64,000 nt of DNA, from NCBI GenBank assembly GCA_021733985.1, contig JAIPJT010000002.1, positions 50,468 to 114,467 of the forward strand, read 5' to 3'. A model generated the notes under the pieces. It saw nothing but the letters and a program-made list of their open reading frames with translations. It was not told the origin of the DNA and made no database searches. The position numbers and the translations under genes were made by a program. Each line of letters starts with the position of its first letter. Position 1 is the stretch's first letter. This document shows positions 1 through 64,000 of the stretch, in pieces. The stretch comes from Victivallales bacterium. GTDB lineage: Bacteria > Verrucomicrobiota > Lentisphaeria > Victivallales > GWF2-38-69.

Positions 1-9
1 ACTCTGCTG

Positions 10-519
10 ATGAAGGAAAACCTGGTTTTAGACCTGCCGTTGAATGATGGAGAGTTATATTATAGTTTTGATACTGAATATTATAAACTTGTTTTTCTTG
101 ATTCTTCTACACAATACTTATCTATGCAGCAGCTTGATTGGCTCTGCGAAATAAATAGAACTTCTGAAAAAAACATAATGCTGTTTGTCCATCATCCTTT
201 AGATTACTGCGGATGCAGATTTATGGATAGAAAATATCCGCTGAAAAATATACCTGAAGTAAAGAAATATATATTGAGCTGTAATAAAATTAAATATATC
301 TTTACGGGGCACTACCATACTGAAAAGAAAATAAAAATCGGCGGTGCTGTTCATTACATTACTCCTTCTACGGTATTTCAGATTTATCAGAAACCGTATA
401 ACTGTGTTATGGATAAAACTAATTTCGGCTGGAGGATTATAGAAATAAAAGACAGTAATAACATAAAAACGAAGGTAAATTATTTAAAAGAAGAGGTGTT
501 GAATGAAAAAGAAAGCTGA
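10..519 (+). CDS. metallophosphoesterase family protein, probably 5'-truncated by window edge
   Basis: FVHHPLDY...FTGHYHTEKKI matches C-terminal calcineurin-like phosphoesterase motifs; frame is open to the window start. Confidence 0.6.
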   Translation: MKENLVLDLPLNDGELYYSFDTEYYKLVFLDSSTQYLSMQQLDWLCEINRTSEKNIMLFVHHPLDYCGCRFMDRKYPLKNIPEVKKYILSCNKIKYIFTGHYHTEKKIKIGGAVHYITPSTVFQIYQKPYNCVMDKTNFGWRIIEIKDSNNIKTKVNYLKEEVLNEKES

Positions 520-1810
520 AGAGTTGGTTGACCTGATTTATAAAAGCCCGACCAGTTTCCATGCTGTGGAAACATGCAGGAGTATTTTGCTGTCCAGTGG
601 CTTTGAAGAAATTAACATTGAAGATTCATGGAGCTTAGATAAAGGCGGCAGGTACTTTACTGTTCAGAACGGATCTTCGCTTTTTGCCTTTCGTATTGGG
701 AAAAAACTTGCAGATGCAAGGTTTAAGATTGTAGGCTGTCATACTGATTCACCAGGGCTTAAAGTTAAACCTAATCCCGAAATGCTGAGTTGCGGTTATT
801 TAAAGATTAATACTGAGATATACGGTGGCGCTGTTTTAAATACCTGGTTTGACAGACCACTTTCTCTTGCCGGCCGGGTTTATATAAAAAACAAGAAAAA
901 GCTGGCTCCACTGTGCAGGCTTGTAAATATAAACAAACCGGTCGCTGTTCTTCCAAACCTTGCAATGCACATGAACAGAGAAGTAAACAAAGGTGTAGCT
1001 ATTGATAATCAGAAAGATATATTGCCGGTCATCAGGACTGTAGAAGCTGATTTTGAAAAGGATAATTTTTTACTTAAGCTTATAGCAGAAAGACTGAGTG
1101 TTGAGGTCGATGATATTATCGATTTCGAACTCTACTTTTATGAATATGAAAAAGGTAGAGTTATCGGCCTGGAAGAAGAATTTATTTCTTCAGGGAGAAT
1201 TGATGACCTTGAGGCGGTTTTTGCCGGCCTTGACGGTATTGTTAATTCCGCAGAGTGTGAGGATTCTGTGAATTTACTGGCCTGTTTTGACAATGAAGAG
1301 GTTGGGAGTAGCTCTAAACAGGGGGCAGATTCTCAGCTGCTTTCGCACTTGATGGAAAGAATCGTATTTGCTGTTTCCGGTGAAGCTTCTAATGCGAGAG
1401 AAAATTTTCTGAGAGCCATACCTAAATCTTTTATTATATCTGTTGACGGTGCACATTCTGTACATCCTAATAAACCCGAAAAGAGCGATCCGCTGAACAG
1501 GCCTGTAATTAATTCGGGGCCTGTAATAAAAATCAGCGCAAACCAGAAATATACCTCCGATGCAGATTCAATTTCAGTTTATAAATGTCTTTCTGAAATA
1601 GCCGGCGTACCTTATCAGATTTTTGTAAATCACTCAAATGAAAAAGGCGGTTCTACCATTGGGCCGATAAACAGTACACATCTGGAAATGAAAGCGATAG
1701 ATGTAGGAGCACCAATGTTCGCAATGCATTCAATAAGAGAAATGTGCGGGGTTAAGGACCACAGTGAGCTTATAAAATTAATAACAAGCTTTTATGAATC
1801 AGAGTTATAA
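503..1810 (+). CDS. M18 family aminopeptidase
   Basis: VGCHTDSPGLKVKPN, CFDNEEVGSSSKQGA and GGSTIGPI motifs typical of M18 aminopeptidases. Confidence 0.9.
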   Translation: MKKKAEELVDLIYKSPTSFHAVETCRSILLSSGFEEINIEDSWSLDKGGRYFTVQNGSSLFAFRIGKKLADARFKIVGCHTDSPGLKVKPNPEMLSCGYLKINTEIYGGAVLNTWFDRPLSLAGRVYIKNKKKLAPLCRLVNINKPVAVLPNLAMHMNREVNKGVAIDNQKDILPVIRTVEADFEKDNFLLKLIAERLSVEVDDIIDFELYFYEYEKGRVIGLEEEFISSGRIDDLEAVFAGLDGIVNSAECEDSVNLLACFDNEEVGSSSKQGADSQLLSHLMERIVFAVSGEASNARENFLRAIPKSFIISVDGAHSVHPNKPEKSDPLNRPVINSGPVIKISANQKYTSDADSISVYKCLSEIAGVPYQIFVNHSNEKGGSTIGPINSTHLEMKAIDVGAPMFAMHSIREMCGVKDHSELIKLITSFYESEL

Positions 1811-3380
1811 TAAAATAATATATTTTTTTATAATCTTCCTGTGTACGTCAGGGTATGCCGGACGTATTGATTTGGGAGAGCGAATAAATTTACCTCAGAT
1901 AGGTATGTCATTTGAATTCTTTGAAGATATGAAGGATAGTCCGGCTGCTATTCCCGATATTTATAAAACAAAAAAATCCGGCCGAAATGTTTATAAATCT
2001 TTAGGAATATGGAAATATAAACAGTTCGCAGGGAGGTGGAGCAATGAATTTTCCGTTATAACTGCAGCTGTTATGCATACTCCATTACCAGCAAATGACA
2101 GTTTATTAACTGTTGACAAGGCTAAGAGAAGATATAATAAGAGAAGTTCCACTGTTAACTGGAAAGAATCTTCTGTTAAGAAATGGCTGAATTTATATTT
2201 TGGTTTAAAAAAAATAAAAAAGCTTATTGAGTTTGATATTACCAAAACAGACTTGGGTGTTCTGTATTATTCTGAGGATAAGAGCTTTAGATATTTTACA
2301 GGGGTAATAAAAGAAAGAAGTAGGTTAAAACGGAATGTGGCTCTATGCTTTAAGACAGTTAAGGATATCAGTAAAAAAAAAGCCGCAAAATATGTATTTG
2401 ATTCTATGAATTCAATTAGATATATAAAAATAGAAAGTGATAATGCCGCTAATATAGTTTTCTTCAATAAGGAAGCCCGACTGGGCTTTAAAAAAGACAG
2501 CTCATTAAAAAAAATACTGATCATATCAAATATAAGAAATTTTGAGAACTGGAAACTAATAGTATCTGAAGATTATTATATCTTGACTGACTGTAAACTG
2601 GATAGAAAAGAAAAAAACTTCCTGCTGAACGTTGCTGAAACACTCGAAAAAAGTAAAATTATCTATGAAAAATTTTATGAAGAGCAGAGGAGCTGCAGGG
2701 ATAAATTTACTGTCAGAATATTTAAAAGCAGAGATGGTTATTCACGTTACTTAGGTAAAGATATGGAATGGTCTGGAGGTGTCTGGATTGCTTCAAAAAG
2801 AGAACTCGTCCTTACTAAATCGGATTACACACGATCTGAAAAAGAAAGATTTATGAGAGTCCTGAGGCATGAAGGGTTCCATCAGTATATTTATTATGCC
2901 CTCGGTGAACTCCGTTCTGCTGCCTGGTTTAATGAAGGGAATGCTGTGTTCTTTGAAAACTGTGAACTTTTCGGAAGTAAAATATATATTAAGCCATCAA
3001 AAAATAAACTGGAGTATTTCAAGAAACATTTGCTGGAAGATTCAAACCTTGCCGACAAAATATCAGTTTTGCTTAAAAAAAATTATCAGGAATTTTATTC
3101 AAGGAAACACTTTAGAAGGGACTACTCTCTTGCATGGGCTCTTGTATATTTTCTTAATACCGAGAACAGGTTTATACGTAACAGATTTCACAGAAATTAT
3201 TCAGGGATTCTACCTCTTTATTATAAAATGTTATGGGATACAAGGAACAGTAAAACAGCAACAAATAAAGCCTGGAAAGGAGTGAATTTTAAATATTTTT
3301 CTGAAGCCATGGCTTTTTATTTCAGAACACAAGTCAGTAGAAACGAAACAAATATCCAGCAGGTTATTCAGCATAATTAG
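1794..3380 (+). CDS. secreted protein with HExxH zinc-peptidase motif
   Basis: N-terminal signal-like segment; VLRHEGFHQYIYYALGELRSAAWFNEGNAVFFE resembles HExxH plus downstream Glu of gluzincin-type peptidases. Confidence 0.6.
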   Translation: MNQSYNKIIYFFIIFLCTSGYAGRIDLGERINLPQIGMSFEFFEDMKDSPAAIPDIYKTKKSGRNVYKSLGIWKYKQFAGRWSNEFSVITAAVMHTPLPANDSLLTVDKAKRRYNKRSSTVNWKESSVKKWLNLYFGLKKIKKLIEFDITKTDLGVLYYSEDKSFRYFTGVIKERSRLKRNVALCFKTVKDISKKKAAKYVFDSMNSIRYIKIESDNAANIVFFNKEARLGFKKDSSLKKILIISNIRNFENWKLIVSEDYYILTDCKLDRKEKNFLLNVAETLEKSKIIYEKFYEEQRSCRDKFTVRIFKSRDGYSRYLGKDMEWSGGVWIASKRELVLTKSDYTRSEKERFMRVLRHEGFHQYIYYALGELRSAAWFNEGNAVFFENCELFGSKIYIKPSKNKLEYFKKHLLEDSNLADKISVLLKKNYQEFYSRKHFRRDYSLAWALVYFLNTENRFIRNRFHRNYSGILPLYYKMLWDTRNSKTATNKAWKGVNFKYFSEAMAFYFRTQVSRNETNIQQVIQHN

Positions 3381-3660
3381 ACGGCCCACGAAAAGGGGTT
3401 TCATAGAGCTTTGATTTTTCTTTTTTTTCTCTTTTTATCAAATGAACTAAATTGTATGCAATTACTTTTTCAAGGATTTCAGCGTTTGCAGCGGCAATGC
3501 CTCTTCTTCTTAATCTCGCTAAACTGTGCCGATATTTTAATGTGAACATACTTATTAAATCCTTTATTTGTTCTGAAGCGGCATGATCGCTTATGCTTCC
3601 CCAAATTCCTCTTAATGCAATAAAAAAAAGTATAAGATCTGTCTTAGTCTCGGGCGTCCG
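3380..3660 (-). pseudogene. transposase C-terminal fragment (probably IS4-type)
   Basis: Frame reads TPETKTDLILFFIALRGIWGSISDHAASEQIKDLISMFTLKYRHSLARLRRRGIAAANAEILEKVIAYNLVHLIKRE...; no intact start, stop in frame just upstream. Confidence 0.45.
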
Positions 3661-3693
3661 CTTTTAAACGAAAATCCTTTTCGTTTAGCTTTT

Positions 3694-3882
3694 CCCCTGA
3701 AACAAAAAATTACTATACGGTAAAATATTGCATTAAATCGTATAATTTTATTATACATCTAACAATAATGCTGTATTGCGGCGCGCTAAGCCGTCGCCCT
3801 ATGGCTCACACGGTCGGAGATCGCGCCCTACCGTTTTGTTTCAGAAAAGATTAAATTTCGTCGTGCGAAGATCAACGCTAAT
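3694..3882 (+). repeat. dispersed repeat A copy 1 (MITE-like, TGAAACAAA...TTTGTTTCA ends at 3698/3843)
   Basis: Near-identical to 25545-25706; related to 58091-58310 on the opposite strand. Confidence 0.8.
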
Positions 3883-3951
3883 TAGCATTGAATTTCGTTC
3901 GAAAATTCGTGAACCGTCTAATTTAATAGCATTGCTTTTCATATACAAAGA

Positions 3952-4599
3952 TCAACGCTGAATCGAAAGCAGTTCGTCAGGCTTTTCTATAATGAAATCC
4001 GCACCTGCGATTTTAAGTTCTTCAATACTGCCGTAACCGTAAAGAACCCCGCATGTCATCAAACTGTTTTCCTTACCGCCGATTATATCGTGTTTTCTGT
4101 CACCAACCATCAGACTATCTTCAGCTTTGAGTTGCTCCTTTACCAATAGATATTTTAGAAGTTCGGTTTTTTTGCTGTTTGTACCGTCCAGTTCACAGCC
4201 GTAAATACCGTCAAATAAATTCCCGAAACTATGATATTCAATAATCTTTTCTGCCATAACTCCCGGCTTTGAGGTTGCTATAAAAACTTTGAAGTTTTTA
4301 CTTTTCAGCTGTTTTAGAAGCCGAGTTATTCCGCTATACAGTGTATGTTCAAAAATGCCTTTTTTACTGTAGTATTCTCTGTAAACATCTACTGCATGAA
4401 GAATGAAATCACGATCTTTTTTATCGAATAAAATTTGAAAAGATTCATAAAGAGGAGGGCCTATGCACCATAGAAGATCTTCACTATCAGGTGGTTCGTA
4501 GCCGAGTTTTTCCATTGCATACTGAATGGATTTTGTTATACCTTCTTTCGGTTCTATTATCGTTCCGTCCAGATCAAATAGTATATTTTTAAAAATCAA
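3952..4599 (-). CDS. HAD-family phosphatase, phosphoglycolate phosphatase-like
   Basis: NILFDLDGTIIEPKEGI, ATSKPG, MVGDRKHDIIGG motifs. Confidence 0.85.
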   Translation of the reverse strand: MIFKNILFDLDGTIIEPKEGITKSIQYAMEKLGYEPPDSEDLLWCIGPPLYESFQILFDKKDRDFILHAVDVYREYYSKKGIFEHTLYSGITRLLKQLKSKNFKVFIATSKPGVMAEKIIEYHSFGNLFDGIYGCELDGTNSKKTELLKYLLVKEQLKAEDSLMVGDRKHDIIGGKENSLMTCGVLYGYGSIEELKIAGADFIIEKPDELLSIQR

Positions 4600-4602
4600 T
4601 TC

Positions 4603-6042
4603 TCAACCCAGTTTTTCTTTCAGCAGTTTTATGGCTATTTGAGGATTGGCTTTCCCTCTGCTTTGTTTCATAACCTGGCCGACAAAATACTGAAGTACAT
4701 TTTTCTTACCCGACCTGTATTGTTCTGCCTGTGAAGGATTATCTTCAATTGCCTTATCCACATATTTCTCAATGGAACTCTCATCTGTATCCTGGATAAG
4801 ACCCTTTTCTTTAACAATCACAGAAGGTTTATTTCCTGTTTTAAACATTTCGCTCAAAACAGTTTTTCCTATTTTACCGGAAATGGTTTTTTTATTGATC
4901 ATCTCGATCATTTCCGCAAGGTTTTCTGGAGTAACTCTGATCTCATTTATATTCAGCCCTGAGTCAGAAATTTCTTTTAACAGGTCTGTTATCATCCAGT
5001 TTGCAAGCAGTTTCGGTGATTTTGTGTGTTCAGCCCCCTTTTCAAAGTAATCAGCAACTGCTTTTTCAGCTGTTAATACTTTTGCGTCATATTCTGTAAC
5101 ATTGAACTGACTGATAAATCTTTCTCTTTTAGCTTTAGGAAGTTCAGGTATATCGGCTTTAAAATTATCAATATCGTTTTTTGTAAAAACAACCGGCATT
5201 AAGTCGGGCTCAGGGAAATATCTGTAATCGTGAGCACTTTCTTTTGATCTCATTAGATATGTTTCTCCTCTCTCATCGTTCCAGCCTCTTGTTTCCTGTC
5301 TGAGAGTTACTCCTTCGTCCAGTGCTTCCGCCTGTCTATCTATTTCATATTCAACAGCCCTGTGAACGGCTCTGAAACTGTTCATGTTTTTAAGTTCGAT
5401 TTTTGTACCGAATTCCTTTCGCCCTTTAGGTTTAAGTGATATATTTACATCGCATCTCATTTGTCCTTTTTCCATATCACAGCTACTGATATTCCCGTAC
5501 TGCATAATTTCCTTAAGGTTTGTCAAATATGCATAAGCTTCATCTGCTGACGCAATATCCGGTTCACTTACAATTTCCAGTAAAGGTATTCCGGCTTTAT
5601 TATAATCTACACCGGAGCAGGCGGCATAATGGTTTGATTTAGCTGCATCCTCCTCAAGGTGAATTCTTGTGATACCAATGTTTTTAATCTGAATTTTTTT
5701 TCCTGAAAAGCCTTTTCCTTCGACTTTGATATTTCCTTCAAGACAAAACGGCAGATCATATTGTGATATCTGATAATTCTTAGCCATGTCTGGATAAAAA
5801 TAGCTTTTTCTGTCAAATTTACTGTATTCCGATATGCTGCAGCCACACATCAGTCCCGCAATAACAGCTTTTTCAATTGCTTTTCTGTTAGGGACCGGCA
5901 TAGCGCCCGGATAACCCATACATACCGGGCATGTAAGGGTATTCGGTTCTTCACCGTACCTGTTTGGGCATGAACAGAACATTTTAGATTCTGTTTTTAT
6001 CTGAACATGAACTTCCAATCCTATTACTACATCATATTTCAT
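4603..6042 (-). CDS. gatB: aspartyl/glutamyl-tRNA amidotransferase subunit B
   Basis: MKYDVVIGLEVHVQIKTESKMFCSCPNRYG and GIPLLEIVSEPD motifs; start chosen at internal Met of the 4603-6072 ORF. Confidence 0.95.
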   Translation of the reverse strand: MKYDVVIGLEVHVQIKTESKMFCSCPNRYGEEPNTLTCPVCMGYPGAMPVPNRKAIEKAVIAGLMCGCSISEYSKFDRKSYFYPDMAKNYQISQYDLPFCLEGNIKVEGKGFSGKKIQIKNIGITRIHLEEDAAKSNHYAACSGVDYNKAGIPLLEIVSEPDIASADEAYAYLTNLKEIMQYGNISSCDMEKGQMRCDVNISLKPKGRKEFGTKIELKNMNSFRAVHRAVEYEIDRQAEALDEGVTLRQETRGWNDERGETYLMRSKESAHDYRYFPEPDLMPVVFTKNDIDNFKADIPELPKAKRERFISQFNVTEYDAKVLTAEKAVADYFEKGAEHTKSPKLLANWMITDLLKEISDSGLNINEIRVTPENLAEMIEMINKKTISGKIGKTVLSEMFKTGNKPSVIVKEKGLIQDTDESSIEKYVDKAIEDNPSQAEQYRSGKKNVLQYFVGQVMKQSRGKANPQIAIKLLKEKLG

Positions 6043-6072
6043 AATTAACTGATACTTATTTAAAATTAACAA

Positions 6073-7554
6073 TTATAAATCTGGAATAAACTCTTTGATC
6101 TCCCTATTATCTTCAAACACTTTGGCTGCCTTTAAAATTTTATCTTCGCCGAGGTGAGGGCCTAAAATTTGAAGACCTACCGGAAGATTATCATCCTTAG
6201 TCAATCCTGAAGGTATATTTATCCCGCATATTCCTGCCAAATTTACAAAGTTTGTAAAGACATCCGCCATATACATTTCTACAGGGCTGGATACTTCACC
6301 GATTTTAAAAGCGGGTGTCGGAGTTGTAGGGCTTAGGAAAACATCACATTTTTGAAAGGTTTCCCTAAAACTATCACTTATGAGCGTCCTTACTTTTTGT
6401 GCTCTAAGATAGTAAGCATCGTAATAACCGCTGCTGAGAACAAATGTCCCGAGTAGAATACGCCTTTTTACCTCATCACCAAGTTTCCTGCCGCGAGTTT
6501 TTAAATAAAGTTCATTGAGGTCCTTATAATCTTTAATTCTGCTTCCGTATCTTATACCGTCAAACCTTGCAAGATTAGCGCTGGCTTCAGCAGTAGCTAT
6601 TATATAATATGCGGCAATAGCATATTTAGTATAGGGAAATGATATATCTATAATTTCTGCTCCCAGTTCACGCATCTGCTCAATAGAATACATGTAGTTC
6701 TCTTTAATTGACTCACTCAGTCCATCCATCTCAAGGTATTTATGGCATACACCGATTTTGAAACCGTCCAGGTTTTCATTGCTTTTTCTGACAATGCTTT
6801 CATGCGAATCATCTCTTTTATCTCTGACTGTAGTTGTATCCATTTTGTCCAGACCGGATATTGTATCAAGCAAAACAGCGGAGTCGAGCACATTCCTGCT
6901 CAAAGGTCCTGCCTGATCTAATGAAGAGGCGAATGCTACAATCCCATACCGTGATACTTTGCCGTATGAAGGTTTCAATCCTACTATACCGCAGAAAGCA
7001 GCAGGTTGACGTACAGACCCTCCGGTATCTGTTCCTAATGAAGCAGGAACTTCACCGGCAGAAACTGCTGCTGCTGAACCTCCGCTCGAACCGCCGGGAA
7101 CCCGCCTTAAATCCCAGGGGTTGGAAGTTGTCTGGTAAGAACTATTTTCGCAGGATGATCCCATCGCGAATTCATCCATATTGTTACGGCCGAAGGGGAT
7201 AAAACCTTTTTCTTTAATTTTTTTTATCACAGTTGCGTCGTAAATTGCAGTGTATGGGGCCAAAATTTTAGATGCACAGTTACAGCTTTGCCCTTTTACG
7301 TTATAAATATCTTTTATAGAAATGGGGATGCCGTCATACCTGCTCAACTGTCTGCCTGCTTTGCGGCGGCTATCTGATTCTTCAGCTTTTTTTGTGATAT
7401 CTTCAGTGTCAAGTTTTATAAAGGCGTTAATCTGAGGTTCTACTTTTTCTATTCTGTCAAAATATTCTGAGCAGATTTCTTCTGAAGTTGTTTCTTTATT
7501 TTCCAGTAAATCTGCAAGCTGAGTTAATGATTTATAAGTTATATTACTGCTCAT
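6073..7554 (-). CDS. gatA: aspartyl/glutamyl-tRNA amidotransferase subunit A
   Basis: Amidase signature GGSSGGSAAAVSAGEVPASLGTDTGGSVRQPAAFCG. Confidence 0.95.
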   Translation of the reverse strand: MSSNITYKSLTQLADLLENKETTSEEICSEYFDRIEKVEPQINAFIKLDTEDITKKAEESDSRRKAGRQLSRYDGIPISIKDIYNVKGQSCNCASKILAPYTAIYDATVIKKIKEKGFIPFGRNNMDEFAMGSSCENSSYQTTSNPWDLRRVPGGSSGGSAAAVSAGEVPASLGTDTGGSVRQPAAFCGIVGLKPSYGKVSRYGIVAFASSLDQAGPLSRNVLDSAVLLDTISGLDKMDTTTVRDKRDDSHESIVRKSNENLDGFKIGVCHKYLEMDGLSESIKENYMYSIEQMRELGAEIIDISFPYTKYAIAAYYIIATAEASANLARFDGIRYGSRIKDYKDLNELYLKTRGRKLGDEVKRRILLGTFVLSSGYYDAYYLRAQKVRTLISDSFRETFQKCDVFLSPTTPTPAFKIGEVSSPVEMYMADVFTNFVNLAGICGINIPSGLTKDDNLPVGLQILGPHLGEDKILKAAKVFEDNREIKEFIPDL

Positions 7555-7862
7555 GCCGTGCCCTCCCCGGGTAACACCTGAGGAACTTTAATTGTTCCTT
7601 CGTCAAACAGCTCAGGTGCGTTTTTCAGCATAACTTCTCTGGAAAAATCATTCTCGGAAACATCTTCTCTCCATACATTTTTCATTTGGGCGGCATGGGC
7701 TGTAGGTATTATGTTCTCAACATTAAGTTCTGAAAGAAGGTCAACATAATCTACAATATTCTGCATCTCTTCCTGGAACCTGCTTTTTTTGCTTTCATCG
7801 ATTTCAAGTTTTGCGAGTCCTGCAATATAGTCTACATCGATTGTCTTTTTTTGTTTGTTCAT
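7551..7862 (-). CDS. gatC: aspartyl/glutamyl-tRNA amidotransferase subunit C
   Basis: Size, position overlapping gatA, VDYIAGLAKLEIDE...IVDYVDLLSELN. Confidence 0.9.
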   Translation of the reverse strand: MNKQKKTIDVDYIAGLAKLEIDESKKSRFQEEMQNIVDYVDLLSELNVENIIPTAHAAQMKNVWREDVSENDFSREVMLKNAPELFDEGTIKVPQVLPGEGTA

Positions 7863-9160
7863 TATTCCCTTTCAGCTTTATGCAGTTTCAATAATTGTTC
7901 TAAATAATTTATGGTTTTTTCTGTCGCGCCTTTCTGCTCCTCAACAGTTTTCTTAGCATTATCTGCAAGTTTATCGCATTTATTTCTGTCGGAAAGCAAA
8001 GTGTCTATTGTTTCCTGTAACTTTTCATCAGAAACAGAAAGTACAGCATTATTATCTTTCATTATTTTAAGGACAAATCTGAAGTTTTTCAAAACCGGGC
8101 CGCACACAACAGGTTTACCAAGTATGGCGGGTTCTATTATGTTATGGCCTTCGTCATGGCCGGCAAAACTTTTGCCCATAATTACGATGTCAGAAAGATT
8201 CATAAATGAAAGCATTTCGCCGGTGGTATCAGCAAGCAGGCAGTCGACCTGAGCTTTTTTATTTATATTTTCTGATCTACGGGTATATGAAATACCGGAT
8301 TCAGTTAACATTTTTGCTATTTCACTTCCGCGTTCGGCATGTCTCGGGATTATAATCAGTCTCAACGATTTATATTTTTCCTTTAATATCATAAAAATTT
8401 CGGATATTAATTTTTCTTCGCCGGGGTGTGTGCTTGCAGCAAGAAGTATCTTTGAATTATTATCAAAAATATTGTCAGTATTCATTTCCGGAATTTTTTC
8501 TGGTATTGCCTGGTCAAATTTCATTGTACCGGTTTTGACAATATTGAGTGATCTGCAGATTTTTTTCAAACGTTCCACATCTGTTTCAGTCTGGGCACAT
8601 GTCAGATTAATTTTTTTCAGGAAGGGAGTTATGAAAAATCTGAACCGGTAGTAACCTTTGAAAGAATGATCTGATATTCTCGCATTTACCTGGGCGACTC
8701 TTACGCCGGCTTTGTGCGATTCGTATATCATGTTCGGCCAGATTTCTGTTTCAAATATAACTACCATTTTTGGACCTATTAGTTTTAAAAGTCTTTTTAC
8801 AGCCCACGAAAAGTCTACAGGATTGAAAATGACTGTTGCATTATCAGTTAATTTTTTCCTCGCCAATTCCTGGCCGGTTGTGGTTGTTGTAGATAAAACA
8901 AACTTTTGTGCTGGACTTCTCCTATGCCACTGTTGTATAAAACCAGCAGCAAGCTGTGTTTCTCCTACAGATACCGAGTGCACCCATATAGGGCTTTCAG
9001 CTCTTAAACTTTTAAGCAGTTTCAGTTTACCCTTAGAATAAATTACAAACCTTTCAAGATAAGTTTTCTTATATCCTCCGCGTTTGATAAGTTTTATAAT
9101 TATTCCCGGAATAAAAAAGACAAATACGAACGGGAATAAAATATTATAAATAAAAATCAT
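7862..9160 (-). CDS. waaA: 3-deoxy-D-manno-octulosonic acid transferase
   Basis: IWVHSVSVGETQLA, TTTTTGQELARK, EIWPNMI, HEGHNIIEPA-like GHDEGHNIIEPAILGKPV motifs. Confidence 0.9.
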   Translation of the reverse strand: MIFIYNILFPFVFVFFIPGIIIKLIKRGGYKKTYLERFVIYSKGKLKLLKSLRAESPIWVHSVSVGETQLAAGFIQQWHRRSPAQKFVLSTTTTTGQELARKKLTDNATVIFNPVDFSWAVKRLLKLIGPKMVVIFETEIWPNMIYESHKAGVRVAQVNARISDHSFKGYYRFRFFITPFLKKINLTCAQTETDVERLKKICRSLNIVKTGTMKFDQAIPEKIPEMNTDNIFDNNSKILLAASTHPGEEKLISEIFMILKEKYKSLRLIIIPRHAERGSEIAKMLTESGISYTRRSENINKKAQVDCLLADTTGEMLSFMNLSDIVIMGKSFAGHDEGHNIIEPAILGKPVVCGPVLKNFRFVLKIMKDNNAVLSVSDEKLQETIDTLLSDRNKCDKLADNAKKTVEEQKGATEKTINYLEQLLKLHKAERE

Positions 9161-9438
9161 TTTTTAAACTCCTAAGCTAAAGTAATTTTTTGTTTAAGTC
9201 ATTTTCAAACAGGATAATTCCCTTAAATTACCGGAAATTTGAAACTGGTATAATTTAACGCAGATTTTGAAAAAATATACCCTCCCTGTATATTTTAAAA
9301 ATTATTTTAGAAACGATTAAACATTTGTTTTTTTATATTGCATGAATACTCTCACTCCAATATAATTTAAAATAAATTAATATCGCTTCTATGCCTGAAA
9401 GGAATTATTAATATTCAGAAAAGAAAGGAAACTAAAAA

Positions 9439-10176
9439 ATGATAAAATCATTGTTTATTATGGTTTTGAGTATGTTTCTGCTGTCTGTTTCTTTGACTGC
9501 AAGGCCAAATAAAGGAAACAGACCGGTCCCCCGTAAAGCGCCTAAAGGCCGTTACCACAAGGGTCACCACAGGAAAAATATTAGAAAACAGAAAAAACGG
9601 GTTGATAAAAGATGGGAACATCGAGCCGACAGGAATCAGGATAAATACGTTGATGCCCGTGAAGCAAAAAAATACAAACGTTATAATAAAAAGAGGTTCA
9701 AAAGAAAAGTTAATTCTAAATGGGAGCATCATGCAGACAAAGACCATAGCGGTTATGTCGACAAACATGAAATGATGAAGTTAAAAAAACACGGCAGGCC
9801 GGGTAATTATAAAAAAAGAAAGGTCAGCACTAAATGGGAGCAACATGCAGACAGAAACAATGACGGTTATGTCGATAAGCATGAGCTTATGAAGTTGAAA
9901 CAAAAAAGGAAGCGGAAGTATTATAATAAAAGAAAAGTGGATGCTAAGTGGGAACACCATGCGGACAGGAATAAAGATGGCTTTGTCGATAAACACGAAA
10001 TGGTGAAGTTCAAGCATAATAGAATGAAGAATAGAGATTCTTCTGTTCCATCTCAGTCTCACTCAAAAGGAAAATACAGTTCCGGAAAAGGAATTCCCGA
10101 TTTGAACGGTGATGGTTTCGTAGATGGAAAGGAAATACAAATCCACAAAAAGAGAACAGGTAAACACCGTCAATGA
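9439..10176 (+). CDS. secreted, highly basic EF-hand tandem-repeat protein
   Basis: Signal peptide-like N-terminus followed by five EF-loop-like segments (DRNQDKYVDARE, DKDHSGYVDKHE, DRNNDGYVDKHE, DRNKDGFVDKHE, DLNGDGFVDGKE) in repeats rich in Lys/Arg/His. Confidence 0.8.
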   Translation: MIKSLFIMVLSMFLLSVSLTARPNKGNRPVPRKAPKGRYHKGHHRKNIRKQKKRVDKRWEHRADRNQDKYVDAREAKKYKRYNKKRFKRKVNSKWEHHADKDHSGYVDKHEMMKLKKHGRPGNYKKRKVSTKWEQHADRNNDGYVDKHELMKLKQKRKRKYYNKRKVDAKWEHHADRNKDGFVDKHEMVKFKHNRMKNRDSSVPSQSHSKGKYSSGKGIPDLNGDGFVDGKEIQIHKKRTGKHRQ

Positions 10177-10231
10177 TTTTGGAAATGAATTTGATGCAGG
10201 GATAGATAATCTTCTTTCGTTCGAAGAGTGG

Positions 10232-10262
10232 GATAAGATAAGATCAATTGACTTATCTTATC
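10232..10262 (+). terminator. putative intrinsic terminator after EF-hand gene
   Basis: Perfect 11-bp stem GATAAGATAAG/CTTATCTTATC, 9-nt loop, followed by TTATT. Confidence 0.5.
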
Positions 10263-10324
10263 TTATTCGATTAGTATCCAACTTTGTTCTTTCTCAGCAA
10301 GCTTTGCGGTTATAAAATCTAATG

Positions 10325-11635
10325 TTAAATATCGATGATTTTATCAAGGGTATAGTACTGCTGCAGTATTTCTCCTGCCAGGTAGAAGGACCCGACAATT
10401 ACGGTTTTACTACCAATATCTTCAGCCAGTTTCAGTGCATCAGAAGAACTGGCGACTTTTTCGGCCGGAATTGTCGGAACAGTCTCGGAGCAGATTTTTA
10501 GTATATTTTCAGGAGGATAAAACGGCCTGATCGTATTTATAGGCACAAAAATAAACCTTTCGGATATTTCCGATAGTATTTTCAGGGCATTAGCGGGATT
10601 TCGCTCTTTCATACAGCCGAAAATGATGGTGAATTTACTCTGAGGACAGCAGCTTTTAACTGTTTGGACAAACTCATCTATCCCCTGTGGATTATGTGCG
10701 CCGTCAAGTATTTTACCATCCGGGAGTAACTGTATTCTTCCGGGCCATCTGAGTTTTTCTATACCTTTCAGGGCAACGTGTAAACTGAAAGAGTATTTCT
10801 CGGATAAATACTTGAGCATAATATAGGAAAGTTTGAGATTCAGCGGCTGAATCGCACCTGACAGCGGCAAAAAATATACATGCTTTTTATTTTTTATTTT
10901 AAAATTCCATCCGGAGATCAAATTTTCTTTATCCAAATGTCTGCTGAAGTCTATCTCCGTGCCTTTTATTGAGAATAGCTGGGCTTTTTTTGTTTCAGCA
11001 GTTCTTTTTATAACGGACAATGATTCAGGGTCCATTTTTCCGACAAATACAGGTACATTTTTTTTAATAATCCCAGCCTTTTCAGATGCTATTTTTTCTA
11101 CTGTTTCTCCCAGGAACTGCTCGTGGTCGAGCCCTATACTTGTTATTGCTGTAATAACAGGCGATACAATATTTGTGCTGTCAAGACGCCCTCCCATGCC
11201 TGTTTCCCATAAGACAAAGTCACATTTAGTGTTTTTAAAATATTTAACTGCTATGGCTACAGTTGCTTCAAAGAATGTTACATAGTCCCGGTTTTCTATC
11301 ATAGTTTTTACTGTAGGCCAAATATCTGTAATTAATGATGAAAGTTCTTTCCAGGAAATTGCTTTTCCGTTAATTCTGAATCTTTCCCTTAGAGATACGA
11401 GGTGAGGGGAACTGTAGAATCCGACTTTAAAACCTGCATTTTCAAGAGCTTTTGCTATAATGGAACAAACGGACCCCTTGCCGTTTGTTCCGGCAATATG
11501 GATGAATTTCAATCCCTTTTCCGGATTGTTTAATTTTCTGAACAGCCTGTTTGTCCTTTCAAGCCCCAGTTTAATTCCGACTTTTTGAAGGCTGTATAAC
11601 TGATTTAATAATTCTGAGTGTTCGTCCATTGTCAA
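10325..11635 (-). CDS. folC: folylpolyglutamate synthase/dihydrofolate synthase
   Basis: HIAGTNGKGSVCSIIAKAL, WETGMGGRLDSTNIV, LDGAHNPQG motifs. Confidence 0.93.
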   Translation of the reverse strand: MTMDEHSELLNQLYSLQKVGIKLGLERTNRLFRKLNNPEKGLKFIHIAGTNGKGSVCSIIAKALENAGFKVGFYSSPHLVSLRERFRINGKAISWKELSSLITDIWPTVKTMIENRDYVTFFEATVAIAVKYFKNTKCDFVLWETGMGGRLDSTNIVSPVITAITSIGLDHEQFLGETVEKIASEKAGIIKKNVPVFVGKMDPESLSVIKRTAETKKAQLFSIKGTEIDFSRHLDKENLISGWNFKIKNKKHVYFLPLSGAIQPLNLKLSYIMLKYLSEKYSFSLHVALKGIEKLRWPGRIQLLPDGKILDGAHNPQGIDEFVQTVKSCCPQSKFTIIFGCMKERNPANALKILSEISERFIFVPINTIRPFYPPENILKICSETVPTIPAEKVASSSDALKLAEDIGSKTVIVGSFYLAGEILQQYYTLDKIIDI

Positions 11636-12363
11636 ATCTTTAAGTGCCTGAGTTTTCTACATTGATTACACATAAATATCTCAAGTCCGTAGACAACAGC
11701 TTTTTTACCGGCACTTGCAATGATTAATTTGCTCCCTTCTTCCAGATTTACTGCTTTCGGATTATTATCTGCAATCATTATTGCCGTCCCTCTTAGAATT
11801 TCTATTTCGATTTTGGAGTTTTCTGTAACAATAATATGGTTAATATGTTCTCTTGAATTGCCCATTGCAATTCCTATCCCCTGACGAAATATACAGTGAG
11901 TAATGCTTTGAAAATAACCGGTGCTGCCATGGGGTGTTGCAAAACCTATACAGTCACTTGCTATCTCATTAAGATACTGCTTACTGTTTATTTTAACTTT
12001 AAACCTGATTGCACTGTTTCTCTTTATATTATGAATAAAAATATCGTTTATTCCGTATAGCTCATCTTTTGTTGTTTTGCTTTTTCCTTTCAGTCTGAGA
12101 ATTTCATGTTTTTCAAGTTCTCCCCGGGTAAAAGCTTTAATAGTGTTTTCTATGCTGTGCTTTTTACATAAAGGGGCTGTTCTTGTATCTCTGATTGGCA
12201 GCTTCGGAAGATCGGGATATTCTCTTTCTGCTTCAAGCAGTGTGCCGTCACCGCCATATGTGATAATAATATCAGGATTTTTGTCTACAGTTTTTATATT
12301 ATATTTTTTTAAAACAGGCTTTATTTCTGTGGTATATCTACCTTTAACTAATGCGTTAACCAT
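11632..12363 (-). CDS. NAD kinase-like protein
   Basis: IITYGGDGTLLEAERE and FATPHGSTGYFQSI motifs (GGDG, GSTGY-type). Confidence 0.75.
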   Translation of the reverse strand: MVNALVKGRYTTEIKPVLKKYNIKTVDKNPDIIITYGGDGTLLEAEREYPDLPKLPIRDTRTAPLCKKHSIENTIKAFTRGELEKHEILRLKGKSKTTKDELYGINDIFIHNIKRNSAIRFKVKINSKQYLNEIASDCIGFATPHGSTGYFQSITHCIFRQGIGIAMGNSREHINHIIVTENSKIEIEILRGTAIMIADNNPKAVNLEEGSKLIIASAGKKAVVYGLEIFMCNQCRKLRHLKI

Positions 12364-12461
12364 TTAAAAACCTTTTAATAATATGGTTTATATTAGTAAA
12401 ATATTAAATACAAAAGAAGGTACTTTAAAAAGGTTACTTGTATCCTGGATGATTTCAATAT

Positions 12462-12509
12462 ATTTTTATTACTAATTTTCGAAAATTAAATCGGCTATTG
12501 TATATATCG
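12462..12509 (+). repeat. dispersed repeat C copy 1
   Basis: TTTTTATTACTAATTTTCGAAAATTAAATCGGCTATTGTATA; core also at 50314-50335, 52497-52518 and reverse 32538-32553. Confidence 0.65.
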
Positions 12510-12588
12510 AAAATTTTAACATATGAGTTATATTATATCGAATAGAAAGTAAGCTTTAAATAAACATAAAATAAAAAGAACCGACAGC

Positions 12589-13563
12589 ATGAATATATTA
12601 GAAAAAGCAAAAGATATTATTGATCTGGAAATATCCGGGTTGCAAAATATTAAAAATGAACTTGACAATAATTTCGAAGAACTTGTTAAGAAAACCGTAG
12701 ATATTCTCAACAATGGAGGAAAGGTGGTGGTGAGCGGTATCGGCAAAAGCGGTCATATCGGTTATAAGATTGCTGCTACACTTGCGAGTACAGGTTCACC
12801 TGCGACTTTTATGCATCCGGTAGAGGCAATGCATGGCGATTTGGGTATATTGCAGAAAAACGATATACTTTTAACACTTAGTTACAGCGGTGAAACAGAT
12901 GAGCTCCTTACAATTCTGCCTTCAGCTAAAAGGCTGAATGTTCCGGTTGTAGCCATAACAGGTAATCCTGAATCAAAACTGGCTAACTGGGCTGACATAA
13001 TTATTGCAATGCCGGTAGGTAAAGAAGCATGTCCATTTAATTTGGCGCCGACTACTTCTACTACTGCTCAGCTGGTAATCGGCGATGCTTTTGCTATGTC
13101 GCTTCTTGAAATCAGAGGCTTTACAAAGGAAGATTACGGGAGACTGCATCCCGGTGGAGCTATTGGCAGATCTGTTACTCTCAAAGTTTCAGATATTATG
13201 CGCTGCATAAACAGCAGGAGGGTAATTAAGGTTGAACCTGATGCCCTGGTTAAAGATACTATTCTTGCTATGACCAGAGGGAAAAGCGGCTGTGCTATTG
13301 TAGTGGATCAGGAAGATAGACTTCTCGGTATTTTTACAGACGGCGATTTTAGACGGCATGCAAATGACTTAACTATTCTTGAAAAACCTGTAGAACAGTA
13401 TATGACTAAAAACCCTATAACTGTTGAGTATGACAGAATGGCTGTTGAGGTTTTGAAGTTGATAGAGAAAAAACGAATTGATGATGTAATTGTTGTCGAT
13501 AGTGACAGAAAAGTACGCGGTATTGTTGACAGTCAGGATCTGCCAGGACTTAAATTACTGTAA
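12589..13563 (+). CDS. kdsD: D-arabinose 5-phosphate isomerase (KpsF/GutQ family)
   Basis: SIS domain VVVSGIGKSGHIGYKIAATLASTGSPA...HPGGAIGR plus C-terminal CBS pair. Confidence 0.93.
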   Translation: MNILEKAKDIIDLEISGLQNIKNELDNNFEELVKKTVDILNNGGKVVVSGIGKSGHIGYKIAATLASTGSPATFMHPVEAMHGDLGILQKNDILLTLSYSGETDELLTILPSAKRLNVPVVAITGNPESKLANWADIIIAMPVGKEACPFNLAPTTSTTAQLVIGDAFAMSLLEIRGFTKEDYGRLHPGGAIGRSVTLKVSDIMRCINSRRVIKVEPDALVKDTILAMTRGKSGCAIVVDQEDRLLGIFTDGDFRRHANDLTILEKPVEQYMTKNPITVEYDRMAVEVLKLIEKKRIDDVIVVDSDRKVRGIVDSQDLPGLKLL

Positions 13564-14730
13564 AAAGCAAATCCTTGAAATACACTGTTCAAAGTTTTCG
13601 TGTCCGCTTATTATGTCAATTTCTACTCTCAGAAAATAAACAGGGATATCTATTCTGGCCAGACGGGGAAAGCGCACAGCATCTTTCTCAGTTGTCAGAA
13701 CTATAGCAGCACCGGCTTTCTTTGATTTATTCAGAAAGTCAATAATTTCCTGCTGTGAATAGGAGTGGTGATCAGCATAGCTTTTGGTATGAACTAAATT
13801 TGCGCCGAGATCGGTAATAAAACTTTCAAAACTCCTGGGATTTGCTATAGCACTAATAGCTGCCACCCTTTTTTCTTTAAGGAAAGAGAGCGGTTTTATG
13901 TTTTCTTTATTAAACACGTTCTGCAGGTATCTGGGTTTATGGCAGCATTCAATTATTTCAGCTTTTCTGTTGTGGTGCCTTAAGAATTTTTTAAGATGCC
14001 TGATCTGGTTTCCGCCGTTTGATTTAGTCAGGAAAACATAGTCTGCTTTTTTGATATTTTTAATCGGTTCACGTAGCAGGCCTCTCGGAAGAACATGGTG
14101 GTTGTGAAACGGTTCAGTGGAATCGACTAAAACAATATTAATATGAGATTTAAGAGGAAGATACTGGAAACCATCGTCAAGAATAAGCGTATCTACCCCG
14201 AATTCTGAAATAGCGAATTTGCCTGATTTTACTCTGTCTTTATCTACTATGACTGAAACGTTCTTGAGATTCGAAGCCAGCATATAAGGTTCATCGCCGG
14301 CCATAGAAGAATTTAAAAGTAAATTTTCTCCATCCGAAACTACTCTCGGCGGAATCTCATTTTTTTTAGACTTGTTCTGCATAAGGATTTTTTGCCAGAA
14401 AGGCCGGTCTTTGGATTTATAGCCTCTGCTTAGAATGGCAACATTTCTTCCTTTTTTCGCAAGGTTTCTTGAGAAAATTTCCACAACAGGAGTTTTGCCT
14501 GTACCTCCACATGTAAGGTTTCCTATACTGACTACCAGACATCCCAGGGGACTTCTCCTGTACACTCCCTTGTCGTAAAGCCAGTGCCGCATCTGGACAA
14601 CATGTCTGTAGACTCTTGAGACAGTAAATAGTACTCCTCTCAGGATTTTGTCATGAACGGAATGATTACGTTCATTAACCAGTTCAATTATATATTTTTC
14701 AATTTGTTCGGAGTATTTTCTGAAATTCAT
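13555..14730 (-). CDS. lpxK: tetraacyldisaccharide 4'-kinase
   Basis: VSIGNLTCGGTGKTPVVE, LSRGYKSK, DTLILDDGFQYLPL motifs. Confidence 0.92.
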   Translation of the reverse strand: MNFRKYSEQIEKYIIELVNERNHSVHDKILRGVLFTVSRVYRHVVQMRHWLYDKGVYRRSPLGCLVVSIGNLTCGGTGKTPVVEIFSRNLAKKGRNVAILSRGYKSKDRPFWQKILMQNKSKKNEIPPRVVSDGENLLLNSSMAGDEPYMLASNLKNVSVIVDKDRVKSGKFAISEFGVDTLILDDGFQYLPLKSHINIVLVDSTEPFHNHHVLPRGLLREPIKNIKKADYVFLTKSNGGNQIRHLKKFLRHHNRKAEIIECCHKPRYLQNVFNKENIKPLSFLKEKRVAAISAIANPRSFESFITDLGANLVHTKSYADHHSYSQQEIIDFLNKSKKAGAAIVLTTEKDAVRFPRLARIDIPVYFLRVEIDIISGHENFEQCISRICFLQ

Positions 14731-15068
14731 TTTCTGTTGTAAACTTTTGCTTTTATTCTTTCTATAGTCACGATACCTTCTTTGATAACATTGTCCAAAA
14801 TATTATCTGAAAAATTACAGATTTTATCACGTTTATCAAATATTTCTATAATCAATGGAAGGTCAATTGAAAGATTTAAAAGCTTAATGGTGTGTAACCT
14901 GTTTTTAAAATCGGTGCCTTCAACGCCTCTCAGTACAGTCACAGAAAGCATTTCCTTTTTTTGTGCTTCATGAAGTATCCATTCATGCAGCGGCATACCC
15001 TCATAGTGTTCTTTTTCGTTGATATAAATTTTAAGAATTCTGTACGTGTAATCCTGCTTTTCCGTCAC
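14727..15068 (-). CDS. DUF190 family protein
   Basis: RILKIYINEKEHYEGMPLHEWILHEAQKKEMLSVTVLRGVEG; adjacent to crcB. Confidence 0.8.
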   Translation of the reverse strand: MTEKQDYTYRILKIYINEKEHYEGMPLHEWILHEAQKKEMLSVTVLRGVEGTDFKNRLHTIKLLNLSIDLPLIIEIFDKRDKICNFSDNILDNVIKEGIVTIERIKAKVYNRK

Positions 15069-15081
15069 GTTAAATCTCCTT

Positions 15082-15477
15082 TTATTGGATGGTTTTTATG
15101 AAATAAGCAATAACGTATCCCAGCCATACAGCGATAAGCCCGAATATGACCTGTATCCCAACATTGAGCAGAGCTAAAATTATTTCATTATCTCTGATAA
15201 GATCGAATGTTTCATTTCCGAAAGTCGAAAAGGTGGTAAGTGCCCCTAGGAATCCGGTCATTATTAAAAGTTTGGCTCTGGGAGAAAGCATGCCGCCCCA
15301 ATTGAAAGCCACTGCACACAGAAAACCCATAATGAAGCATCCGAGAAGGTTGACAGCAAGTGTCCCGAACGGAAAGAGACTTTTACTGAAAAGATTCTGA
15401 ACAGCAGCTGAGATAAAAAACCTTGAAACTGCCCCCAGAAATCCGCCGATTCCAACTATAATAATATTGATTAACAT
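15082..15477 (-). CDS. crcB: fluoride efflux channel CrcB/Fluc
   Basis: GGFLGAVSRF, GTLAVNLLGCFIMG, TGFLGALTTFSTFGNE motifs. Confidence 0.95.
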   Translation of the reverse strand: MLINIIIVGIGGFLGAVSRFFISAAVQNLFSKSLFPFGTLAVNLLGCFIMGFLCAVAFNWGGMLSPRAKLLIMTGFLGALTTFSTFGNETFDLIRDNEIILALLNVGIQVIFGLIAVWLGYVIAYFIKTIQ

Positions 15478-15580
15478 TTTGAATTGTCCTAAATATTTTG
15501 ACTTTGCTAAAAGTCCAACAGCAACAGTTCCTGTAAAGAAGCGGTTCCAGTTTGTTTATGACGAGATTTATCAGTATAAT

Positions 15581-16684
15581 TTACTTATATTCCTCGTATA
15601 TCATATTATGAGCTTCTGCTACGGGTTTGTTTGTTAGTTTACCCTTATAGCAGTTCAGGCCTGAACGTATAGGTGCGCTTTCTTTCAGTGCGGTATCTAC
15701 TCCTTTATCAGCGATCAGTAAACCGTAACGATTTGTAACACTTGTTAATGCATAAGTTGAACTAAGACTAACGGATCCGGGCATATTCGCCACACAGTAA
15801 TGGACGACATCATCGATAATAAAAGTCGGGTCTGAATGGTATGTCGGTTTAGTGGTCTCGATACAGCCGCCCTGATCGACAGAGATATCAACCAGTACAG
15901 TTCCAGGTTTCATTGTTTTTAGGTCTTTTCGTCTGATGAGTTTAGGTGCTGCAGCCCCTGGTATTAATACTGCACCTATAATAAGGTCTGAATCCTTTAT
16001 AGCCTCTTTTATGTTGTAAGGAGTAGAATACAGGGTGGTTATAGAACTACCAAAAATATCGTCAAGCTCAGCGAGACGTTTTGGCGAAATATCCATTATT
16101 GTAACATCCGCTCCCATCCCGACTGCGATTTTGCAGGCATTTGTGCCGGAGATTCCTCCTCCTATTATCAGGACTTTACCGCGTTTGATTCCGGGAACTC
16201 CTCCAAGGAGAACACCTCTTCCCCCGTAAGATTTTTCCAGATACTTGGCACCCTCCTGGGTTGAAAGTCTTCCTGCTATCTGTGACATCGGAATTAGAAG
16301 GGGAAGGCTGCCGTCGGATTCCTGTACTGTTTCATATGCAATGCCTATAACCTTTCTGCTGAGCATAGCCTGTGTTAAAATCTTATCAGCTGCAAGATGA
16401 AGATAAGTATAAAGAATCTGACCTTCATGGAGCAGTTCATATTCTTCCGGCAGAGGTTCTTTCACCTTTATTATCATTTCAGTTTCATCAAAAAGTTTTT
16501 TTCTGCTGGGTTCAATTTTGCAGCCTACTGCCTTGAAATCATTATCGTAAAATCCGGTACCCAGGCCTGCTGTTGATTCAACTATGACTTCATGTCCGTG
16601 ATGAATATATTCCTGAGCTGTAGAAGGTGTTAAACCAATTCTGTATTCTTCCTTTTTAATTTCCTTAACAAGACCAATCTTCAT
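15581..16684 (-). CDS. ald: alanine dehydrogenase
   Basis: [64 protein letters not shown]. Confidence 0.95.
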
Positions 16685-16965
16685 TTTTTACCCCCCTAAT
16701 TATGAGTTGCTTTTGTCTGTCAAAAATTTGCCGGTTTAAATTTAAATGTTTCAAAAAAGGACTTACCTCTGCTGAGTATGCACATTGAGGTAAATTTGTT
16801 TTTTTTATTCAGCTGCCCAGAGGTTGTTTAAATGCTTGGAAAAGACAGAAAAACGGTCTTATTCTAACCCAGCTGTGATAAAACTTTTTCGTAATACATT
16901 TAATTACAATATAACATTTTCCAATATATTAAAACCCTAATTTGCGAGATTATTTTATAAAACAT

Positions 16966-16993
16966 CTAAACTTTTACCCCAAATTATGCATTT
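16966..16993 (-). repeat. dispersed repeat D copy (reverse strand AAATGCATAATTTGGGGTAAAAGTTTAG)
   Basis: Matches 23576-23604 with few differences; hairpin GCGGG/CCCGC lies close by near 17035. Confidence 0.5.
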
Positions 16994-17080
16994 GAAAATA
17001 ATATTTATATTGATTTGTAAAGTTCAAACCGCTGCGGGATTGCATAACCCGCTTTTAGCCCTATTCAAAAAAAGTTCTAA

Positions 17081-20000
17081 TCAGCAAATTTTTCTTGAAT
17101 ATTTAAGGATAGATAAAAGTTTTTCTCTGGAAGAACCGGCCTTTAATTTTGGTATTTTTCCGTTAACCTTAAAAATATTTCCTCCATTACCCTCTATGAA
17201 AAGGTGGTCGTTGTGAAAACTTAAGGAATTGTATCCTGCAAGAGCCAGCCTCAGTTTTATTTCCATAACAGTTAAAAAGTTTTCGGCGTTTTTATTTAAT
17301 TTACCAAACCTGTCTATTATTTCCTCTCTAATGCTTTCAATTTCACTGACTGAAGCGGCGGATGATAGCTTTCTGTATAAGTCTATTCTTAAAATTTCCG
17401 ATGGGATATAGTCATCAGTAAAACAGGCCGAAAGTTTGTTTTTATTAACGTGTGTTCCGAATTCAAGGAAATCAAGGGATATATCCACGCTGGGGATGAA
17501 ATTAATTTCTTTTTTTCCTTTGAGGCTGTTTACTGCATTTTTAAGAAGTTGACAGTACAGGTCAAAGCCCACAGAATTGATATGCCCGCTTTGTTTTGAA
17601 CCGAGTATGTTGCCTGTACCTCTTATTTCAAGGTCTTTTACTGCCAGCTTGAAACCGGCGCCCAGCTGAGTATATTTTCTGACTGCGGATAGCCTTTCTC
17701 TTGCTTTGCCCGTTATTATATTATGTTCAGGTAAAAGCAGATATGCATAAGCCTGCCTGGTCCATCGTCCGACTCTTCCTCTCAGCTGGTAAAGTTCAGC
17801 AAGGCCGAACCTGTCTGACCTTTCTACAATAATTGTGTTTGCATTGGGTATATCTACTCCGGATTCGATTATTGTAGTACATATCAGGACATCCGTTTTT
17901 CCCATAATAAAACGTTCCATTACTTCCTCAAGTTCATTTTCAGGCATTTGTCCATGTGCAATAGAAAAAGAAACCTCAGGGAATTCTTCTTTCAGCCGGC
18001 TGTAGCGTCTTTCTATAGTTTTAACTCTGTTGTGAAGGAAGAAAACCTGCCCCCCGCGCCTCTTTTCTCTGTTTATCGCGTTTTTAATGATTTTATTATC
18101 GAATTGACAGACCATCGTCTGAACAGGGTGTCTTTCTACCGGTGCTGTAATTATAGTGCTTAAATCTCTTATTCCGGACATTGCAAGGTAGAGCGTTCTC
18201 GGGATCGGTGTAGCGCTTAAAGTTAAAACATCAACAGTAGCCCTTAATTTTTTTAATTTTTCTTTATGTTCGACACCAAATCGCTGTTCTTCATCAATTA
18301 TAAGAAGACCGAGATTTGACAGTTTTATATCGTTCTGGATTATCCGGTGTGTCCCGATTATAATATCTAAACTTTCCGTATGTAATTTATTAATAATTTC
18401 CTGCTGTTCTTTTTTTGTTTTAAACCTGCTGAGCATTTCAATATTAACAGGAAATTCAGCAAATCTTTCCAAAAAATTATAATAATGCTGCTGTGCCAGG
18501 ATTGTAGTCGGAACTAATACAGCTATCTGTCTACCGCACATAACTGCCCTGAATGCCGCACGCATAGCTATTTCAGTTTTTCCATATCCGGCATCTCCGC
18601 AGATTAATCTGTCCATAGGCTTTTTTTTTATCATATCAGCTTTAACATCCTCATTTGCCTTTAACTGGTCCACAGTTTCATTAAAAGGGAATGATGCTTC
18701 AAAAAATTCCTGTTCTATGGCATCTTCGGAAAATTTAATCCCCTCACAGGATGAACGCATTGCCTGAATCTGAAGCAGCTCAGTAGCCATATATTTGGCT
18801 CCACGTAAAGCCGCAGCCTTATCTTTTGTCCAGCGTGTGCTTCCGAGTTTGCTGAGTTTCGGCATTGTTTTTCTTGAGCCAATATACCTGCTTACTAAAT
18901 TAGCCTGCCAGACAGGAACAAATAGTTTCATTTCATTATCGTATTCTATTTCAATAACTTCTTTAATGCAGTTTTGTGTCTTTATCTCTTTTATACCTCT
19001 GAATATACCGATACCGTAAGTAATGTGAACTACATAATCTCCTAACCTGAAATCACTGGACTTGCTTTCCGGAATGCTATCCGAATATAAACTCATTTTT
19101 GTAGTCGGGGATGTACGTTTTTTTATAGGAAAGCATAATAGTTCTTTTTCAGTTACCAGAACTGTCCCGTTATCCGGTAAAACAAAGCCTGCAGAGAAGT
19201 CAGTTTTTATTATATATATATTTTTTTCATCTGAAAGTTGATTTTCTTTAAGCCAGTTCTTCAGGAAATCTATACCTTTATCGTTCCGGGTTGTAAAGAA
19301 AACATTATAATTAAAATTAAGCCATTGTTTTATCTGCTCAATCCTGGCCTGAACACAGTGTGTCCTGTTGCTAAAATTAATTTCGTCTTTCAATATCCCG
19401 GCAGGGTCAAGGGGCAGCTGGTTTACAATAGGCCGTTCTATATTTTTCGGATCACAGGAAGCGGACTCAAACGGGTCAAAAATAAAATATGAACTGTTTG
19501 ATTTATATGCTTTATTAATTAAACTAACAAAATTTTTTTCAATACCTGAATTAGAATAAATTTTTAAGTTTTCTCGGCATTGTTCAGGATAAATAAAAAT
19601 CTTTTGAGGCTCATCAGGGAAATAATCTAAAAGAGTGTAGGAGGAAGCAGTATCCTGTATTATATTTCTTCCGGTTAATGTGTATGAATCGATTATTTTT
19701 ACTGTTTTCTGGCTGGATGGGGAATAATATCTTATATTATCAATTTCATCACCCCAGAATTCGATTCTTGCAGGATATTCCTGCAGCGGAGAGAATACAT
19801 CTACAATTCCGCCTCTTCTGGAAAACTGAAAAGGTTCAGAAGTTTCAAATTCGTTGTCGTAGTCAAGTTCAGTAAGTTTGTTTAAAAGTTTGTGAAATTC
19901 AATTTTCTCCCCTTTTCTAAGTTTGAAATAGGTTTCATGAAATATTTCCGGTGAAATGAGGGGGGTGAAGCAGCCCGCAGCAGTTACAGAAAATAAATTG

Positions 20001-20341
20001 TTTTCTTTAAAATCAGTTCTGGATATTCTATAAAGAGAACTGATATATTCTTTTTCATTTTCAGGGAAATAGTGATTCATGTCTCCGATTTCGGAGATTT
20101 TTAAAATGCGTTTATTTATATTTAACAGTTTACTCCAAATGTTAAAATCAAAAACAAGGTTTTCAGCATAATTGATGTCAGGCAGAATAAATATTACAGG
20201 CCTTGAAAAATCTAAAGGTAACTGTAAAAGAGATGGTACAAGGACTTTCTTGTCAACATCTTTTACAGCTATTGAATCAGCTTTTCTCTGGTTAAAGATT
20301 GAATTGATTAAATTTTTGAGCTTTTTTAAGTCATTTTTCAT
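17081..20341 (-). CDS. mfd: transcription-repair coupling factor
   Basis: RLICGDAGYGKTEIAMRAAF, LIIDEEQRFGVEHKE, LSATPIPRTLYLAMSGIRDLS motifs. Confidence 0.96.
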   Translation of the reverse strand: MKNDLKKLKNLINSIFNQRKADSIAVKDVDKKVLVPSLLQLPLDFSRPVIFILPDINYAENLVFDFNIWSKLLNINKRILKISEIGDMNHYFPENEKEYISSLYRISRTDFKENNLFSVTAAGCFTPLISPEIFHETYFKLRKGEKIEFHKLLNKLTELDYDNEFETSEPFQFSRRGGIVDVFSPLQEYPARIEFWGDEIDNIRYYSPSSQKTVKIIDSYTLTGRNIIQDTASSYTLLDYFPDEPQKIFIYPEQCRENLKIYSNSGIEKNFVSLINKAYKSNSSYFIFDPFESASCDPKNIERPIVNQLPLDPAGILKDEINFSNRTHCVQARIEQIKQWLNFNYNVFFTTRNDKGIDFLKNWLKENQLSDEKNIYIIKTDFSAGFVLPDNGTVLVTEKELLCFPIKKRTSPTTKMSLYSDSIPESKSSDFRLGDYVVHITYGIGIFRGIKEIKTQNCIKEVIEIEYDNEMKLFVPVWQANLVSRYIGSRKTMPKLSKLGSTRWTKDKAAALRGAKYMATELLQIQAMRSSCEGIKFSEDAIEQEFFEASFPFNETVDQLKANEDVKADMIKKKPMDRLICGDAGYGKTEIAMRAAFRAVMCGRQIAVLVPTTILAQQHYYNFLERFAEFPVNIEMLSRFKTKKEQQEIINKLHTESLDIIIGTHRIIQNDIKLSNLGLLIIDEEQRFGVEHKEKLKKLRATVDVLTLSATPIPRTLYLAMSGIRDLSTIITAPVERHPVQTMVCQFDNKIIKNAINREKRRGGQVFFLHNRVKTIERRYSRLKEEFPEVSFSIAHGQMPENELEEVMERFIMGKTDVLICTTIIESGVDIPNANTIIVERSDRFGLAELYQLRGRVGRWTRQAYAYLLLPEHNIITGKARERLSAVRKYTQLGAGFKLAVKDLEIRGTGNILGSKQSGHINSVGFDLYCQLLKNAVNSLKGKKEINFIPSVDISLDFLEFGTHVNKNKLSACFTDDYIPSEILRIDLYRKLSSAASVSEIESIREEIIDRFGKLNKNAENFLTVMEIKLRLALAGYNSLSFHNDHLFIEGNGGNIFKVNGKIPKLKAGSSREKLLSILKYSRKIC

Positions 20342-20466
20342 TTGAAGAATGCTAAATATTATTTATATTTATAATTTTGTTTGATTTTAATGTAGATTTT
20401 TCTACTTCATTATAATATAATTGTAAAAACAAAATTTAACAAATAACCAGGAAATGTTAAAAACCT

Positions 20467-21561
20467 ATGACTGAAAAAAAGGAACAAACGGAAAACAATA
20501 ACAAAAGGGATTTTAAAGGCCTGGAGGATGTTGTAGGTGAGATCAGCGAAAACCAAAATTCAGGTTCAGATAAGAAGTCCGGCTCAGAAGAGCAGAGCAT
20601 CAGTCAGGATAAGAGAATAAAGCAGGGTATGATACGCAAAAAAAATACTTTAAACAGGCTGAAAAATAAAACAGCCAAAACAGATAATAAGCTAAAACAG
20701 GGTATGGATGACCTAAGTGCATTAGGTAAAAACGATACAATGAAAGTTTATATGCAGGATATAGGAAAAATATCCCTTGTAAATAAAAGTGAAGAAATCG
20801 AACTGGCTGATGATATCCACGGGGAAGACGAGGACGCTAAGGAAAGAGCTAGAGCGGTTTTAATAAAAGCAAACCTGAGACTGGTTGTTAAAATCGCACA
20901 CGATTTTAAAGGGCTGGGACTGCCGCTTCTTGACCTTATTTCTGAAGGTAATATCGGGCTTATGAGGGCTGTGGAAAAATTTGATCCGAAAAAAGGAGCA
21001 AAATTCAGTTCTTATGCTGCATGGTGGATTAAACAGTCTATGCGCAGGGCTCTTGCTAATCAAAGCAGAACAATAAGGATTCCTGTACAATCAGCTGGGA
21101 AAATTAATAAAATTAAATCAATGCGGCTGAAACTTGCAGAAGAGCTTGGCAGAGAACCTACAGATGCTGAGATAGCTGAAAGACTTGAGTTTAGTAAACG
21201 TACTGTTTCCGGATTAAGATTGGCGGACCTCAGGACTTTTTCTCTGCATGACCCTATTCAACAGGGGGAAGAAGGTGAGTTTCAGGATATTATCCCTGAT
21301 AATGCTGCACAGACCCCTGAAAGAATCCTTGGTGATTTTGAGTCTATCAAACGACTTCAGCACTTAATTAAAGAACTGGATGAAAGAGAGAAAAGAATTC
21401 TTAAAATGCGTTTCGGGCTTGAAGGTGAAAGGCCGAAAACATTGGAAGAGGTCAGTCAGGAAATCGGAAGAACACGGGAAAGAGTCCGGCAGATTCAAAA
21501 TCAGGCTTTACAGCGGCTAAAAAGTATGCTTTTTGATGAAGCGGGATTTGCACAAGAATAA
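20467..21561 (+). CDS. rpoD: primary RNA polymerase sigma factor
   Basis: Regions 2 and 4 of sigma-70: [69 protein letters not shown]. Confidence 0.92.
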
Positions 21562-21619
21562 AATTGAGTTATCTTAAGTAACTTTATTAGGATAATATAA
21601 TTTAGGAGTTAAAAGGAAT

Positions 21620-21787
21620 ATGACAGAAGTAAAAATTAAAAAAGGTGAGCCGGTAGATAGAGCACTGCGCAGATTAAAAAAGAAACTTGACAAAGAAGGA
21701 ACACTGAAAGAGCTTCGCAACAGGCGCCATTATGAAAAACCAAGCGAAGAAAAACGCAGATTAGCCAAATCATCAAGGCGTCGCTAG
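21620..21787 (+). CDS. rpsU: 30S ribosomal protein S21
   Basis: 55 aa: MTEVKIKKGEPVDRALRRLKKKLDKEGTLKELRNRRHYEKPSEEKRRLAKSSRRR; missing from supplied ORF list. Confidence 0.93.
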   Translation: MTEVKIKKGEPVDRALRRLKKKLDKEGTLKELRNRRHYEKPSEEKRRLAKSSRRR

Positions 21788-21824
21788 TTTATTAAAATTT
21801 GCAATTGCTGAATGAATTTTTCTG

Positions 21825-21854
21825 GCCTGTTCTTTAAAGAACAGGCTTTTTGTT
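21825..21854 (+). terminator. intrinsic terminator downstream of rpsU
   Basis: Perfect palindrome GCCTGTTCTTTAAAGAACAGGC followed by TTTTTGTT. Confidence 0.85.
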
Positions 21855-21899
21855 AACAGTTTCAAAATGCTGCTGTAAATAAATTTGTAGGAGGTAAAA

Positions 21900-23126
21900 A
21901 TGAAAAGGACAGTAATTCTTCTAATGGATTCTTTCGGGGTAGGCAGTTCTGCTGACTCAATTAAGTACGGTGATGACGGTTCGAATACTCTTGGGCATAT
22001 TGTCGAGGAGTGTGCCGCTGACAAATGTAATGATGGCAGCAGAAATGGTCCTTTGACATTGCCTAATTTAGCTAAATATGGACTGGAAAAAATCGCTGAA
22101 GAAAGTAAGGGAATAAAGCTGAAACACACACTCGGGTATAATGGCAGCATAAAAGGTGCCTATGGTTTTGCTGTAGAACGCAGCAAAGGAAAAGATACTC
22201 CGAGCGGTCATTGGGAGATTGCCGGTGTACCTGTTATGTTTGAATGGAGGTATTTCCCGAAAACTGTTCCCTGTTTCCCTGAAAAACTAATTAATGACTT
22301 TATAAAAGAATGCGGACTACCGGGTATTTTGGGAAACAAACATGCTTCAGGAACTGTTATAATTAATGAACTTGGTGATGAACATCTAAAAACCGGAAAG
22401 CCTATAGTTTATACTTCCGCGGACAGTGTCTTTCAAATAGCTGCACATGAAGAATATTTTGGGCTGGACAGATTAAATGAAATATGTGAAAAAGCAAGAA
22501 AACTTGTCGATGATTATAATATAGGCAGAGTAATAGCAAGGCCTTTTGTAGGAAAAGGTAATGGAAATTATGTGAGGACAAATAACCGGCATGACTTATC
22601 TGTATCGCCTCCGGAACCCACTTTGCTCGATTTTTTAAAACAGGCCGGGGGAGAGGTTATTTCCATAGGCAAAATTGCAGATATCTTTGCAGAGAATGGT
22701 ATTACAAAAAAAATTAAGGCCGGCGGGATTGACGGGTTATTTGATTCAACATTAAATGAATTGGAAAATGCCGGAGATAACACTTTAATTTTTACAAACT
22801 TTGTTGATTTTGATGCTTCTTATGGGCATAGAAGAAATGTCTGCGGATATGCCGAGGCTCTTGAATATTTTGACAGTCGCCTGCCGGATTTGGAAAAGCT
22901 GCTTCAGCCCGGAGATATGATAGTTATTACTGCTGACCACGGTTGTGATCCGACATGGCAGGGTACTGATCATACAAGAGAGCATATTCCGGTAATATTT
23001 TTCGGCCCGGATATTAAGAATGTAAATATAGGCAGAAGAAATACCTTTTCAGACATTGGACAGACAATAGCTTCGCATATGTGTCTGCCTGAGTTAAAAA
23101 ACGGCGAGGTCTGTAACATATTTTAA
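21900..23126 (+). CDS. deoB: phosphopentomutase
   Basis: [51 protein letters not shown]. Confidence 0.95.
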
Positions 23127-23398
23127 CTCTGAAGAAGAATGAAAAACTAAACTTTATAATATATACACCAATGTTGTTGAATTAAGGATTAAGCATTCGG
23201 AATCAAAGGACTGATTTCCCAAAATACAGAATGCGGGGGGTGGAGGATAATTCCATGCTTTTTAGAAAAATATCCATTCAGTGTCTATCTCTGGAAAATC
23301 ATTGAAATCAAATAATAACTGTGATAAAAATGTATTCATTGAATTTTACCTTTCTTTTGTACCTGATTTCTGAATATATTATACAAAATTGGCATTGA

Positions 23399-23476
23399 TG
23401 TACGTACTAAGATTGATTTTTATTTGTTCATGCTGTCTGTATAGCGTGGCGGGATTCTCGAAAAATCAATTGTTTA
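23399..23476 (+). repeat. dispersed repeat B copy 1 (palindromic, about 70 bp)
   Basis: GATTGATTTTTATTTG...TATAGCGTGGCGGGATTCTCGAAAAATCAATTG; related to reverse strand of 29926-29996. Confidence 0.6.
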
Positions 23477-23575
23477 AGTATGAATGTTAGGGCTTGTCCC
23501 AATAGAGTAGAGAAAGATATGCTATATTATTATCAGCCATTACGGGATAACAGCCCTGTGATGTATGATTATAAA

Positions 23576-23604
23576 AAAATGCATAATTTGGGTTAAAATC
23601 TTAG
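23576..23604 (+). repeat. dispersed repeat D copy
   Basis: AAAATGCATAATTTGGGTTAAAATCTTAG; compare 16966-16993 reverse strand. Confidence 0.5.
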
Positions 23605-23640
23605 CTTGTTTTCGAACAGGCCTTAAATAAATTTCAAATG

Positions 23641-25422
23641 TTAATCATTTTCTTCCCATTGCTGAGGGATGAACGTCTGTCTTTTTTTGTAACCCTTTTT
23701 ATTAAAATAATCATAAAGACTGAATATATCCCAGCTATCCCTTCTTGAGCCATCCAGGTTACCCTGAATTTCTTCTTTATTGGATTTATCATAGTTTTTT
23801 ATAGTGTCTATAGACTCTTGAGTGACTTTTTCTGATACTGTGGTATTTGCAATAATTTTTGGGGTAATAATTATTATAAGTTCTGTCTGTTCAGTGACTT
23901 CCTGATAACTTGTGAAAAGCCAGCCTAACATTGGTATATCACCGAGGAAGGGTACCTGATATTTTGCTGTTGTTTTTAGATCTTTAAGCAGGCCGCCCAG
24001 AATCAGAGAGTGATTGTCTTTTACAGTTGAAGTGTTTTCTGTGATTCTCTGCCCGATTACAGGATAATTAGTAAAACTTCCTACATCAATTCTTTCAACT
24101 ATAGAAGTTATTGACATTTTAAAATCAAGCGTAACATCGTTTTTTGAATTAATTCGAGGAGTAATATTTACTTTTACTCCGATCCTTTTCCAGTCGACTG
24201 TTGTTTCCGAAGTAGGAAGGTTTGATGATGAAGTTCCCATATTTGTCTGTGCCTGTTCTATAGGTTCCTGGCTGCCTACATTTATTTCAGCTTTCTGGTT
24301 TTCAGAGGTTAATAGTCTTGGTTGATTTAATATCTTTATATTTGAAACATATTGGCTTGCTTCTATATCAGCAAGAAACTGTTGGTTGTTGTAAATTGCT
24401 CCCAAATAGGGATTGGAGATATTATCAAATTTAGGCTTTGGAACCCAGTAGTTAGGATTTTTATCCGTTCCCATATTGGTTTTCCATTTTGTTGCATTTT
24501 GTCCCATCCCTCCTGTTAAGGCTCCTATATTTGTATCGAAAGCTACTCCGAATCCGAATTTATCTGAATAGGTAATCTCAATTATTTTAATATTTAACAG
24601 TACCTGTTTACGGCGCAGGTCAAGTTTATCAATTGCTTTTTTAATTTCCATCTGTTTGGATTTCGGGGCAAGAACAACCACACAATTGGCATCGTCAAGT
24701 GAATTAATCATAATCCGTTGTGTTTTTCCACCGGCTCTGAAGCTCATTTTGTATATTTCGGAAAGGCTTTTAGCTACATTTTCTGCCTTAAGGTAGTCGA
24801 TTTGGTATACTCTAACTTCAGAAGTAGATTTTTGATAAATCTGCATATATTTACCTGATATATGATATGACAGGCCTCTGGAATCTAACAGCGCTTTAAA
24901 AACTTTCATAAGCCTTTTCAATGTAAGTTTTTTAGGAGTTTTTATCGTTAATTTTCCCTGAAGCTGATTTTCTCCGATCAGTAGTTTTTTGTTCAGCCTC
25001 GCTACAAACCTTGCAAATTCCGATAAAGAAATATTAGGAAAGTCAAATGTGATATTAGGCTTTTTCTTTATATGATTTTTTTTCTCATCATCACTTTTTC
25101 TTTTTTTATATTTTCCGAAAGGCTTTGACTTTTTATTGTCTACTACTTTAACGGTAACCTCTCTGGATATATCATTAAGATAATTATCGATATCATTTTT
25201 TATTAGAACCGGAATTTTATTTAAAATCAGTTCATTAATTGTGGAGTATATCTGAGGATAATTTTTATCAGAGTCTATGAAGGAGTTTATCTTGTCTGAG
25301 CGAAGTGGATTATCGGATGAATTACCTGCAAATGATACAGGGATATTCTGGCCAATAAAAAACATTAATATGAATAGAAATAAATGTAAAAGTTTATTTT
25401 TAGTATATGGCATTAAATACAT
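23641..25422 (-). CDS. type II/IV secretion system secretin (GspD/PilQ family)
   Basis: C-terminal secretin domain VGQRITENTSTVKDNHSLILGGLLKD...VPFLGDIPMLGWLFTSYQEVTEQTELIIIITPKII. Confidence 0.88.
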   Translation of the reverse strand: MYLMPYTKNKLLHLFLFILMFFIGQNIPVSFAGNSSDNPLRSDKINSFIDSDKNYPQIYSTINELILNKIPVLIKNDIDNYLNDISREVTVKVVDNKKSKPFGKYKKRKSDDEKKNHIKKKPNITFDFPNISLSEFARFVARLNKKLLIGENQLQGKLTIKTPKKLTLKRLMKVFKALLDSRGLSYHISGKYMQIYQKSTSEVRVYQIDYLKAENVAKSLSEIYKMSFRAGGKTQRIMINSLDDANCVVVLAPKSKQMEIKKAIDKLDLRRKQVLLNIKIIEITYSDKFGFGVAFDTNIGALTGGMGQNATKWKTNMGTDKNPNYWVPKPKFDNISNPYLGAIYNNQQFLADIEASQYVSNIKILNQPRLLTSENQKAEINVGSQEPIEQAQTNMGTSSSNLPTSETTVDWKRIGVKVNITPRINSKNDVTLDFKMSITSIVERIDVGSFTNYPVIGQRITENTSTVKDNHSLILGGLLKDLKTTAKYQVPFLGDIPMLGWLFTSYQEVTEQTELIIIITPKIIANTTVSEKVTQESIDTIKNYDKSNKEEIQGNLDGSRRDSWDIFSLYDYFNKKGYKKRQTFIPQQWEEND

Positions 25423-25506
25423 TGATTAATAATTATTAACATAAAAATATACAGATTAATTTAATAAAAACCTGCTGGATTTTCTACGGGTTTTATTAAT
25501 ATAATT

Positions 25507-25545
25507 AATTAGATGTTGCATGAAACCTTTTTCGTGTAACATCTC
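25507..25545. repeat. TIR-TIR hairpin (AGATGTTGCATGAAA / TTTCGTGTAACATCT)
   Basis: Inverted arms with few mismatches; related to 25809-25836 and to ends of 3375-3923 element. Confidence 0.6.
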
Positions 25546-25706
25546 CCCTGAAACAAAAATTACTATACAGTAAAATATTGCATTAAATCGTATAATTTTA
25601 TTATACATTTGACAATAATGCTGTATTGCGGCGCGCTCGGAGATCGCGCCCTACCGTTTTGTTTCAGAAAAGATTAAACTTTGTCGAACAAAGAGCAACG
25701 CTAATT
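25545..25706 (+). repeat. dispersed repeat A copy 2
   Basis: Near-identical to copy 1 but lacks the 27-bp segment AAGCCGTCGCCCTATGGCTCACACGGT; TIR core 25549-25666. Confidence 0.8.
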
Positions 25707-25847
25707 ATACTAATAAAAAATAGAGACTTATACATATAATACAATTGCTGAGATAAATAATTTTTTAATAATATATAATTTTAAAAATAATTGCGGGTTA
25801 TTTAAACAGATGTTGTACGAAAAGGTTTCATACACTTCAGGCTGTTA

Positions 25848-26750
25848 TTATGACCTGGGATGGAACTGATTAAATATTGATTTTAGCCGGCTGTTTTCAA
25901 TATGAGTATAAATCTGTGTAGTGCTGATGTCTGAATGTCCCAGCATTTCCTGAATGATCCTGAGGTCGGCGCCATTAGCTAAAAGATGACTGGCAAATGA
26001 ATGTCTTATAGTATGCGGATGAATATTTTTTTTAATACCGGCCATTTTACCGGCAAGTTTAACTATATCCCATACCCTTTTCCTGGTTAATTTATTTCCG
26101 TTGTTCGAAAGAAAAACAAAAGGGCTTTCTGTTTCATATTTAAGGAGCAGAGGACGGATTTTATCAGTATAGCGTTTTAAAATCCTCTGCGCAGGAATAC
26201 CGAGCGGAACAATCCTTTCCTTTTCTCCCTTGCCGTATATTCTTATAATTGCCTCATCGTATTTTATATTATTAAGTTTAAGGTCCACGGTTTCCGAGAC
26301 GCGGAGACCGCAGGAATACATAATCTCAAGAATTGTTCTGTTCCTGGTAATAAGAGGGTCTCTTGATTTATTTGAAAATGCATTTAAAAGTAAGTCAACT
26401 TCGTCTATGGATAAAAACTCCGGAAGAAGACGCCACAGTTTCGGAGAAATCATTATATCTGTAATATCATAAGTGATTAATTTTTCTTGGTAGAGGTATT
26501 TGAAAAATATTTTTATAGAAACTAAGCGCCTTGCAAGTGAGGATGACTCAAGTCCATTCTCAGAACTTTCTTCAAGGAAATCGAGAATATCATCTCTTTT
26601 TATACTGTTGAAATTTTCGTTTTTTTCTTTTTTTAAGAATTCAATAAAAAAATTGATGTCGGAAATATAAGAAGAAACTGTGTTTTCACTGAGACCTTTT
26701 TCCATAAGTAGATAACCGGAAAACTGTTTCAGGATGCTTGGAATATTCAT
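25848..26750 (-). CDS. XerC/XerD-type tyrosine recombinase
   Basis: IMYSCGLRVSETVDL, HPHTIRHSFASHLLANGADLRIIQEMLGHSDISTTQIYTHI; catalytic R..HxxR..H..Y. Confidence 0.92.
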   Translation of the reverse strand: MNIPSILKQFSGYLLMEKGLSENTVSSYISDINFFIEFLKKEKNENFNSIKRDDILDFLEESSENGLESSSLARRLVSIKIFFKYLYQEKLITYDITDIMISPKLWRLLPEFLSIDEVDLLLNAFSNKSRDPLITRNRTILEIMYSCGLRVSETVDLKLNNIKYDEAIIRIYGKGEKERIVPLGIPAQRILKRYTDKIRPLLLKYETESPFVFLSNNGNKLTRKRVWDIVKLAGKMAGIKKNIHPHTIRHSFASHLLANGADLRIIQEMLGHSDISTTQIYTHIENSRLKSIFNQFHPRS

Positions 26751-26774
26751 ATTATTAACGATATCCTGTTAAAT

Positions 26775-27848
26775 TTAATTTTTTCTGATAACTAAATAAC
26801 GGCTGAGTTCTAACAATAGTTTTTTGTAATTGCTGTCGGGGAAATCGGAGAGACAATTTTCAGCCTGTTGATGAAGAGTTTTTATTTGTTCGAGTGTAAT
26901 TTTTTCAGCGCCGGATTTTCTAACAAGATTTTTTATAATTTCCATATCTTCAACTGAAATTTTCTCTCTTCCAAGATAGGAACTAAGCAGTTCTCTTTCG
27001 GCTGACTCCAGTTTTTCAAGTGCCATGAGCATAAGGGTTGTTGGTTTTGACGCTTTGATGTCACTGCCGACTGACTTTCCTAATTTATCAGTATCGGAAA
27101 AAATACCAAGCCAATCATCTTTCAACTGGAAGGCTATGCCCAGTGATGAGGCAAAACCTGAAAGTTTTTTTATTCGGTGATCAGAATTATCAGCTGTATT
27201 TAAGGCTATTTTAGCTCCTGCTTTAACGCAGAAAGTAAGCAGAGCACCGGTTTTAAGGTAAATCATTTCTTTAACTTCCTCCGGCGTCACGTTGTTAATT
27301 GTTCTGTAGGACATTTCTACATCTATTGCTTCTCCACTGATAAGTTCTCTGGAAACTGTTTCCGCAAGGTCTCTGCATAATGACAAAGTTACATCAGGTG
27401 ATACACCATTTTCTGTTGATTTCAACAAAAGAGTTAAAGCCCAGGACTGTTGGAGATCGCCTGCTAAAAGTGCAAAATCAACACCAAACTTTTTTGATCC
27501 TGAAGTGTCAAGGGAAAAGGTTTCCGCGGCATAATTTTTCAGGTTAATATGAGTAGAAGGATTACCGCGTCTTAAATCATCATTGTCAATGATATCATCA
27601 TGTACGAGGGTCCAGTTATGATATATCTCAGCCGCTGCAGCAGCATAATATGCCATTTCAATGTTGCCGTTAAGTAAACCGCAGCACCATAAAACCAATG
27701 CCGGGCGAAGCCTTTTTCCCGGGTTTGACGGATATTGCAAAACTGCTTCCCTCAATTGTAACGGAGAAATTTTTGTAGGGTAATCATCAGTTTGTATTAT
27801 TGCATCAATTCCATCTGATACTTTTTTTAACTCATTAAACAGTAACAT
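26775..27848 (-). CDS. polyprenyl diphosphate synthase
   Basis: LVHDDIIDNDDLRRG (first Asp-rich motif) and FQLKDDWLGIF (second). Confidence 0.9.
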   Translation of the reverse strand: MLLFNELKKVSDGIDAIIQTDDYPTKISPLQLREAVLQYPSNPGKRLRPALVLWCCGLLNGNIEMAYYAAAAAEIYHNWTLVHDDIIDNDDLRRGNPSTHINLKNYAAETFSLDTSGSKKFGVDFALLAGDLQQSWALTLLLKSTENGVSPDVTLSLCRDLAETVSRELISGEAIDVEMSYRTINNVTPEEVKEMIYLKTGALLTFCVKAGAKIALNTADNSDHRIKKLSGFASSLGIAFQLKDDWLGIFSDTDKLGKSVGSDIKASKPTTLMLMALEKLESAERELLSSYLGREKISVEDMEIIKNLVRKSGAEKITLEQIKTLHQQAENCLSDFPDSNYKKLLLELSRYLVIRKN

Positions 27849-28495
27849 TATTTTCCTAATCTGGAATATTCATTTGCAAAATAAGCAACTTTTTCTATTT
27901 CCATTGTTATATCTATTCGCTCGACAAAAACATTATTAGGTACTCTTAATGTAGCGGGAGCAAAATTTAAAATACCTGTAACCCCTGCGCTGACGAGTTT
28001 ATCAGTAACTTTCTGGGCATATACTGACGGTACTGTGATAATTCCGAGCGTAATTCCTAATTCCTTTACCTTTGTTTTCATCTCAGATAATGGATAACAC
28101 TTGCAGCTTGCTATTACTTTACCTATTTTCTCTTCATCAATATCAAAAGCTGCTGCTACAGACGGGGTCGAGCGCTGATAATTAGAATAAGAAAGGATCG
28201 CTTTTCCTAAGTCGCCTACTCCTACCAGGGCTATCTGCCCGGCTTTGTCATTATCGAGTATTGAGTTTATGCTGTTTAAAAGGTAGTCTATACCGTAGCC
28301 CTGTTTTGGGTTCCCTCCTGAACAGCCTATAATCATTAAATCACGCCTGACCTGGGCAGGAGTGTTATTGGCTAATTCTGCTAACTGGTGTGAGTATATA
28401 TGACTTAATCTGTTGGATTTTAATTCAAGTAACTGGCGTCTGTAAATAGCCAGGCGCTCAATCGTTCTTGCAGGTATTTTTTCCTCTCTTTTCAT
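27848..28495 (-). CDS. rex: redox-sensing transcriptional repressor Rex
   Basis: N-terminal winged helix ERLAIYRRQLLEL...TPAQVRRDLMIIG; Rossmann IALVGVGDLGKAILSY. Confidence 0.95.
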   Translation of the reverse strand: MKREEKIPARTIERLAIYRRQLLELKSNRLSHIYSHQLAELANNTPAQVRRDLMIIGCSGGNPKQGYGIDYLLNSINSILDNDKAGQIALVGVGDLGKAILSYSNYQRSTPSVAAAFDIDEEKIGKVIASCKCYPLSEMKTKVKELGITLGIITVPSVYAQKVTDKLVSAGVTGILNFAPATLRVPNNVFVERIDITMEIEKVAYFANEYSRLGK

Positions 28496-28607
28496 ATTAC
28501 TATTCTTTCGGGTATATATAATGTAATCTTATTCACATTAAAGTAGCATTATATAACAGTAGTATCAATGCAGGTATACACTTGTAGTTTAATTTTTTTT
28601 TCTGTAT

Positions 28608-29660
28608 TTAATAATAACTGCCGGGAAGTTTATCGAACTTTGTTATTTTATATATCAGTATTGATATAATCCAGCTGACCACAAAAATTCCAATTAAATA
28701 ATATCCCAGGTTACCGATATTTTCATTTAAAGAAGCAATATAAGTCCAGAAGCTTGATTTCAATTGAAGTTTGTTTCCTATAATAGTCAGTCCTTCAAGA
28801 CCGCCGATAAAAAATGCTATTAAAAAGGAGATTAAAGTTATTGTCATATTATAGAAAAGTTTTCTAGCCGGCTTTACGAAGGCCCATCCGTAAAGACCGA
28901 GCATAAGTATACCGTCGCTTGTATCAATAAGACACATTCCAGCCATAAACAGGAGGGGGAAAGTCATAATAGCCCATATAGTCATTCCTTGTGATGCCTG
29001 TGTAGCAGATATCCCGAGCAGTGCTATTTCTGTTGCTGTGTCAAAGCCGAGACCGAATAGAAAACCTACAATATACATATGATAGCTTTTGGAAACTATT
29101 TTGAACAACGGTTTGAAAATTCTTGCTAAAAAACCTCTGTTATCAAGTATTTCTTCTGCTTCTTCATGATTATAAATTATGCCTTTCCTATAGTTAATGA
29201 ATACTTTAAGGATATCAATGAATATTATTAGATTTATTACAGCAATTATAAGCAGAAACAGTGAAGATACAGAAGTTCCTATTAAACCTCCTATTTTTTG
29301 AAATTCCGGAAGATTGTCCTTCACAAAAATAGTCCCAATGGCAACAAGTATAGACAAAAGAAGTACAACTGATGAATGGCCTAAAGAAAAGAAAAAACCT
29401 GTTGTAACCGGTGTTTTTTTTTCATGTAAAAATTTTCTTGTAACATTATCAATGGCGGCAATATGATCGGCATCTACCGCATGCCTAAGACCAAAACCGT
29501 AGGCTAAAAAAGATAAAGCAAGAAGTTTCGGGCTTCCGGAAAATAATAAATAGGCCAGTCCCCAGCTAAATAAATTAAACAGAATGAGAAATATGTAAAT
29601 CCCGGTTATCCTGTATTTCAAGTTACTGTAACTGCTGCTGTTAAATATATTATTGAACAT
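28608..29660 (-). CDS. NiCoT-family nickel/cobalt permease
   Basis: Signature RHAVDADHIAAIDNVTRK, FFSLGHSSVV, LFGLGFDTATEIAL. Confidence 0.92.
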   Translation of the reverse strand: MFNNIFNSSSYSNLKYRITGIYIFLILFNLFSWGLAYLLFSGSPKLLALSFLAYGFGLRHAVDADHIAAIDNVTRKFLHEKKTPVTTGFFFSLGHSSVVLLLSILVAIGTIFVKDNLPEFQKIGGLIGTSVSSLFLLIIAVINLIIFIDILKVFINYRKGIIYNHEEAEEILDNRGFLARIFKPLFKIVSKSYHMYIVGFLFGLGFDTATEIALLGISATQASQGMTIWAIMTFPLLFMAGMCLIDTSDGILMLGLYGWAFVKPARKLFYNMTITLISFLIAFFIGGLEGLTIIGNKLQLKSSFWTYIASLNENIGNLGYYLIGIFVVSWIISILIYKITKFDKLPGSYY

Positions 29661-29675
29661 AGTAAAGTACTCCTG

Positions 29676-29702
29676 GTATTACGAAATAAAATAACGTAAT
29701 AC
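29676..29702. promoter_or_regulatory. candidate NikR operator upstream of nickel permease
   Basis: GTATTAC-N13-GTAATAC perfect inverted repeat, 16 bp upstream of the permease start. Confidence 0.6.
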
Positions 29703-29925
29703 TGGCAAGCTACGTTGCAACCTGTTTTTAAAATTAATATGTAAAATATATTGAAATCATTCAGGATACAATTAACCTTTTTAAGTACAGTCTTTTGTCT
29801 CTAATATTTTTCAAAAATCAGAGATTTTTTCAGTAATATTAAAAGACATTCGGAAAAATTTAGAACCTCACTAACTGAAAATTCCAAATTATTGGAGTGT
29901 AAACGATAAGAATTATATATACACG

Positions 29926-29996
29926 CGTTAACGATTGATTTTACAAAAATCTCGCCACGCTATACAGTATTGATAAATAAAAATTAATCGTACCGG
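29926..29996 (-). repeat. dispersed repeat B copy 2
   Basis: Reverse strand GGTACGATTAATTTTTATTTATCAATACTGTATAGCGTGGCGAGATTTTTGTAAAATCAATCGTTAA. Confidence 0.6.
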
Positions 29997-30058
29997 GTAT
30001 ATTATATATTTAATGTACAGATAAAAAGTATTTGTCTTTAGGAAAGTAGGAACTTTAA

Positions 30059-32479
30059 ATGAAAAAAGATGAAAAAACTCGATTTGCTTCATTAGTTGCA
30101 CACCAGCTGAAATCACCTGTAGCTGCTGCCGGAACAATGATTAAAACACTGCTGGGAGAGTTTGCAGGTTCTCTTACACCGCAGCAGAAAGATCTTTTAT
30201 TAAGAGTAAATACCAGGTTAACTGAAGCGATTGACACATCGAAAAGAATGATATCTTTGGCAAATCCAAAATCCATATTAGGCGAGGATTCTAATATTAT
30301 TGATATAACTCTTTTATTAAGACACTGCCATGCAAGGTATGAAGAGGAAGCAGCAATTAAGGGAATAACAATAGATGTTGATATTGAAGATGAGCCTTTA
30401 TTTACAAAAGGCAGTGAATCCGCAATAACTGAAATACTCAATTCATTAATAAGTAATTCTTTAAAATACACTCCTGAAAATGGCAGGATAAGACTGAAAA
30501 TATTACAGGATAGAAAAGACAAACATGACATAGTAATATCTTTTGCCGATTCAGGAATAGGTATTCCTGAGGATAAAATAGAGAAAATTTTTGAACCTTT
30601 TTACAGGTCAGCTTCAAATCAGGGATCAACTTTGCCAGGCGCAGGGCTGGGATTATCATTTGTGAAAACTGTGGTTGAAGTTTTAGGCGGCGAAATTACA
30701 GCCTCCAAGTCTGATATGGGGGGTGCTGAGTTTACCGTAAAACTGGATTCAGCTGACGCAAAAAAAGAAACTGAAAATAATAAGAATATAAAAAAACGCA
30801 TGAATGTCGTTATAATAGGCGGCGTAGCTGCCGGTCCTAAAGTAGCCTCAAAAATAGTTAGGTTGGCTCCTGAAACAGATGTTACGATAATTGAAAAAGA
30901 AGACATCCTATCATATTCCGGCTGTGGACTGCCATATTATATATCCGGAATAGTCACAAAAAAATCAGAACTTTTGTCAACTGCTGTAGAGGAAGTCAGA
31001 GATCCGGTTTTCTTTCAGAATATAAAAAATGTGAATATTCTGAACCGCACTGAAGCATTAAGTATAAATAGAGAAAAGAAAGAGGTTGAAATAAGAAATC
31101 TTATAAGCGGGCATAAGTCCTTTTTAGAATATGATAAACTTGTATTAGCTACAGGTGCTAAAGCGGTACTGCCTGAAATTCGCTGTATTGAACTTAAAAA
31201 TATTTTTACTCTTGACGGTGTCCATGATGCTGAAGGTATTAAACATTTTTTATCCGGGAAAAAAGCTAAAGATGTCGTTATTGTCGGTGGCGGTTTAATC
31301 GGATTGGAAATGACCGAGGCACTTGTGATGAAAGGGTGCAGGGTGACAATAATAGAAAAAAGGAAAAATGTTTTTAATATTCTTGATAAAGAAATCTCCC
31401 AACTTCTCCAAATGCACCTGGAGTCCCACGGGGTAAGGGTACTTACTGATACTGAAATTAAAAAATTCGAAGGCTCTGCAGGTAAGGTCACGGGCGTATT
31501 GACAGCTGATGAACTTATTCCGGCCGATATGGCAGTTATTGCCGCCGGTGTATTTCCTTCTACGGATTTAGCTGTGAATGCCGGTTTGGAAATTGGTGTT
31601 TCCGGTGCGATAAAAGTCAACAAAAGGATGGAAACTTCGGATAAAAATATTTTTGCCGCCGGTGACTGTGCTGAATGTTATGATATGGTGACAGGGAAAC
31701 CCTGTTATGTCCCGTTAGGATCTACAGCAAATAAAGAGGGAAGGGTGGCTGCTGTGAATATCTGCAACGGTGATGAAACTTTTCCCGGGGTTAACGGTAC
31801 TGTAGCATGCAAAGTATTCGATTATTATATTTCAAAAACAGGCCTGACTGAAAGAGAAGCTGTCAAAATGGGATATGATACAGTTAAAACTTTAACTGCA
31901 GGCCCCGATAGAGAACATTTCATGCCCAATGTAAAAAATTTGAAACTGAAACTGGTTGTAGACAGAAAAAGCAGGAAAGTTCTTGGTGCTCAGGCCATCG
32001 GAAACAGTAAAGGTTTTAATAAAATCGATATTATATCTGCATGTATGACAGGGAATTTAACAATTGATGATATCGCAAACCTTGATTTATGTTATGCACC
32101 CTCATTTTCTTTAGCTATTGACAATGTTATAACTGCTGCCAATGTAGCAAAAAATAAAATAGACGGTGTTTTTAAAAGCATCACTTCGGAAGAAGTATAT
32201 AGAAAAATAAACAATAGAGAGGACTTTATTCTGCTTGATGTAAGAAGCCATAAAGAATATGAAGAGTTCAGAATTACCGGTTCCAAGATAATTCCCCTTG
32301 GTGTTTTAAGGAACAGGCTTTTTGAACTTCCTAAAGACAAGGAGATTATAACTTTCTGTACTATATCTTTGAGAGGGTACGAAGCCGCACTTATATTGAA
32401 AGCTGCAGGATTTAAGAATGTAAAAGTTATGGACGGCGGTATTCTTATGTGGCCTTATGAAATAATTGAAGGGTTATAG
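30059..32479 (+). CDS. histidine kinase core fused to CoA-disulfide-reductase-like flavoprotein and rhodanese domain
   Basis: HisKA FASLVAHQLKSPVAAAGTM; HATPase DSGIGIPEDKIEKIFEPFY...GAGLGLSFVKTVVE; flavoprotein VVIIGGVAAGPKVAS...SYSGCGLPYYISG; rhodanese ITFCTISLRGYEAALILKAAGF. Confidence 0.9.
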   Translation: MKKDEKTRFASLVAHQLKSPVAAAGTMIKTLLGEFAGSLTPQQKDLLLRVNTRLTEAIDTSKRMISLANPKSILGEDSNIIDITLLLRHCHARYEEEAAIKGITIDVDIEDEPLFTKGSESAITEILNSLISNSLKYTPENGRIRLKILQDRKDKHDIVISFADSGIGIPEDKIEKIFEPFYRSASNQGSTLPGAGLGLSFVKTVVEVLGGEITASKSDMGGAEFTVKLDSADAKKETENNKNIKKRMNVVIIGGVAAGPKVASKIVRLAPETDVTIIEKEDILSYSGCGLPYYISGIVTKKSELLSTAVEEVRDPVFFQNIKNVNILNRTEALSINREKKEVEIRNLISGHKSFLEYDKLVLATGAKAVLPEIRCIELKNIFTLDGVHDAEGIKHFLSGKKAKDVVIVGGGLIGLEMTEALVMKGCRVTIIEKRKNVFNILDKEISQLLQMHLESHGVRVLTDTEIKKFEGSAGKVTGVLTADELIPADMAVIAAGVFPSTDLAVNAGLEIGVSGAIKVNKRMETSDKNIFAAGDCAECYDMVTGKPCYVPLGSTANKEGRVAAVNICNGDETFPGVNGTVACKVFDYYISKTGLTEREAVKMGYDTVKTLTAGPDREHFMPNVKNLKLKLVVDRKSRKVLGAQAIGNSKGFNKIDIISACMTGNLTIDDIANLDLCYAPSFSLAIDNVITAANVAKNKIDGVFKSITSEEVYRKINNREDFILLDVRSHKEYEEFRITGSKIIPLGVLRNRLFELPKDKEIITFCTISLRGYEAALILKAAGFKNVKVMDGGILMWPYEIIEGL

Positions 32480-32500
32480 AGTAGAAAATTTTCACTGAGG

Positions 32501-32543
32501 TCGCGAATTTAGCTCAGTTTCGCTCCCGGTTCAAATTTATACA
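32501..32543 (+). other. possible decayed tRNA-like fragment
   Basis: GCGAATTTAGCTCAGTT (D-arm-like) then only 8 nt later GGTTCAAATTTATAC (T-arm-like). Confidence 0.2.
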
Positions 32544-32643
32544 AAAGCCGATTCAGTAATTTTGCCTTAAATCAATAACATTGTTTAGTTAATAATACAA
32601 AGTTCATCTATAAGAAAATTTTTTTAGCATTGAGAGGTTACGT

Positions 32644-33897
32644 TTAGAAGCTCAATTTCCAGGGGGCAAGAGTGCGTTCGAGGATCTCTTTTCCGTGGAT
32701 ATAGGAGAGAAAGATACCGTAATTGGTGTAAGGTATATTCAGTGAGTCTAAATCGCGCAGTCTGGCGCAGAGTTTCTGACGGGTTATCATACAGCCGCCA
32801 CAATGAATTATCAGCTTATATTCTAACAATTTTTTATTTTCCTGGAATTCCCTTCCGAAATTGTGTTCTATAACCGTTCCCGGGTAGTGTTTGTTAATAT
32901 AAGCGGGAATTTGTACAGTGCCGATATCCTCTTTTATTCGGGTATGGTTACATGCTTCGACAATTAAAATTTTATCTCCTTTTTTTATGTGGTCAAGTTG
33001 TTTTATTCCGGCAGCAAATTCTGCCAATTTTCCATTAGTGATATAATTGATCATCATAATGGAAAAAGTAGTAATCTGAATATCTGAAGGTGCCCAGTCT
33101 TTCATAATATCCATTGCCTGTGAATCTGTGATAATAACTTTAGGACGTTTTGAGAAACTGTTCAGGAAATTATCAAAATTCGCTTTTTCCGAGTTATCGA
33201 CGTTTCGGGCTCTTGAAAGCAGCATTCTGTAAGCGACAGGGTATGCCCGGTGACGGGTAATATATTCAACTGCCATCTGCTGAGGACGGAGAAGGCGTCC
33301 ATTGGGAGTTTCTTCATCCATGGGGATGTTAAGTATATAGAATTCACCCTTTTCCAGGAAGGGGAGCAGTTCAGTGTCTGTTTTTGATAAAGTATAGTTT
33401 TTAATTATAAAATCCAGCAGTTTCTGTCTGTTTGAAGATTTAATTGTCGATATTGCGAGTTTTTTATAGAATTTTAAAAGACTGAGTTCAATTTCTATTT
33501 TTTTAATTTTTTCATTATCTGCTTCCGGTTTAAAAAGGTTATATATAATTAGGAGCTGTTTATCAAGTTCCCTTGCATTCTCAATAATAGTTTGTTCTGT
33601 CTTAAAATCGTTGGTATTAATGTCTATAATTAACAGAACAAGATCACACTCCTTCAGAACGGACTGTACTTTTTTTTTCTTTTTTTCTCCGAGAATATTT
33701 CTTTCATCGAACCCTGCTGTATCAAACAATTTTACAGGACCGAGTCCATGTATTTCCTGGAGGGTGATTTTAGTATCTGCTGTTGTGCCGGGAGTATTAT
33801 CAACAATAGAAGTTTCCTGCTGTGTAAGCAAATTCATTACACAGCTTTTACCTGCATTCATTTTTCCGAATATACCAATATGCTCTCTGTTTATCAT
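32644..33897 (-). CDS. hydF: [FeFe]-hydrogenase H-cluster maturation GTPase HydF
   Basis: GIFGKMNAGKSCVMNLLTQQ P-loop; EACNHTRIKEDIG...HCGGCM. Confidence 0.93.
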   Translation of the reverse strand: MINREHIGIFGKMNAGKSCVMNLLTQQETSIVDNTPGTTADTKITLQEIHGLGPVKLFDTAGFDERNILGEKKKKKVQSVLKECDLVLLIIDINTNDFKTEQTIIENARELDKQLLIIYNLFKPEADNEKIKKIEIELSLLKFYKKLAISTIKSSNRQKLLDFIIKNYTLSKTDTELLPFLEKGEFYILNIPMDEETPNGRLLRPQQMAVEYITRHRAYPVAYRMLLSRARNVDNSEKANFDNFLNSFSKRPKVIITDSQAMDIMKDWAPSDIQITTFSIMMINYITNGKLAEFAAGIKQLDHIKKGDKILIVEACNHTRIKEDIGTVQIPAYINKHYPGTVIEHNFGREFQENKKLLEYKLIIHCGGCMITRQKLCARLRDLDSLNIPYTNYGIFLSYIHGKEILERTLAPWKLSF

Positions 33898-35042
33898 TTT
33901 ACTCCATACTGTCTTTGTTTTTTTGTGTAATGTACGGCATCACCGAACACCCCAAAGGCGAGTTCAGAACCGATTTTTTTAATTCGTTTGTTTAAATCTG
34001 ACTGGAAAGATAGTATATCGGATTCAAAACAGGGTTTATTATCATACAGTATATATGATTTTTTATATTTATGATCGTTAATATTTATCATAATTACGTT
34101 TGCACCTGCGAGTACTCCCTGTTCAAGACCTTTAGGGCTGAGTGCTTCCAGTGCTGTTGTAGCAGCGATATTAATATCCGGTAGATAGATTTTTGTGGCG
34201 GCTATCATTTTCAACCCCATAAGGAGTGATTTCTTTCTTGCCTTGTCATCAAAAGTACTGTAAAGATCTTTTCCCATCGGGGTGTCTCTATGAGGTATAT
34301 AAGGTCCCATGCCTATCATATCGACATCGATATCTTTATAAAATTTTATATCTTTAGCAAGGTCTGCTACTGTTTGGCCGGGGAAACCTATGAGAACGCC
34401 GGTACCTAACTGATAACCTGTCTTCTTTAATATTTTAAGGCAGTTTTTTCTGTCTTCAAAGCTTGAGGATTCAGGGTGTATTTCTGCATAAAGTTTCGGG
34501 TTGGAAGTTTCTATTCTGAGCAGATAGCGCCTTGCGCCGGCTTCATACCATTTCCGGTATGTCTCTTCTGTCTGTTCACCAAGCGAAAGAGTAATTCTTA
34601 GATTGCCTTTTGTAAGTTTTCGTGTTTCATGCAGGATATCCGTAACATAGTCTACAAATTTTTTATCCTTACGTTCTCCAGCCTGAATTACTACTGAAGC
34701 GTAATTATTTCTGTAAGCAAAATTTATGCAGTCAACAACTTCTTTCCTGCTTAAAAAATAACGCCTGTATTTTTTGTTGCTTTTTCTTATACCGCAGTAG
34801 TAGCAGTCTTCTGTGCATATATTGCTCAGTTCTATCAGTCCGCGTAAAAAAACCTTATTGCCGGTGGACTGTTTTTTTTTAAGGTATGCTTTTTCAAAAA
34901 GAAGTTTCTGAGCTCTTTCGTCTTCAAGAGAAAGAAGATGTTCCAAATCTTTAACAGAAAGCTTTTCCGCATTATTTATTTTTTTAATAATTGTTTCAAA
35001 CATTGTTGTATTATCGGGAAGTTTGTTATTGATTTTCTGCAT
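33894..35042 (-). CDS. hydE: [FeFe]-hydrogenase maturation radical SAM protein HydE
   Basis: IELSNICTEDCYYCGIRKSNKKYRRY radical SAM CxxxCxxC; GTGVLIGFPGQT; adjacent to hydF/hydG. Confidence 0.93.
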   Translation of the reverse strand: MQKINNKLPDNTTMFETIIKKINNAEKLSVKDLEHLLSLEDERAQKLLFEKAYLKKKQSTGNKVFLRGLIELSNICTEDCYYCGIRKSNKKYRRYFLSRKEVVDCINFAYRNNYASVVIQAGERKDKKFVDYVTDILHETRKLTKGNLRITLSLGEQTEETYRKWYEAGARRYLLRIETSNPKLYAEIHPESSSFEDRKNCLKILKKTGYQLGTGVLIGFPGQTVADLAKDIKFYKDIDVDMIGMGPYIPHRDTPMGKDLYSTFDDKARKKSLLMGLKMIAATKIYLPDINIAATTALEALSPKGLEQGVLAGANVIMININDHKYKKSYILYDNKPCFESDILSFQSDLNKRIKKIGSELAFGVFGDAVHYTKKQRQYGVK

Positions 35043-35099
35043 AGCTGCTTATTGAGTCAAAACAGGAGGCCTGTCAAAATATAAAGTTCTCCTCCCGGT

Positions 35100-36527
35100 T
35101 TAAAAATATAAATCGCGTTTACCTTTGTTTTCTATTTTTTCGAGCCTGGAGACCAGTTCGTTTTTGATCTTTTCATCGGAAAATTTTGACAGTTCTCTAT
35201 TAATAAGCGCATCGCCAAGATTTATGGTTGCCGGAGAAGCATAATCCATCAGGTACTCTTTCAAGGTTAACAGGGCGTTGGGAGTGCAGTATTTTTCAAT
35301 GAAACCGGGTATTGCGAATTCCATGAAACGTTCTCCTGTCCTGCCTAGTCGGTAGCAGGCTGTGCAGAAACTCGGGAGGTAGCCGTTATCAATAAGTTCA
35401 TAGATAATTTCGTCTATAGGACGCATGTCGCCTAGAGAGAACTGCTCTTTAAGTTTTCTCTCATCAAGCTTTGTATTTGAATATCCTCCAAGTTCGATTC
35501 TGGAGCCCGCATCAATTTGCGATACTCCAAATCCCAATAATTCCCGTCTGATATCAGGATTCTCCCTTGCTGTTAGTATCATTCCGGTATAAGGAACAGC
35601 CAGACGCAAAATAGCTACCAGACGTTTAAAATCATAGTCATTTACAAAGTATTTTTCATCTATTAATGTATTATGGACAGATTTTATTCGCGGGAAGCTT
35701 ATTGTATGTGGGCCCACACCGAATTTTTCCTGTAGAAAGAGAGAATGTTGTACCATTGCAAGGACTTCAAATTTCCAGTCGTAAAGACCGAAAAGTGCTC
35801 CGATTCCGACATCATCGCAACCCGCTTCAAATGCTCTGCTTAAACCATCAAGACGGTACAGATAATCATTTTTACAGGTATTTTCGGGATGTACTTTTTT
35901 ATAGGTTCCATGATGGTATGTTTCCTGAAAAATTTGATAAGTCCCTATTCCTGCTTCCTTAACAGTTTTGTAGTCATTAGTATCAAGTGGTGCTGCGTTA
36001 ATATTTACTCTTCTAATTTCACCGTTGCCATGTTTAACAGAATAAACCTTTTTAACTGTATCTGCGATAAATTCAGGCGAATACTTAGGGTGTTCGCCGA
36101 AAACTAATATTAAACGTTTATGGCCGCTATCTTCAAGTGCCCTAACTTCTGAAATAATTTCCTCCTGAGAAAGAGTTTTTCTCACAGTCGTCCTTAGGCT
36201 TTTGCGGAAACCGCAATATTTGCAGTCGTTAGTGCAGTAATTGCCAATATAGAGGGGGGCAAATATAACAATTCTGTTGCCGTATACAGATCTTTTCAGT
36301 TCACGGGCGGCTTCAAAAATTTCTTCTACCAATTCCGGGCTTTCGGCGGAAAGCAGCATAGCGGTTTCTTTAACCGAAAGAGGTTTTTTAGCCATGCTTT
36401 TAGTTATGATATCCCTGACCTTATACTTGTCTTCCCCGGTATCGTTGATTAAGTCTGTAATATAATCGTCATTTATAAAATCTTCGCATACACTTGAGCG
36501 GTCTTTATAAGTTTTCATCTTTTCCAA
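35100..36527 (-). CDS. hydG: [FeFe]-hydrogenase maturation radical SAM protein HydG
   Basis: YIGNYCTNDCKYCGFRKS and C-terminal SFCTACYRLGRTGERFMEFAIPGFIEKYCTPN cluster motif. Confidence 0.94.
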   Translation of the reverse strand: MEKMKTYKDRSSVCEDFINDDYITDLINDTGEDKYKVRDIITKSMAKKPLSVKETAMLLSAESPELVEEIFEAARELKRSVYGNRIVIFAPLYIGNYCTNDCKYCGFRKSLRTTVRKTLSQEEIISEVRALEDSGHKRLILVFGEHPKYSPEFIADTVKKVYSVKHGNGEIRRVNINAAPLDTNDYKTVKEAGIGTYQIFQETYHHGTYKKVHPENTCKNDYLYRLDGLSRAFEAGCDDVGIGALFGLYDWKFEVLAMVQHSLFLQEKFGVGPHTISFPRIKSVHNTLIDEKYFVNDYDFKRLVAILRLAVPYTGMILTARENPDIRRELLGFGVSQIDAGSRIELGGYSNTKLDERKLKEQFSLGDMRPIDEIIYELIDNGYLPSFCTACYRLGRTGERFMEFAIPGFIEKYCTPNALLTLKEYLMDYASPATINLGDALINRELSKFSDEKIKNELVSRLEKIENKGKRDLYF

Positions 36528-36547
36528 TCCGTAAAGGTTTATCTGTT

Positions 36548-37699
36548 CTATGCACTTTCAGCAGGGGGCGAAGCAGCAGGAAGACTTTTTAATGTTACAA
36601 AAAAAGTAGTTCCTGTTCCGAACTCACTTTTTACTTTTATAGTTCCTTTATATAGTGAAATAAGTTTTTTAAGGATTGATAATCCCAGTCCGCTCCCTTC
36701 AATATTTGCGGTCTTCTCATTTTTAAATCTGACGAATTCGCCGAAAAGACGCTTTTGCTCTTCCGGTTTCATGCCGATCCCGCCATCTTCCACGGTGATA
36801 TATATACTGTCTTCTTCCTGTTCTATTTTTATATTTACATAACCATTTTCTTTATTGTATTTAACGGCATTTGAAATCAGGTTGTTGAACATTATTTCAA
36901 GCTCACTGAGTTCACCGTTCATTAATATTTTTTCCTGAGCATCGAGGTTTATACTTATATTTCTTTCATCTGCTTTCAGTTTATTTGTTTCTATGGAACG
37001 TTCGACTGCTTCAATGAGGTTAATCTGCTTTATCTTTCTTATTTTTTGTCCCGACTCAATTCGAGTGAGGTCAAGAAGGTCAAAAATAAGCTTGCGCATG
37101 CCGTTAATTCTTTCCATTGAGCGCTTAATCATATTGTCATAGCTTTTTATATCATTTCCAGCTACCCTGTCATCGATTACTCGCAAATAGCCGTCAATTG
37201 CGTTTAGAGGAGCTTTCAGCTCGTGAGACAAAACAGAAAGGAACTGAAATCTGACTTTTTTCTTGTCCTCTTCCAGTTTTTTTGCTTTGCGATGAAGAAC
37301 AATATTAGTAGAAGCTTTTTTTACTACTTTTCTGAGTTCTTCAGGGGTAAAGGGCTTAGCCAGGAAATCAAAAGCCCCGCTTTTAGTGGCGCTTATAGCT
37401 ACTTCCAATGAGGCGAACGCAGTCATCATAACTGTATGGGCATCGTACTTCATTTTTTTTAGCCTGTCCAGAATCTCAAGCCCGCTTATATCGTCAAGTT
37501 TATAGTCAAGCAGTATTATGTCAAACTGGGTTTTACTTAATAAATCCAAAGCCTCATTGCCTGTTGTAGCCTGACTTATTTCAAATTCAACAGTGTCATT
37601 AAAATCTCTCAATTCAAATTTATATTTACGAAGAGCCCGGAACGCGCCTCTGCGCATCCCCGGTTCATCGTCTACAACTAAGAGCTTTAAAATTAGCAT
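36548..37699 (-). CDS. hybrid receiver-histidine kinase
   Basis: N-terminal receiver (IILLDYKLDDISGLEIL); HisKA FLSVLSHELKAPLNAIDGY; HATPase GSGLGLSILKKLI. Confidence 0.9.
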   Translation of the reverse strand: MLILKLLVVDDEPGMRRGAFRALRKYKFELRDFNDTVEFEISQATTGNEALDLLSKTQFDIILLDYKLDDISGLEILDRLKKMKYDAHTVMMTAFASLEVAISATKSGAFDFLAKPFTPEELRKVVKKASTNIVLHRKAKKLEEDKKKVRFQFLSVLSHELKAPLNAIDGYLRVIDDRVAGNDIKSYDNMIKRSMERINGMRKLIFDLLDLTRIESGQKIRKIKQINLIEAVERSIETNKLKADERNISINLDAQEKILMNGELSELEIMFNNLISNAVKYNKENGYVNIKIEQEEDSIYITVEDGGIGMKPEEQKRLFGEFVRFKNEKTANIEGSGLGLSILKKLISLYKGTIKVKSEFGTGTTFFVTLKSLPAASPPAESA

Positions 37700-37704
37700 T
37701 TAAT

Positions 37705-38112
37705 TTATCCTAATAATTTATTTATTTCATTATAAAGCTGTTCGTTTCTAATATCTTTATCAAGAATTACATCAGCTTTAATCCATGAACGCATTTCATC
37801 TGTTGATACATCAAAGTGATAGCCTGTTTCGTTTGTCACATTTGTAACTATTATTACCGGGATTTTCGGGTTTGTTTTTTTTAACTTGTAGCTGAGTACA
37901 AAACCGCTGTCACTGTTTTCCATCATAAGGTCAAACACGGCAAGATCAAAATCGGTTTCCTGTATTAGCTTCTCGCCCTCAGCCTGTGAACCTCCAACAA
38001 CAACTTCAAAGCCATAGCTTTTCAGATAGAACGAAATAAGTTCCTGATAATCGAAATCATCATCAACGACCAAAGCTGTTTTCCCAAAATATCTTTTTTC
38101 CTGTTCTGACAT
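37705..38112 (-). CDS. single-domain response regulator
   Basis: ALVVDDDFDYQEL...DLAVFDLMMENSDSGF; no output domain. Confidence 0.85.
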   Translation of the reverse strand: MSEQEKRYFGKTALVVDDDFDYQELISFYLKSYGFEVVVGGSQAEGEKLIQETDFDLAVFDLMMENSDSGFVLSYKLKKTNPKIPVIIVTNVTNETGYHFDVSTDEMRSWIKADVILDKDIRNEQLYNEINKLLG

Positions 38113-38144
38113 TATTTTCTCCTCTTTTATTCAATTTTAATAGT

Positions 38145-40163
38145 TTAATTTTTTCTTGGCAAAGAAATAGTAAATTCTGTCCAGGTGGGGCCCTTTTCAG
38201 GTTCCGCATTGGTTTTTACTGTAATATTGCCTTTATGTGTTTTTATAATACCGTAAGAAACGGCCAGGCCCAAACCGGTGCCCTTTCCAATCTGCTTAGT
38301 GGTAAAGAGCGGTTCAAAAATTTTATTAATGTATTTTTGCTGAATGCCGCTGCCTTCGTCCTTTATTTTTACATAAATTTTATCTTCATTATCATAGGCC
38401 TGAATATTAATAGTGCCTTTTTCCTGCATTGCGTCAATAGCATTCACAATCAGGTTTACAAGAACCTGAGTAATTTTATCTCCGTGTACTTCCGCAATCG
38501 GGTCATTAAAATTAGAGTCAATTATAATATTGACCTCTTCAGGTTTTATGATTGTCTTAAGAGAATTTTTGATTAACTTATCAATGTTAGTAAGTTCAAT
38601 GTCAAGTGTGTTTTTCCTGGAAAAATTTAGCAGTCCTGAAACAATTTTTTTACATCTTTTAGCCTGTTCCACTATCAAATCAATGTCTTCTTTATACTCT
38701 TCGAGTTCCGGAGTCTCTGAAATCTCTTCCAGCAAACCGGAGGCATTAAGCAGAATGACACCAAGCGGATTATTTATTTCATGGGCAATACCTGCAGAAA
38801 GCTGACCCATGCTGGCAAGCTTTTCCGCATTGAAAAGAGCTTCCTGAGTTTTTTCCAGGCTGGTTTTCGATATTTTAAGATCTTCAAGTGAATTTTTAAG
38901 ACGTTCTATTGTATAGGGAAGGCACATTTCATTTTCAGCAAGACCTGCGTATATTGCCTGCGCATGTTCACGGCAGGTTTCATATCCGCATGCCCCGCAA
39001 TTCAGCTCGTCTTCAATTGTATATTTACCGAGTTTTTCCAGAATAGTTACTATTTTTTTGTTAGGTGGCTCTGTGAACCTTATGTCCGAAGCACGGAAGA
39101 TAGCTTTCATATCCAGTTCCTGATTCAGTAAACCGTGAAACATATCCCTGTTTATATGTAAATCAGAATATTCAAAACGGGATTTAACGTAGTTACTTAC
39201 AGCTGTACGGCGTGCGAAATATGATTGTTTTTCTTCAGAAGGCATGCCTGCGCCCATGATACATCCCTGACAGCATAAAACTTCAAGCAGTTTAGAGTCA
39301 AACTTTTTATTATGATATTCATCTAATGCTCTGACAAAGTCCTCTTTCCCGTCTGCCGTAAGAATATGTGAATTCAGCAGGTTTACTCTCATGTCAGCTG
39401 CCTGAAGCATCCCGCCGCGAAGCGGGAACAGTGCTCCGAGCCCGGGTTTCGGGGGGTCAAAATCCCGGGGAGTAAGTTTTTCACCGTCAATTTCTTCAGC
39501 TTCAAACATTTCAATAAGTTCCTGAAATGTAAGAACGCTTGCAATTTCAGTGGAGCCGTCTTCTGTAGGATACTTCAGAGCTTCTGCCTTTTTGGATATA
39601 CACGGTCCGATAAAAACGGTTTTTATATCGCCGTATATAATTCTCAGGGCCCTTGAAGTAGCTATCATCGGCGACACTATCGGTGCAAGATAGCTGAAAA
39701 GGATAGGGTGATATTTCTCAACAAATGATACAATTCCCGGGCAGGTAGTTGCAATATATGATTTGTCCGGATTATTAAAAACCAGTTCTTTATAGGCATG
39801 GGCTACAAAATCTGCACCGAAAGCGACTTCGCAAACATGATCAAAGCCTAATTCTTTAATCATGCTTACCAGGCGTCCGGCATTTATTCCCTGAAAAGCA
39901 GCCGGAAAACTCGGTGCAACTATTGCAATAGTTTTTATGTCTGATTTCAGAATATCATTTGTTTCATCAATGGACCCGTAATATTTTTTTGCTTTCTGGC
40001 TGCAGACAAGTACACAATGTCCGCAGCCTATGCAGCGTTCGGGTATGACTTCTGCCTGTCCATTGGATACACGTATAGCTTTAGCAGGACAGCTTCGTAT
40101 ACACGTATAGCACATCCTGCATCTTTCCTTAATAGTAGTAACTAATGTTATATTATTATCCAC
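38145..40163 (-). CDS. [FeFe]-hydrogenase-like domain fused to Fe-S domain and histidine kinase (putative H2/redox sensor)
   Basis: Two 4Fe-4S motifs; L1/L2/L3-like YIATTCPGI, VFIGPCISKKAEA, EVLCCQGCIMGAGMP; CGACGYETCREHA Fe-S motif; HisKA GQLSAGIAHEINNPLG; HATPase GTGLGLAVSYGII. Confidence 0.92.
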   Translation of the reverse strand: MDNNITLVTTIKERCRMCYTCIRSCPAKAIRVSNGQAEVIPERCIGCGHCVLVCSQKAKKYYGSIDETNDILKSDIKTIAIVAPSFPAAFQGINAGRLVSMIKELGFDHVCEVAFGADFVAHAYKELVFNNPDKSYIATTCPGIVSFVEKYHPILFSYLAPIVSPMIATSRALRIIYGDIKTVFIGPCISKKAEALKYPTEDGSTEIASVLTFQELIEMFEAEEIDGEKLTPRDFDPPKPGLGALFPLRGGMLQAADMRVNLLNSHILTADGKEDFVRALDEYHNKKFDSKLLEVLCCQGCIMGAGMPSEEKQSYFARRTAVSNYVKSRFEYSDLHINRDMFHGLLNQELDMKAIFRASDIRFTEPPNKKIVTILEKLGKYTIEDELNCGACGYETCREHAQAIYAGLAENEMCLPYTIERLKNSLEDLKISKTSLEKTQEALFNAEKLASMGQLSAGIAHEINNPLGVILLNASGLLEEISETPELEEYKEDIDLIVEQAKRCKKIVSGLLNFSRKNTLDIELTNIDKLIKNSLKTIIKPEEVNIIIDSNFNDPIAEVHGDKITQVLVNLIVNAIDAMQEKGTINIQAYDNEDKIYVKIKDEGSGIQQKYINKIFEPLFTTKQIGKGTGLGLAVSYGIIKTHKGNITVKTNAEPEKGPTWTEFTISLPRKN

Positions 40164-40207
40164 TTCTGTGACTAATTCCTGTATTGATTTTAAGTTCAGT
40201 TTTAAAA

Positions 40208-41941
40208 TTAAATGAGAACATCTCTTTTAGTATAATTTGTATGAAGAAGTTCATGACTTTTATGACTTAAAGGCTCCCCGAGAAATTCTTTGTATAACTG
40301 CTGAACAGCTTTATTTTTATGAGAGGTTCTCAGTTTTTCACTTTTGTCAATCGAATATAGAGATTTAAGTCTAACCTTTATTTTTTCAATGTCTGTATTC
40401 CTGGGCTGTCCCCCGCCTGCAATACATCCGCCGGGGCATGTCATTACTTCGATGAAATGTAGATCCTTTCTACCTGATTTTATCTGTTCAAGCAGCTGTT
40501 GTGCATTACCTACACCGTTTACTACTGCTATGCCGAGTTCCAGACCGTTAATATTCAGTTTGGCTTCCTTTATGCCTTTTACCCCTCTTACTTCTTCAAT
40601 CTGTAAAGATTTTAACTCACTGCCGGTAAGCATGTGATATGCTGTGCGAACGGCAGCTTCCATTACACCGCCTGTTCCTCCGAAGAGTTTCCCGGCAGAA
40701 CTTCTTATGCCAAAAGGAGTGTCTGCTTTGTCTTCAGGCAGAGAACCAAAATCTATTCCGTATGTTTTTATCATCCTGGCTAACTCTCTGGTGGAAATAG
40801 TTGCATCGATATCCGGGACCTGGTCTCTTCCCATTCCCGGTCTTGCAGCCTCAAATTTTTTAGCAGTACAGGGCATAACAGAAACACTGAATATATTTTC
40901 AGGATCGATTCCTTCTTTTTTCGCAAAATATGTTTTAATTATTGCGCCCAGCATCTGCTGAGGGCTTTTACAGGTTGAAATATTTTCCAGAAATCCAGGA
41001 TAAAACTGTTCAACATATTTAATCCAGCCTGGAGAGCAGCTTGTCATCAACGGGAGTTTTCCGCCTGACTGAATGCGCTGAATCAATTCTGATGCTTCCT
41101 CCATAATAGTCAGGTCGGCAGAAAAACTTGTGTCAAATACACGATCAAATCCCATTCTCCTTAGAGCTGTCACCATTTTGCCGTTGACATCTGTGCCCGG
41201 TTCTATACCGAATTCTTCGGCTATGGATACCGAAATAGCAGGAGCGTGCTGTACAACAACAATTTTTTTCGGGTTATTCAACGCGTCTGTGACCTGCTTT
41301 GTGAAACTGTTTTCACGCAATGCTCCGGTTGGGCAGACCATAATGCATTGGCCGCAATATATACAGCTGGATATATTGAGTCCCTGATTGAAAGCCGGAG
41401 CTATAACAGTGCTGCTGCCTCTGCCTACAAAGTCAATTGCAGAAACATTTTGAATTTCCTCACAGACTCTTACACATTTTCCGCATAGAATACATTTAGA
41501 CTGGTCCCTTACAATAGCAGGACTGGTACAGTCAACTGTATTTCTGGTTTTATGTTTTCCAACAAACCTTCTTTCCCTTATACCATACTGATCAGCCAAA
41601 TTCTGAAGTTGGCAGTTGCCGTTTCTTACGCAGTATAAACAGTCATCAGGATGGTTGGCCAGCAAAAGCTCTATAACGGTTTTTCTTGCCTTTATCACAC
41701 GGGGAGAATTAGTTATAATGTTCATCCCTTCCTGTACAGGATAAGAACAGCTGGGTACCAGTCCGGGCATTCCTTCGACTTCCACGCAGCATATTCTGCA
41801 GGCGCCGCTCGGAAGAAAGTCATCCATATGACAAAGAGTGGGAATGTTTATTCCTGCACGCTTGACAGCTGACAGAATAGTCTCTTCCGGTTTGGCATCT
41901 ATAATTCTATTATTAACTGTAATTTCAAACATTTTAAACAC
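40208..41941 (-). CDS. hydA: [FeFe]-hydrogenase catalytic subunit (HydA of trimeric NAD-linked type)
   Basis: N-terminal 2Fe-2S and His/Cys and 4Fe-4S motifs; LMTSCSPGW, SVMPCTAKKFEAARP, EVMTCPGGCIAGGGQP. Confidence 0.95.
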   Translation of the reverse strand: MFKMFEITVNNRIIDAKPEETILSAVKRAGINIPTLCHMDDFLPSGACRICCVEVEGMPGLVPSCSYPVQEGMNIITNSPRVIKARKTVIELLLANHPDDCLYCVRNGNCQLQNLADQYGIRERRFVGKHKTRNTVDCTSPAIVRDQSKCILCGKCVRVCEEIQNVSAIDFVGRGSSTVIAPAFNQGLNISSCIYCGQCIMVCPTGALRENSFTKQVTDALNNPKKIVVVQHAPAISVSIAEEFGIEPGTDVNGKMVTALRRMGFDRVFDTSFSADLTIMEEASELIQRIQSGGKLPLMTSCSPGWIKYVEQFYPGFLENISTCKSPQQMLGAIIKTYFAKKEGIDPENIFSVSVMPCTAKKFEAARPGMGRDQVPDIDATISTRELARMIKTYGIDFGSLPEDKADTPFGIRSSAGKLFGGTGGVMEAAVRTAYHMLTGSELKSLQIEEVRGVKGIKEAKLNINGLELGIAVVNGVGNAQQLLEQIKSGRKDLHFIEVMTCPGGCIAGGGQPRNTDIEKIKVRLKSLYSIDKSEKLRTSHKNKAVQQLYKEFLGEPLSHKSHELLHTNYTKRDVLI

Positions 41942-41958
41942 CTCTATGATTGTAACTT

Positions 41959-43890
41959 TTAATCTATAACTATTGCATCAAACTTGCAGGTTTCTATGCA
42001 GGCTCCGCAACCGATACATAGGTCTGTGACAATATAATGAGGACTTCTTTTAGCGCCTTTTACTGCACCTGTCGGACATTTCTGGGCGCATGCGGTACAA
42101 CCTACACAGTTGGCTTCTATAATTTTGTAATTAATAAGGTCTCTGCATACTCCGGCCGGACATTTTCTTTCATATATGTGGGCTTCATATTCTTCTCTAA
42201 ACCATTTCAAAGTACTTAAAACTGGATTCGGGGCGGTTTGTCCAAGACCGCAGAGACTCGTATCCTGGATGACTTTTGCGAGCCTTTCAAGATACATCAA
42301 ACCTTTGAAACGCTGAAGGGCCTGAGTCGGTGATTCGTCTTTTCTGCCGTGGGTAATATCTTCAAGAATGCCAAGCATATGGCGAGTGCCTTCACGGCAT
42401 GGAATACATTTACCGCAGCTTTCTCTTTGTATAAAGTCCATAAAAAATTTTGCAAGGTCAACCATGCAGGTGCTTTCATCCATTACAACCAATCCGCCGG
42501 AGCCCATCATGGCACCTACGTTTTTCAGTGATTCATAATCTATTTCAATGTCGACGAACTCGGTAGGGATACAGCCGCCTGAAGGGCCTCCGATTTGAAC
42601 AGCCTTATAATTTTTATCATTCGGGATTCCGCCTCCGATTTCAAAAACTATCTCACTTAGTTTTGTGCCCATAGCAACCTCAACGAGACCGGTCCTGTTG
42701 ATCCTGCCTGAAAGTGCAAATACTTTAGTGCCTTTACTGGATTTAGTTCCAATTGAATTAAAAGCAGCACTTCCCGAGTCAATAATTCCGGGAACGTTTG
42801 CATAGGTTTCGACGTTGTTTATTACGGAAGGTTTGCCGAATAAACCTTTTACAGCCGGAAACGGCGGACGGGGACGCGGCATTCCGCGTTTACCTTCAAT
42901 ACTGTGTATAAGGGCAGTTTCTTCGCCGCAGACAAAAGCACCGGCGCCTTTTTTGATAATTATGTCAAGGCTGAAATCGGTATTCATGATGTTACTTCCG
43001 AGAAGACCGTATTCCTTAGCCTGTCTGATTGCTGTTTCAAGTCTTGATATTGCGAGAGGATATTCAGCGCGAATATATATATATGCTTTTGTTGCGCCTA
43101 TGGCATATGCGCCAATCGCCAGTCCTTCAAGCAGTCGATGAGGGTCACCTTCTATTACCGCTCTGTCCATAAAGGCTCCCGGGTCACCTTCATCTGCATT
43201 ACATATCATATATTTCTGGGAACTTTCGGTATTTAAAGCAAATTTCCATTTTCTCCCAGTGAGGAAACCGCCGCCGCCTCTCCCGCGAAGACCGCTTTCT
43301 TCAATAATATTACAGACTTCAGGAGTTTTATATTTATATTCTCTGAGAACTTTTGTAAATGCTCTGTATCCGCCAAAAGCAATATATTCATCGATATTTG
43401 TTGGATCTATAATTCCGCAGTTTTTCAACACTAACCTGGTTTGTCTTTGGAAAAAGGGATGTTCATCAAGGTAAGCTAACCCTTCCCATCCTTCAAAATT
43501 ACTGTTTCTGTGCTGTCCCATAAAATTTTCCGTCTTGATTTCATGTCCCAAGACAGCTTCTATAATATCAACTGCATTTGATTCTGTTACATTTTTAAAT
43601 GTAAGCCTTGTTCTGCCCGGAATCTGTACGTCCATAATAGGCTCTTCCGCGCAAAGTCCGATACAGCCTACTTTTACCAGGTTAATATCTTTGTTTTTGA
43701 TGTATTCTTCCAGTTTTGTTAATACTTTATTCGCCCCGGCACTTAATCCGCATGTCGCTGTACCAAGGAAAACGGTAGGAAGTTTTATTTTGCTTCTTGT
43801 ATTAGATAAAATATAATCTTTTATATAACTGTCATTTATATTTTTTTCATCTTTTTGTGACAGGATATTCTTCAGTATTTCCTTGTTCAT
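41959..43890 (-). CDS. hydB: NuoF-like hydrogenase diaphorase subunit (HydB)
   Basis: GLRGRGGGGFLTGRKWKFA, ICNADEGDPGAFMDRAVIEGDPH, ESCGKCIPCREGT; C-terminal tandem 4Fe-4S. Confidence 0.94.
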   Translation of the reverse strand: MNKEILKNILSQKDEKNINDSYIKDYILSNTRSKIKLPTVFLGTATCGLSAGANKVLTKLEEYIKNKDINLVKVGCIGLCAEEPIMDVQIPGRTRLTFKNVTESNAVDIIEAVLGHEIKTENFMGQHRNSNFEGWEGLAYLDEHPFFQRQTRLVLKNCGIIDPTNIDEYIAFGGYRAFTKVLREYKYKTPEVCNIIEESGLRGRGGGGFLTGRKWKFALNTESSQKYMICNADEGDPGAFMDRAVIEGDPHRLLEGLAIGAYAIGATKAYIYIRAEYPLAISRLETAIRQAKEYGLLGSNIMNTDFSLDIIIKKGAGAFVCGEETALIHSIEGKRGMPRPRPPFPAVKGLFGKPSVINNVETYANVPGIIDSGSAAFNSIGTKSSKGTKVFALSGRINRTGLVEVAMGTKLSEIVFEIGGGIPNDKNYKAVQIGGPSGGCIPTEFVDIEIDYESLKNVGAMMGSGGLVVMDESTCMVDLAKFFMDFIQRESCGKCIPCREGTRHMLGILEDITHGRKDESPTQALQRFKGLMYLERLAKVIQDTSLCGLGQTAPNPVLSTLKWFREEYEAHIYERKCPAGVCRDLINYKIIEANCVGCTACAQKCPTGAVKGAKRSPHYIVTDLCIGCGACIETCKFDAIVID

Positions 43891-43903
43891 AATACCCTCT
43901 TAC

Positions 43904-44380
43904 CTATTCTTCTAAAGTTTTTCTGTTTTTATATGATCCTATAATTTTTTCTATATCTGAAGGGACCAGGTTAGCATGAAATTCACCGTTTATGCTTATC
44001 ACCGGAGCAAGCCCGCAGGCGCCGATACAGGCTACAACCTCAATACTGAACATGCCGTCTCTTGTTGTCTCTCCGGCTTTGATATTCAGCATTGCCTCTA
44101 AAGCCGAAAGTACATTCGCTGAACCTTTTACATGACATGCTGTCCCACGGCAGACCTGAATATGATACTTCCCGTAAGGTTGGAATCTAAACTGGTTATA
44201 AAAGGTGGCGACACCGTATATTTTACTGGTCGGCAGGTTTAAAAGTCCGCCGACTCTGGCAACAGAATCCTTAGATAGGAATCCAAGTTCATGTTGTATT
44301 TCCTGCAGTAAAGGTATTAAGGAATCTCTTTTCGATCCCCGGTATTTACTGAAAATCTTTTTATATATATGCTCTTCCAT
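43904..44380 (-). CDS. hydC: NuoE-like 2Fe-2S hydrogenase subunit (HydC)
   Basis: IYGVATFYNQFRFQPYGKYHIQVCRGTACHVKGS...VACIGACGLAPV. Confidence 0.93.
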   Translation of the reverse strand: MEEHIYKKIFSKYRGSKRDSLIPLLQEIQHELGFLSKDSVARVGGLLNLPTSKIYGVATFYNQFRFQPYGKYHIQVCRGTACHVKGSANVLSALEAMLNIKAGETTRDGMFSIEVVACIGACGLAPVISINGEFHANLVPSDIEKIIGSYKNRKTLEE

Positions 44381-44754
44381 TCTACTATACCTTAAATAAG
44401 TTAATAATTACTAAACAATGCAATCAAATTAAGTAAAAAAATTTCAAAGGGATATCCTTGAAATGTCAAAGTACCGGCACGAAAACTTTTTTGTATCCGA
44501 CAAATATATTCCTGTTCAGCTCCGGCTTTAAGGCTTTCCTTAACACCTAAAACCTAATACAAATTGATAAGAAGTATTATCATTAAAAACGAGCTAAAAA
44601 ACCGGCCGGTTAAAAACAGTACTTCAACTGCTTAATCTATAGATACTGACTGTTACTGGAAAATATGAAAATTCCCTTCTGGGTTGAATTAAAGAAAAAT
44701 AAGTTATTTAGGATTATTTGCTGTGAATATGTGTAACTAAAACGTTTTTCCTTT

Positions 44755-45126
44755 TTATAACTTGTTTTTTATCGTGTTCAGAAGAGTTTGAGGATTAATG
44801 GGTTTCTGGAAAATACCGTTTAAACCGAGTTCCGTATAATTGACTGTGTCATTTAAGTTATCACCAATGGAGCTTAACATGTATACAGGCACATTGTCTG
44901 ATAAAAGCCTTACTTCCTTTACAAAATTTACTCCGGCATCTACTTCTTCCATCATCAAATCCACTATAGTGAGATCGGGACTGCATTGTTTAAATTTTTT
45001 TATACCTTCTTCCGCCGAGGAGGCTTCTTCCATAATATATCCGTTCTGTTCAAGAATAAATTTTAAAGAATTGCGTACATCCTGATCATCGTCTACACAG
45101 AGGATTACATATTTATTGTCTCTCAT
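44755..45126 (-). CDS. single-domain response regulator
   Basis: VILCVDDDQDVRNSLK...DLTIVDLMMEEVDAG. Confidence 0.85.
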   Translation of the reverse strand: MRDNKYVILCVDDDQDVRNSLKFILEQNGYIMEEASSAEEGIKKFKQCSPDLTIVDLMMEEVDAGVNFVKEVRLLSDNVPVYMLSSIGDNLNDTVNYTELGLNGIFQKPINPQTLLNTIKNKL

Positions 45127-45161
45127 AACAACACCTGGGTTTTGAAATTAATAATATAAAA

Positions 45162-45608
45162 TTAAACTGTATTTTTCTTAATACAATATTTTAAAAAATT
45201 TGCGGCCTTAAATAAATTAGCTTCAGCTTGTTCTGATAAAGCTTCACTGTAACTGTTGAAATCATACCCTCTTATACCAAGGATATAGGCTTCCGGTTTT
45301 CTATTAAAAAGTTTTAATGTTAGCCCGATTAAGTTTTCAGGAGTTATGCTGTGGCTTGAAAATTTTATTTCTTCAGCCGGTTCTATCTTTTTAAAATAAA
45401 AAGGTTTACTGCAGCTTACATCGGCGTCAGCAAAAATTACAGTATCATGTTTGGATATCTCAATGGCATCTTCAACAGTCAACTGGTAATTACTCTCTAC
45501 CGTAAGATTAGGATAATTTCCATTATTAAACAATTCGGCTAATGCAGGCCCCAGACCGTCATCAAGACGGCCCGGATTGCCGTAGCCTATTAATAAAATA
45601 TTGCTCAC
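45162..45608 (-). CDS. [NiFe]-hydrogenase maturation protease (HoxW/HyaD family)
   Basis: MSNILLIGYGNPGRLDDGLGPALAELF; immediately downstream of large subunit. Confidence 0.85.
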   Translation of the reverse strand: MSNILLIGYGNPGRLDDGLGPALAELFNNGNYPNLTVESNYQLTVEDAIEISKHDTVIFADADVSCSKPFYFKKIEPAEEIKFSSHSITPENLIGLTLKLFNRKPEAYILGIRGYDFNSYSEALSEQAEANLFKAANFLKYCIKKNTV

Positions 45609-45614
45609 ACTGAC

Positions 45615-47042
45615 TTAGTTCCTTGATTCAGTTTGAATTATATGGCCATCATTGTCAAGCAGTTCAAACTTCAACGGCATTTTGCCTAAAGCGTGTGTAG
45701 CGCATGACAGGCATGGATCATAGGCTCTTATTGCTACTTCCACTTCATTCATAAGCGGTTCAGTAATTTCAGGTTTGCCGGAAATTCTTTCTTCCGCGAC
45801 TTTTTTAACAGCCTGATTCATCGGTTCATTATTACTTGTAGTCGAGACTATAAGATTGGCCATAGTAATCTGATCATTGTCATTGACCTGATAATGATGG
45901 AATAAAGTACCTCTCGGTGCTTCAATAATACCGACACCTTCATTCCTTCTTTCTCCGGAAACGACAAGGTCATTGCCCTGTAAATCGTCATCATTGAGAA
46001 GGCTTTTGATAACTTCAACAGAATGAAGCATTTCAATCATTCTGGCCCAATGGTAAGCCATTGTAATATTATTGGGCTTATTGTCGGTTACAGCCATGAA
46101 CTCTTTTCTTGCTGCTTCCGCTTCAGGAGTGTCAATGTAATCACAAACATTTACTCTTGCAAGGGGACCAACCCTGTACCAGCCGTTTTCATGTCCAATT
46201 TCACGGATAAACGGGAATTTCATATATGACCAGGACTTGACTTCTTCTGCGATATAATGATGATATTTCTGGTTGTCAAGATGGTCAAATATTTTGTTTC
46301 CGTCTTTATCTATTGCGCGGACACCGCCGTCATAGAAGTCCATTGCACCGTCTTTGCGGACAATCCCAAGATGGTTAGAGTCAAAAGAACCGAAAGAAGC
46401 GATCTTATCAAGATTATCTATAGTATAATCTTTTGCTATTTTTAACGCTCCGCGGGACCATTCAAGTATTTGTTCAATATCCTTAAGGAAGTTATCACGC
46501 TCTTCAATAGAAAGATTTTTATTAATGCCGCCCGGGATTGCGCCGGTACCATGTATCTTCTTGCCGGCTGTTGCTTTGATGAGTTCCTGTCCGTATTTAC
46601 GCAGCATAACCCCCTGTACCGCCAAGTCGGGATGTTTTTCTATTACGCCGATAACGTTGCGGATTGCAGGATCAGCATCAAAACCGAAAAGAAGATCCGG
46701 AGAACAGAGATGGAAAAAATGCAGGGCGTGTGACTGCAGCATCTGTCCGTAATGCATTAACCTGCGCATCTTTTCCGCGGTAGGCGTAAGTTTGTCAGCT
46801 CCGACTATTACATCCATTGCTTTAGCCGCTGCAAGATGGTGGCTTACCGGACAGATTCCGCATAGACGCTGTACCAGTACAGGTACTTCCCAGTAGGGAC
46901 GGCCGAGTATGAAACGTTCAAATCCTCTGAACTCGACAATATGCAATCTGCTTTGAGTTACTTTATTATTGTCATCCAGCTGAATGGTCACTTTTCCGTG
47001 CCCTTCAACTCTCGTGACAGGTTCAATAACAATTTTTTTCAT
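45615..47042 (-). CDS. hoxH: bidirectional [NiFe]-hydrogenase large subunit
   Basis: VQRLCGICPVSHHLAAAKAMD and DPCLSCATHALGKMP with C-terminal extension. Confidence 0.94.
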   Translation of the reverse strand: MKKIVIEPVTRVEGHGKVTIQLDDNNKVTQSRLHIVEFRGFERFILGRPYWEVPVLVQRLCGICPVSHHLAAAKAMDVIVGADKLTPTAEKMRRLMHYGQMLQSHALHFFHLCSPDLLFGFDADPAIRNVIGVIEKHPDLAVQGVMLRKYGQELIKATAGKKIHGTGAIPGGINKNLSIEERDNFLKDIEQILEWSRGALKIAKDYTIDNLDKIASFGSFDSNHLGIVRKDGAMDFYDGGVRAIDKDGNKIFDHLDNQKYHHYIAEEVKSWSYMKFPFIREIGHENGWYRVGPLARVNVCDYIDTPEAEAARKEFMAVTDNKPNNITMAYHWARMIEMLHSVEVIKSLLNDDDLQGNDLVVSGERRNEGVGIIEAPRGTLFHHYQVNDNDQITMANLIVSTTSNNEPMNQAVKKVAEERISGKPEITEPLMNEVEVAIRAYDPCLSCATHALGKMPLKFELLDNDGHIIQTESRN

Positions 47043-47088
47043 TATTTTATTCCTCCAATGAAACTTGATATAATTTTAACCCGCTGAA

Positions 47089-47634
47089 CTAATCATACTT
47101 GATCAACTCATAAGGAAGATCCAGCGGTTTATCAGTTAATAATGCAACTAAAGCCTGCCATAGTGTTTCAGCAGGAGGCGGACATCCCGGCAAATGGTAA
47201 TCCATCTTGACGATTTCGCTGCATGGATAAACTTTATCCAGTAGTAAAGGAATATCCGGACCGTTAGGAGCTTTACCTGTAGGATTATATATTGTCGGTC
47301 CTTCGAGGTAAGCCTTTTGCAGGCATTCCTGCAGTGGAATTCCGTTGCGCATAGCCGGGATTCCGCCCATTATAGCGCAGTCACCAACTGAGATCAATAT
47401 ATCGCAGTTTCTACGGAAGTCCTGTAGATTGTGTGCATTTTCCTCGTTTGCACATCCGCCTTCTATGAGTCCTACGGCGCAGCGCTCTGTGAATTTCTTA
47501 ATGTCATCTACCGGTGATTTATTGAATTCAACCAGTTCGACCAGCTTTAAAATTTTATCGTCAATATCAAGCAAAGACATATGACAGCCGAAACAACCGG
47601 CTAATGAAGCTGTAGCAACTTTAGGTTTTCCCAT
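47089..47634 (-). CDS. hoxY: bidirectional [NiFe]-hydrogenase small subunit
   Basis: SLAGCFGCHMSLLDID...VGDCAIMGGIPAMRN...PGCPPPAETLW. Confidence 0.94.
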   Translation of the reverse strand: MGKPKVATASLAGCFGCHMSLLDIDDKILKLVELVEFNKSPVDDIKKFTERCAVGLIEGGCANEENAHNLQDFRRNCDILISVGDCAIMGGIPAMRNGIPLQECLQKAYLEGPTIYNPTGKAPNGPDIPLLLDKVYPCSEIVKMDYHLPGCPPPAETLWQALVALLTDKPLDLPYELIKYD

Positions 47635-47652
47635 GATTTATATCCTTTGTTT

Positions 47653-48363
47653 TTAGCTTGATTGATTCTTGTTTTCAATTTCGGAACCGATCGGCTTGTT
47701 ATCGTATAAGCGTTCGCCAATAGGTACTGCATAACCTACTCTTTTCTTGAGTAAAGCACCAACCGGGCATACTTCGACCGCTTTGTCGGTGACATCGATT
47801 TCTGTATCGCTGAGTTTGGCTTCAGAATTTACCGCTACTCTCTTATCCGGCCCGCGGTCCACGAACTCAAAAACATTTTTGCCGTCAATATCCTGTGAAG
47901 CCCGAACACATCTGCCGCAGAGTACGCAGCGGTTTCTGTCAATGAAGATATCTTTATGCGAAGCATCAATATCTCTTTTTGGGAACAGGTAAGGGTATTT
48001 AGGAGCGAGTACACCAAGTCTGTATGCCAAAGCCTGCAGCTCGCAGTTACCGCTTTTTTCACAGAACATGCAATAGTGGTTACCTTCTACGAACAGCATT
48101 TCAATAATATCTTTTCTGATCTGCTGTACTTCTTCTGAACTGTTGTCAACAGTGATTCCCTCGGCGATCGGCTGAGTACATGCTGCCTGAGCTCTTCCAT
48201 TGACAAAAACTGTACATACACGGCAGCTTCCGTGCGGCTGCAAACCTTCGTACGTACAAAGACGCGGGATATATATACCGGCAGCATCTGCTGCTTCCAT
48301 TATCGTCTGTCCGGGTTTGCCTTTGATATCAACATTATCAATTTTAAAAGTAATGTCTGCCAT
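47653..48363 (-). CDS. hoxU: NAD-reducing hydrogenase diaphorase small subunit
   Basis: 2Fe-2S YIPRLCTYEGLQPHGSCRVCTVFVNG; His/Cys cluster HYCMFCEKSGNCELQ; RCVLCGRCVRAS. Confidence 0.92.
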   Translation of the reverse strand: MADITFKIDNVDIKGKPGQTIMEAADAAGIYIPRLCTYEGLQPHGSCRVCTVFVNGRAQAACTQPIAEGITVDNSSEEVQQIRKDIIEMLFVEGNHYCMFCEKSGNCELQALAYRLGVLAPKYPYLFPKRDIDASHKDIFIDRNRCVLCGRCVRASQDIDGKNVFEFVDRGPDKRVAVNSEAKLSDTEIDVTDKAVEVCPVGALLKKRVGYAVPIGERLYDNKPIGSEIENKNQSS

Positions 48364-48374
48364 TATTAATCTCC

Positions 48375-50234
48375 TTATTCTGTAGTATATACAACAGATT
48401 TGCGTTCTGCTATTTTTTCGCTGTCTTTAAGAGCTTTTGAAATATCGAATGACGGATTCATTCCGGTTTCATCTGTTTTGACCAGATTTTCATATAATGT
48501 TCTGAAATTCTGCAATGAAGTAAGGATCGGGTTTGCAGAGGTCTGTCCCAGACCGCATCTGCTTGCTAACTTTACTGTTTTACCTAAAGATTCAAGATTG
48601 CTTATATCTGTAGTCAAACCTTTACCGTTAATTATTTTTTCAAGGGTATCCTTGAGCAGTACATTTCCCACCCTGCATGGTGTACAGTAACCGCAGCTCT
48701 CTTCAATAAAGAATTCCATGAAATAATCTACGACTTCCAGAAGGTTGCGGTCCCTGCTGAATACCATTATTGAACCGCCGGTCGCCAGGTCATCATAACA
48801 TATTTTTCTGCCGAAATCGTTAGCAGCTACCAAAGTACCGGAAGGTCCGCCCATTTGTACGGCGGCAGTGTCTTTGGCTCCGGTTTTTTCCAGTACTTCT
48901 GAAACTGTTGTTCCGAAGGGCAGTTCATAGACTCCGGGTTTTTCGCAGTCGCCTGATATGCTTAAAACTTTAGTTCCCTTGCTGCCTGCTGATCCTCTGG
49001 CGGCAAACCATGCGGCGCCTTTTTCGATAATTTTAACTACGCATGCAAGAGTTTCGACATTATTTACACAGGTCGGAAGGCCGAGATAGCCTTTCTGGGC
49101 AGGGAATGGAGGGCGGGTCTTGGGGTCGCCGCGGCTTCCTTCACAGGAACTTATAAGTGCCGTTTCTTCTCCGCATACATAAGCACCCGCTCCCATTTGA
49201 ATACGAATATCAAAATCAAATGCGGATTTACTTTTCAGGAGTCCGCCTAAACGTTTTTTGGGGGAAATATTTTTCCCGAGTAGACCATTTTCACGCCGTT
49301 TAGCCAGTTTTTCTTCAAGGAATTTTCTCAGATAAGCATACTCACCCCTGAGATAAAGAATACCGGTGTCTGCTCCGATTGCGTATCCGGCAATAGTCAT
49401 TCCCTCAAAAACCATGTCAGGACACTCTGTAAGGATAGCTCTGTCTTTGAACGTTCCGGGTTCGCCTTCATCAGCATTACAGATAATAGCTTTTTTATCT
49501 CCTTCAGCCGCACGGGTGAAATCCCATTTCATTCCTGTTGGAAAGCCTGCTCCTCCACGTCCTCTTAAACTTGCGGCTTTGACATTGCGTATTACTTCTT
49601 TAGGGCTTGAAGATAATGCTTCTTTTAGAGCCGCGCCGGAAACATATTCCGAAAAAACAATTTCACCCTTCTGGTGAATGTTATTCATTACCATGGAATT
49701 AACAAGAGGGTTCCCATTGTTGCCATCACCCGGTTCAGCCACGAGTTTTTTCGGGTCTCCGCTTTCTTTCAAGGTTGATATAATCTGTCCGGCCTTATCA
49801 GCTGTCAGGTTTGTAACAATTTCATCATTTATCATGATTGCAGGTGCCTGATCGCACATACCGATACAAGGTGTTTTTTCCAGCGTAAATTTTCCGTCGG
49901 CTGTTGTTTCCCCGCAATTGATGCCGAGTTCTTTTTCAAAAGCAGAGATAATTGAATCAGATCCGGCCTGCCTGTCTATAATGTCGTCACAGACACGGAT
50001 TACAAAATTACCTTTCTGGTCTTTTGAAAGGAATGCATAAAAAGACACTACACTTTCTACCTCGACTCTGTGTACAGAAACTTCAGAAGCAATTAAATTA
50101 ATCGCTTCATCTGATACACAGCCAAATTTTTCCTGAACATCTCTCACGATATCCATAAGTCTGCTGCGGTCATTTCCGCAGGCCTTGCAGATATCAGCGA
50201 TTTCTTTTTTCAGGTCCTTAGGAGTCGTCGTCAT
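48375..50234 (-). CDS. hoxF: NuoE-NuoF fused diaphorase subunit of [NiFe]-hydrogenase (HoxE/HoxF)
   Basis: N-terminal NuoE-like VVSFYAFLS...CIGMCDQAPAIMIND; NuoF-like SLRGRGGAGFPTGMKWDF, ESCGYCTPCRVGN. Confidence 0.92.
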   Translation of the reverse strand: MTTTPKDLKKEIADICKACGNDRSRLMDIVRDVQEKFGCVSDEAINLIASEVSVHRVEVESVVSFYAFLSKDQKGNFVIRVCDDIIDRQAGSDSIISAFEKELGINCGETTADGKFTLEKTPCIGMCDQAPAIMINDEIVTNLTADKAGQIISTLKESGDPKKLVAEPGDGNNGNPLVNSMVMNNIHQKGEIVFSEYVSGAALKEALSSSPKEVIRNVKAASLRGRGGAGFPTGMKWDFTRAAEGDKKAIICNADEGEPGTFKDRAILTECPDMVFEGMTIAGYAIGADTGILYLRGEYAYLRKFLEEKLAKRRENGLLGKNISPKKRLGGLLKSKSAFDFDIRIQMGAGAYVCGEETALISSCEGSRGDPKTRPPFPAQKGYLGLPTCVNNVETLACVVKIIEKGAAWFAARGSAGSKGTKVLSISGDCEKPGVYELPFGTTVSEVLEKTGAKDTAAVQMGGPSGTLVAANDFGRKICYDDLATGGSIMVFSRDRNLLEVVDYFMEFFIEESCGYCTPCRVGNVLLKDTLEKIINGKGLTTDISNLESLGKTVKLASRCGLGQTSANPILTSLQNFRTLYENLVKTDETGMNPSFDISKALKDSEKIAERKSVVYTTE

Positions 50235-50293
50235 TTACATCGTCCCTTCTGTATTCTTTGTTAATAGTTTAAAAATCACTATTTTAGATTTTA

Positions 50294-50341
50294 TTTTAAT
50301 TACTAATTTTAGAAAATTAAATCGGCTTTTGTACAAATCAT
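50294..50341 (+). repeat. dispersed repeat C copy 2
   Basis: TTTTAATTACTAATTTTAGAAAATTAAATCGGCTTTTGTACAAATC. Confidence 0.65.
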
Positions 50342-50358
50342 TGAATTAATTGAGAAAA

Positions 50359-50778
50359 TTACTTTAAATTTATTCCGGTTGTTCCCATAATTAATCCGGA
50401 ATGAAGCACCCCCTTCTGCTGCTTCAGCTTGTCTGATAGATGTTTTACTTCTTTCGGGTTTCCTTTTACCATTATCATTTCAGCACAGATTTCATGCGTT
50501 AAATGTACATGAGTTGAGGCAAGGACAATATTATGGCTGGAATGCTGTAGATCAGTAAGTTTTTCACTGAGTTCTCTGCGTTTATGATCATATATAAGTG
50601 TTATAGTTCCGACAGTTTCATCCTGATTATCACGCCATTCCTCTGCTACAATCTGGTCTCTTATCATATCCCTTATAAATTCCGATCTGTTTGCATAACC
50701 GCTTTCCCTGACCATTTTGTCAAGTTTATTAAACAAGCTGTCTTCTATTGAAAAACTTAATCTTGTGAGGCTCGGCAT
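50359..50778 (-). CDS. nikR: nickel-responsive regulator NikR
   Basis: Ribbon-helix-helix MPSLTRLSFSIEDSLFNKLDKMVRESGYANRSEFIRDMIRDQ; nickel-site region STHVHLTHEICAE; start set at internal Met. Confidence 0.93.
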   Translation of the reverse strand: MPSLTRLSFSIEDSLFNKLDKMVRESGYANRSEFIRDMIRDQIVAEEWRDNQDETVGTITLIYDHKRRELSEKLTDLQHSSHNIVLASTHVHLTHEICAEMIMVKGNPKEVKHLSDKLKQQKGVLHSGLIMGTTGINLK

Positions 50779-51147
50779 TATACTTTCCCTTAATATCACG
50801 CTTCTATATTGTATATGCTTATATAATCGGTATTTATCAGTTAGTAAATTTATATCGTTTAATTGAAATGAAAAACCGAAAACCGAAAAAAATAAAAAAA
50901 AATCCAATTAAATTTGAATACACATTTATCTTTATTTCTGAGTTTTTTTTTAGGTTTAAGCGTCCATATAAACTGCTGATGATACTTTTCCGCAGCAGCA
51001 TTTAATTATAATTAACCACATAAAATACAGTTTTTAAAATTTACATGCAGCATATTCGGTTTTTTATTCAGAAAAAATAATTTAAATATGTTGATAATTG
51101 GAAAATTATGGCATATAATGGAAACAAATGGAATAAGGAAATGTTTT

Positions 51148-51618
51148 ATGTTATCCTTTTGCGGACAGGACAGAAGCAGGTTAGATGCTAACGGACGTAT
51201 AAAATTAAGTCCCCGTTTCATTTCTGATTTTCAGAAAAACGGAGGGGGAGAGGTCGTTCTTCACTGTTTGCCGGAAGGAGCGCTGGCGGTTTACCCTGAA
51301 AAAAATTATTTAAAGATGCGTGAAGACGGGAACGAACTGGCGGAAAAAGCAGGATTAAGCATGGTATCCCGGAGAAAGATGAGAAGATTCGGCGCTTTGT
51401 CCAGAACTGAAAAAATAACTTCACAGGGACGGATTACAGTACCGGCACCGTATAGGGAATATGCTTCTTTAACACCGGGTGAGGAGGTAACTGTTGTCGG
51501 GTGTGAAATCGGTGTTGAAATATGGAGTACATCGCAGTGGGCATCAGAGATGGAAATAATCAACTCACATTTTCGTGAAAAAGGCGAACGTGAAATGTCG
51601 TCTGACTTGTTGCATTAA
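51148..51618 (+). CDS. MraZ-like protein (tandem AbrB/SpoVT-like domains)
   Basis: LSFCGQDRSRLDANGRIKLSPRFISDF...EKITSQGRITVPAPYREYASLTPGEEVTVVG. Confidence 0.7.
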   Translation: MLSFCGQDRSRLDANGRIKLSPRFISDFQKNGGGEVVLHCLPEGALAVYPEKNYLKMREDGNELAEKAGLSMVSRRKMRRFGALSRTEKITSQGRITVPAPYREYASLTPGEEVTVVGCEIGVEIWSTSQWASEMEIINSHFREKGEREMSSDLLH

Positions 51619-51680
51619 AGAAAAGAAACCTGAAATTTATCGGGGAGTAATAATAATATAAACATTATCGGAGGTGGAAA

Positions 51681-51791
51681 ATGAGGACAAAAGAGCATTT
51701 GGAATCTTATTTGTATTCCACGGCAAATGAATTAACTGAACTTAATTCGATAAGCTGGCCCGAGAATAGGAAGAAACTTGAAAGGCGCATA
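51681..51791 (+). CDS. small ORF of unknown function, possibly frameshifted
   Basis: MRTKEHLESYLYSTANELTELNSISWPENRKKLEGA with GGAGG upstream; adding one base would extend to about 55 aa. Confidence 0.3.
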
Positions 51792-51915
51792 AGTTCATTG
51801 GAATCTTTTATTCAAAAAACTATTTTTGAGTTGAATTTGAATAAATAACACCCAAATTTTTTAAGTTGTTTTATTTGGATACTTATGTACCGTTCAGCTC
51901 TCTGAATTCTCCTTT

Positions 51916-52281
51916 TTATTCGTTAATTGAATCGTAAGTCTGTCTGATCTGTTTAACATTTTCCTGTATTTTATCCACGTTGTCCAGTGCCTGCACTAAC
52001 TTCTTACTTTTGAACATCTTATTCATCGTCTGTATTTCCCGGTCCAGTGCAATAATTTTTTGGCCGGTTACGTATAGATTATCTGAAAGTGTTTTTATCT
52101 GTTTAGACTCATCGATTGCATTTTGTATATCTTTTGTTACTTCAGTCGTATTTAATTTTAAAGGTTTGCGGGGGCGGTCAAGTTTATTGCTGATTTCTAG
52201 AAGCAATATTATAATAATTACTGATGAAATAATAAGTACGCACGCTGATATCTGGTTGAAGCTAAGTCTGATTTTTTCCAT
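51916..52281 (-). CDS. small membrane-anchored coiled-coil protein
   Basis: Single TM helix (ISACVLIISSVIIIILLLEI) followed by helical region. Confidence 0.5.
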   Translation of the reverse strand: MEKIRLSFNQISACVLIISSVIIIILLLEISNKLDRPRKPLKLNTTEVTKDIQNAIDESKQIKTLSDNLYVTGQKIIALDREIQTMNKMFKSKKLVQALDNVDKIQENVKQIRQTYDSINE

Positions 52282-52307
52282 AATTATTCTTCGGTCCTTC
52301 TTTGGAT

Positions 52308-52378
52308 GATGCACGAAAAAGGTTGTCTTCAGTGAGTCCGCATAAGGACGCAATGTGTGGAACCTTTCCGTTTAACAT
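52308..52378. repeat. IS-end-like inverted repeat element
   Basis: GATGCACGAAAAAGGTT ... AACCTTTCCGTTTAACATT with internal hairpin GTCCgcataaGGAC. Confidence 0.45.
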
Positions 52379-52434
52379 TTAATTATTAATAATATGATTC
52401 CTGGATTTACAGAGATAAATTATAAAGTATATTT

Positions 52435-52518
52435 TTTTTATTAATTTTCGACCTTATCATTCGATACAGGTCATACCGACGGTATGATGGATAAATAAAT
52501 TAAATCGGATTTTGTATA
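52435..52518 (+). repeat. dispersed repeat C copy 3 (left and right halves separated by about 45 bp)
   Basis: TTATTAATTTTCG ... AAATTAAATCGGATTTTGTATA. Confidence 0.5.
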
Positions 52519-52689
52519 AAAAGTTAAAAGTTTAACGTTCTGTATAAATCATTATTTTCGAGGTGTTTTAATAAAATATTAAGGAAAATTTATATTTTAT
52601 TAGCTTTACAAAAATAATATATTAAATTAGAATTAATTACCATTAGTTTTTTTAGTTTTTAGAAAAAAATTGTAAAAAGGAGCTAGCAA

Positions 52690-54027
52690 ATGTACGAACT
52701 AGACAAATTCATGGCCGAACTTGAGAGGAAGAACCCAGCTCAGCCGGAGTTTATTCAGGCGGCAAAAGAAGTACTTGAAACAGTTATTGACTTTGTTAAC
52801 GAGAATCCACGCTATGTTCAGGGAAAAGTATTAGAGAGAATGACTGAGCCTGACAGAGTTTTCAGTTTTAAAGTTGAGTGGGAAGATGATAATGGAGAGA
52901 TTCAGGTAAATAAAGGCTATCGTGTTCAGTTCAACAATGCTATTGGCCCATACAAAGGCGGACTCAGGTTCCACCCGAGCGTAACTTTAGGCGGATTGAA
53001 GTTTTTAGGCTTTGAACAGACTTTTAAAAACAGCTTAACAACACTTCCGATGGGTGGCGGAAAAGGCGGAACGGATTTCAACCCGAAAGGGAAGTCAGAT
53101 TCTGAAATTCAGAGATTCTGCAGATCCTTTATGACAGAACTTCAGAAATATATCGGACCGAGTACAGATGTACCTGCAGGAGATATTGGAGTCGGAGGTA
53201 GAGAAATTGGTTTCATGTATGGCCAGTATAAAAGGTTGAGAAGCGAAAATACAGGTGTTCTTACAGGTAAAGGTATGAACTGGGGCGGCTCATTAATCAG
53301 ACCTGAAGCTACAGGTTTCGGCGCTGTTTATTACGGCGATGAAATGTTAAAGGTACAGGGCGAATCGTACAAAGGAAAAAGAATATCGGTATCAGGTTTC
53401 GGGAATGTCACCTGGGGTGTATGCATGAAAGCAGCAGAACTTGGTGCTAAAGTTGTGACAATTTCAGGTCCTGACGGCTATATCCTTGACGAAGAAGGTG
53501 TTAATACTCCTGAAAAATGGGAATACCTGTTGGAGCTTAGAGCTTCGAACAACGATGTTGTAGCACCGTATGCAGAAGAATTTGACGCTAAGTTCTTCCC
53601 GGGAGAAAAACCGTGGGGTGTAAAAGTTGATATGGCATTCCCATGTGCTATTCAGAACGAACTTAACAGTGATGATGCTCAGGCTCTCATCGATAACGGC
53701 TGTAAATATGTAGTGGAAACTTCTAATATGGGCTGTACTGCAGATGCTGTCAGCAAATTCCATGAAGCGAAAGTACTCTTTGCTCCGGGTAAAGCTGCTA
53801 ATGCAGGCGGTGTAGCTGTATCAGGACTTGAAATGAGTCAGAATGGTATGAAACTTTCATGGCCGAAAGAAGAAGTAGATGAAAGACTCAAACATATTAT
53901 GTCTTCAATTCACCATGCAGGTATGACTTACGGACAGGATGAGACAGGCTATATAAACTATGTCAAAGGTTCTAATATCGCAGGATTTAAAAAAGTTGCC
54001 GATGCAATGTTAGACCTCGGATTCTAA
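52690..54027 (+). CDS. gdhA: glutamate dehydrogenase (NADP-type, GdhA)
   Basis: VQFNNAIGPYKGGLRFHPSV, LPMGGGKGGTDFNPKGKSD, VSGFGNVTWGVCMKA. Confidence 0.96.
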   Translation: MYELDKFMAELERKNPAQPEFIQAAKEVLETVIDFVNENPRYVQGKVLERMTEPDRVFSFKVEWEDDNGEIQVNKGYRVQFNNAIGPYKGGLRFHPSVTLGGLKFLGFEQTFKNSLTTLPMGGGKGGTDFNPKGKSDSEIQRFCRSFMTELQKYIGPSTDVPAGDIGVGGREIGFMYGQYKRLRSENTGVLTGKGMNWGGSLIRPEATGFGAVYYGDEMLKVQGESYKGKRISVSGFGNVTWGVCMKAAELGAKVVTISGPDGYILDEEGVNTPEKWEYLLELRASNNDVVAPYAEEFDAKFFPGEKPWGVKVDMAFPCAIQNELNSDDAQALIDNGCKYVVETSNMGCTADAVSKFHEAKVLFAPGKAANAGGVAVSGLEMSQNGMKLSWPKEEVDERLKHIMSSIHHAGMTYGQDETGYINYVKGSNIAGFKKVADAMLDLGF

Positions 54028-54073
54028 GTAAGCGCTTAAACGAATGTTTTTTTCGTTCAGTATTTAATTAGAG

Positions 54074-54106
54074 AGGCACCCGGTTTGATTCGGGTGCCTT
54101 ACTTTT
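54074..54106 (+). terminator. intrinsic terminator downstream of gdhA
   Basis: AGGCACCCG-gtttgatt-CGGGTGCCT then TACTTTT. Confidence 0.85.
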
Positions 54107-54313
54107 GGGTTTATAGGCTCAAATATGCGTATGTTTTAGAAATCGTGATACTCAAAAGCGTTTTTTTGAATCCTTTTGTGAAAGACATAAGGTGATTAAT
54201 TTTCTATTTTAAGTATCGATATTGAAAAGAATGAAAATTAGATAAAATGAAAAAAAAGTTATTATAAATATTTTCTTAATAACAAATTGTAAATAGTAGA
54301 ATGGAAAAGGGAA

Positions 54314-55330
54314 ATGAAAAAAAAGTTATTAATTTCGTTTGCTTTGCTTTGTTCGCTTTTGTTAAGCGGCCTTCATGCAGAAAACAAAACCAATGATTTT
54401 TATGATGATGCAGAAAAACAGAATTTAAAAACTAACAGCATCAAGGTTACCGGAGAAGTGGAAACTCCTTATACAGTGGATTTTTCCAGGCTTCCCGAAA
54501 GAAGTGTAATTGTAAGAGAAACTGTTTTAAAGGATGGAAAAGCCAAATTCATTGGTGCATACAAATATACAGGCTATTCTCTTTATGATATAATGAATTC
54601 AGCAGGAATAAAAAAAGCAAAAGGCAACACTTATAATCCGTTCATAGAATTATACCTTGTAATAGAAAATGCTGTAGGCGAAAAAACAGTAGTTACCTGG
54701 GCTGAGATATATTATGCGAATAACAGATATAAAAATATTATAGCCACAGAAGTTACCCCTGTGCTACCTTCATTTTCCGATGCTGAATGGCCTATACCGG
54801 AAAAAATGAAACTTGTCATAGGAAAGGATCTGCTGTCTGAAAGAAACATTGATTCTCCAAACAAAATTACACTTAAGTCATTAAATATACAGGATGTAGA
54901 TACTTCTAAAAAGCCTTCCTCTTTCTGCCCGGCTTTCAAAATAAGAAAAGACGGTAAACAAATTGGTAATATAACACAATTTCCTTCATACTACAGCCAA
55001 TACAATTATCCAACAGTATTTTTCGGACATGGGAGGGGTTTCCACGGGATACACGGATTTTCAGGTGTACCGCTTCAATATGTGCTAAAACCGTTTTTCC
55101 CTGTGAATAAAGAAAATATTAAAACAGGCCTGTTTTCTATTGTAGCAGCAGATGGCTATTACGCTGCATTTTCCTATAGCGAAATAGTAAACCGCAATGA
55201 CCAGTCCTACATACTGCTTATTGATGAAGGTAAAACAAAAATAGGAAAATTCAGGCTCTTCCCGAGCTGTGATTTTTTCGCGGACAGATCAATTAAATGT
55301 CTATCAGAAATTCGTTTTAAAAACAATTGA
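54314..55330 (+). CDS. exported protein with molybdopterin-oxidoreductase-like folds
   Basis: Signal peptide; IKVTGEVETPYTVDFSRLPE...GYSLYDIMNSAGI resembles sulfite-oxidase-type domain repeats. Confidence 0.5.
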   Translation: MKKKLLISFALLCSLLLSGLHAENKTNDFYDDAEKQNLKTNSIKVTGEVETPYTVDFSRLPERSVIVRETVLKDGKAKFIGAYKYTGYSLYDIMNSAGIKKAKGNTYNPFIELYLVIENAVGEKTVVTWAEIYYANNRYKNIIATEVTPVLPSFSDAEWPIPEKMKLVIGKDLLSERNIDSPNKITLKSLNIQDVDTSKKPSSFCPAFKIRKDGKQIGNITQFPSYYSQYNYPTVFFGHGRGFHGIHGFSGVPLQYVLKPFFPVNKENIKTGLFSIVAADGYYAAFSYSEIVNRNDQSYILLIDEGKTKIGKFRLFPSCDFFADRSIKCLSEIRFKNN

Positions 55331-55456
55331 GCTTATGGAAAATTTTAATTCGCCAAATAGCTCTTTTATTTAAAGGCATGGGGGACAGACCTTCGGGCGG
55401 GCCGGCCTCCCATACCGGACCGAAGGTTACATAAGAATTTTAATTTTAAACCAGCA

Positions 55457-55561
55457 TTATGCAATAACCATCTGACTAATTGAGCGATTATTTATTTTAG
55501 CCTTTTTCCCTAAATGTTCGTATAGCTTATCGTCAATTGATCTAACCTGTAATGTAACCAT
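55457..55561 (-). CDS. 34-aa ribbon-helix-helix antitoxin-like ORF, probably truncated
   Basis: MVTLQVRSIDDKLYEHLGKKAKINNRSISQMVIA with AGGAGG 7 nt upstream; resembles N-terminus of FitA/VapB-type antitoxins. Confidence 0.5.
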   Translation of the reverse strand: MVTLQVRSIDDKLYEHLGKKAKINNRSISQMVIA

Positions 55562-55782
55562 TACAAATCCTCCTTCATAAAATGACTTATAATTATATGG
55601 ATGAACAACAAGCGGTCTTCTTTTGTAAATACATAGAATAACAATTTTTTAAACAAAAAGATATTGAATTAATGAATATGCTGATTTGTTTTGTTATAGT
55701 TAAATACGGGGGGTATGGGAATTAATACGCCATGAAGCTTATGTAAGATAGGAAGTTTTTTTACAGAACTATTTTTGCATTT

Positions 55783-58092
55783 TTGTTACAAAAAAGCAAA
55801 AACTTCATGAATTTAATGCTCTTCATGGTAAAAATAAATGAACAACAGAAAAGCCGGTTTTTTATGACAAAAAATAAAATATTAACAAAGATTAGAGTAA
55901 ACACATTTTTTTCAATATGTTTGTTTGTTATCATCTCCGCACTGATTTTATTCCTTTTTTATGTTTCAATTAAAAACATTAATGAAGCAGAGACTTTCAC
56001 GGAAAAAAATGCTTTTAATAATATTTCCATGCTTGTTGACAGGGTTTTTATGGATGATATCAAGAGGGAAGTATCTATCATTAATAAAGAGTTCAAGGAA
56101 ATTGCAGACCAGGGGAAACATCTGTCGCTTCTGATGAGTATGGGCAGGTTCAATTATGAAAGTAAATTCAATGGTAATGAATTTGATTATGACAGTAAAA
56201 AAGGCTTGTACTATCATTTTAATAAAGATAAAAAAGATCACATAAAATTTTATGGTATTGGTGAAACTGAACTCGGTTTTTTTTCAATATACTCAAACAA
56301 AAGTAATTCGCCTCCTGATAAGAATATATATGCTGAGTTTTATAACTTTTATCGTTTTTTACCTCTGCTGAAAGAAGTTATTGAACTAAATAAAAGTATT
56401 TTAGGATTTAACGCATATTATTTTAGCGGATTATTGCTTTTCTATATTGTTGAACCTGAATATAATTTTAAAAGTATAAACGGCAGCGAAGACTTATTGA
56501 AGGAGAAAACAGAAATTATAAAAAGCCTGCAGAATAATAAGCATGATCCTGTTTTCGGGCTTTTCAGAGGTGCAGGATTTGAAAATTTTACAGCTATTCT
56601 TGCACTATTTCCATTGAAAGATGCTGATAAGAAGATTACGGGTGCTCTGATGCTGTTTATAAGTTATGATATTCTTGTATCAAATTTATCTGCAGTCTCT
56701 TCGCCTGATTCCGGTAACAGTTATAATACTTTAAGAATTGTTCTTGATGATCAAGGCCATATTGCTTATCTTCCTAAGGATAAGTACAGTTTGTTGTCAA
56801 TTCCACTTGATAAGGCTAAATTAAATTACAGCCCGGAGGTAGATAATTTTATTAAAACAAAGCTCAAAGATTCTGATAATCCTGATGTGGTAAGAATGCA
56901 GAAACAACTGTTTCGTAATAGTGAGGGTAAGTTTGAAGTTATACTGAGAAACGAGATATATATTGTAATATTCAAAACACTTCCGATAAATAACTGGAAA
57001 GTTGCACTTTTGGTTAAGAAAAATGATTTATATCAGCCACTGATAAAAACTGAAAGTAAATTCAAAACTATCTATAAGCATATTTATGAAAACTATTTAA
57101 TAGCTTTTCTTATTGCTTTGATAGCCGGTTTTATTTTTTCATACTTTATTTTTAAAAAGTTTTTTATCAAGCCTATTGAGAATGTCATGAGTGATGCATC
57201 CAGGTTGGGTAAAGGAGATTTTGATGCTAATGTAAATGAATCCGGCTTAAAAGAAATTTATGAGCTTTCAAGTACCTTTAATAACCTGGGAGAGCAATTA
57301 AAGAATTACACTGAAAATTTAAAAAATGAGATTGAAACAAGGCAGAAAATTGAGACTGAACTGAAGATTGCCGGAGATCTGCAAAGATCGGTTCTTCCCG
57401 GAATTACCTCAAAGTTTAAATCTGAAAATTTCGAATTATACGCAAGACTTATCCCTGCAAAGGAAATGTCCGGTGATTTTTATGATTTTTTCTATATTAA
57501 TGATGAGAAAACATTGGTTCTTGTTCTGGCTGATGTTTCAGGAAAAGGCCTCAGGGCCGCATTCTATATGAGTATGGCTAAAGCTTTAATAAGAGAAACA
57601 TCTCTTTCTATTAAAGAAAATGTGACTCCTGGGAAAGTCTTTTATAGAGTCAATAATATATTAAGCAGGAATAATGAATCGTGCATGTTTCTTACAGCTT
57701 ATCTGATTTTTTATGATTTGCAGACAGGGAAGTTTTTATTTTCAAATGCGGGGCATCACAATTTTATATGTACAGATAAATTAAAAAATATAAAGCTTGC
57801 CGGAGAAAGTAATAATCCTGTATTGGGAATCATCGAAAATTCAGAATTTATTACATCCGAATACAAATTGGAAAAAGGTGAAGTTTTAGCATTATTTACA
57901 GACGGAATTATTGAAGCTCCTGACCAGTACGGGATTGAATACGGTATGGAGCGTATAGTGGATATTTATAAAAATAAATATAACGGCCACATCGAAGAAA
58001 TAGGGAATTATATTATTGAAGATTTACTGGATTATCAGAGCGGGAAAAAATTCGATGACATTACACTTTTTATGTTGAAAAGAAAAACTTAA
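55783..58092 (+). CDS. membrane sensor with HAMP and SpoIIE-type PP2C phosphatase domain
   Basis: Two TM segments, HAMP-like region, IAGDLQRSVLPG...AKEMSGDFYDFF...LADVSGKGLRAAFYMS...ALFTDGIIEAPD. Confidence 0.88.
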   Translation: MLQKSKNFMNLMLFMVKINEQQKSRFFMTKNKILTKIRVNTFFSICLFVIISALILFLFYVSIKNINEAETFTEKNAFNNISMLVDRVFMDDIKREVSIINKEFKEIADQGKHLSLLMSMGRFNYESKFNGNEFDYDSKKGLYYHFNKDKKDHIKFYGIGETELGFFSIYSNKSNSPPDKNIYAEFYNFYRFLPLLKEVIELNKSILGFNAYYFSGLLLFYIVEPEYNFKSINGSEDLLKEKTEIIKSLQNNKHDPVFGLFRGAGFENFTAILALFPLKDADKKITGALMLFISYDILVSNLSAVSSPDSGNSYNTLRIVLDDQGHIAYLPKDKYSLLSIPLDKAKLNYSPEVDNFIKTKLKDSDNPDVVRMQKQLFRNSEGKFEVILRNEIYIVIFKTLPINNWKVALLVKKNDLYQPLIKTESKFKTIYKHIYENYLIAFLIALIAGFIFSYFIFKKFFIKPIENVMSDASRLGKGDFDANVNESGLKEIYELSSTFNNLGEQLKNYTENLKNEIETRQKIETELKIAGDLQRSVLPGITSKFKSENFELYARLIPAKEMSGDFYDFFYINDEKTLVLVLADVSGKGLRAAFYMSMAKALIRETSLSIKENVTPGKVFYRVNNILSRNNESCMFLTAYLIFYDLQTGKFLFSNAGHHNFICTDKLKNIKLAGESNNPVLGIIENSEFITSEYKLEKGEVLALFTDGIIEAPDQYGIEYGMERIVDIYKNKYNGHIEEIGNYIIEDLLDYQSGKKFDDITLFMLKRKT

Positions 58093-58310
58093 TTAGAGTT
58101 GATCTTCGTGATGAAGTTTAATCCTATTTGAAACAAATTGGTAGGGCGCGATAATTCGCCGTAATATTCGATAATAGTTAAGACTAAAAAACTGCCTGCC
58201 CTGAGTAGTGCCTAAACGGTACGAAGCAGGGTGAGCCATAGCCCCGCTACTCCGGGGCGACGGCTTAGCGCGCCGTAAATACAGCACTGTCTATAAATGT
58301 GTTATATTTT
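58091..58310 (-). repeat. dispersed repeat A copy 3 (divergent, with larger GC-rich centre)
   Basis: Reverse strand shares GCTGTATT..CGGCGCGCTAAGCCGTCGCCC, CTATGGCTCAC, ATCGCGCCCTACC..TTTGTTTCA, GATTAAACTTCATCACGAAGATCAACTCTAATT with copies 1/2. Confidence 0.7.
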
Positions 58311-58347
58311 TACTATCAAATAGAAAATTTACCCTGGAATAATAATT

Positions 58348-58812
58348 ATGTTTTTATTTACTGATGGAAGTGTTAATACAAAAACTAAAATAGGCTGTGG
58401 CGCATATCTTCTAATTAATGAACTTGAATTTTCTGCAGACCTGAAAGATATGGTTAAAATAAACGTCTTTAATAATACTTCCTCTTCCAGTTTAGAGGTA
58501 GAAACACTGCTATGGGCTTTAAAAGAAATTAATATTTTCAATCAAACTCTTACCATTTATACTGACTCACAAAATATAATAGGTTTGCCTGAAAGACGAA
58601 AACATTTAGAAGATAATAATTATTATACTAAAAAAGGTATACTAATAAGAAATCATAGTCTATATAAAGAGTTCTATTCATTGATTGATAGAATAGATTG
58701 TGAGTTCATCAAAATACCAGGCCATAGACCAAAAGATAAACTGGATACGGCTGGGAGAATATTCAGTCTGGTTGACAAAGCTTCAAGAAAAGCATTAAGG
58801 AATATTAGCTAA
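58348..58812 (+). CDS. ribonuclease HI-like protein
   Basis: LFTDGSVN, SLEVETLLWAL, IYTDSQNI, IPGHRPKDKLDTAGRIFSLVDKASRKA. Confidence 0.7.
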   Translation: MFLFTDGSVNTKTKIGCGAYLLINELEFSADLKDMVKINVFNNTSSSSLEVETLLWALKEINIFNQTLTIYTDSQNIIGLPERRKHLEDNNYYTKKGILIRNHSLYKEFYSLIDRIDCEFIKIPGHRPKDKLDTAGRIFSLVDKASRKALRNIS

Positions 58813-59054
58813 TTCTCCAAAATAACGGGATGTTTACAACATACATTAATGTAAACTTCTGAGTTTGAGGACTATTTTAATGTTCTGGGTAACATTCTCG
58901 AAAAAGAATGTATTATGCTGTCTCTCGTTAGGAATGTTCGGACTGCGGCTATATTCCCAAATACAACAATGATATACATTATAAATTATTTATTTTTTTG
59001 ATTATGAAGCACTTATCAGCTATTTATTAAATCAGAAAGTTTAGTTATAATAGG

Positions 59055-60599
59055 TCAGGCATGTTCGATATCTGTGAAACTTGCTACCTCCAGGCTTGTA
59101 GTGCAAAGATCAGTTAGTGACAGATCTGACAGGTCACGGTTTCCTGTAATTCTTGCAAAGATTTTCATTTCCTCAATAGAACATTTTAGAAAATTAGCTA
59201 TGCGCTCAGAGGACTTAACAATGTTTAGTCTTTTTCTCAGTTCAGGATCCTGGGTTGCAATTCCAACCGGGCATTTCCCTGAATTACAGATTCTATACTG
59301 CTGACACCCACAGGCTATTAATGCAGCTGTAGATATAGCCACAGCATCCGCTCCCAGAGCAATGGCTTTAGCAAAATCTGAGGAAATACGTAAACCGCCT
59401 GTAATTATCAAGGTTACTTTTGAGTTAGCGGAATCAAGAAATTTTCTTGCTCTTGCGAGCGCAAAGAGAGTGGGAACTGTTGTAGAGTCCTTAATGAATT
59501 TAGGAGCTGCGCCCGTAGCTCCAGGCCTTCCATCCAATGTAATAAAATCAGGTTCAGAATGTAAAATAAATTCCAGATCCTTTTCAACATGACCGGCAGC
59601 AATTTTTACACCGACCGGTTTTCCTCCGGTTTTTCTTTTCAGCATTGCCACCATGTTTTTAAGGTCTTCCCGACAGTTTAACCCGGGAAATTTTGATGGA
59701 CTGACGATATCCTGTCCTAACGGTTTATTTCGTATTCTGCCAATTTCTTCGGTTACTTTATTGCCAGGAAGTTGACCGCCCATGCCGGGTTTGGCTGACT
59801 GTCCAATTTTGATTTCGACAGCATCAACCTTACTCAGCAGTTCATTTGTCGCACTGTATTTATTCGGTACATACTCAAAAATATATTTATGAGAATTTGT
59901 AAGTGAATCAGAGAGAACTCCGCCCTCTCCTGAACACATAGCGGTCTTAACTTTGGCACTCCCCCTCGCCAATGCTGTTTTAGCCTCTTTTGAAACAGCC
60001 CCGAAAGACATATGTGAAATTATCAGCGGTGCAGATATTACCAGAGGAAATTTAACATCTCTACCTATAATAAGCTCTGTTTTGACCTCTTCATTATCAT
60101 TTAGCGGGAATCTATGCAGCTGTGAACCTTTAAAAAAAATCTTATCCCAGAACGATTCCGCATTTCTGCTTCTCATAGGCTCAATAATAGAATTACCTGT
60201 CTCTGCAATTTTATGTATATTTAAAAAATCATTTTCAATATCATCGCTTCCTCTTGACCATTCTCCAAGATATTTATCTTTGTCAGAGGGTAGCTTAATC
60301 TCAGTGCTTATATCCCTGTTTAAAACTTCTGATTTATTTTTAAGGTTGAAGTAGAATTTTTTGGAGCTGCATACGGGACAAAGCCAGTTCTCATCCAAAT
60401 CTTCCCATTTCTCATTTTCTTTAGATTCGTCATAAACGTAGGCACAAACGCTGCATTCATATACTTTTGAAGTTGTAAAATAGCTTTTGTCGGAGTCGCA
60501 GGTAGGACATTTCCAGTTTTCAGGCAGTTCTCTCCAGGTTTTTCCTTCTTTTTCCTCATCGTAAATATATCCGCAAACTTTGCATTTATATAAAGCCAT
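59055..60599 (-). CDS. double-rubredoxin / glutamate synthase FMN-domain fusion
   Basis: Two N-terminal rubredoxin modules (YKCKVCGYIYDEE...CPTCDSD; YECSVCAYVYDES...CPVCSSK) followed by GltS FMN/Fe-S core (SPSKFPGLNCREDLKNMVA, CRICNSGKCPVGIATQDPELR). Confidence 0.88.
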   Translation of the reverse strand: MALYKCKVCGYIYDEEKEGKTWRELPENWKCPTCDSDKSYFTTSKVYECSVCAYVYDESKENEKWEDLDENWLCPVCSSKKFYFNLKNKSEVLNRDISTEIKLPSDKDKYLGEWSRGSDDIENDFLNIHKIAETGNSIIEPMRSRNAESFWDKIFFKGSQLHRFPLNDNEEVKTELIIGRDVKFPLVISAPLIISHMSFGAVSKEAKTALARGSAKVKTAMCSGEGGVLSDSLTNSHKYIFEYVPNKYSATNELLSKVDAVEIKIGQSAKPGMGGQLPGNKVTEEIGRIRNKPLGQDIVSPSKFPGLNCREDLKNMVAMLKRKTGGKPVGVKIAAGHVEKDLEFILHSEPDFITLDGRPGATGAAPKFIKDSTTVPTLFALARARKFLDSANSKVTLIITGGLRISSDFAKAIALGADAVAISTAALIACGCQQYRICNSGKCPVGIATQDPELRKRLNIVKSSERIANFLKCSIEEMKIFARITGNRDLSDLSLTDLCTTSLEVASFTDIEHA

Positions 60600-60762
60600 T
60601 ATTATTCACCAAATTTTATATGATTAAAACATTACCTGACAAATACAGTCCATAGAAATGATATTGGTCAGAAAGTCATAATGACTTTCCAACCATCTGT
60701 GTACAGGCTTTTCAATTACGTTAAAATGATTGTCGTAAAAGATCAAATTGACACTTCGCAGT

Positions 60763-61284
60763 TCAGAAGTCCATGTTTGCAGGCTCATAGTATTCCCTTG
60801 GATGCTGGCAGCACGGGCATTTAACAGGAGGCTCAGTACCGTTTACAACATAACCGCATACGCTGCATTTCCATTCAATAGGCTCTTCTCTTGTAAAAAC
60901 AGTACCGTTTTTTACCATATCAAGAAGCTTCTTATATCTGTCTCTGTGATGTGCCTCAACTTTGGCTATCTGTGCAAACAGACGAGCCGCCTCTTTGTTG
61001 CCTTCCTCTTCGGCTTCTCTGGCAAATTGAGGATACATTTCGGTTGTTTCATAATTTTCACCGTTAACAGCTTCCTGCAGATTAGCTGCTGTATCACCAA
61101 TACCGTTGAGAAGTTTGAATTCATCATTTGCGTGTCTTTTTTCATTTTCTGCGGTTTCTTCAAAAATCTTAGCTATGTAATGATATCCCTCTTTCTTTGC
61201 AGCTTTGGCAAAATAAGTATATTTGTTTCTTGCCTGGGATTCACCGGCAAATGCCGCCATTAAATTTTCTTTGGTCTTGCTCAT
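60763..61284 (-). CDS. rubrerythrin
   Basis: MSKTKENLMAAFAGESQARNKYTYFAKAAKKEGY...HRDRYKKLL...WKCSVCGYVVNGTEPPVKCPCCQHPREYYE. Confidence 0.95.
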   Translation of the reverse strand: MSKTKENLMAAFAGESQARNKYTYFAKAAKKEGYHYIAKIFEETAENEKRHANDEFKLLNGIGDTAANLQEAVNGENYETTEMYPQFAREAEEEGNKEAARLFAQIAKVEAHHRDRYKKLLDMVKNGTVFTREEPIEWKCSVCGYVVNGTEPPVKCPCCQHPREYYEPANMDF

Positions 61285-61374
61285 TTGTAACCACCTCTCT
61301 ATGTATTGATTAGAAACCGCACGAAAAGAATTTGTAAATAACAAAACCTAATTCGTGCTTATCTTTATTTTAAG

Positions 61375-61944
61375 TTAAAAATTCTGGTCCAGATGACCTT
61401 CTCTTATTACTTTATATCTACCTGATTTTACATCAAGATCATATATATTAAAGTTAGTTCTAATATCAAAACCCTCAAATCTTACAGCAAAATTAATAGA
61501 CGCGGAGCCCTGTACAGGGCAGCTTTTTATTCGGTGGAAAACATTTCTCGGCCACACAAGCATTGCGGCACCGTTATAACATACCTTATTACCTTTGCAG
61601 ACTTTATCAGCAGTAACTGTAAACTTTTCCACACTGCCGTGTTCCGGTGTGTATATCTCTATGTATCTGGTGCCATGCAGAACCATCAGGTTATCTTCCT
61701 GATGCGGATGCATATACCAGGGCTGTTTTACAGCATGGACTGTACCGGGAGAAATAGCTCCCGGTTCGTGTATCACTCTGTCAAAACCTTCCGCATGAGG
61801 AATAAGACTTACATCAAGCGCATCGAATGTGACCTTATTTGTTTTACGGATTTTTTTTAGAGTTATTATTCTGTATAGCCCCTTGACTTCTTCCAGTATC
61901 ATAAATTTTACCTCGAGTTTGCAGACTGATGCTTGATACGACAA
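61375..61944 (-). CDS. cupin-like protein
   Basis: PWYMHPHQEDNLMVLHGTRYIEIYTPEHG...LVWPRNVFHRI. Confidence 0.55.
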   Translation of the reverse strand: MSYQASVCKLEVKFMILEEVKGLYRIITLKKIRKTNKVTFDALDVSLIPHAEGFDRVIHEPGAISPGTVHAVKQPWYMHPHQEDNLMVLHGTRYIEIYTPEHGSVEKFTVTADKVCKGNKVCYNGAAMLVWPRNVFHRIKSCPVQGSASINFAVRFEGFDIRTNFNIYDLDVKSGRYKVIREGHLDQNF

Positions 61945-62024
61945 TAATATCCTATATTAAAGATAGTTTAAAAATTCGTAAAGATAAAATCATTATAGGG
62001 ATTGAGTCTTAGATTGAAAGAGGT

Positions 62025-62165
62025 CTTTTGAAATTATTTTTTGAATCCTGAATTTCTTTCCACTTATCAGGCAAGAGCTCATGAAGCTTTTTGTGCGGGT
62101 ATGACATTAGATTGTCTGTTTGCAATTCATCTATGGCGGAAAAAAAGAGAGCGTTTAACTTGTGA
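62025..62165 (-). pseudogene. possible transposase C-terminal relic
   Basis: Frame reads KLNALFFSAIDELQTDNLMSYPHKKLHELLPDKWKEIQDSKNNFKRPLSI*; no start. Confidence 0.3.
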
Positions 62166-62207
62166 TTCTCGAATTTTGGATTAGACTCAAAAGTCGGAAC
62201 CCTGAAT

Positions 62208-62336
62208 AATATAAGAACTCATCAGGGTAAAATGTGCTGCGGTAGAATACCGATGGAAACTTTCCTTGATGGTAAAAAAATATGGGATGAAAAAGTAAAC
62301 ACTATCAATCAGGATGAGAAAGGAGGACAGTTATAA
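62208..62336 (+). pseudogene. IS481-type transposase C-terminal relic
   Basis: NIRTHQGKMCCGRIPMETFLDGKKIWDEKVNTINQDEKGGQL* resembles the C-terminus of integrase-core transposases. Confidence 0.55.
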
Positions 62337-62445
62337 GCAGCCTGACAACTATTGCAGTCGTATAGGGGGAACTGTCAGGTCAAGTCTTGTCTTCTGCATT
62401 GCCGGCTGAAGACGAGTTTGGCTTTCTTTCAAACTTTTTTAAAGA

Positions 62446-63339
62446 TTATCCAATAGATAGCCTGTCTCTTCCTTCAGACTTGCTTTTATACATGAGCTTG
62501 TCTGCCCGAGCAATTATACTGTCAACACTATCTCTTTCTTGGGATATTGTCCCCCCCATTGAGGCAGAAACATTCAAGTTTTGTCCCTTATGTACAATCA
62601 TTGATTTTTTTATTAAAATCCTAAAGCGTTCCCCTAATTTAAATAACTGTTCCCTGTTTGTGTTATGAAGAATAACTATAAATTCTTCACCGCCCCATCT
62701 TCCTATTGTATCAAACGGGCGGGAATTACTTTTTAGCGTATTAGCAACTGTATACAGGACCTTGTCGCCGATCTCATGCCCATAATTATCATTGAATATT
62801 TTAAAATGATCAATATCAAAAAACAGTATACCGAAGCGGTTATTATGCTGTTTTGCTTCAAAAAATTTATTTTCTAATTCGAGGTTTATATAATTTCTAT
62901 TAGCTACCCGGGTTAAAGTATCTATAAATGCCAAATTCTGAAGTTCTTTGAGTTTAGTATCCTTGATTTTCTGATCTGATATATCGGAAAAAAGTTCAGC
63001 TCCCCCTATAATTTTTCCTTCCAGGTTTTTTAAGCTGATGACCTTAATGCTAACCGGCAAGCGGTGACCTTTTTTATGGTGTAAGTATACATTTGCAGTG
63101 CGTGGTTTTCCATCTTCCATTGTTTTAGCAAGAGGACACATTCCACGGCACAAATTATTTCCTTTATCATCAACATGGACTAAAATATTGTCTGCGCAAC
63201 TTGAACCAGTTACTTCTTTGCTGGCATATCCGGTTATATTTTTCGCAGCATTGTTCCAAAAATTTATTTTACGGTTTGTATCAACTATATACAAACCTTC
63301 AGATAAATTTGTCACCAAATCTTTATAATCGAATTCCAT
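62446..63339 (-). CDS. PAS-GGDEF diguanylate cyclase
   Basis: PAS-like N-terminus; FFDIDHFKIFNDNYGHEIGDKVL...GRWGGEEFIVIL. Confidence 0.92.
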   Translation of the reverse strand: MEFDYKDLVTNLSEGLYIVDTNRKINFWNNAAKNITGYASKEVTGSSCADNILVHVDDKGNNLCRGMCPLAKTMEDGKPRTANVYLHHKKGHRLPVSIKVISLKNLEGKIIGGAELFSDISDQKIKDTKLKELQNLAFIDTLTRVANRNYINLELENKFFEAKQHNNRFGILFFDIDHFKIFNDNYGHEIGDKVLYTVANTLKSNSRPFDTIGRWGGEEFIVILHNTNREQLFKLGERFRILIKKSMIVHKGQNLNVSASMGGTISQERDSVDSIIARADKLMYKSKSEGRDRLSIG

Positions 63340-63366
63340 AAGTCTCCTTTAACTGTTCTGTTACCA

Positions 63367-63582
63367 TTACAGCAGCCGGCTGCTATCTATCTTTTTGCTT
63401 GTTGTTTCCAAAACTTTATGAATTTTTTTAAATTTGCCTGGAAAGCCTTCCGGCCTATTGCCTATATCCTTGTTTAACTTGCCAAGTTGAGCATTAGCCA
63501 GGTTTAATGCTTTATTTATTTCCCGGAGAGAATAAGCCAAATTATTTATAAAAGTATTAGTTCTTTTTAATCTTTTGTCCAC
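63367..63582 (-). CDS. small helical protein of unknown function
   Basis: 71-aa ORF directly upstream of the GGDEF gene on the same strand. Confidence 0.35.
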   Translation of the reverse strand: MDKRLKRTNTFINNLAYSLREINKALNLANAQLGKLNKDIGNRPEGFPGKFKKIHKVLETTSKKIDSSRLL

Positions 63583-63751
63583 TTCAATAAAATTATAGCA
63601 TAAACCTTATTCGATTACATCTTTAAATAACTATTAATATATGTAAACAGATGGTTACTTTAGTTGCGCCCTTCGTCAAGACCAATTTTAATATTTTATA
63701 AGGATAAATATTTCATAACCTCCAAACCACCACCCAAGGTGGTGAACGTCG

Positions 63752-64000
63752 CTAAGCTGCCTTTCTCTTTTTATTTTCATAATAAATTTTATCCGGAGTT
63801 TTATATGCTAAACTCTGATGGAATCTTTCTGAATTATAGAACTCAAAATATTTTTCTATATCTTGCTTGAGCTCTTTCAGACAATTGTATTCATTGATAA
63901 AAATATTCTCGTATTTCAAGCTTCTCCAAAGCCTTTCAATATAGATATTATCAGTTGCCCGTCCTTTAGAGTCCATGCTTACTTTTATATTCTTGGACTC
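63752..64000 (-). mobile_element. IS3-family transposase OrfB C-terminus, truncated by window edge
   Basis: NIKVSMDSKGRATDNIYIERLWRSLKYENIF...EFYNSERFHQSLAYKTPDKIYYE. Confidence 0.85.

Follow-up and report, generated by a model that had tools for sequence, protein, structure and literature searches.

A histidine kinase fused to an NADH-dependent persulfide reductase, and a hydrogenase-operon receiver that tracks it across bacterial phyla

Known sulfane-sulfur sensors are mostly repressors, and receiver-thioredoxin reductase fusions appear under the annotation name 'fused response regulator/thioredoxin-disulfide reductase'. In the HoxBC-HoxJ-HoxA system of Ralstonia/Cupriavidus, the histidine kinase in control of the NAD-linked hydrogenase genes receives its signal from a redox enzyme (PMC6978683; PMC10073562), a mode of sensing described as 'protein activity sensing' (PMC6978683). 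On the enzyme side, the closest described proteins are of the NADH-dependent persulfide reductase (Npsr) type, represented by A. fulgidus 6PFZ, S. loihica 3NTA/3NT6, B. anthracis CoADR-RHD 3ICR, and E. faecalis CoAPR 8A56 (PMC7969121).

We analysed a 64,000-nucleotide stretch of DNA from a Victivallales bacterium (hereafter, the window), in which a sequence-only reading had described one 806-aa open reading frame joining HisKA, HATPase, disulfide reductase, and rhodanese domains, with the kinase starting the frame directly and without an N-terminal sensor. The frame is indeed uninterrupted over these coordinates, and the Pfam domains agree with the description. The features of the gene, all on the + strand, are as follows.

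30059..32479, + strand: fusion gene, 806 aa, histidine kinase - NADH-dependent persulfide reductase (FAD/NAD disulfide reductase - rhodanese); uninterrupted frame, Pfam domains, 22 like loci
30048..30051, + strand: Shine-Dalgarno AGGA, 7 nt 5' of the start codon of the fusion; read directly and scored
30065..30256, + strand: DHp/HisKA helices, residues 3-66, with the phospho-acceptor His15 in AHQLKSPV; sub-threshold Pfam HisKA, modelled helices, invariant His15
30413..30751, + strand: HATPase_c catalytic domain, residues 119-231, with intact N, G1, F, and G2 boxes; Pfam E 1.5e-24
30752..30799, + strand: linker between kinase and enzyme, residues 232-247, of low model confidence; pLDDT <50 at 235-245
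30800..31687, + strand: FAD/NAD(P)-binding disulfide reductase, residues 248-543, with Cys289 and the NADH-type Glu433; Pfam Pyr_redox_2 E 2.5e-60
31805..32119, + strand: Pyr_redox dimerisation domain, residues 583-687, with Tyr679 of the YAP motif; Pfam Pyr_redox_dim E 5.3e-15
32189..32452, + strand: rhodanese domain, residues 711-798, with the catalytic-loop Cys767 in CTISLRG; Pfam E 8.9e-15

The HATPase_c, Pyr_redox_2, Pyr_redox_dim, and Rhodanese matches all scored well above their Pfam cut-offs, and the HisKA match (residues 6-52) stayed below its gathering score (19.1 vs 26.9 bits). An AlphaFold model, for which 15 family members were aligned, contained the two long DHp helices typical of HisKA (residues 3-32 and 41-66), together with an ATPase, a two-domain flavoenzyme, and a rhodanese (mean pLDDT 79). 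Confidence was low in the linker (residues 235-245) and the pTM was 0.62, so the relative placement of the two halves and the geometry of their coupling are not readable from the model. His15 was invariant in 21/21 aligned fusions, and the HATPase residues N133, D164, G166, G168, F178, G194, G196, and G198 and the enzyme residues Cys289, Glu433, and Tyr679 were invariant as well; Cys767 was found in 20/20 complete members. The active-site Cys of SGCGLPYY (Cys289) and the Cys loop CTISLRG (Cys767) are both as the sequence-only reading had described them. Neither a sensor domain N-terminal to the kinase nor any other input domain was found in the protein from the frame and the Pfam search.

The enzyme half had been called CoA-disulfide-reductase-like. 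A flavin disulfide reductase with a rhodanese it is, but a plain CoA-disulfide reductase it is not, the nearest relatives being of the Npsr type. By sequence and by fold, the nearest solved structure was that of the A. fulgidus NADH-dependent persulfide reductase (6PFZ; 42% identity and target-normalised TM 0.92 for the enzyme half), and the NCBIfam cut-offs of the CoA-disulfide reductase equivalogs were not reached (TIGR03385, 400.4 vs 578.8; NF007123, 373.1 vs 458). A single active-site Cys, a dimerisation domain, and a C-terminal rhodanese with a Cys, which characterise Npsr/CoADR-RHD proteins, are all present. Since the residues of the Npsr mechanism are kept and the CoADR equivalogs are not reached, HK-Npsr is a fitter name than HK-CoADR, and the fused persulfide reductase is complete and, judged from its sequence, probably active. 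Glu433 aligns with Glu183 of A. fulgidus Npsr, the residue that closes the second strand of the NAD fold and explains the NADH preference of that enzyme (PMC7969121), and a preference for NADH is predicted for the enzyme half on this basis. The genome of the window holds two more, unfused persulfide reductase-like genes (C10:14998-16671 and C46:6882-8504; 45% and 33% identical), so that the fused copy is not the sole enzyme of its kind.

A full-length homologue of the fusion, 58% identical, was found in another genus of the same family, and the search for this architecture across genomes that the sequence-only reading had proposed returned, with the locus of the window counted, 22 loci from 21 genomes, all with the same domain order, which puts the architecture well past coincidence. 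The taxa are Lentisphaerae and other Verrucomicrobiota, Planctomycetota, Desulfobacterota-type bacteria, and Myxococcota. Ten loci came from scanning 84,980 species genomes with residues 1-305 of the fusion (Lentisphaerae, Thermodesulfobacteriota, Deltaproteobacteria, Planctomycetota/Phycisphaerae/Sedimentisphaerales, and Myxococcota), and eleven more from class and phylum searches, in which G297 repeated a record of the scan. The count of 22 is a lower bound, because the scan was limited to two peptide patterns and the sampling of Planctomycetota and Desulfobacterota was unsystematic. One Phycisphaerae genome (G457) carries two copies, L036, which is truncated by a contig end, and L038. In L095 (G085), an in-frame stop (10433-10435) lies between the reductase and the rhodanese, and the rhodanese resumes in the same frame. 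A 1636-aa frame in L112 (G360) was considered as a larger fusion and rejected on inspection, the upstream extension being a long open frame in high-GC DNA. In the phylogenies, the enzyme halves of all 21 fusions used formed one clade (support 97/96) beside unfused enzymes of related genomes, and the kinase halves also formed one clade (support 100/99). A single clade for each half fits one fusion event for all loci, followed by inheritance and transfer.

Most fusion genomes originate from metagenome assembly, and two genes could in principle have been joined by a frameshift, a mis-assembly, or an internal translation start. The probability of such an artefact is negligible, and as a general explanation of the fusion it is already refuted: the same junction recurs in 22 loci from 21 genomes and several phyla, no internal start/Shine-Dalgarno pair at the enzyme half is conserved in position across the fusions, and both halves are under purifying selection (dN/dS 0.09-0.29 for the kinase half and 0.06-0.23 for the enzyme half in six close pairs). 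Read-through or mis-assembly was rejected on the recurrence and the lack of a conserved internal start. The Met at the start of the enzyme half is absent from many fusions (e.g., P0002, L033, L035, L039, and L112-L116), and in L112 no start codon close to the enzyme half is usable. In the window, no Shine-Dalgarno precedes the ATG at 30800, whereas AGGA precedes the kinase start; the earlier observation that the internal Met lacks a good Shine-Dalgarno was thus borne out, and the conclusion of a real fusion drawn from it now rests on the recurrence, the selection, and the single clades as well.

That no partner response regulator is adjacent to the fusion, as previously noted, is literally true, but a strong candidate partner lies 12 kb off in the same window. 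It ends a hox operon for a NAD-linked [NiFe] hydrogenase that extends from the hoxEF-like gene (50234) to the protease-like gene (45162), with the receiver gene last.

48375..50234, - strand: hoxEF-like NAD(H)-binding diaphorase subunit; Pfam 2Fe-2S_thioredx, Complex1_51K, and NADH_4Fe-4S
47653..48363, - strand: hoxU-like diaphorase subunit; NCBIfam HoxU 3e-62, below its cut-off
47089..47634, - strand: hoxY-like [NiFe] hydrogenase small subunit; Pfam Oxidored_q6 1.5e-26
45615..47042, - strand: hoxH-like [NiFe] hydrogenase large subunit; Pfam NiFeSe_Hases 6.9e-36
45162..45608, - strand: probable hydrogenase maturation protease; place after hoxH conserved in related hox operons
44755..45126, - strand: single-domain response regulator, 123 aa, probable partner of the fusion, last gene of the hox operon; open reading frame, Pfam Response_reg 2.5e-23

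The product of 45162..45608 had no Pfam match at 1e-5 and no NCBIfam match at 1e-20, and is presumably comparable to HycI-type proteases. The receiver has no output domain, and D12-D14, D56, and K108 were invariant in 16 receivers, the acidic pocket, phospho-Asp, and Lys being kept.

In a profile search, this receiver subfamily was found in 19/21 fusion genomes (132-215 bits), where it mostly ends the hox operon; the hox loci of 12 fusion genomes besides that of the window have the receiver gene at the same place. It was not found in the searched data of the remaining fusion genomes, G392 and G456. The subfamily was also missing in 5/5 checked genomes in which the best-matching enzyme is an unfused one (G021, G004, G011, G055, and G218; enzyme 49-56% identical), with receiver matches of at most 93 bits. 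Among 378 genomes of the phylum, 10 had both fusion and receiver, 1 only the fusion, 4 only the receiver, and 363 neither (Fisher p 7e-16, a value that overstates the association, since one family supplies seven of the eleven fusion genomes in this sample and the genomes are therefore not independent). Five families of the phylum and six further genomes from outside it have the pair, with the two genes usually at separate places on the chromosome. The association between fusion and receiver is tight. As a single-domain receiver tracks the fusion across phyla, the kinase is probably not an orphan, its probable partner being the hox-operon receiver; with a single fusion event, part of the co-occurrence may reflect joint inheritance or transfer.

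The receiver gene adjoins the fusion only in L033 (G455), a genome that has no close hox genes; there it lies beside the fusion and a molybdopterin (formate dehydrogenase-type) gene, and elsewhere it is usually distant. In G459 the receiver gene and NAD-linked formate dehydrogenase-type genes are transcribed divergently, and its counterpart in G454 lies near a lipoyl/E3 dehydrogenase operon. Four genomes have the receiver without the fusion (G079, G279, G305, and G427); in two of them, G079 and G305, and also in G082, the receiver adjoins another histidine kinase of GAF or sCache type, as would be expected if the receiver needs a kinase partner. The tracking receiver stands beside such kinases at L168 464-2462, L169 927-2823, and L176 2982-5490, an apparent exchange of the sensor kinase around one receiver. 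In the related genomes G297 and G429 (L110 174-6237 and L111 5263-11006), genes for a PAS histidine kinase and a two-receiver protein come after the fusion, and the tracking receiver is located elsewhere in the genome. Two receivers of the window that lie nearer to the fusion were considered as partners and rejected: the one at 37705-38112 belongs to a different subfamily (~30% identity to the tracking receiver) and sits with an [FeFe] hydrogenase cluster, and that of 36548-37699 is part of the same cluster.

The [NiFe] hydrogenase is itself associated with the fusion. A hoxH with 72-79% identity was present in 15/21 fusion genomes, and in the phylum sample the counts for both, fusion only, hoxH only, and neither were 10, 1, 6, and 361 (p 6e-15). 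The hox operon adjoins the fusion in L095, hoxEF is divergent from it in L117, and in L038 the genes directly 5' of it on the same strand are a fragment of that for the [NiFe] large subunit and one for a HycI-type protease. This linkage, although strong, was rejected as the primary signal, since outside the phylum the receiver link is the stronger of the two. The window additionally contains a complete [FeFe] hydrogenase cluster (36548-44380 and 32644-36527, both - strand) with NuoE/NuoF-like and HndD-type (group A6) subunits and HydG/HydE/HydF. Its regulators are an Fe-hydrogenase-like histidine kinase (38145-40163), the receiver at 37705-38112, and a receiver-kinase hybrid (36548-37699); 38145-40163 is a second enzyme-kinase fusion only a few kb from the HK-Npsr fusion. 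Genes for a Rex redox repressor and a NiCoT nickel transporter (27848-28495 and 28608-29660, - strand) lie directly upstream of the fusion and divergent from it, and Rex-like genes also occur beside hox/receiver operons in L119, L121, and L131.

Because the protein has no other sensor domain and the fusion is strictly kept, the best-supported reading is that the kinase responds to the redox or persulfide state of the enzyme. The data show the fusion, its conservation, its intact active-site residues, and its tight association with the receiver; from them we infer that the enzyme acts as the input, that the kinase is active, in which direction the signal runs, and the role of the receiver. We consider it reasonably probable that the fusion acts as a soluble two-component sensor, with the persulfide reductase as a sensor domain C-terminal to the kinase and the receiver at 44755-45126 as the output. 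NADH would reduce the FAD/Cys289 of the fused enzyme, and persulfide arriving via Cys767 and CoA would reoxidise it, so that the charge state of the enzyme would report on the ratio of NADH to sulfane sulfur. NADH binding, FAD reduction, or a persulfide or CoA-persulfide load on Cys289/Cys767 may alter the enzyme dimer, and the short linker may pass this change to the kinase dimer; both halves belong to dimeric families, which could offer a route for conformational coupling. The kinase half would then set the phosphorylation of the receiver, and hydrogenase or dehydrogenase function would in this way depend on the balance between NADH and persulfide. The operon position of the receiver suggests that it acts on, or with, the NAD-linked hydrogenase or dehydrogenase. 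The broader proposal, that these proteins form a new class of cytoplasmic redox sensor with a catalytically active Npsr as input and a receiver of hydrogenase/formate dehydrogenase operons, by which sulfane sulfur/NADH would control H2/formate metabolism across phyla, is put forward tentatively and falls a little short of probable.

The reductase and the kinase might share a polypeptide for co-expression or co-localisation while the kinase takes its signal from elsewhere, and a linker that is both poorly conserved and poorly modelled would suit such a bifunctional but uncoupled protein. Yet the protein contains no other input domain, and the fusion has stayed intact across phyla, including in L112 with no usable start on the enzyme side, even though unfused enzymes are common; we therefore regard this explanation as quite improbable. 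Much the same low probability is given to an indirect association, in which fusion and receiver co-occur only because each accompanies the NAD-linked hydrogenase, and the fusion in truth works with another regulator. The parallel co-occurrence of hoxH with the fusion would be accounted for in this way, as would the hox operons with the receiver and without the fusion in G427, G305, and G279; however, the receiver is present without a close hoxH in G454, G455, G459, and G082, in G455 even adjoining the fusion, and G218 combines a close hoxH and an unfused enzyme with the lack of the receiver.

The chemistry of the kinase half raises another alternative. The residue after His15 is Gln (Gln16) in 21/21 aligned fusions, in place of the acidic residue of HisKA kinases, and tested HisKA kinases need Glu/Asp right after the phospho-His for autophosphorylation (PMC3510030). 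The E372Q variant of CrdS lost kinase activity and kept phosphatase activity, and the corresponding Glu-to-Gln exchange in NtrB gave a kinase-negative phenotype (PMC3510030). His-Gln would thus remove the acid for autophosphorylation with ATP binding retained, and the kinase half could be a dedicated phosphatase or phosphate sink for the receiver, with the state of the enzyme gating dephosphorylation. The invariant Gln and the CrdS result make a phosphatase-biased protein a serious rival, and the second kinases that adjoin the fusion in L035/L110 and L111 are in keeping with it. We still hold it to be rather unlikely, since the fusions strictly keep His15 as well as the N and G boxes, for which a pure phosphatase would have no obvious need, and since the relatives of the kinase include HQ-type HisKA proteins that have ordinary sensor domains (L041-L044). 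Phosphatase activity also needs Thr/Asn at helix position +4, a position that is mostly Ser in the fusions (Ser, Ala, or Thr overall). The invariant His-Gln poses a question of kinase chemistry, namely how, or whether, such a HisKA protein autophosphorylates.

Compared with described proteins, the fusion shares with the Npsr-type enzymes the disulfide reductase-rhodanese arrangement, the active-site Cys, the CoA-pocket Tyr, the NADH-type Glu, and the rhodanese Cys, but those enzymes have no kinase, and the fusions form a separate enzyme clade. Receiver-thioredoxin reductase fusions, for which no paper was found in the open-access literature, likewise combine a two-component domain with a flavin disulfide reductase; they differ in carrying a receiver instead of a kinase and a reductase of another family. 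As no description of a kinase-rhodanese-CoADR or Npsr-histidine kinase fusion was found in the open-access literature either, the fusion looks like an undescribed sensor of the redox or sulfur state of the cell. If true, the kinase-Npsr fusion and its dedicated hydrogenase-operon receiver would provide a direct, testable link between the persulfide/NADH state and hydrogen metabolism in uncultured anaerobes. The [FeFe]-hydrogenase-like histidine kinases, such as 38145-40163, resemble the fusion in joining a redox-enzyme fold to HisKA/HATPase near hydrogenase genes, whereas their enzyme part is N-terminal and of the Fe-only hydrogenase type instead of a flavin persulfide reductase. To our knowledge, the enzyme that informs a kinase such as HoxJ is a separate protein in the enzyme-coupled systems described so far. 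In HoxBC-HoxJ-HoxA, a separate regulatory hydrogenase senses and HoxA binds DNA, whereas in the fusion the putative sensor is a persulfide reductase in covalent attachment to the kinase, and the receiver lacks any output or DNA-binding domain; by analogy, the fusion may work like HoxBC-HoxJ-HoxA while not being a member of that system.
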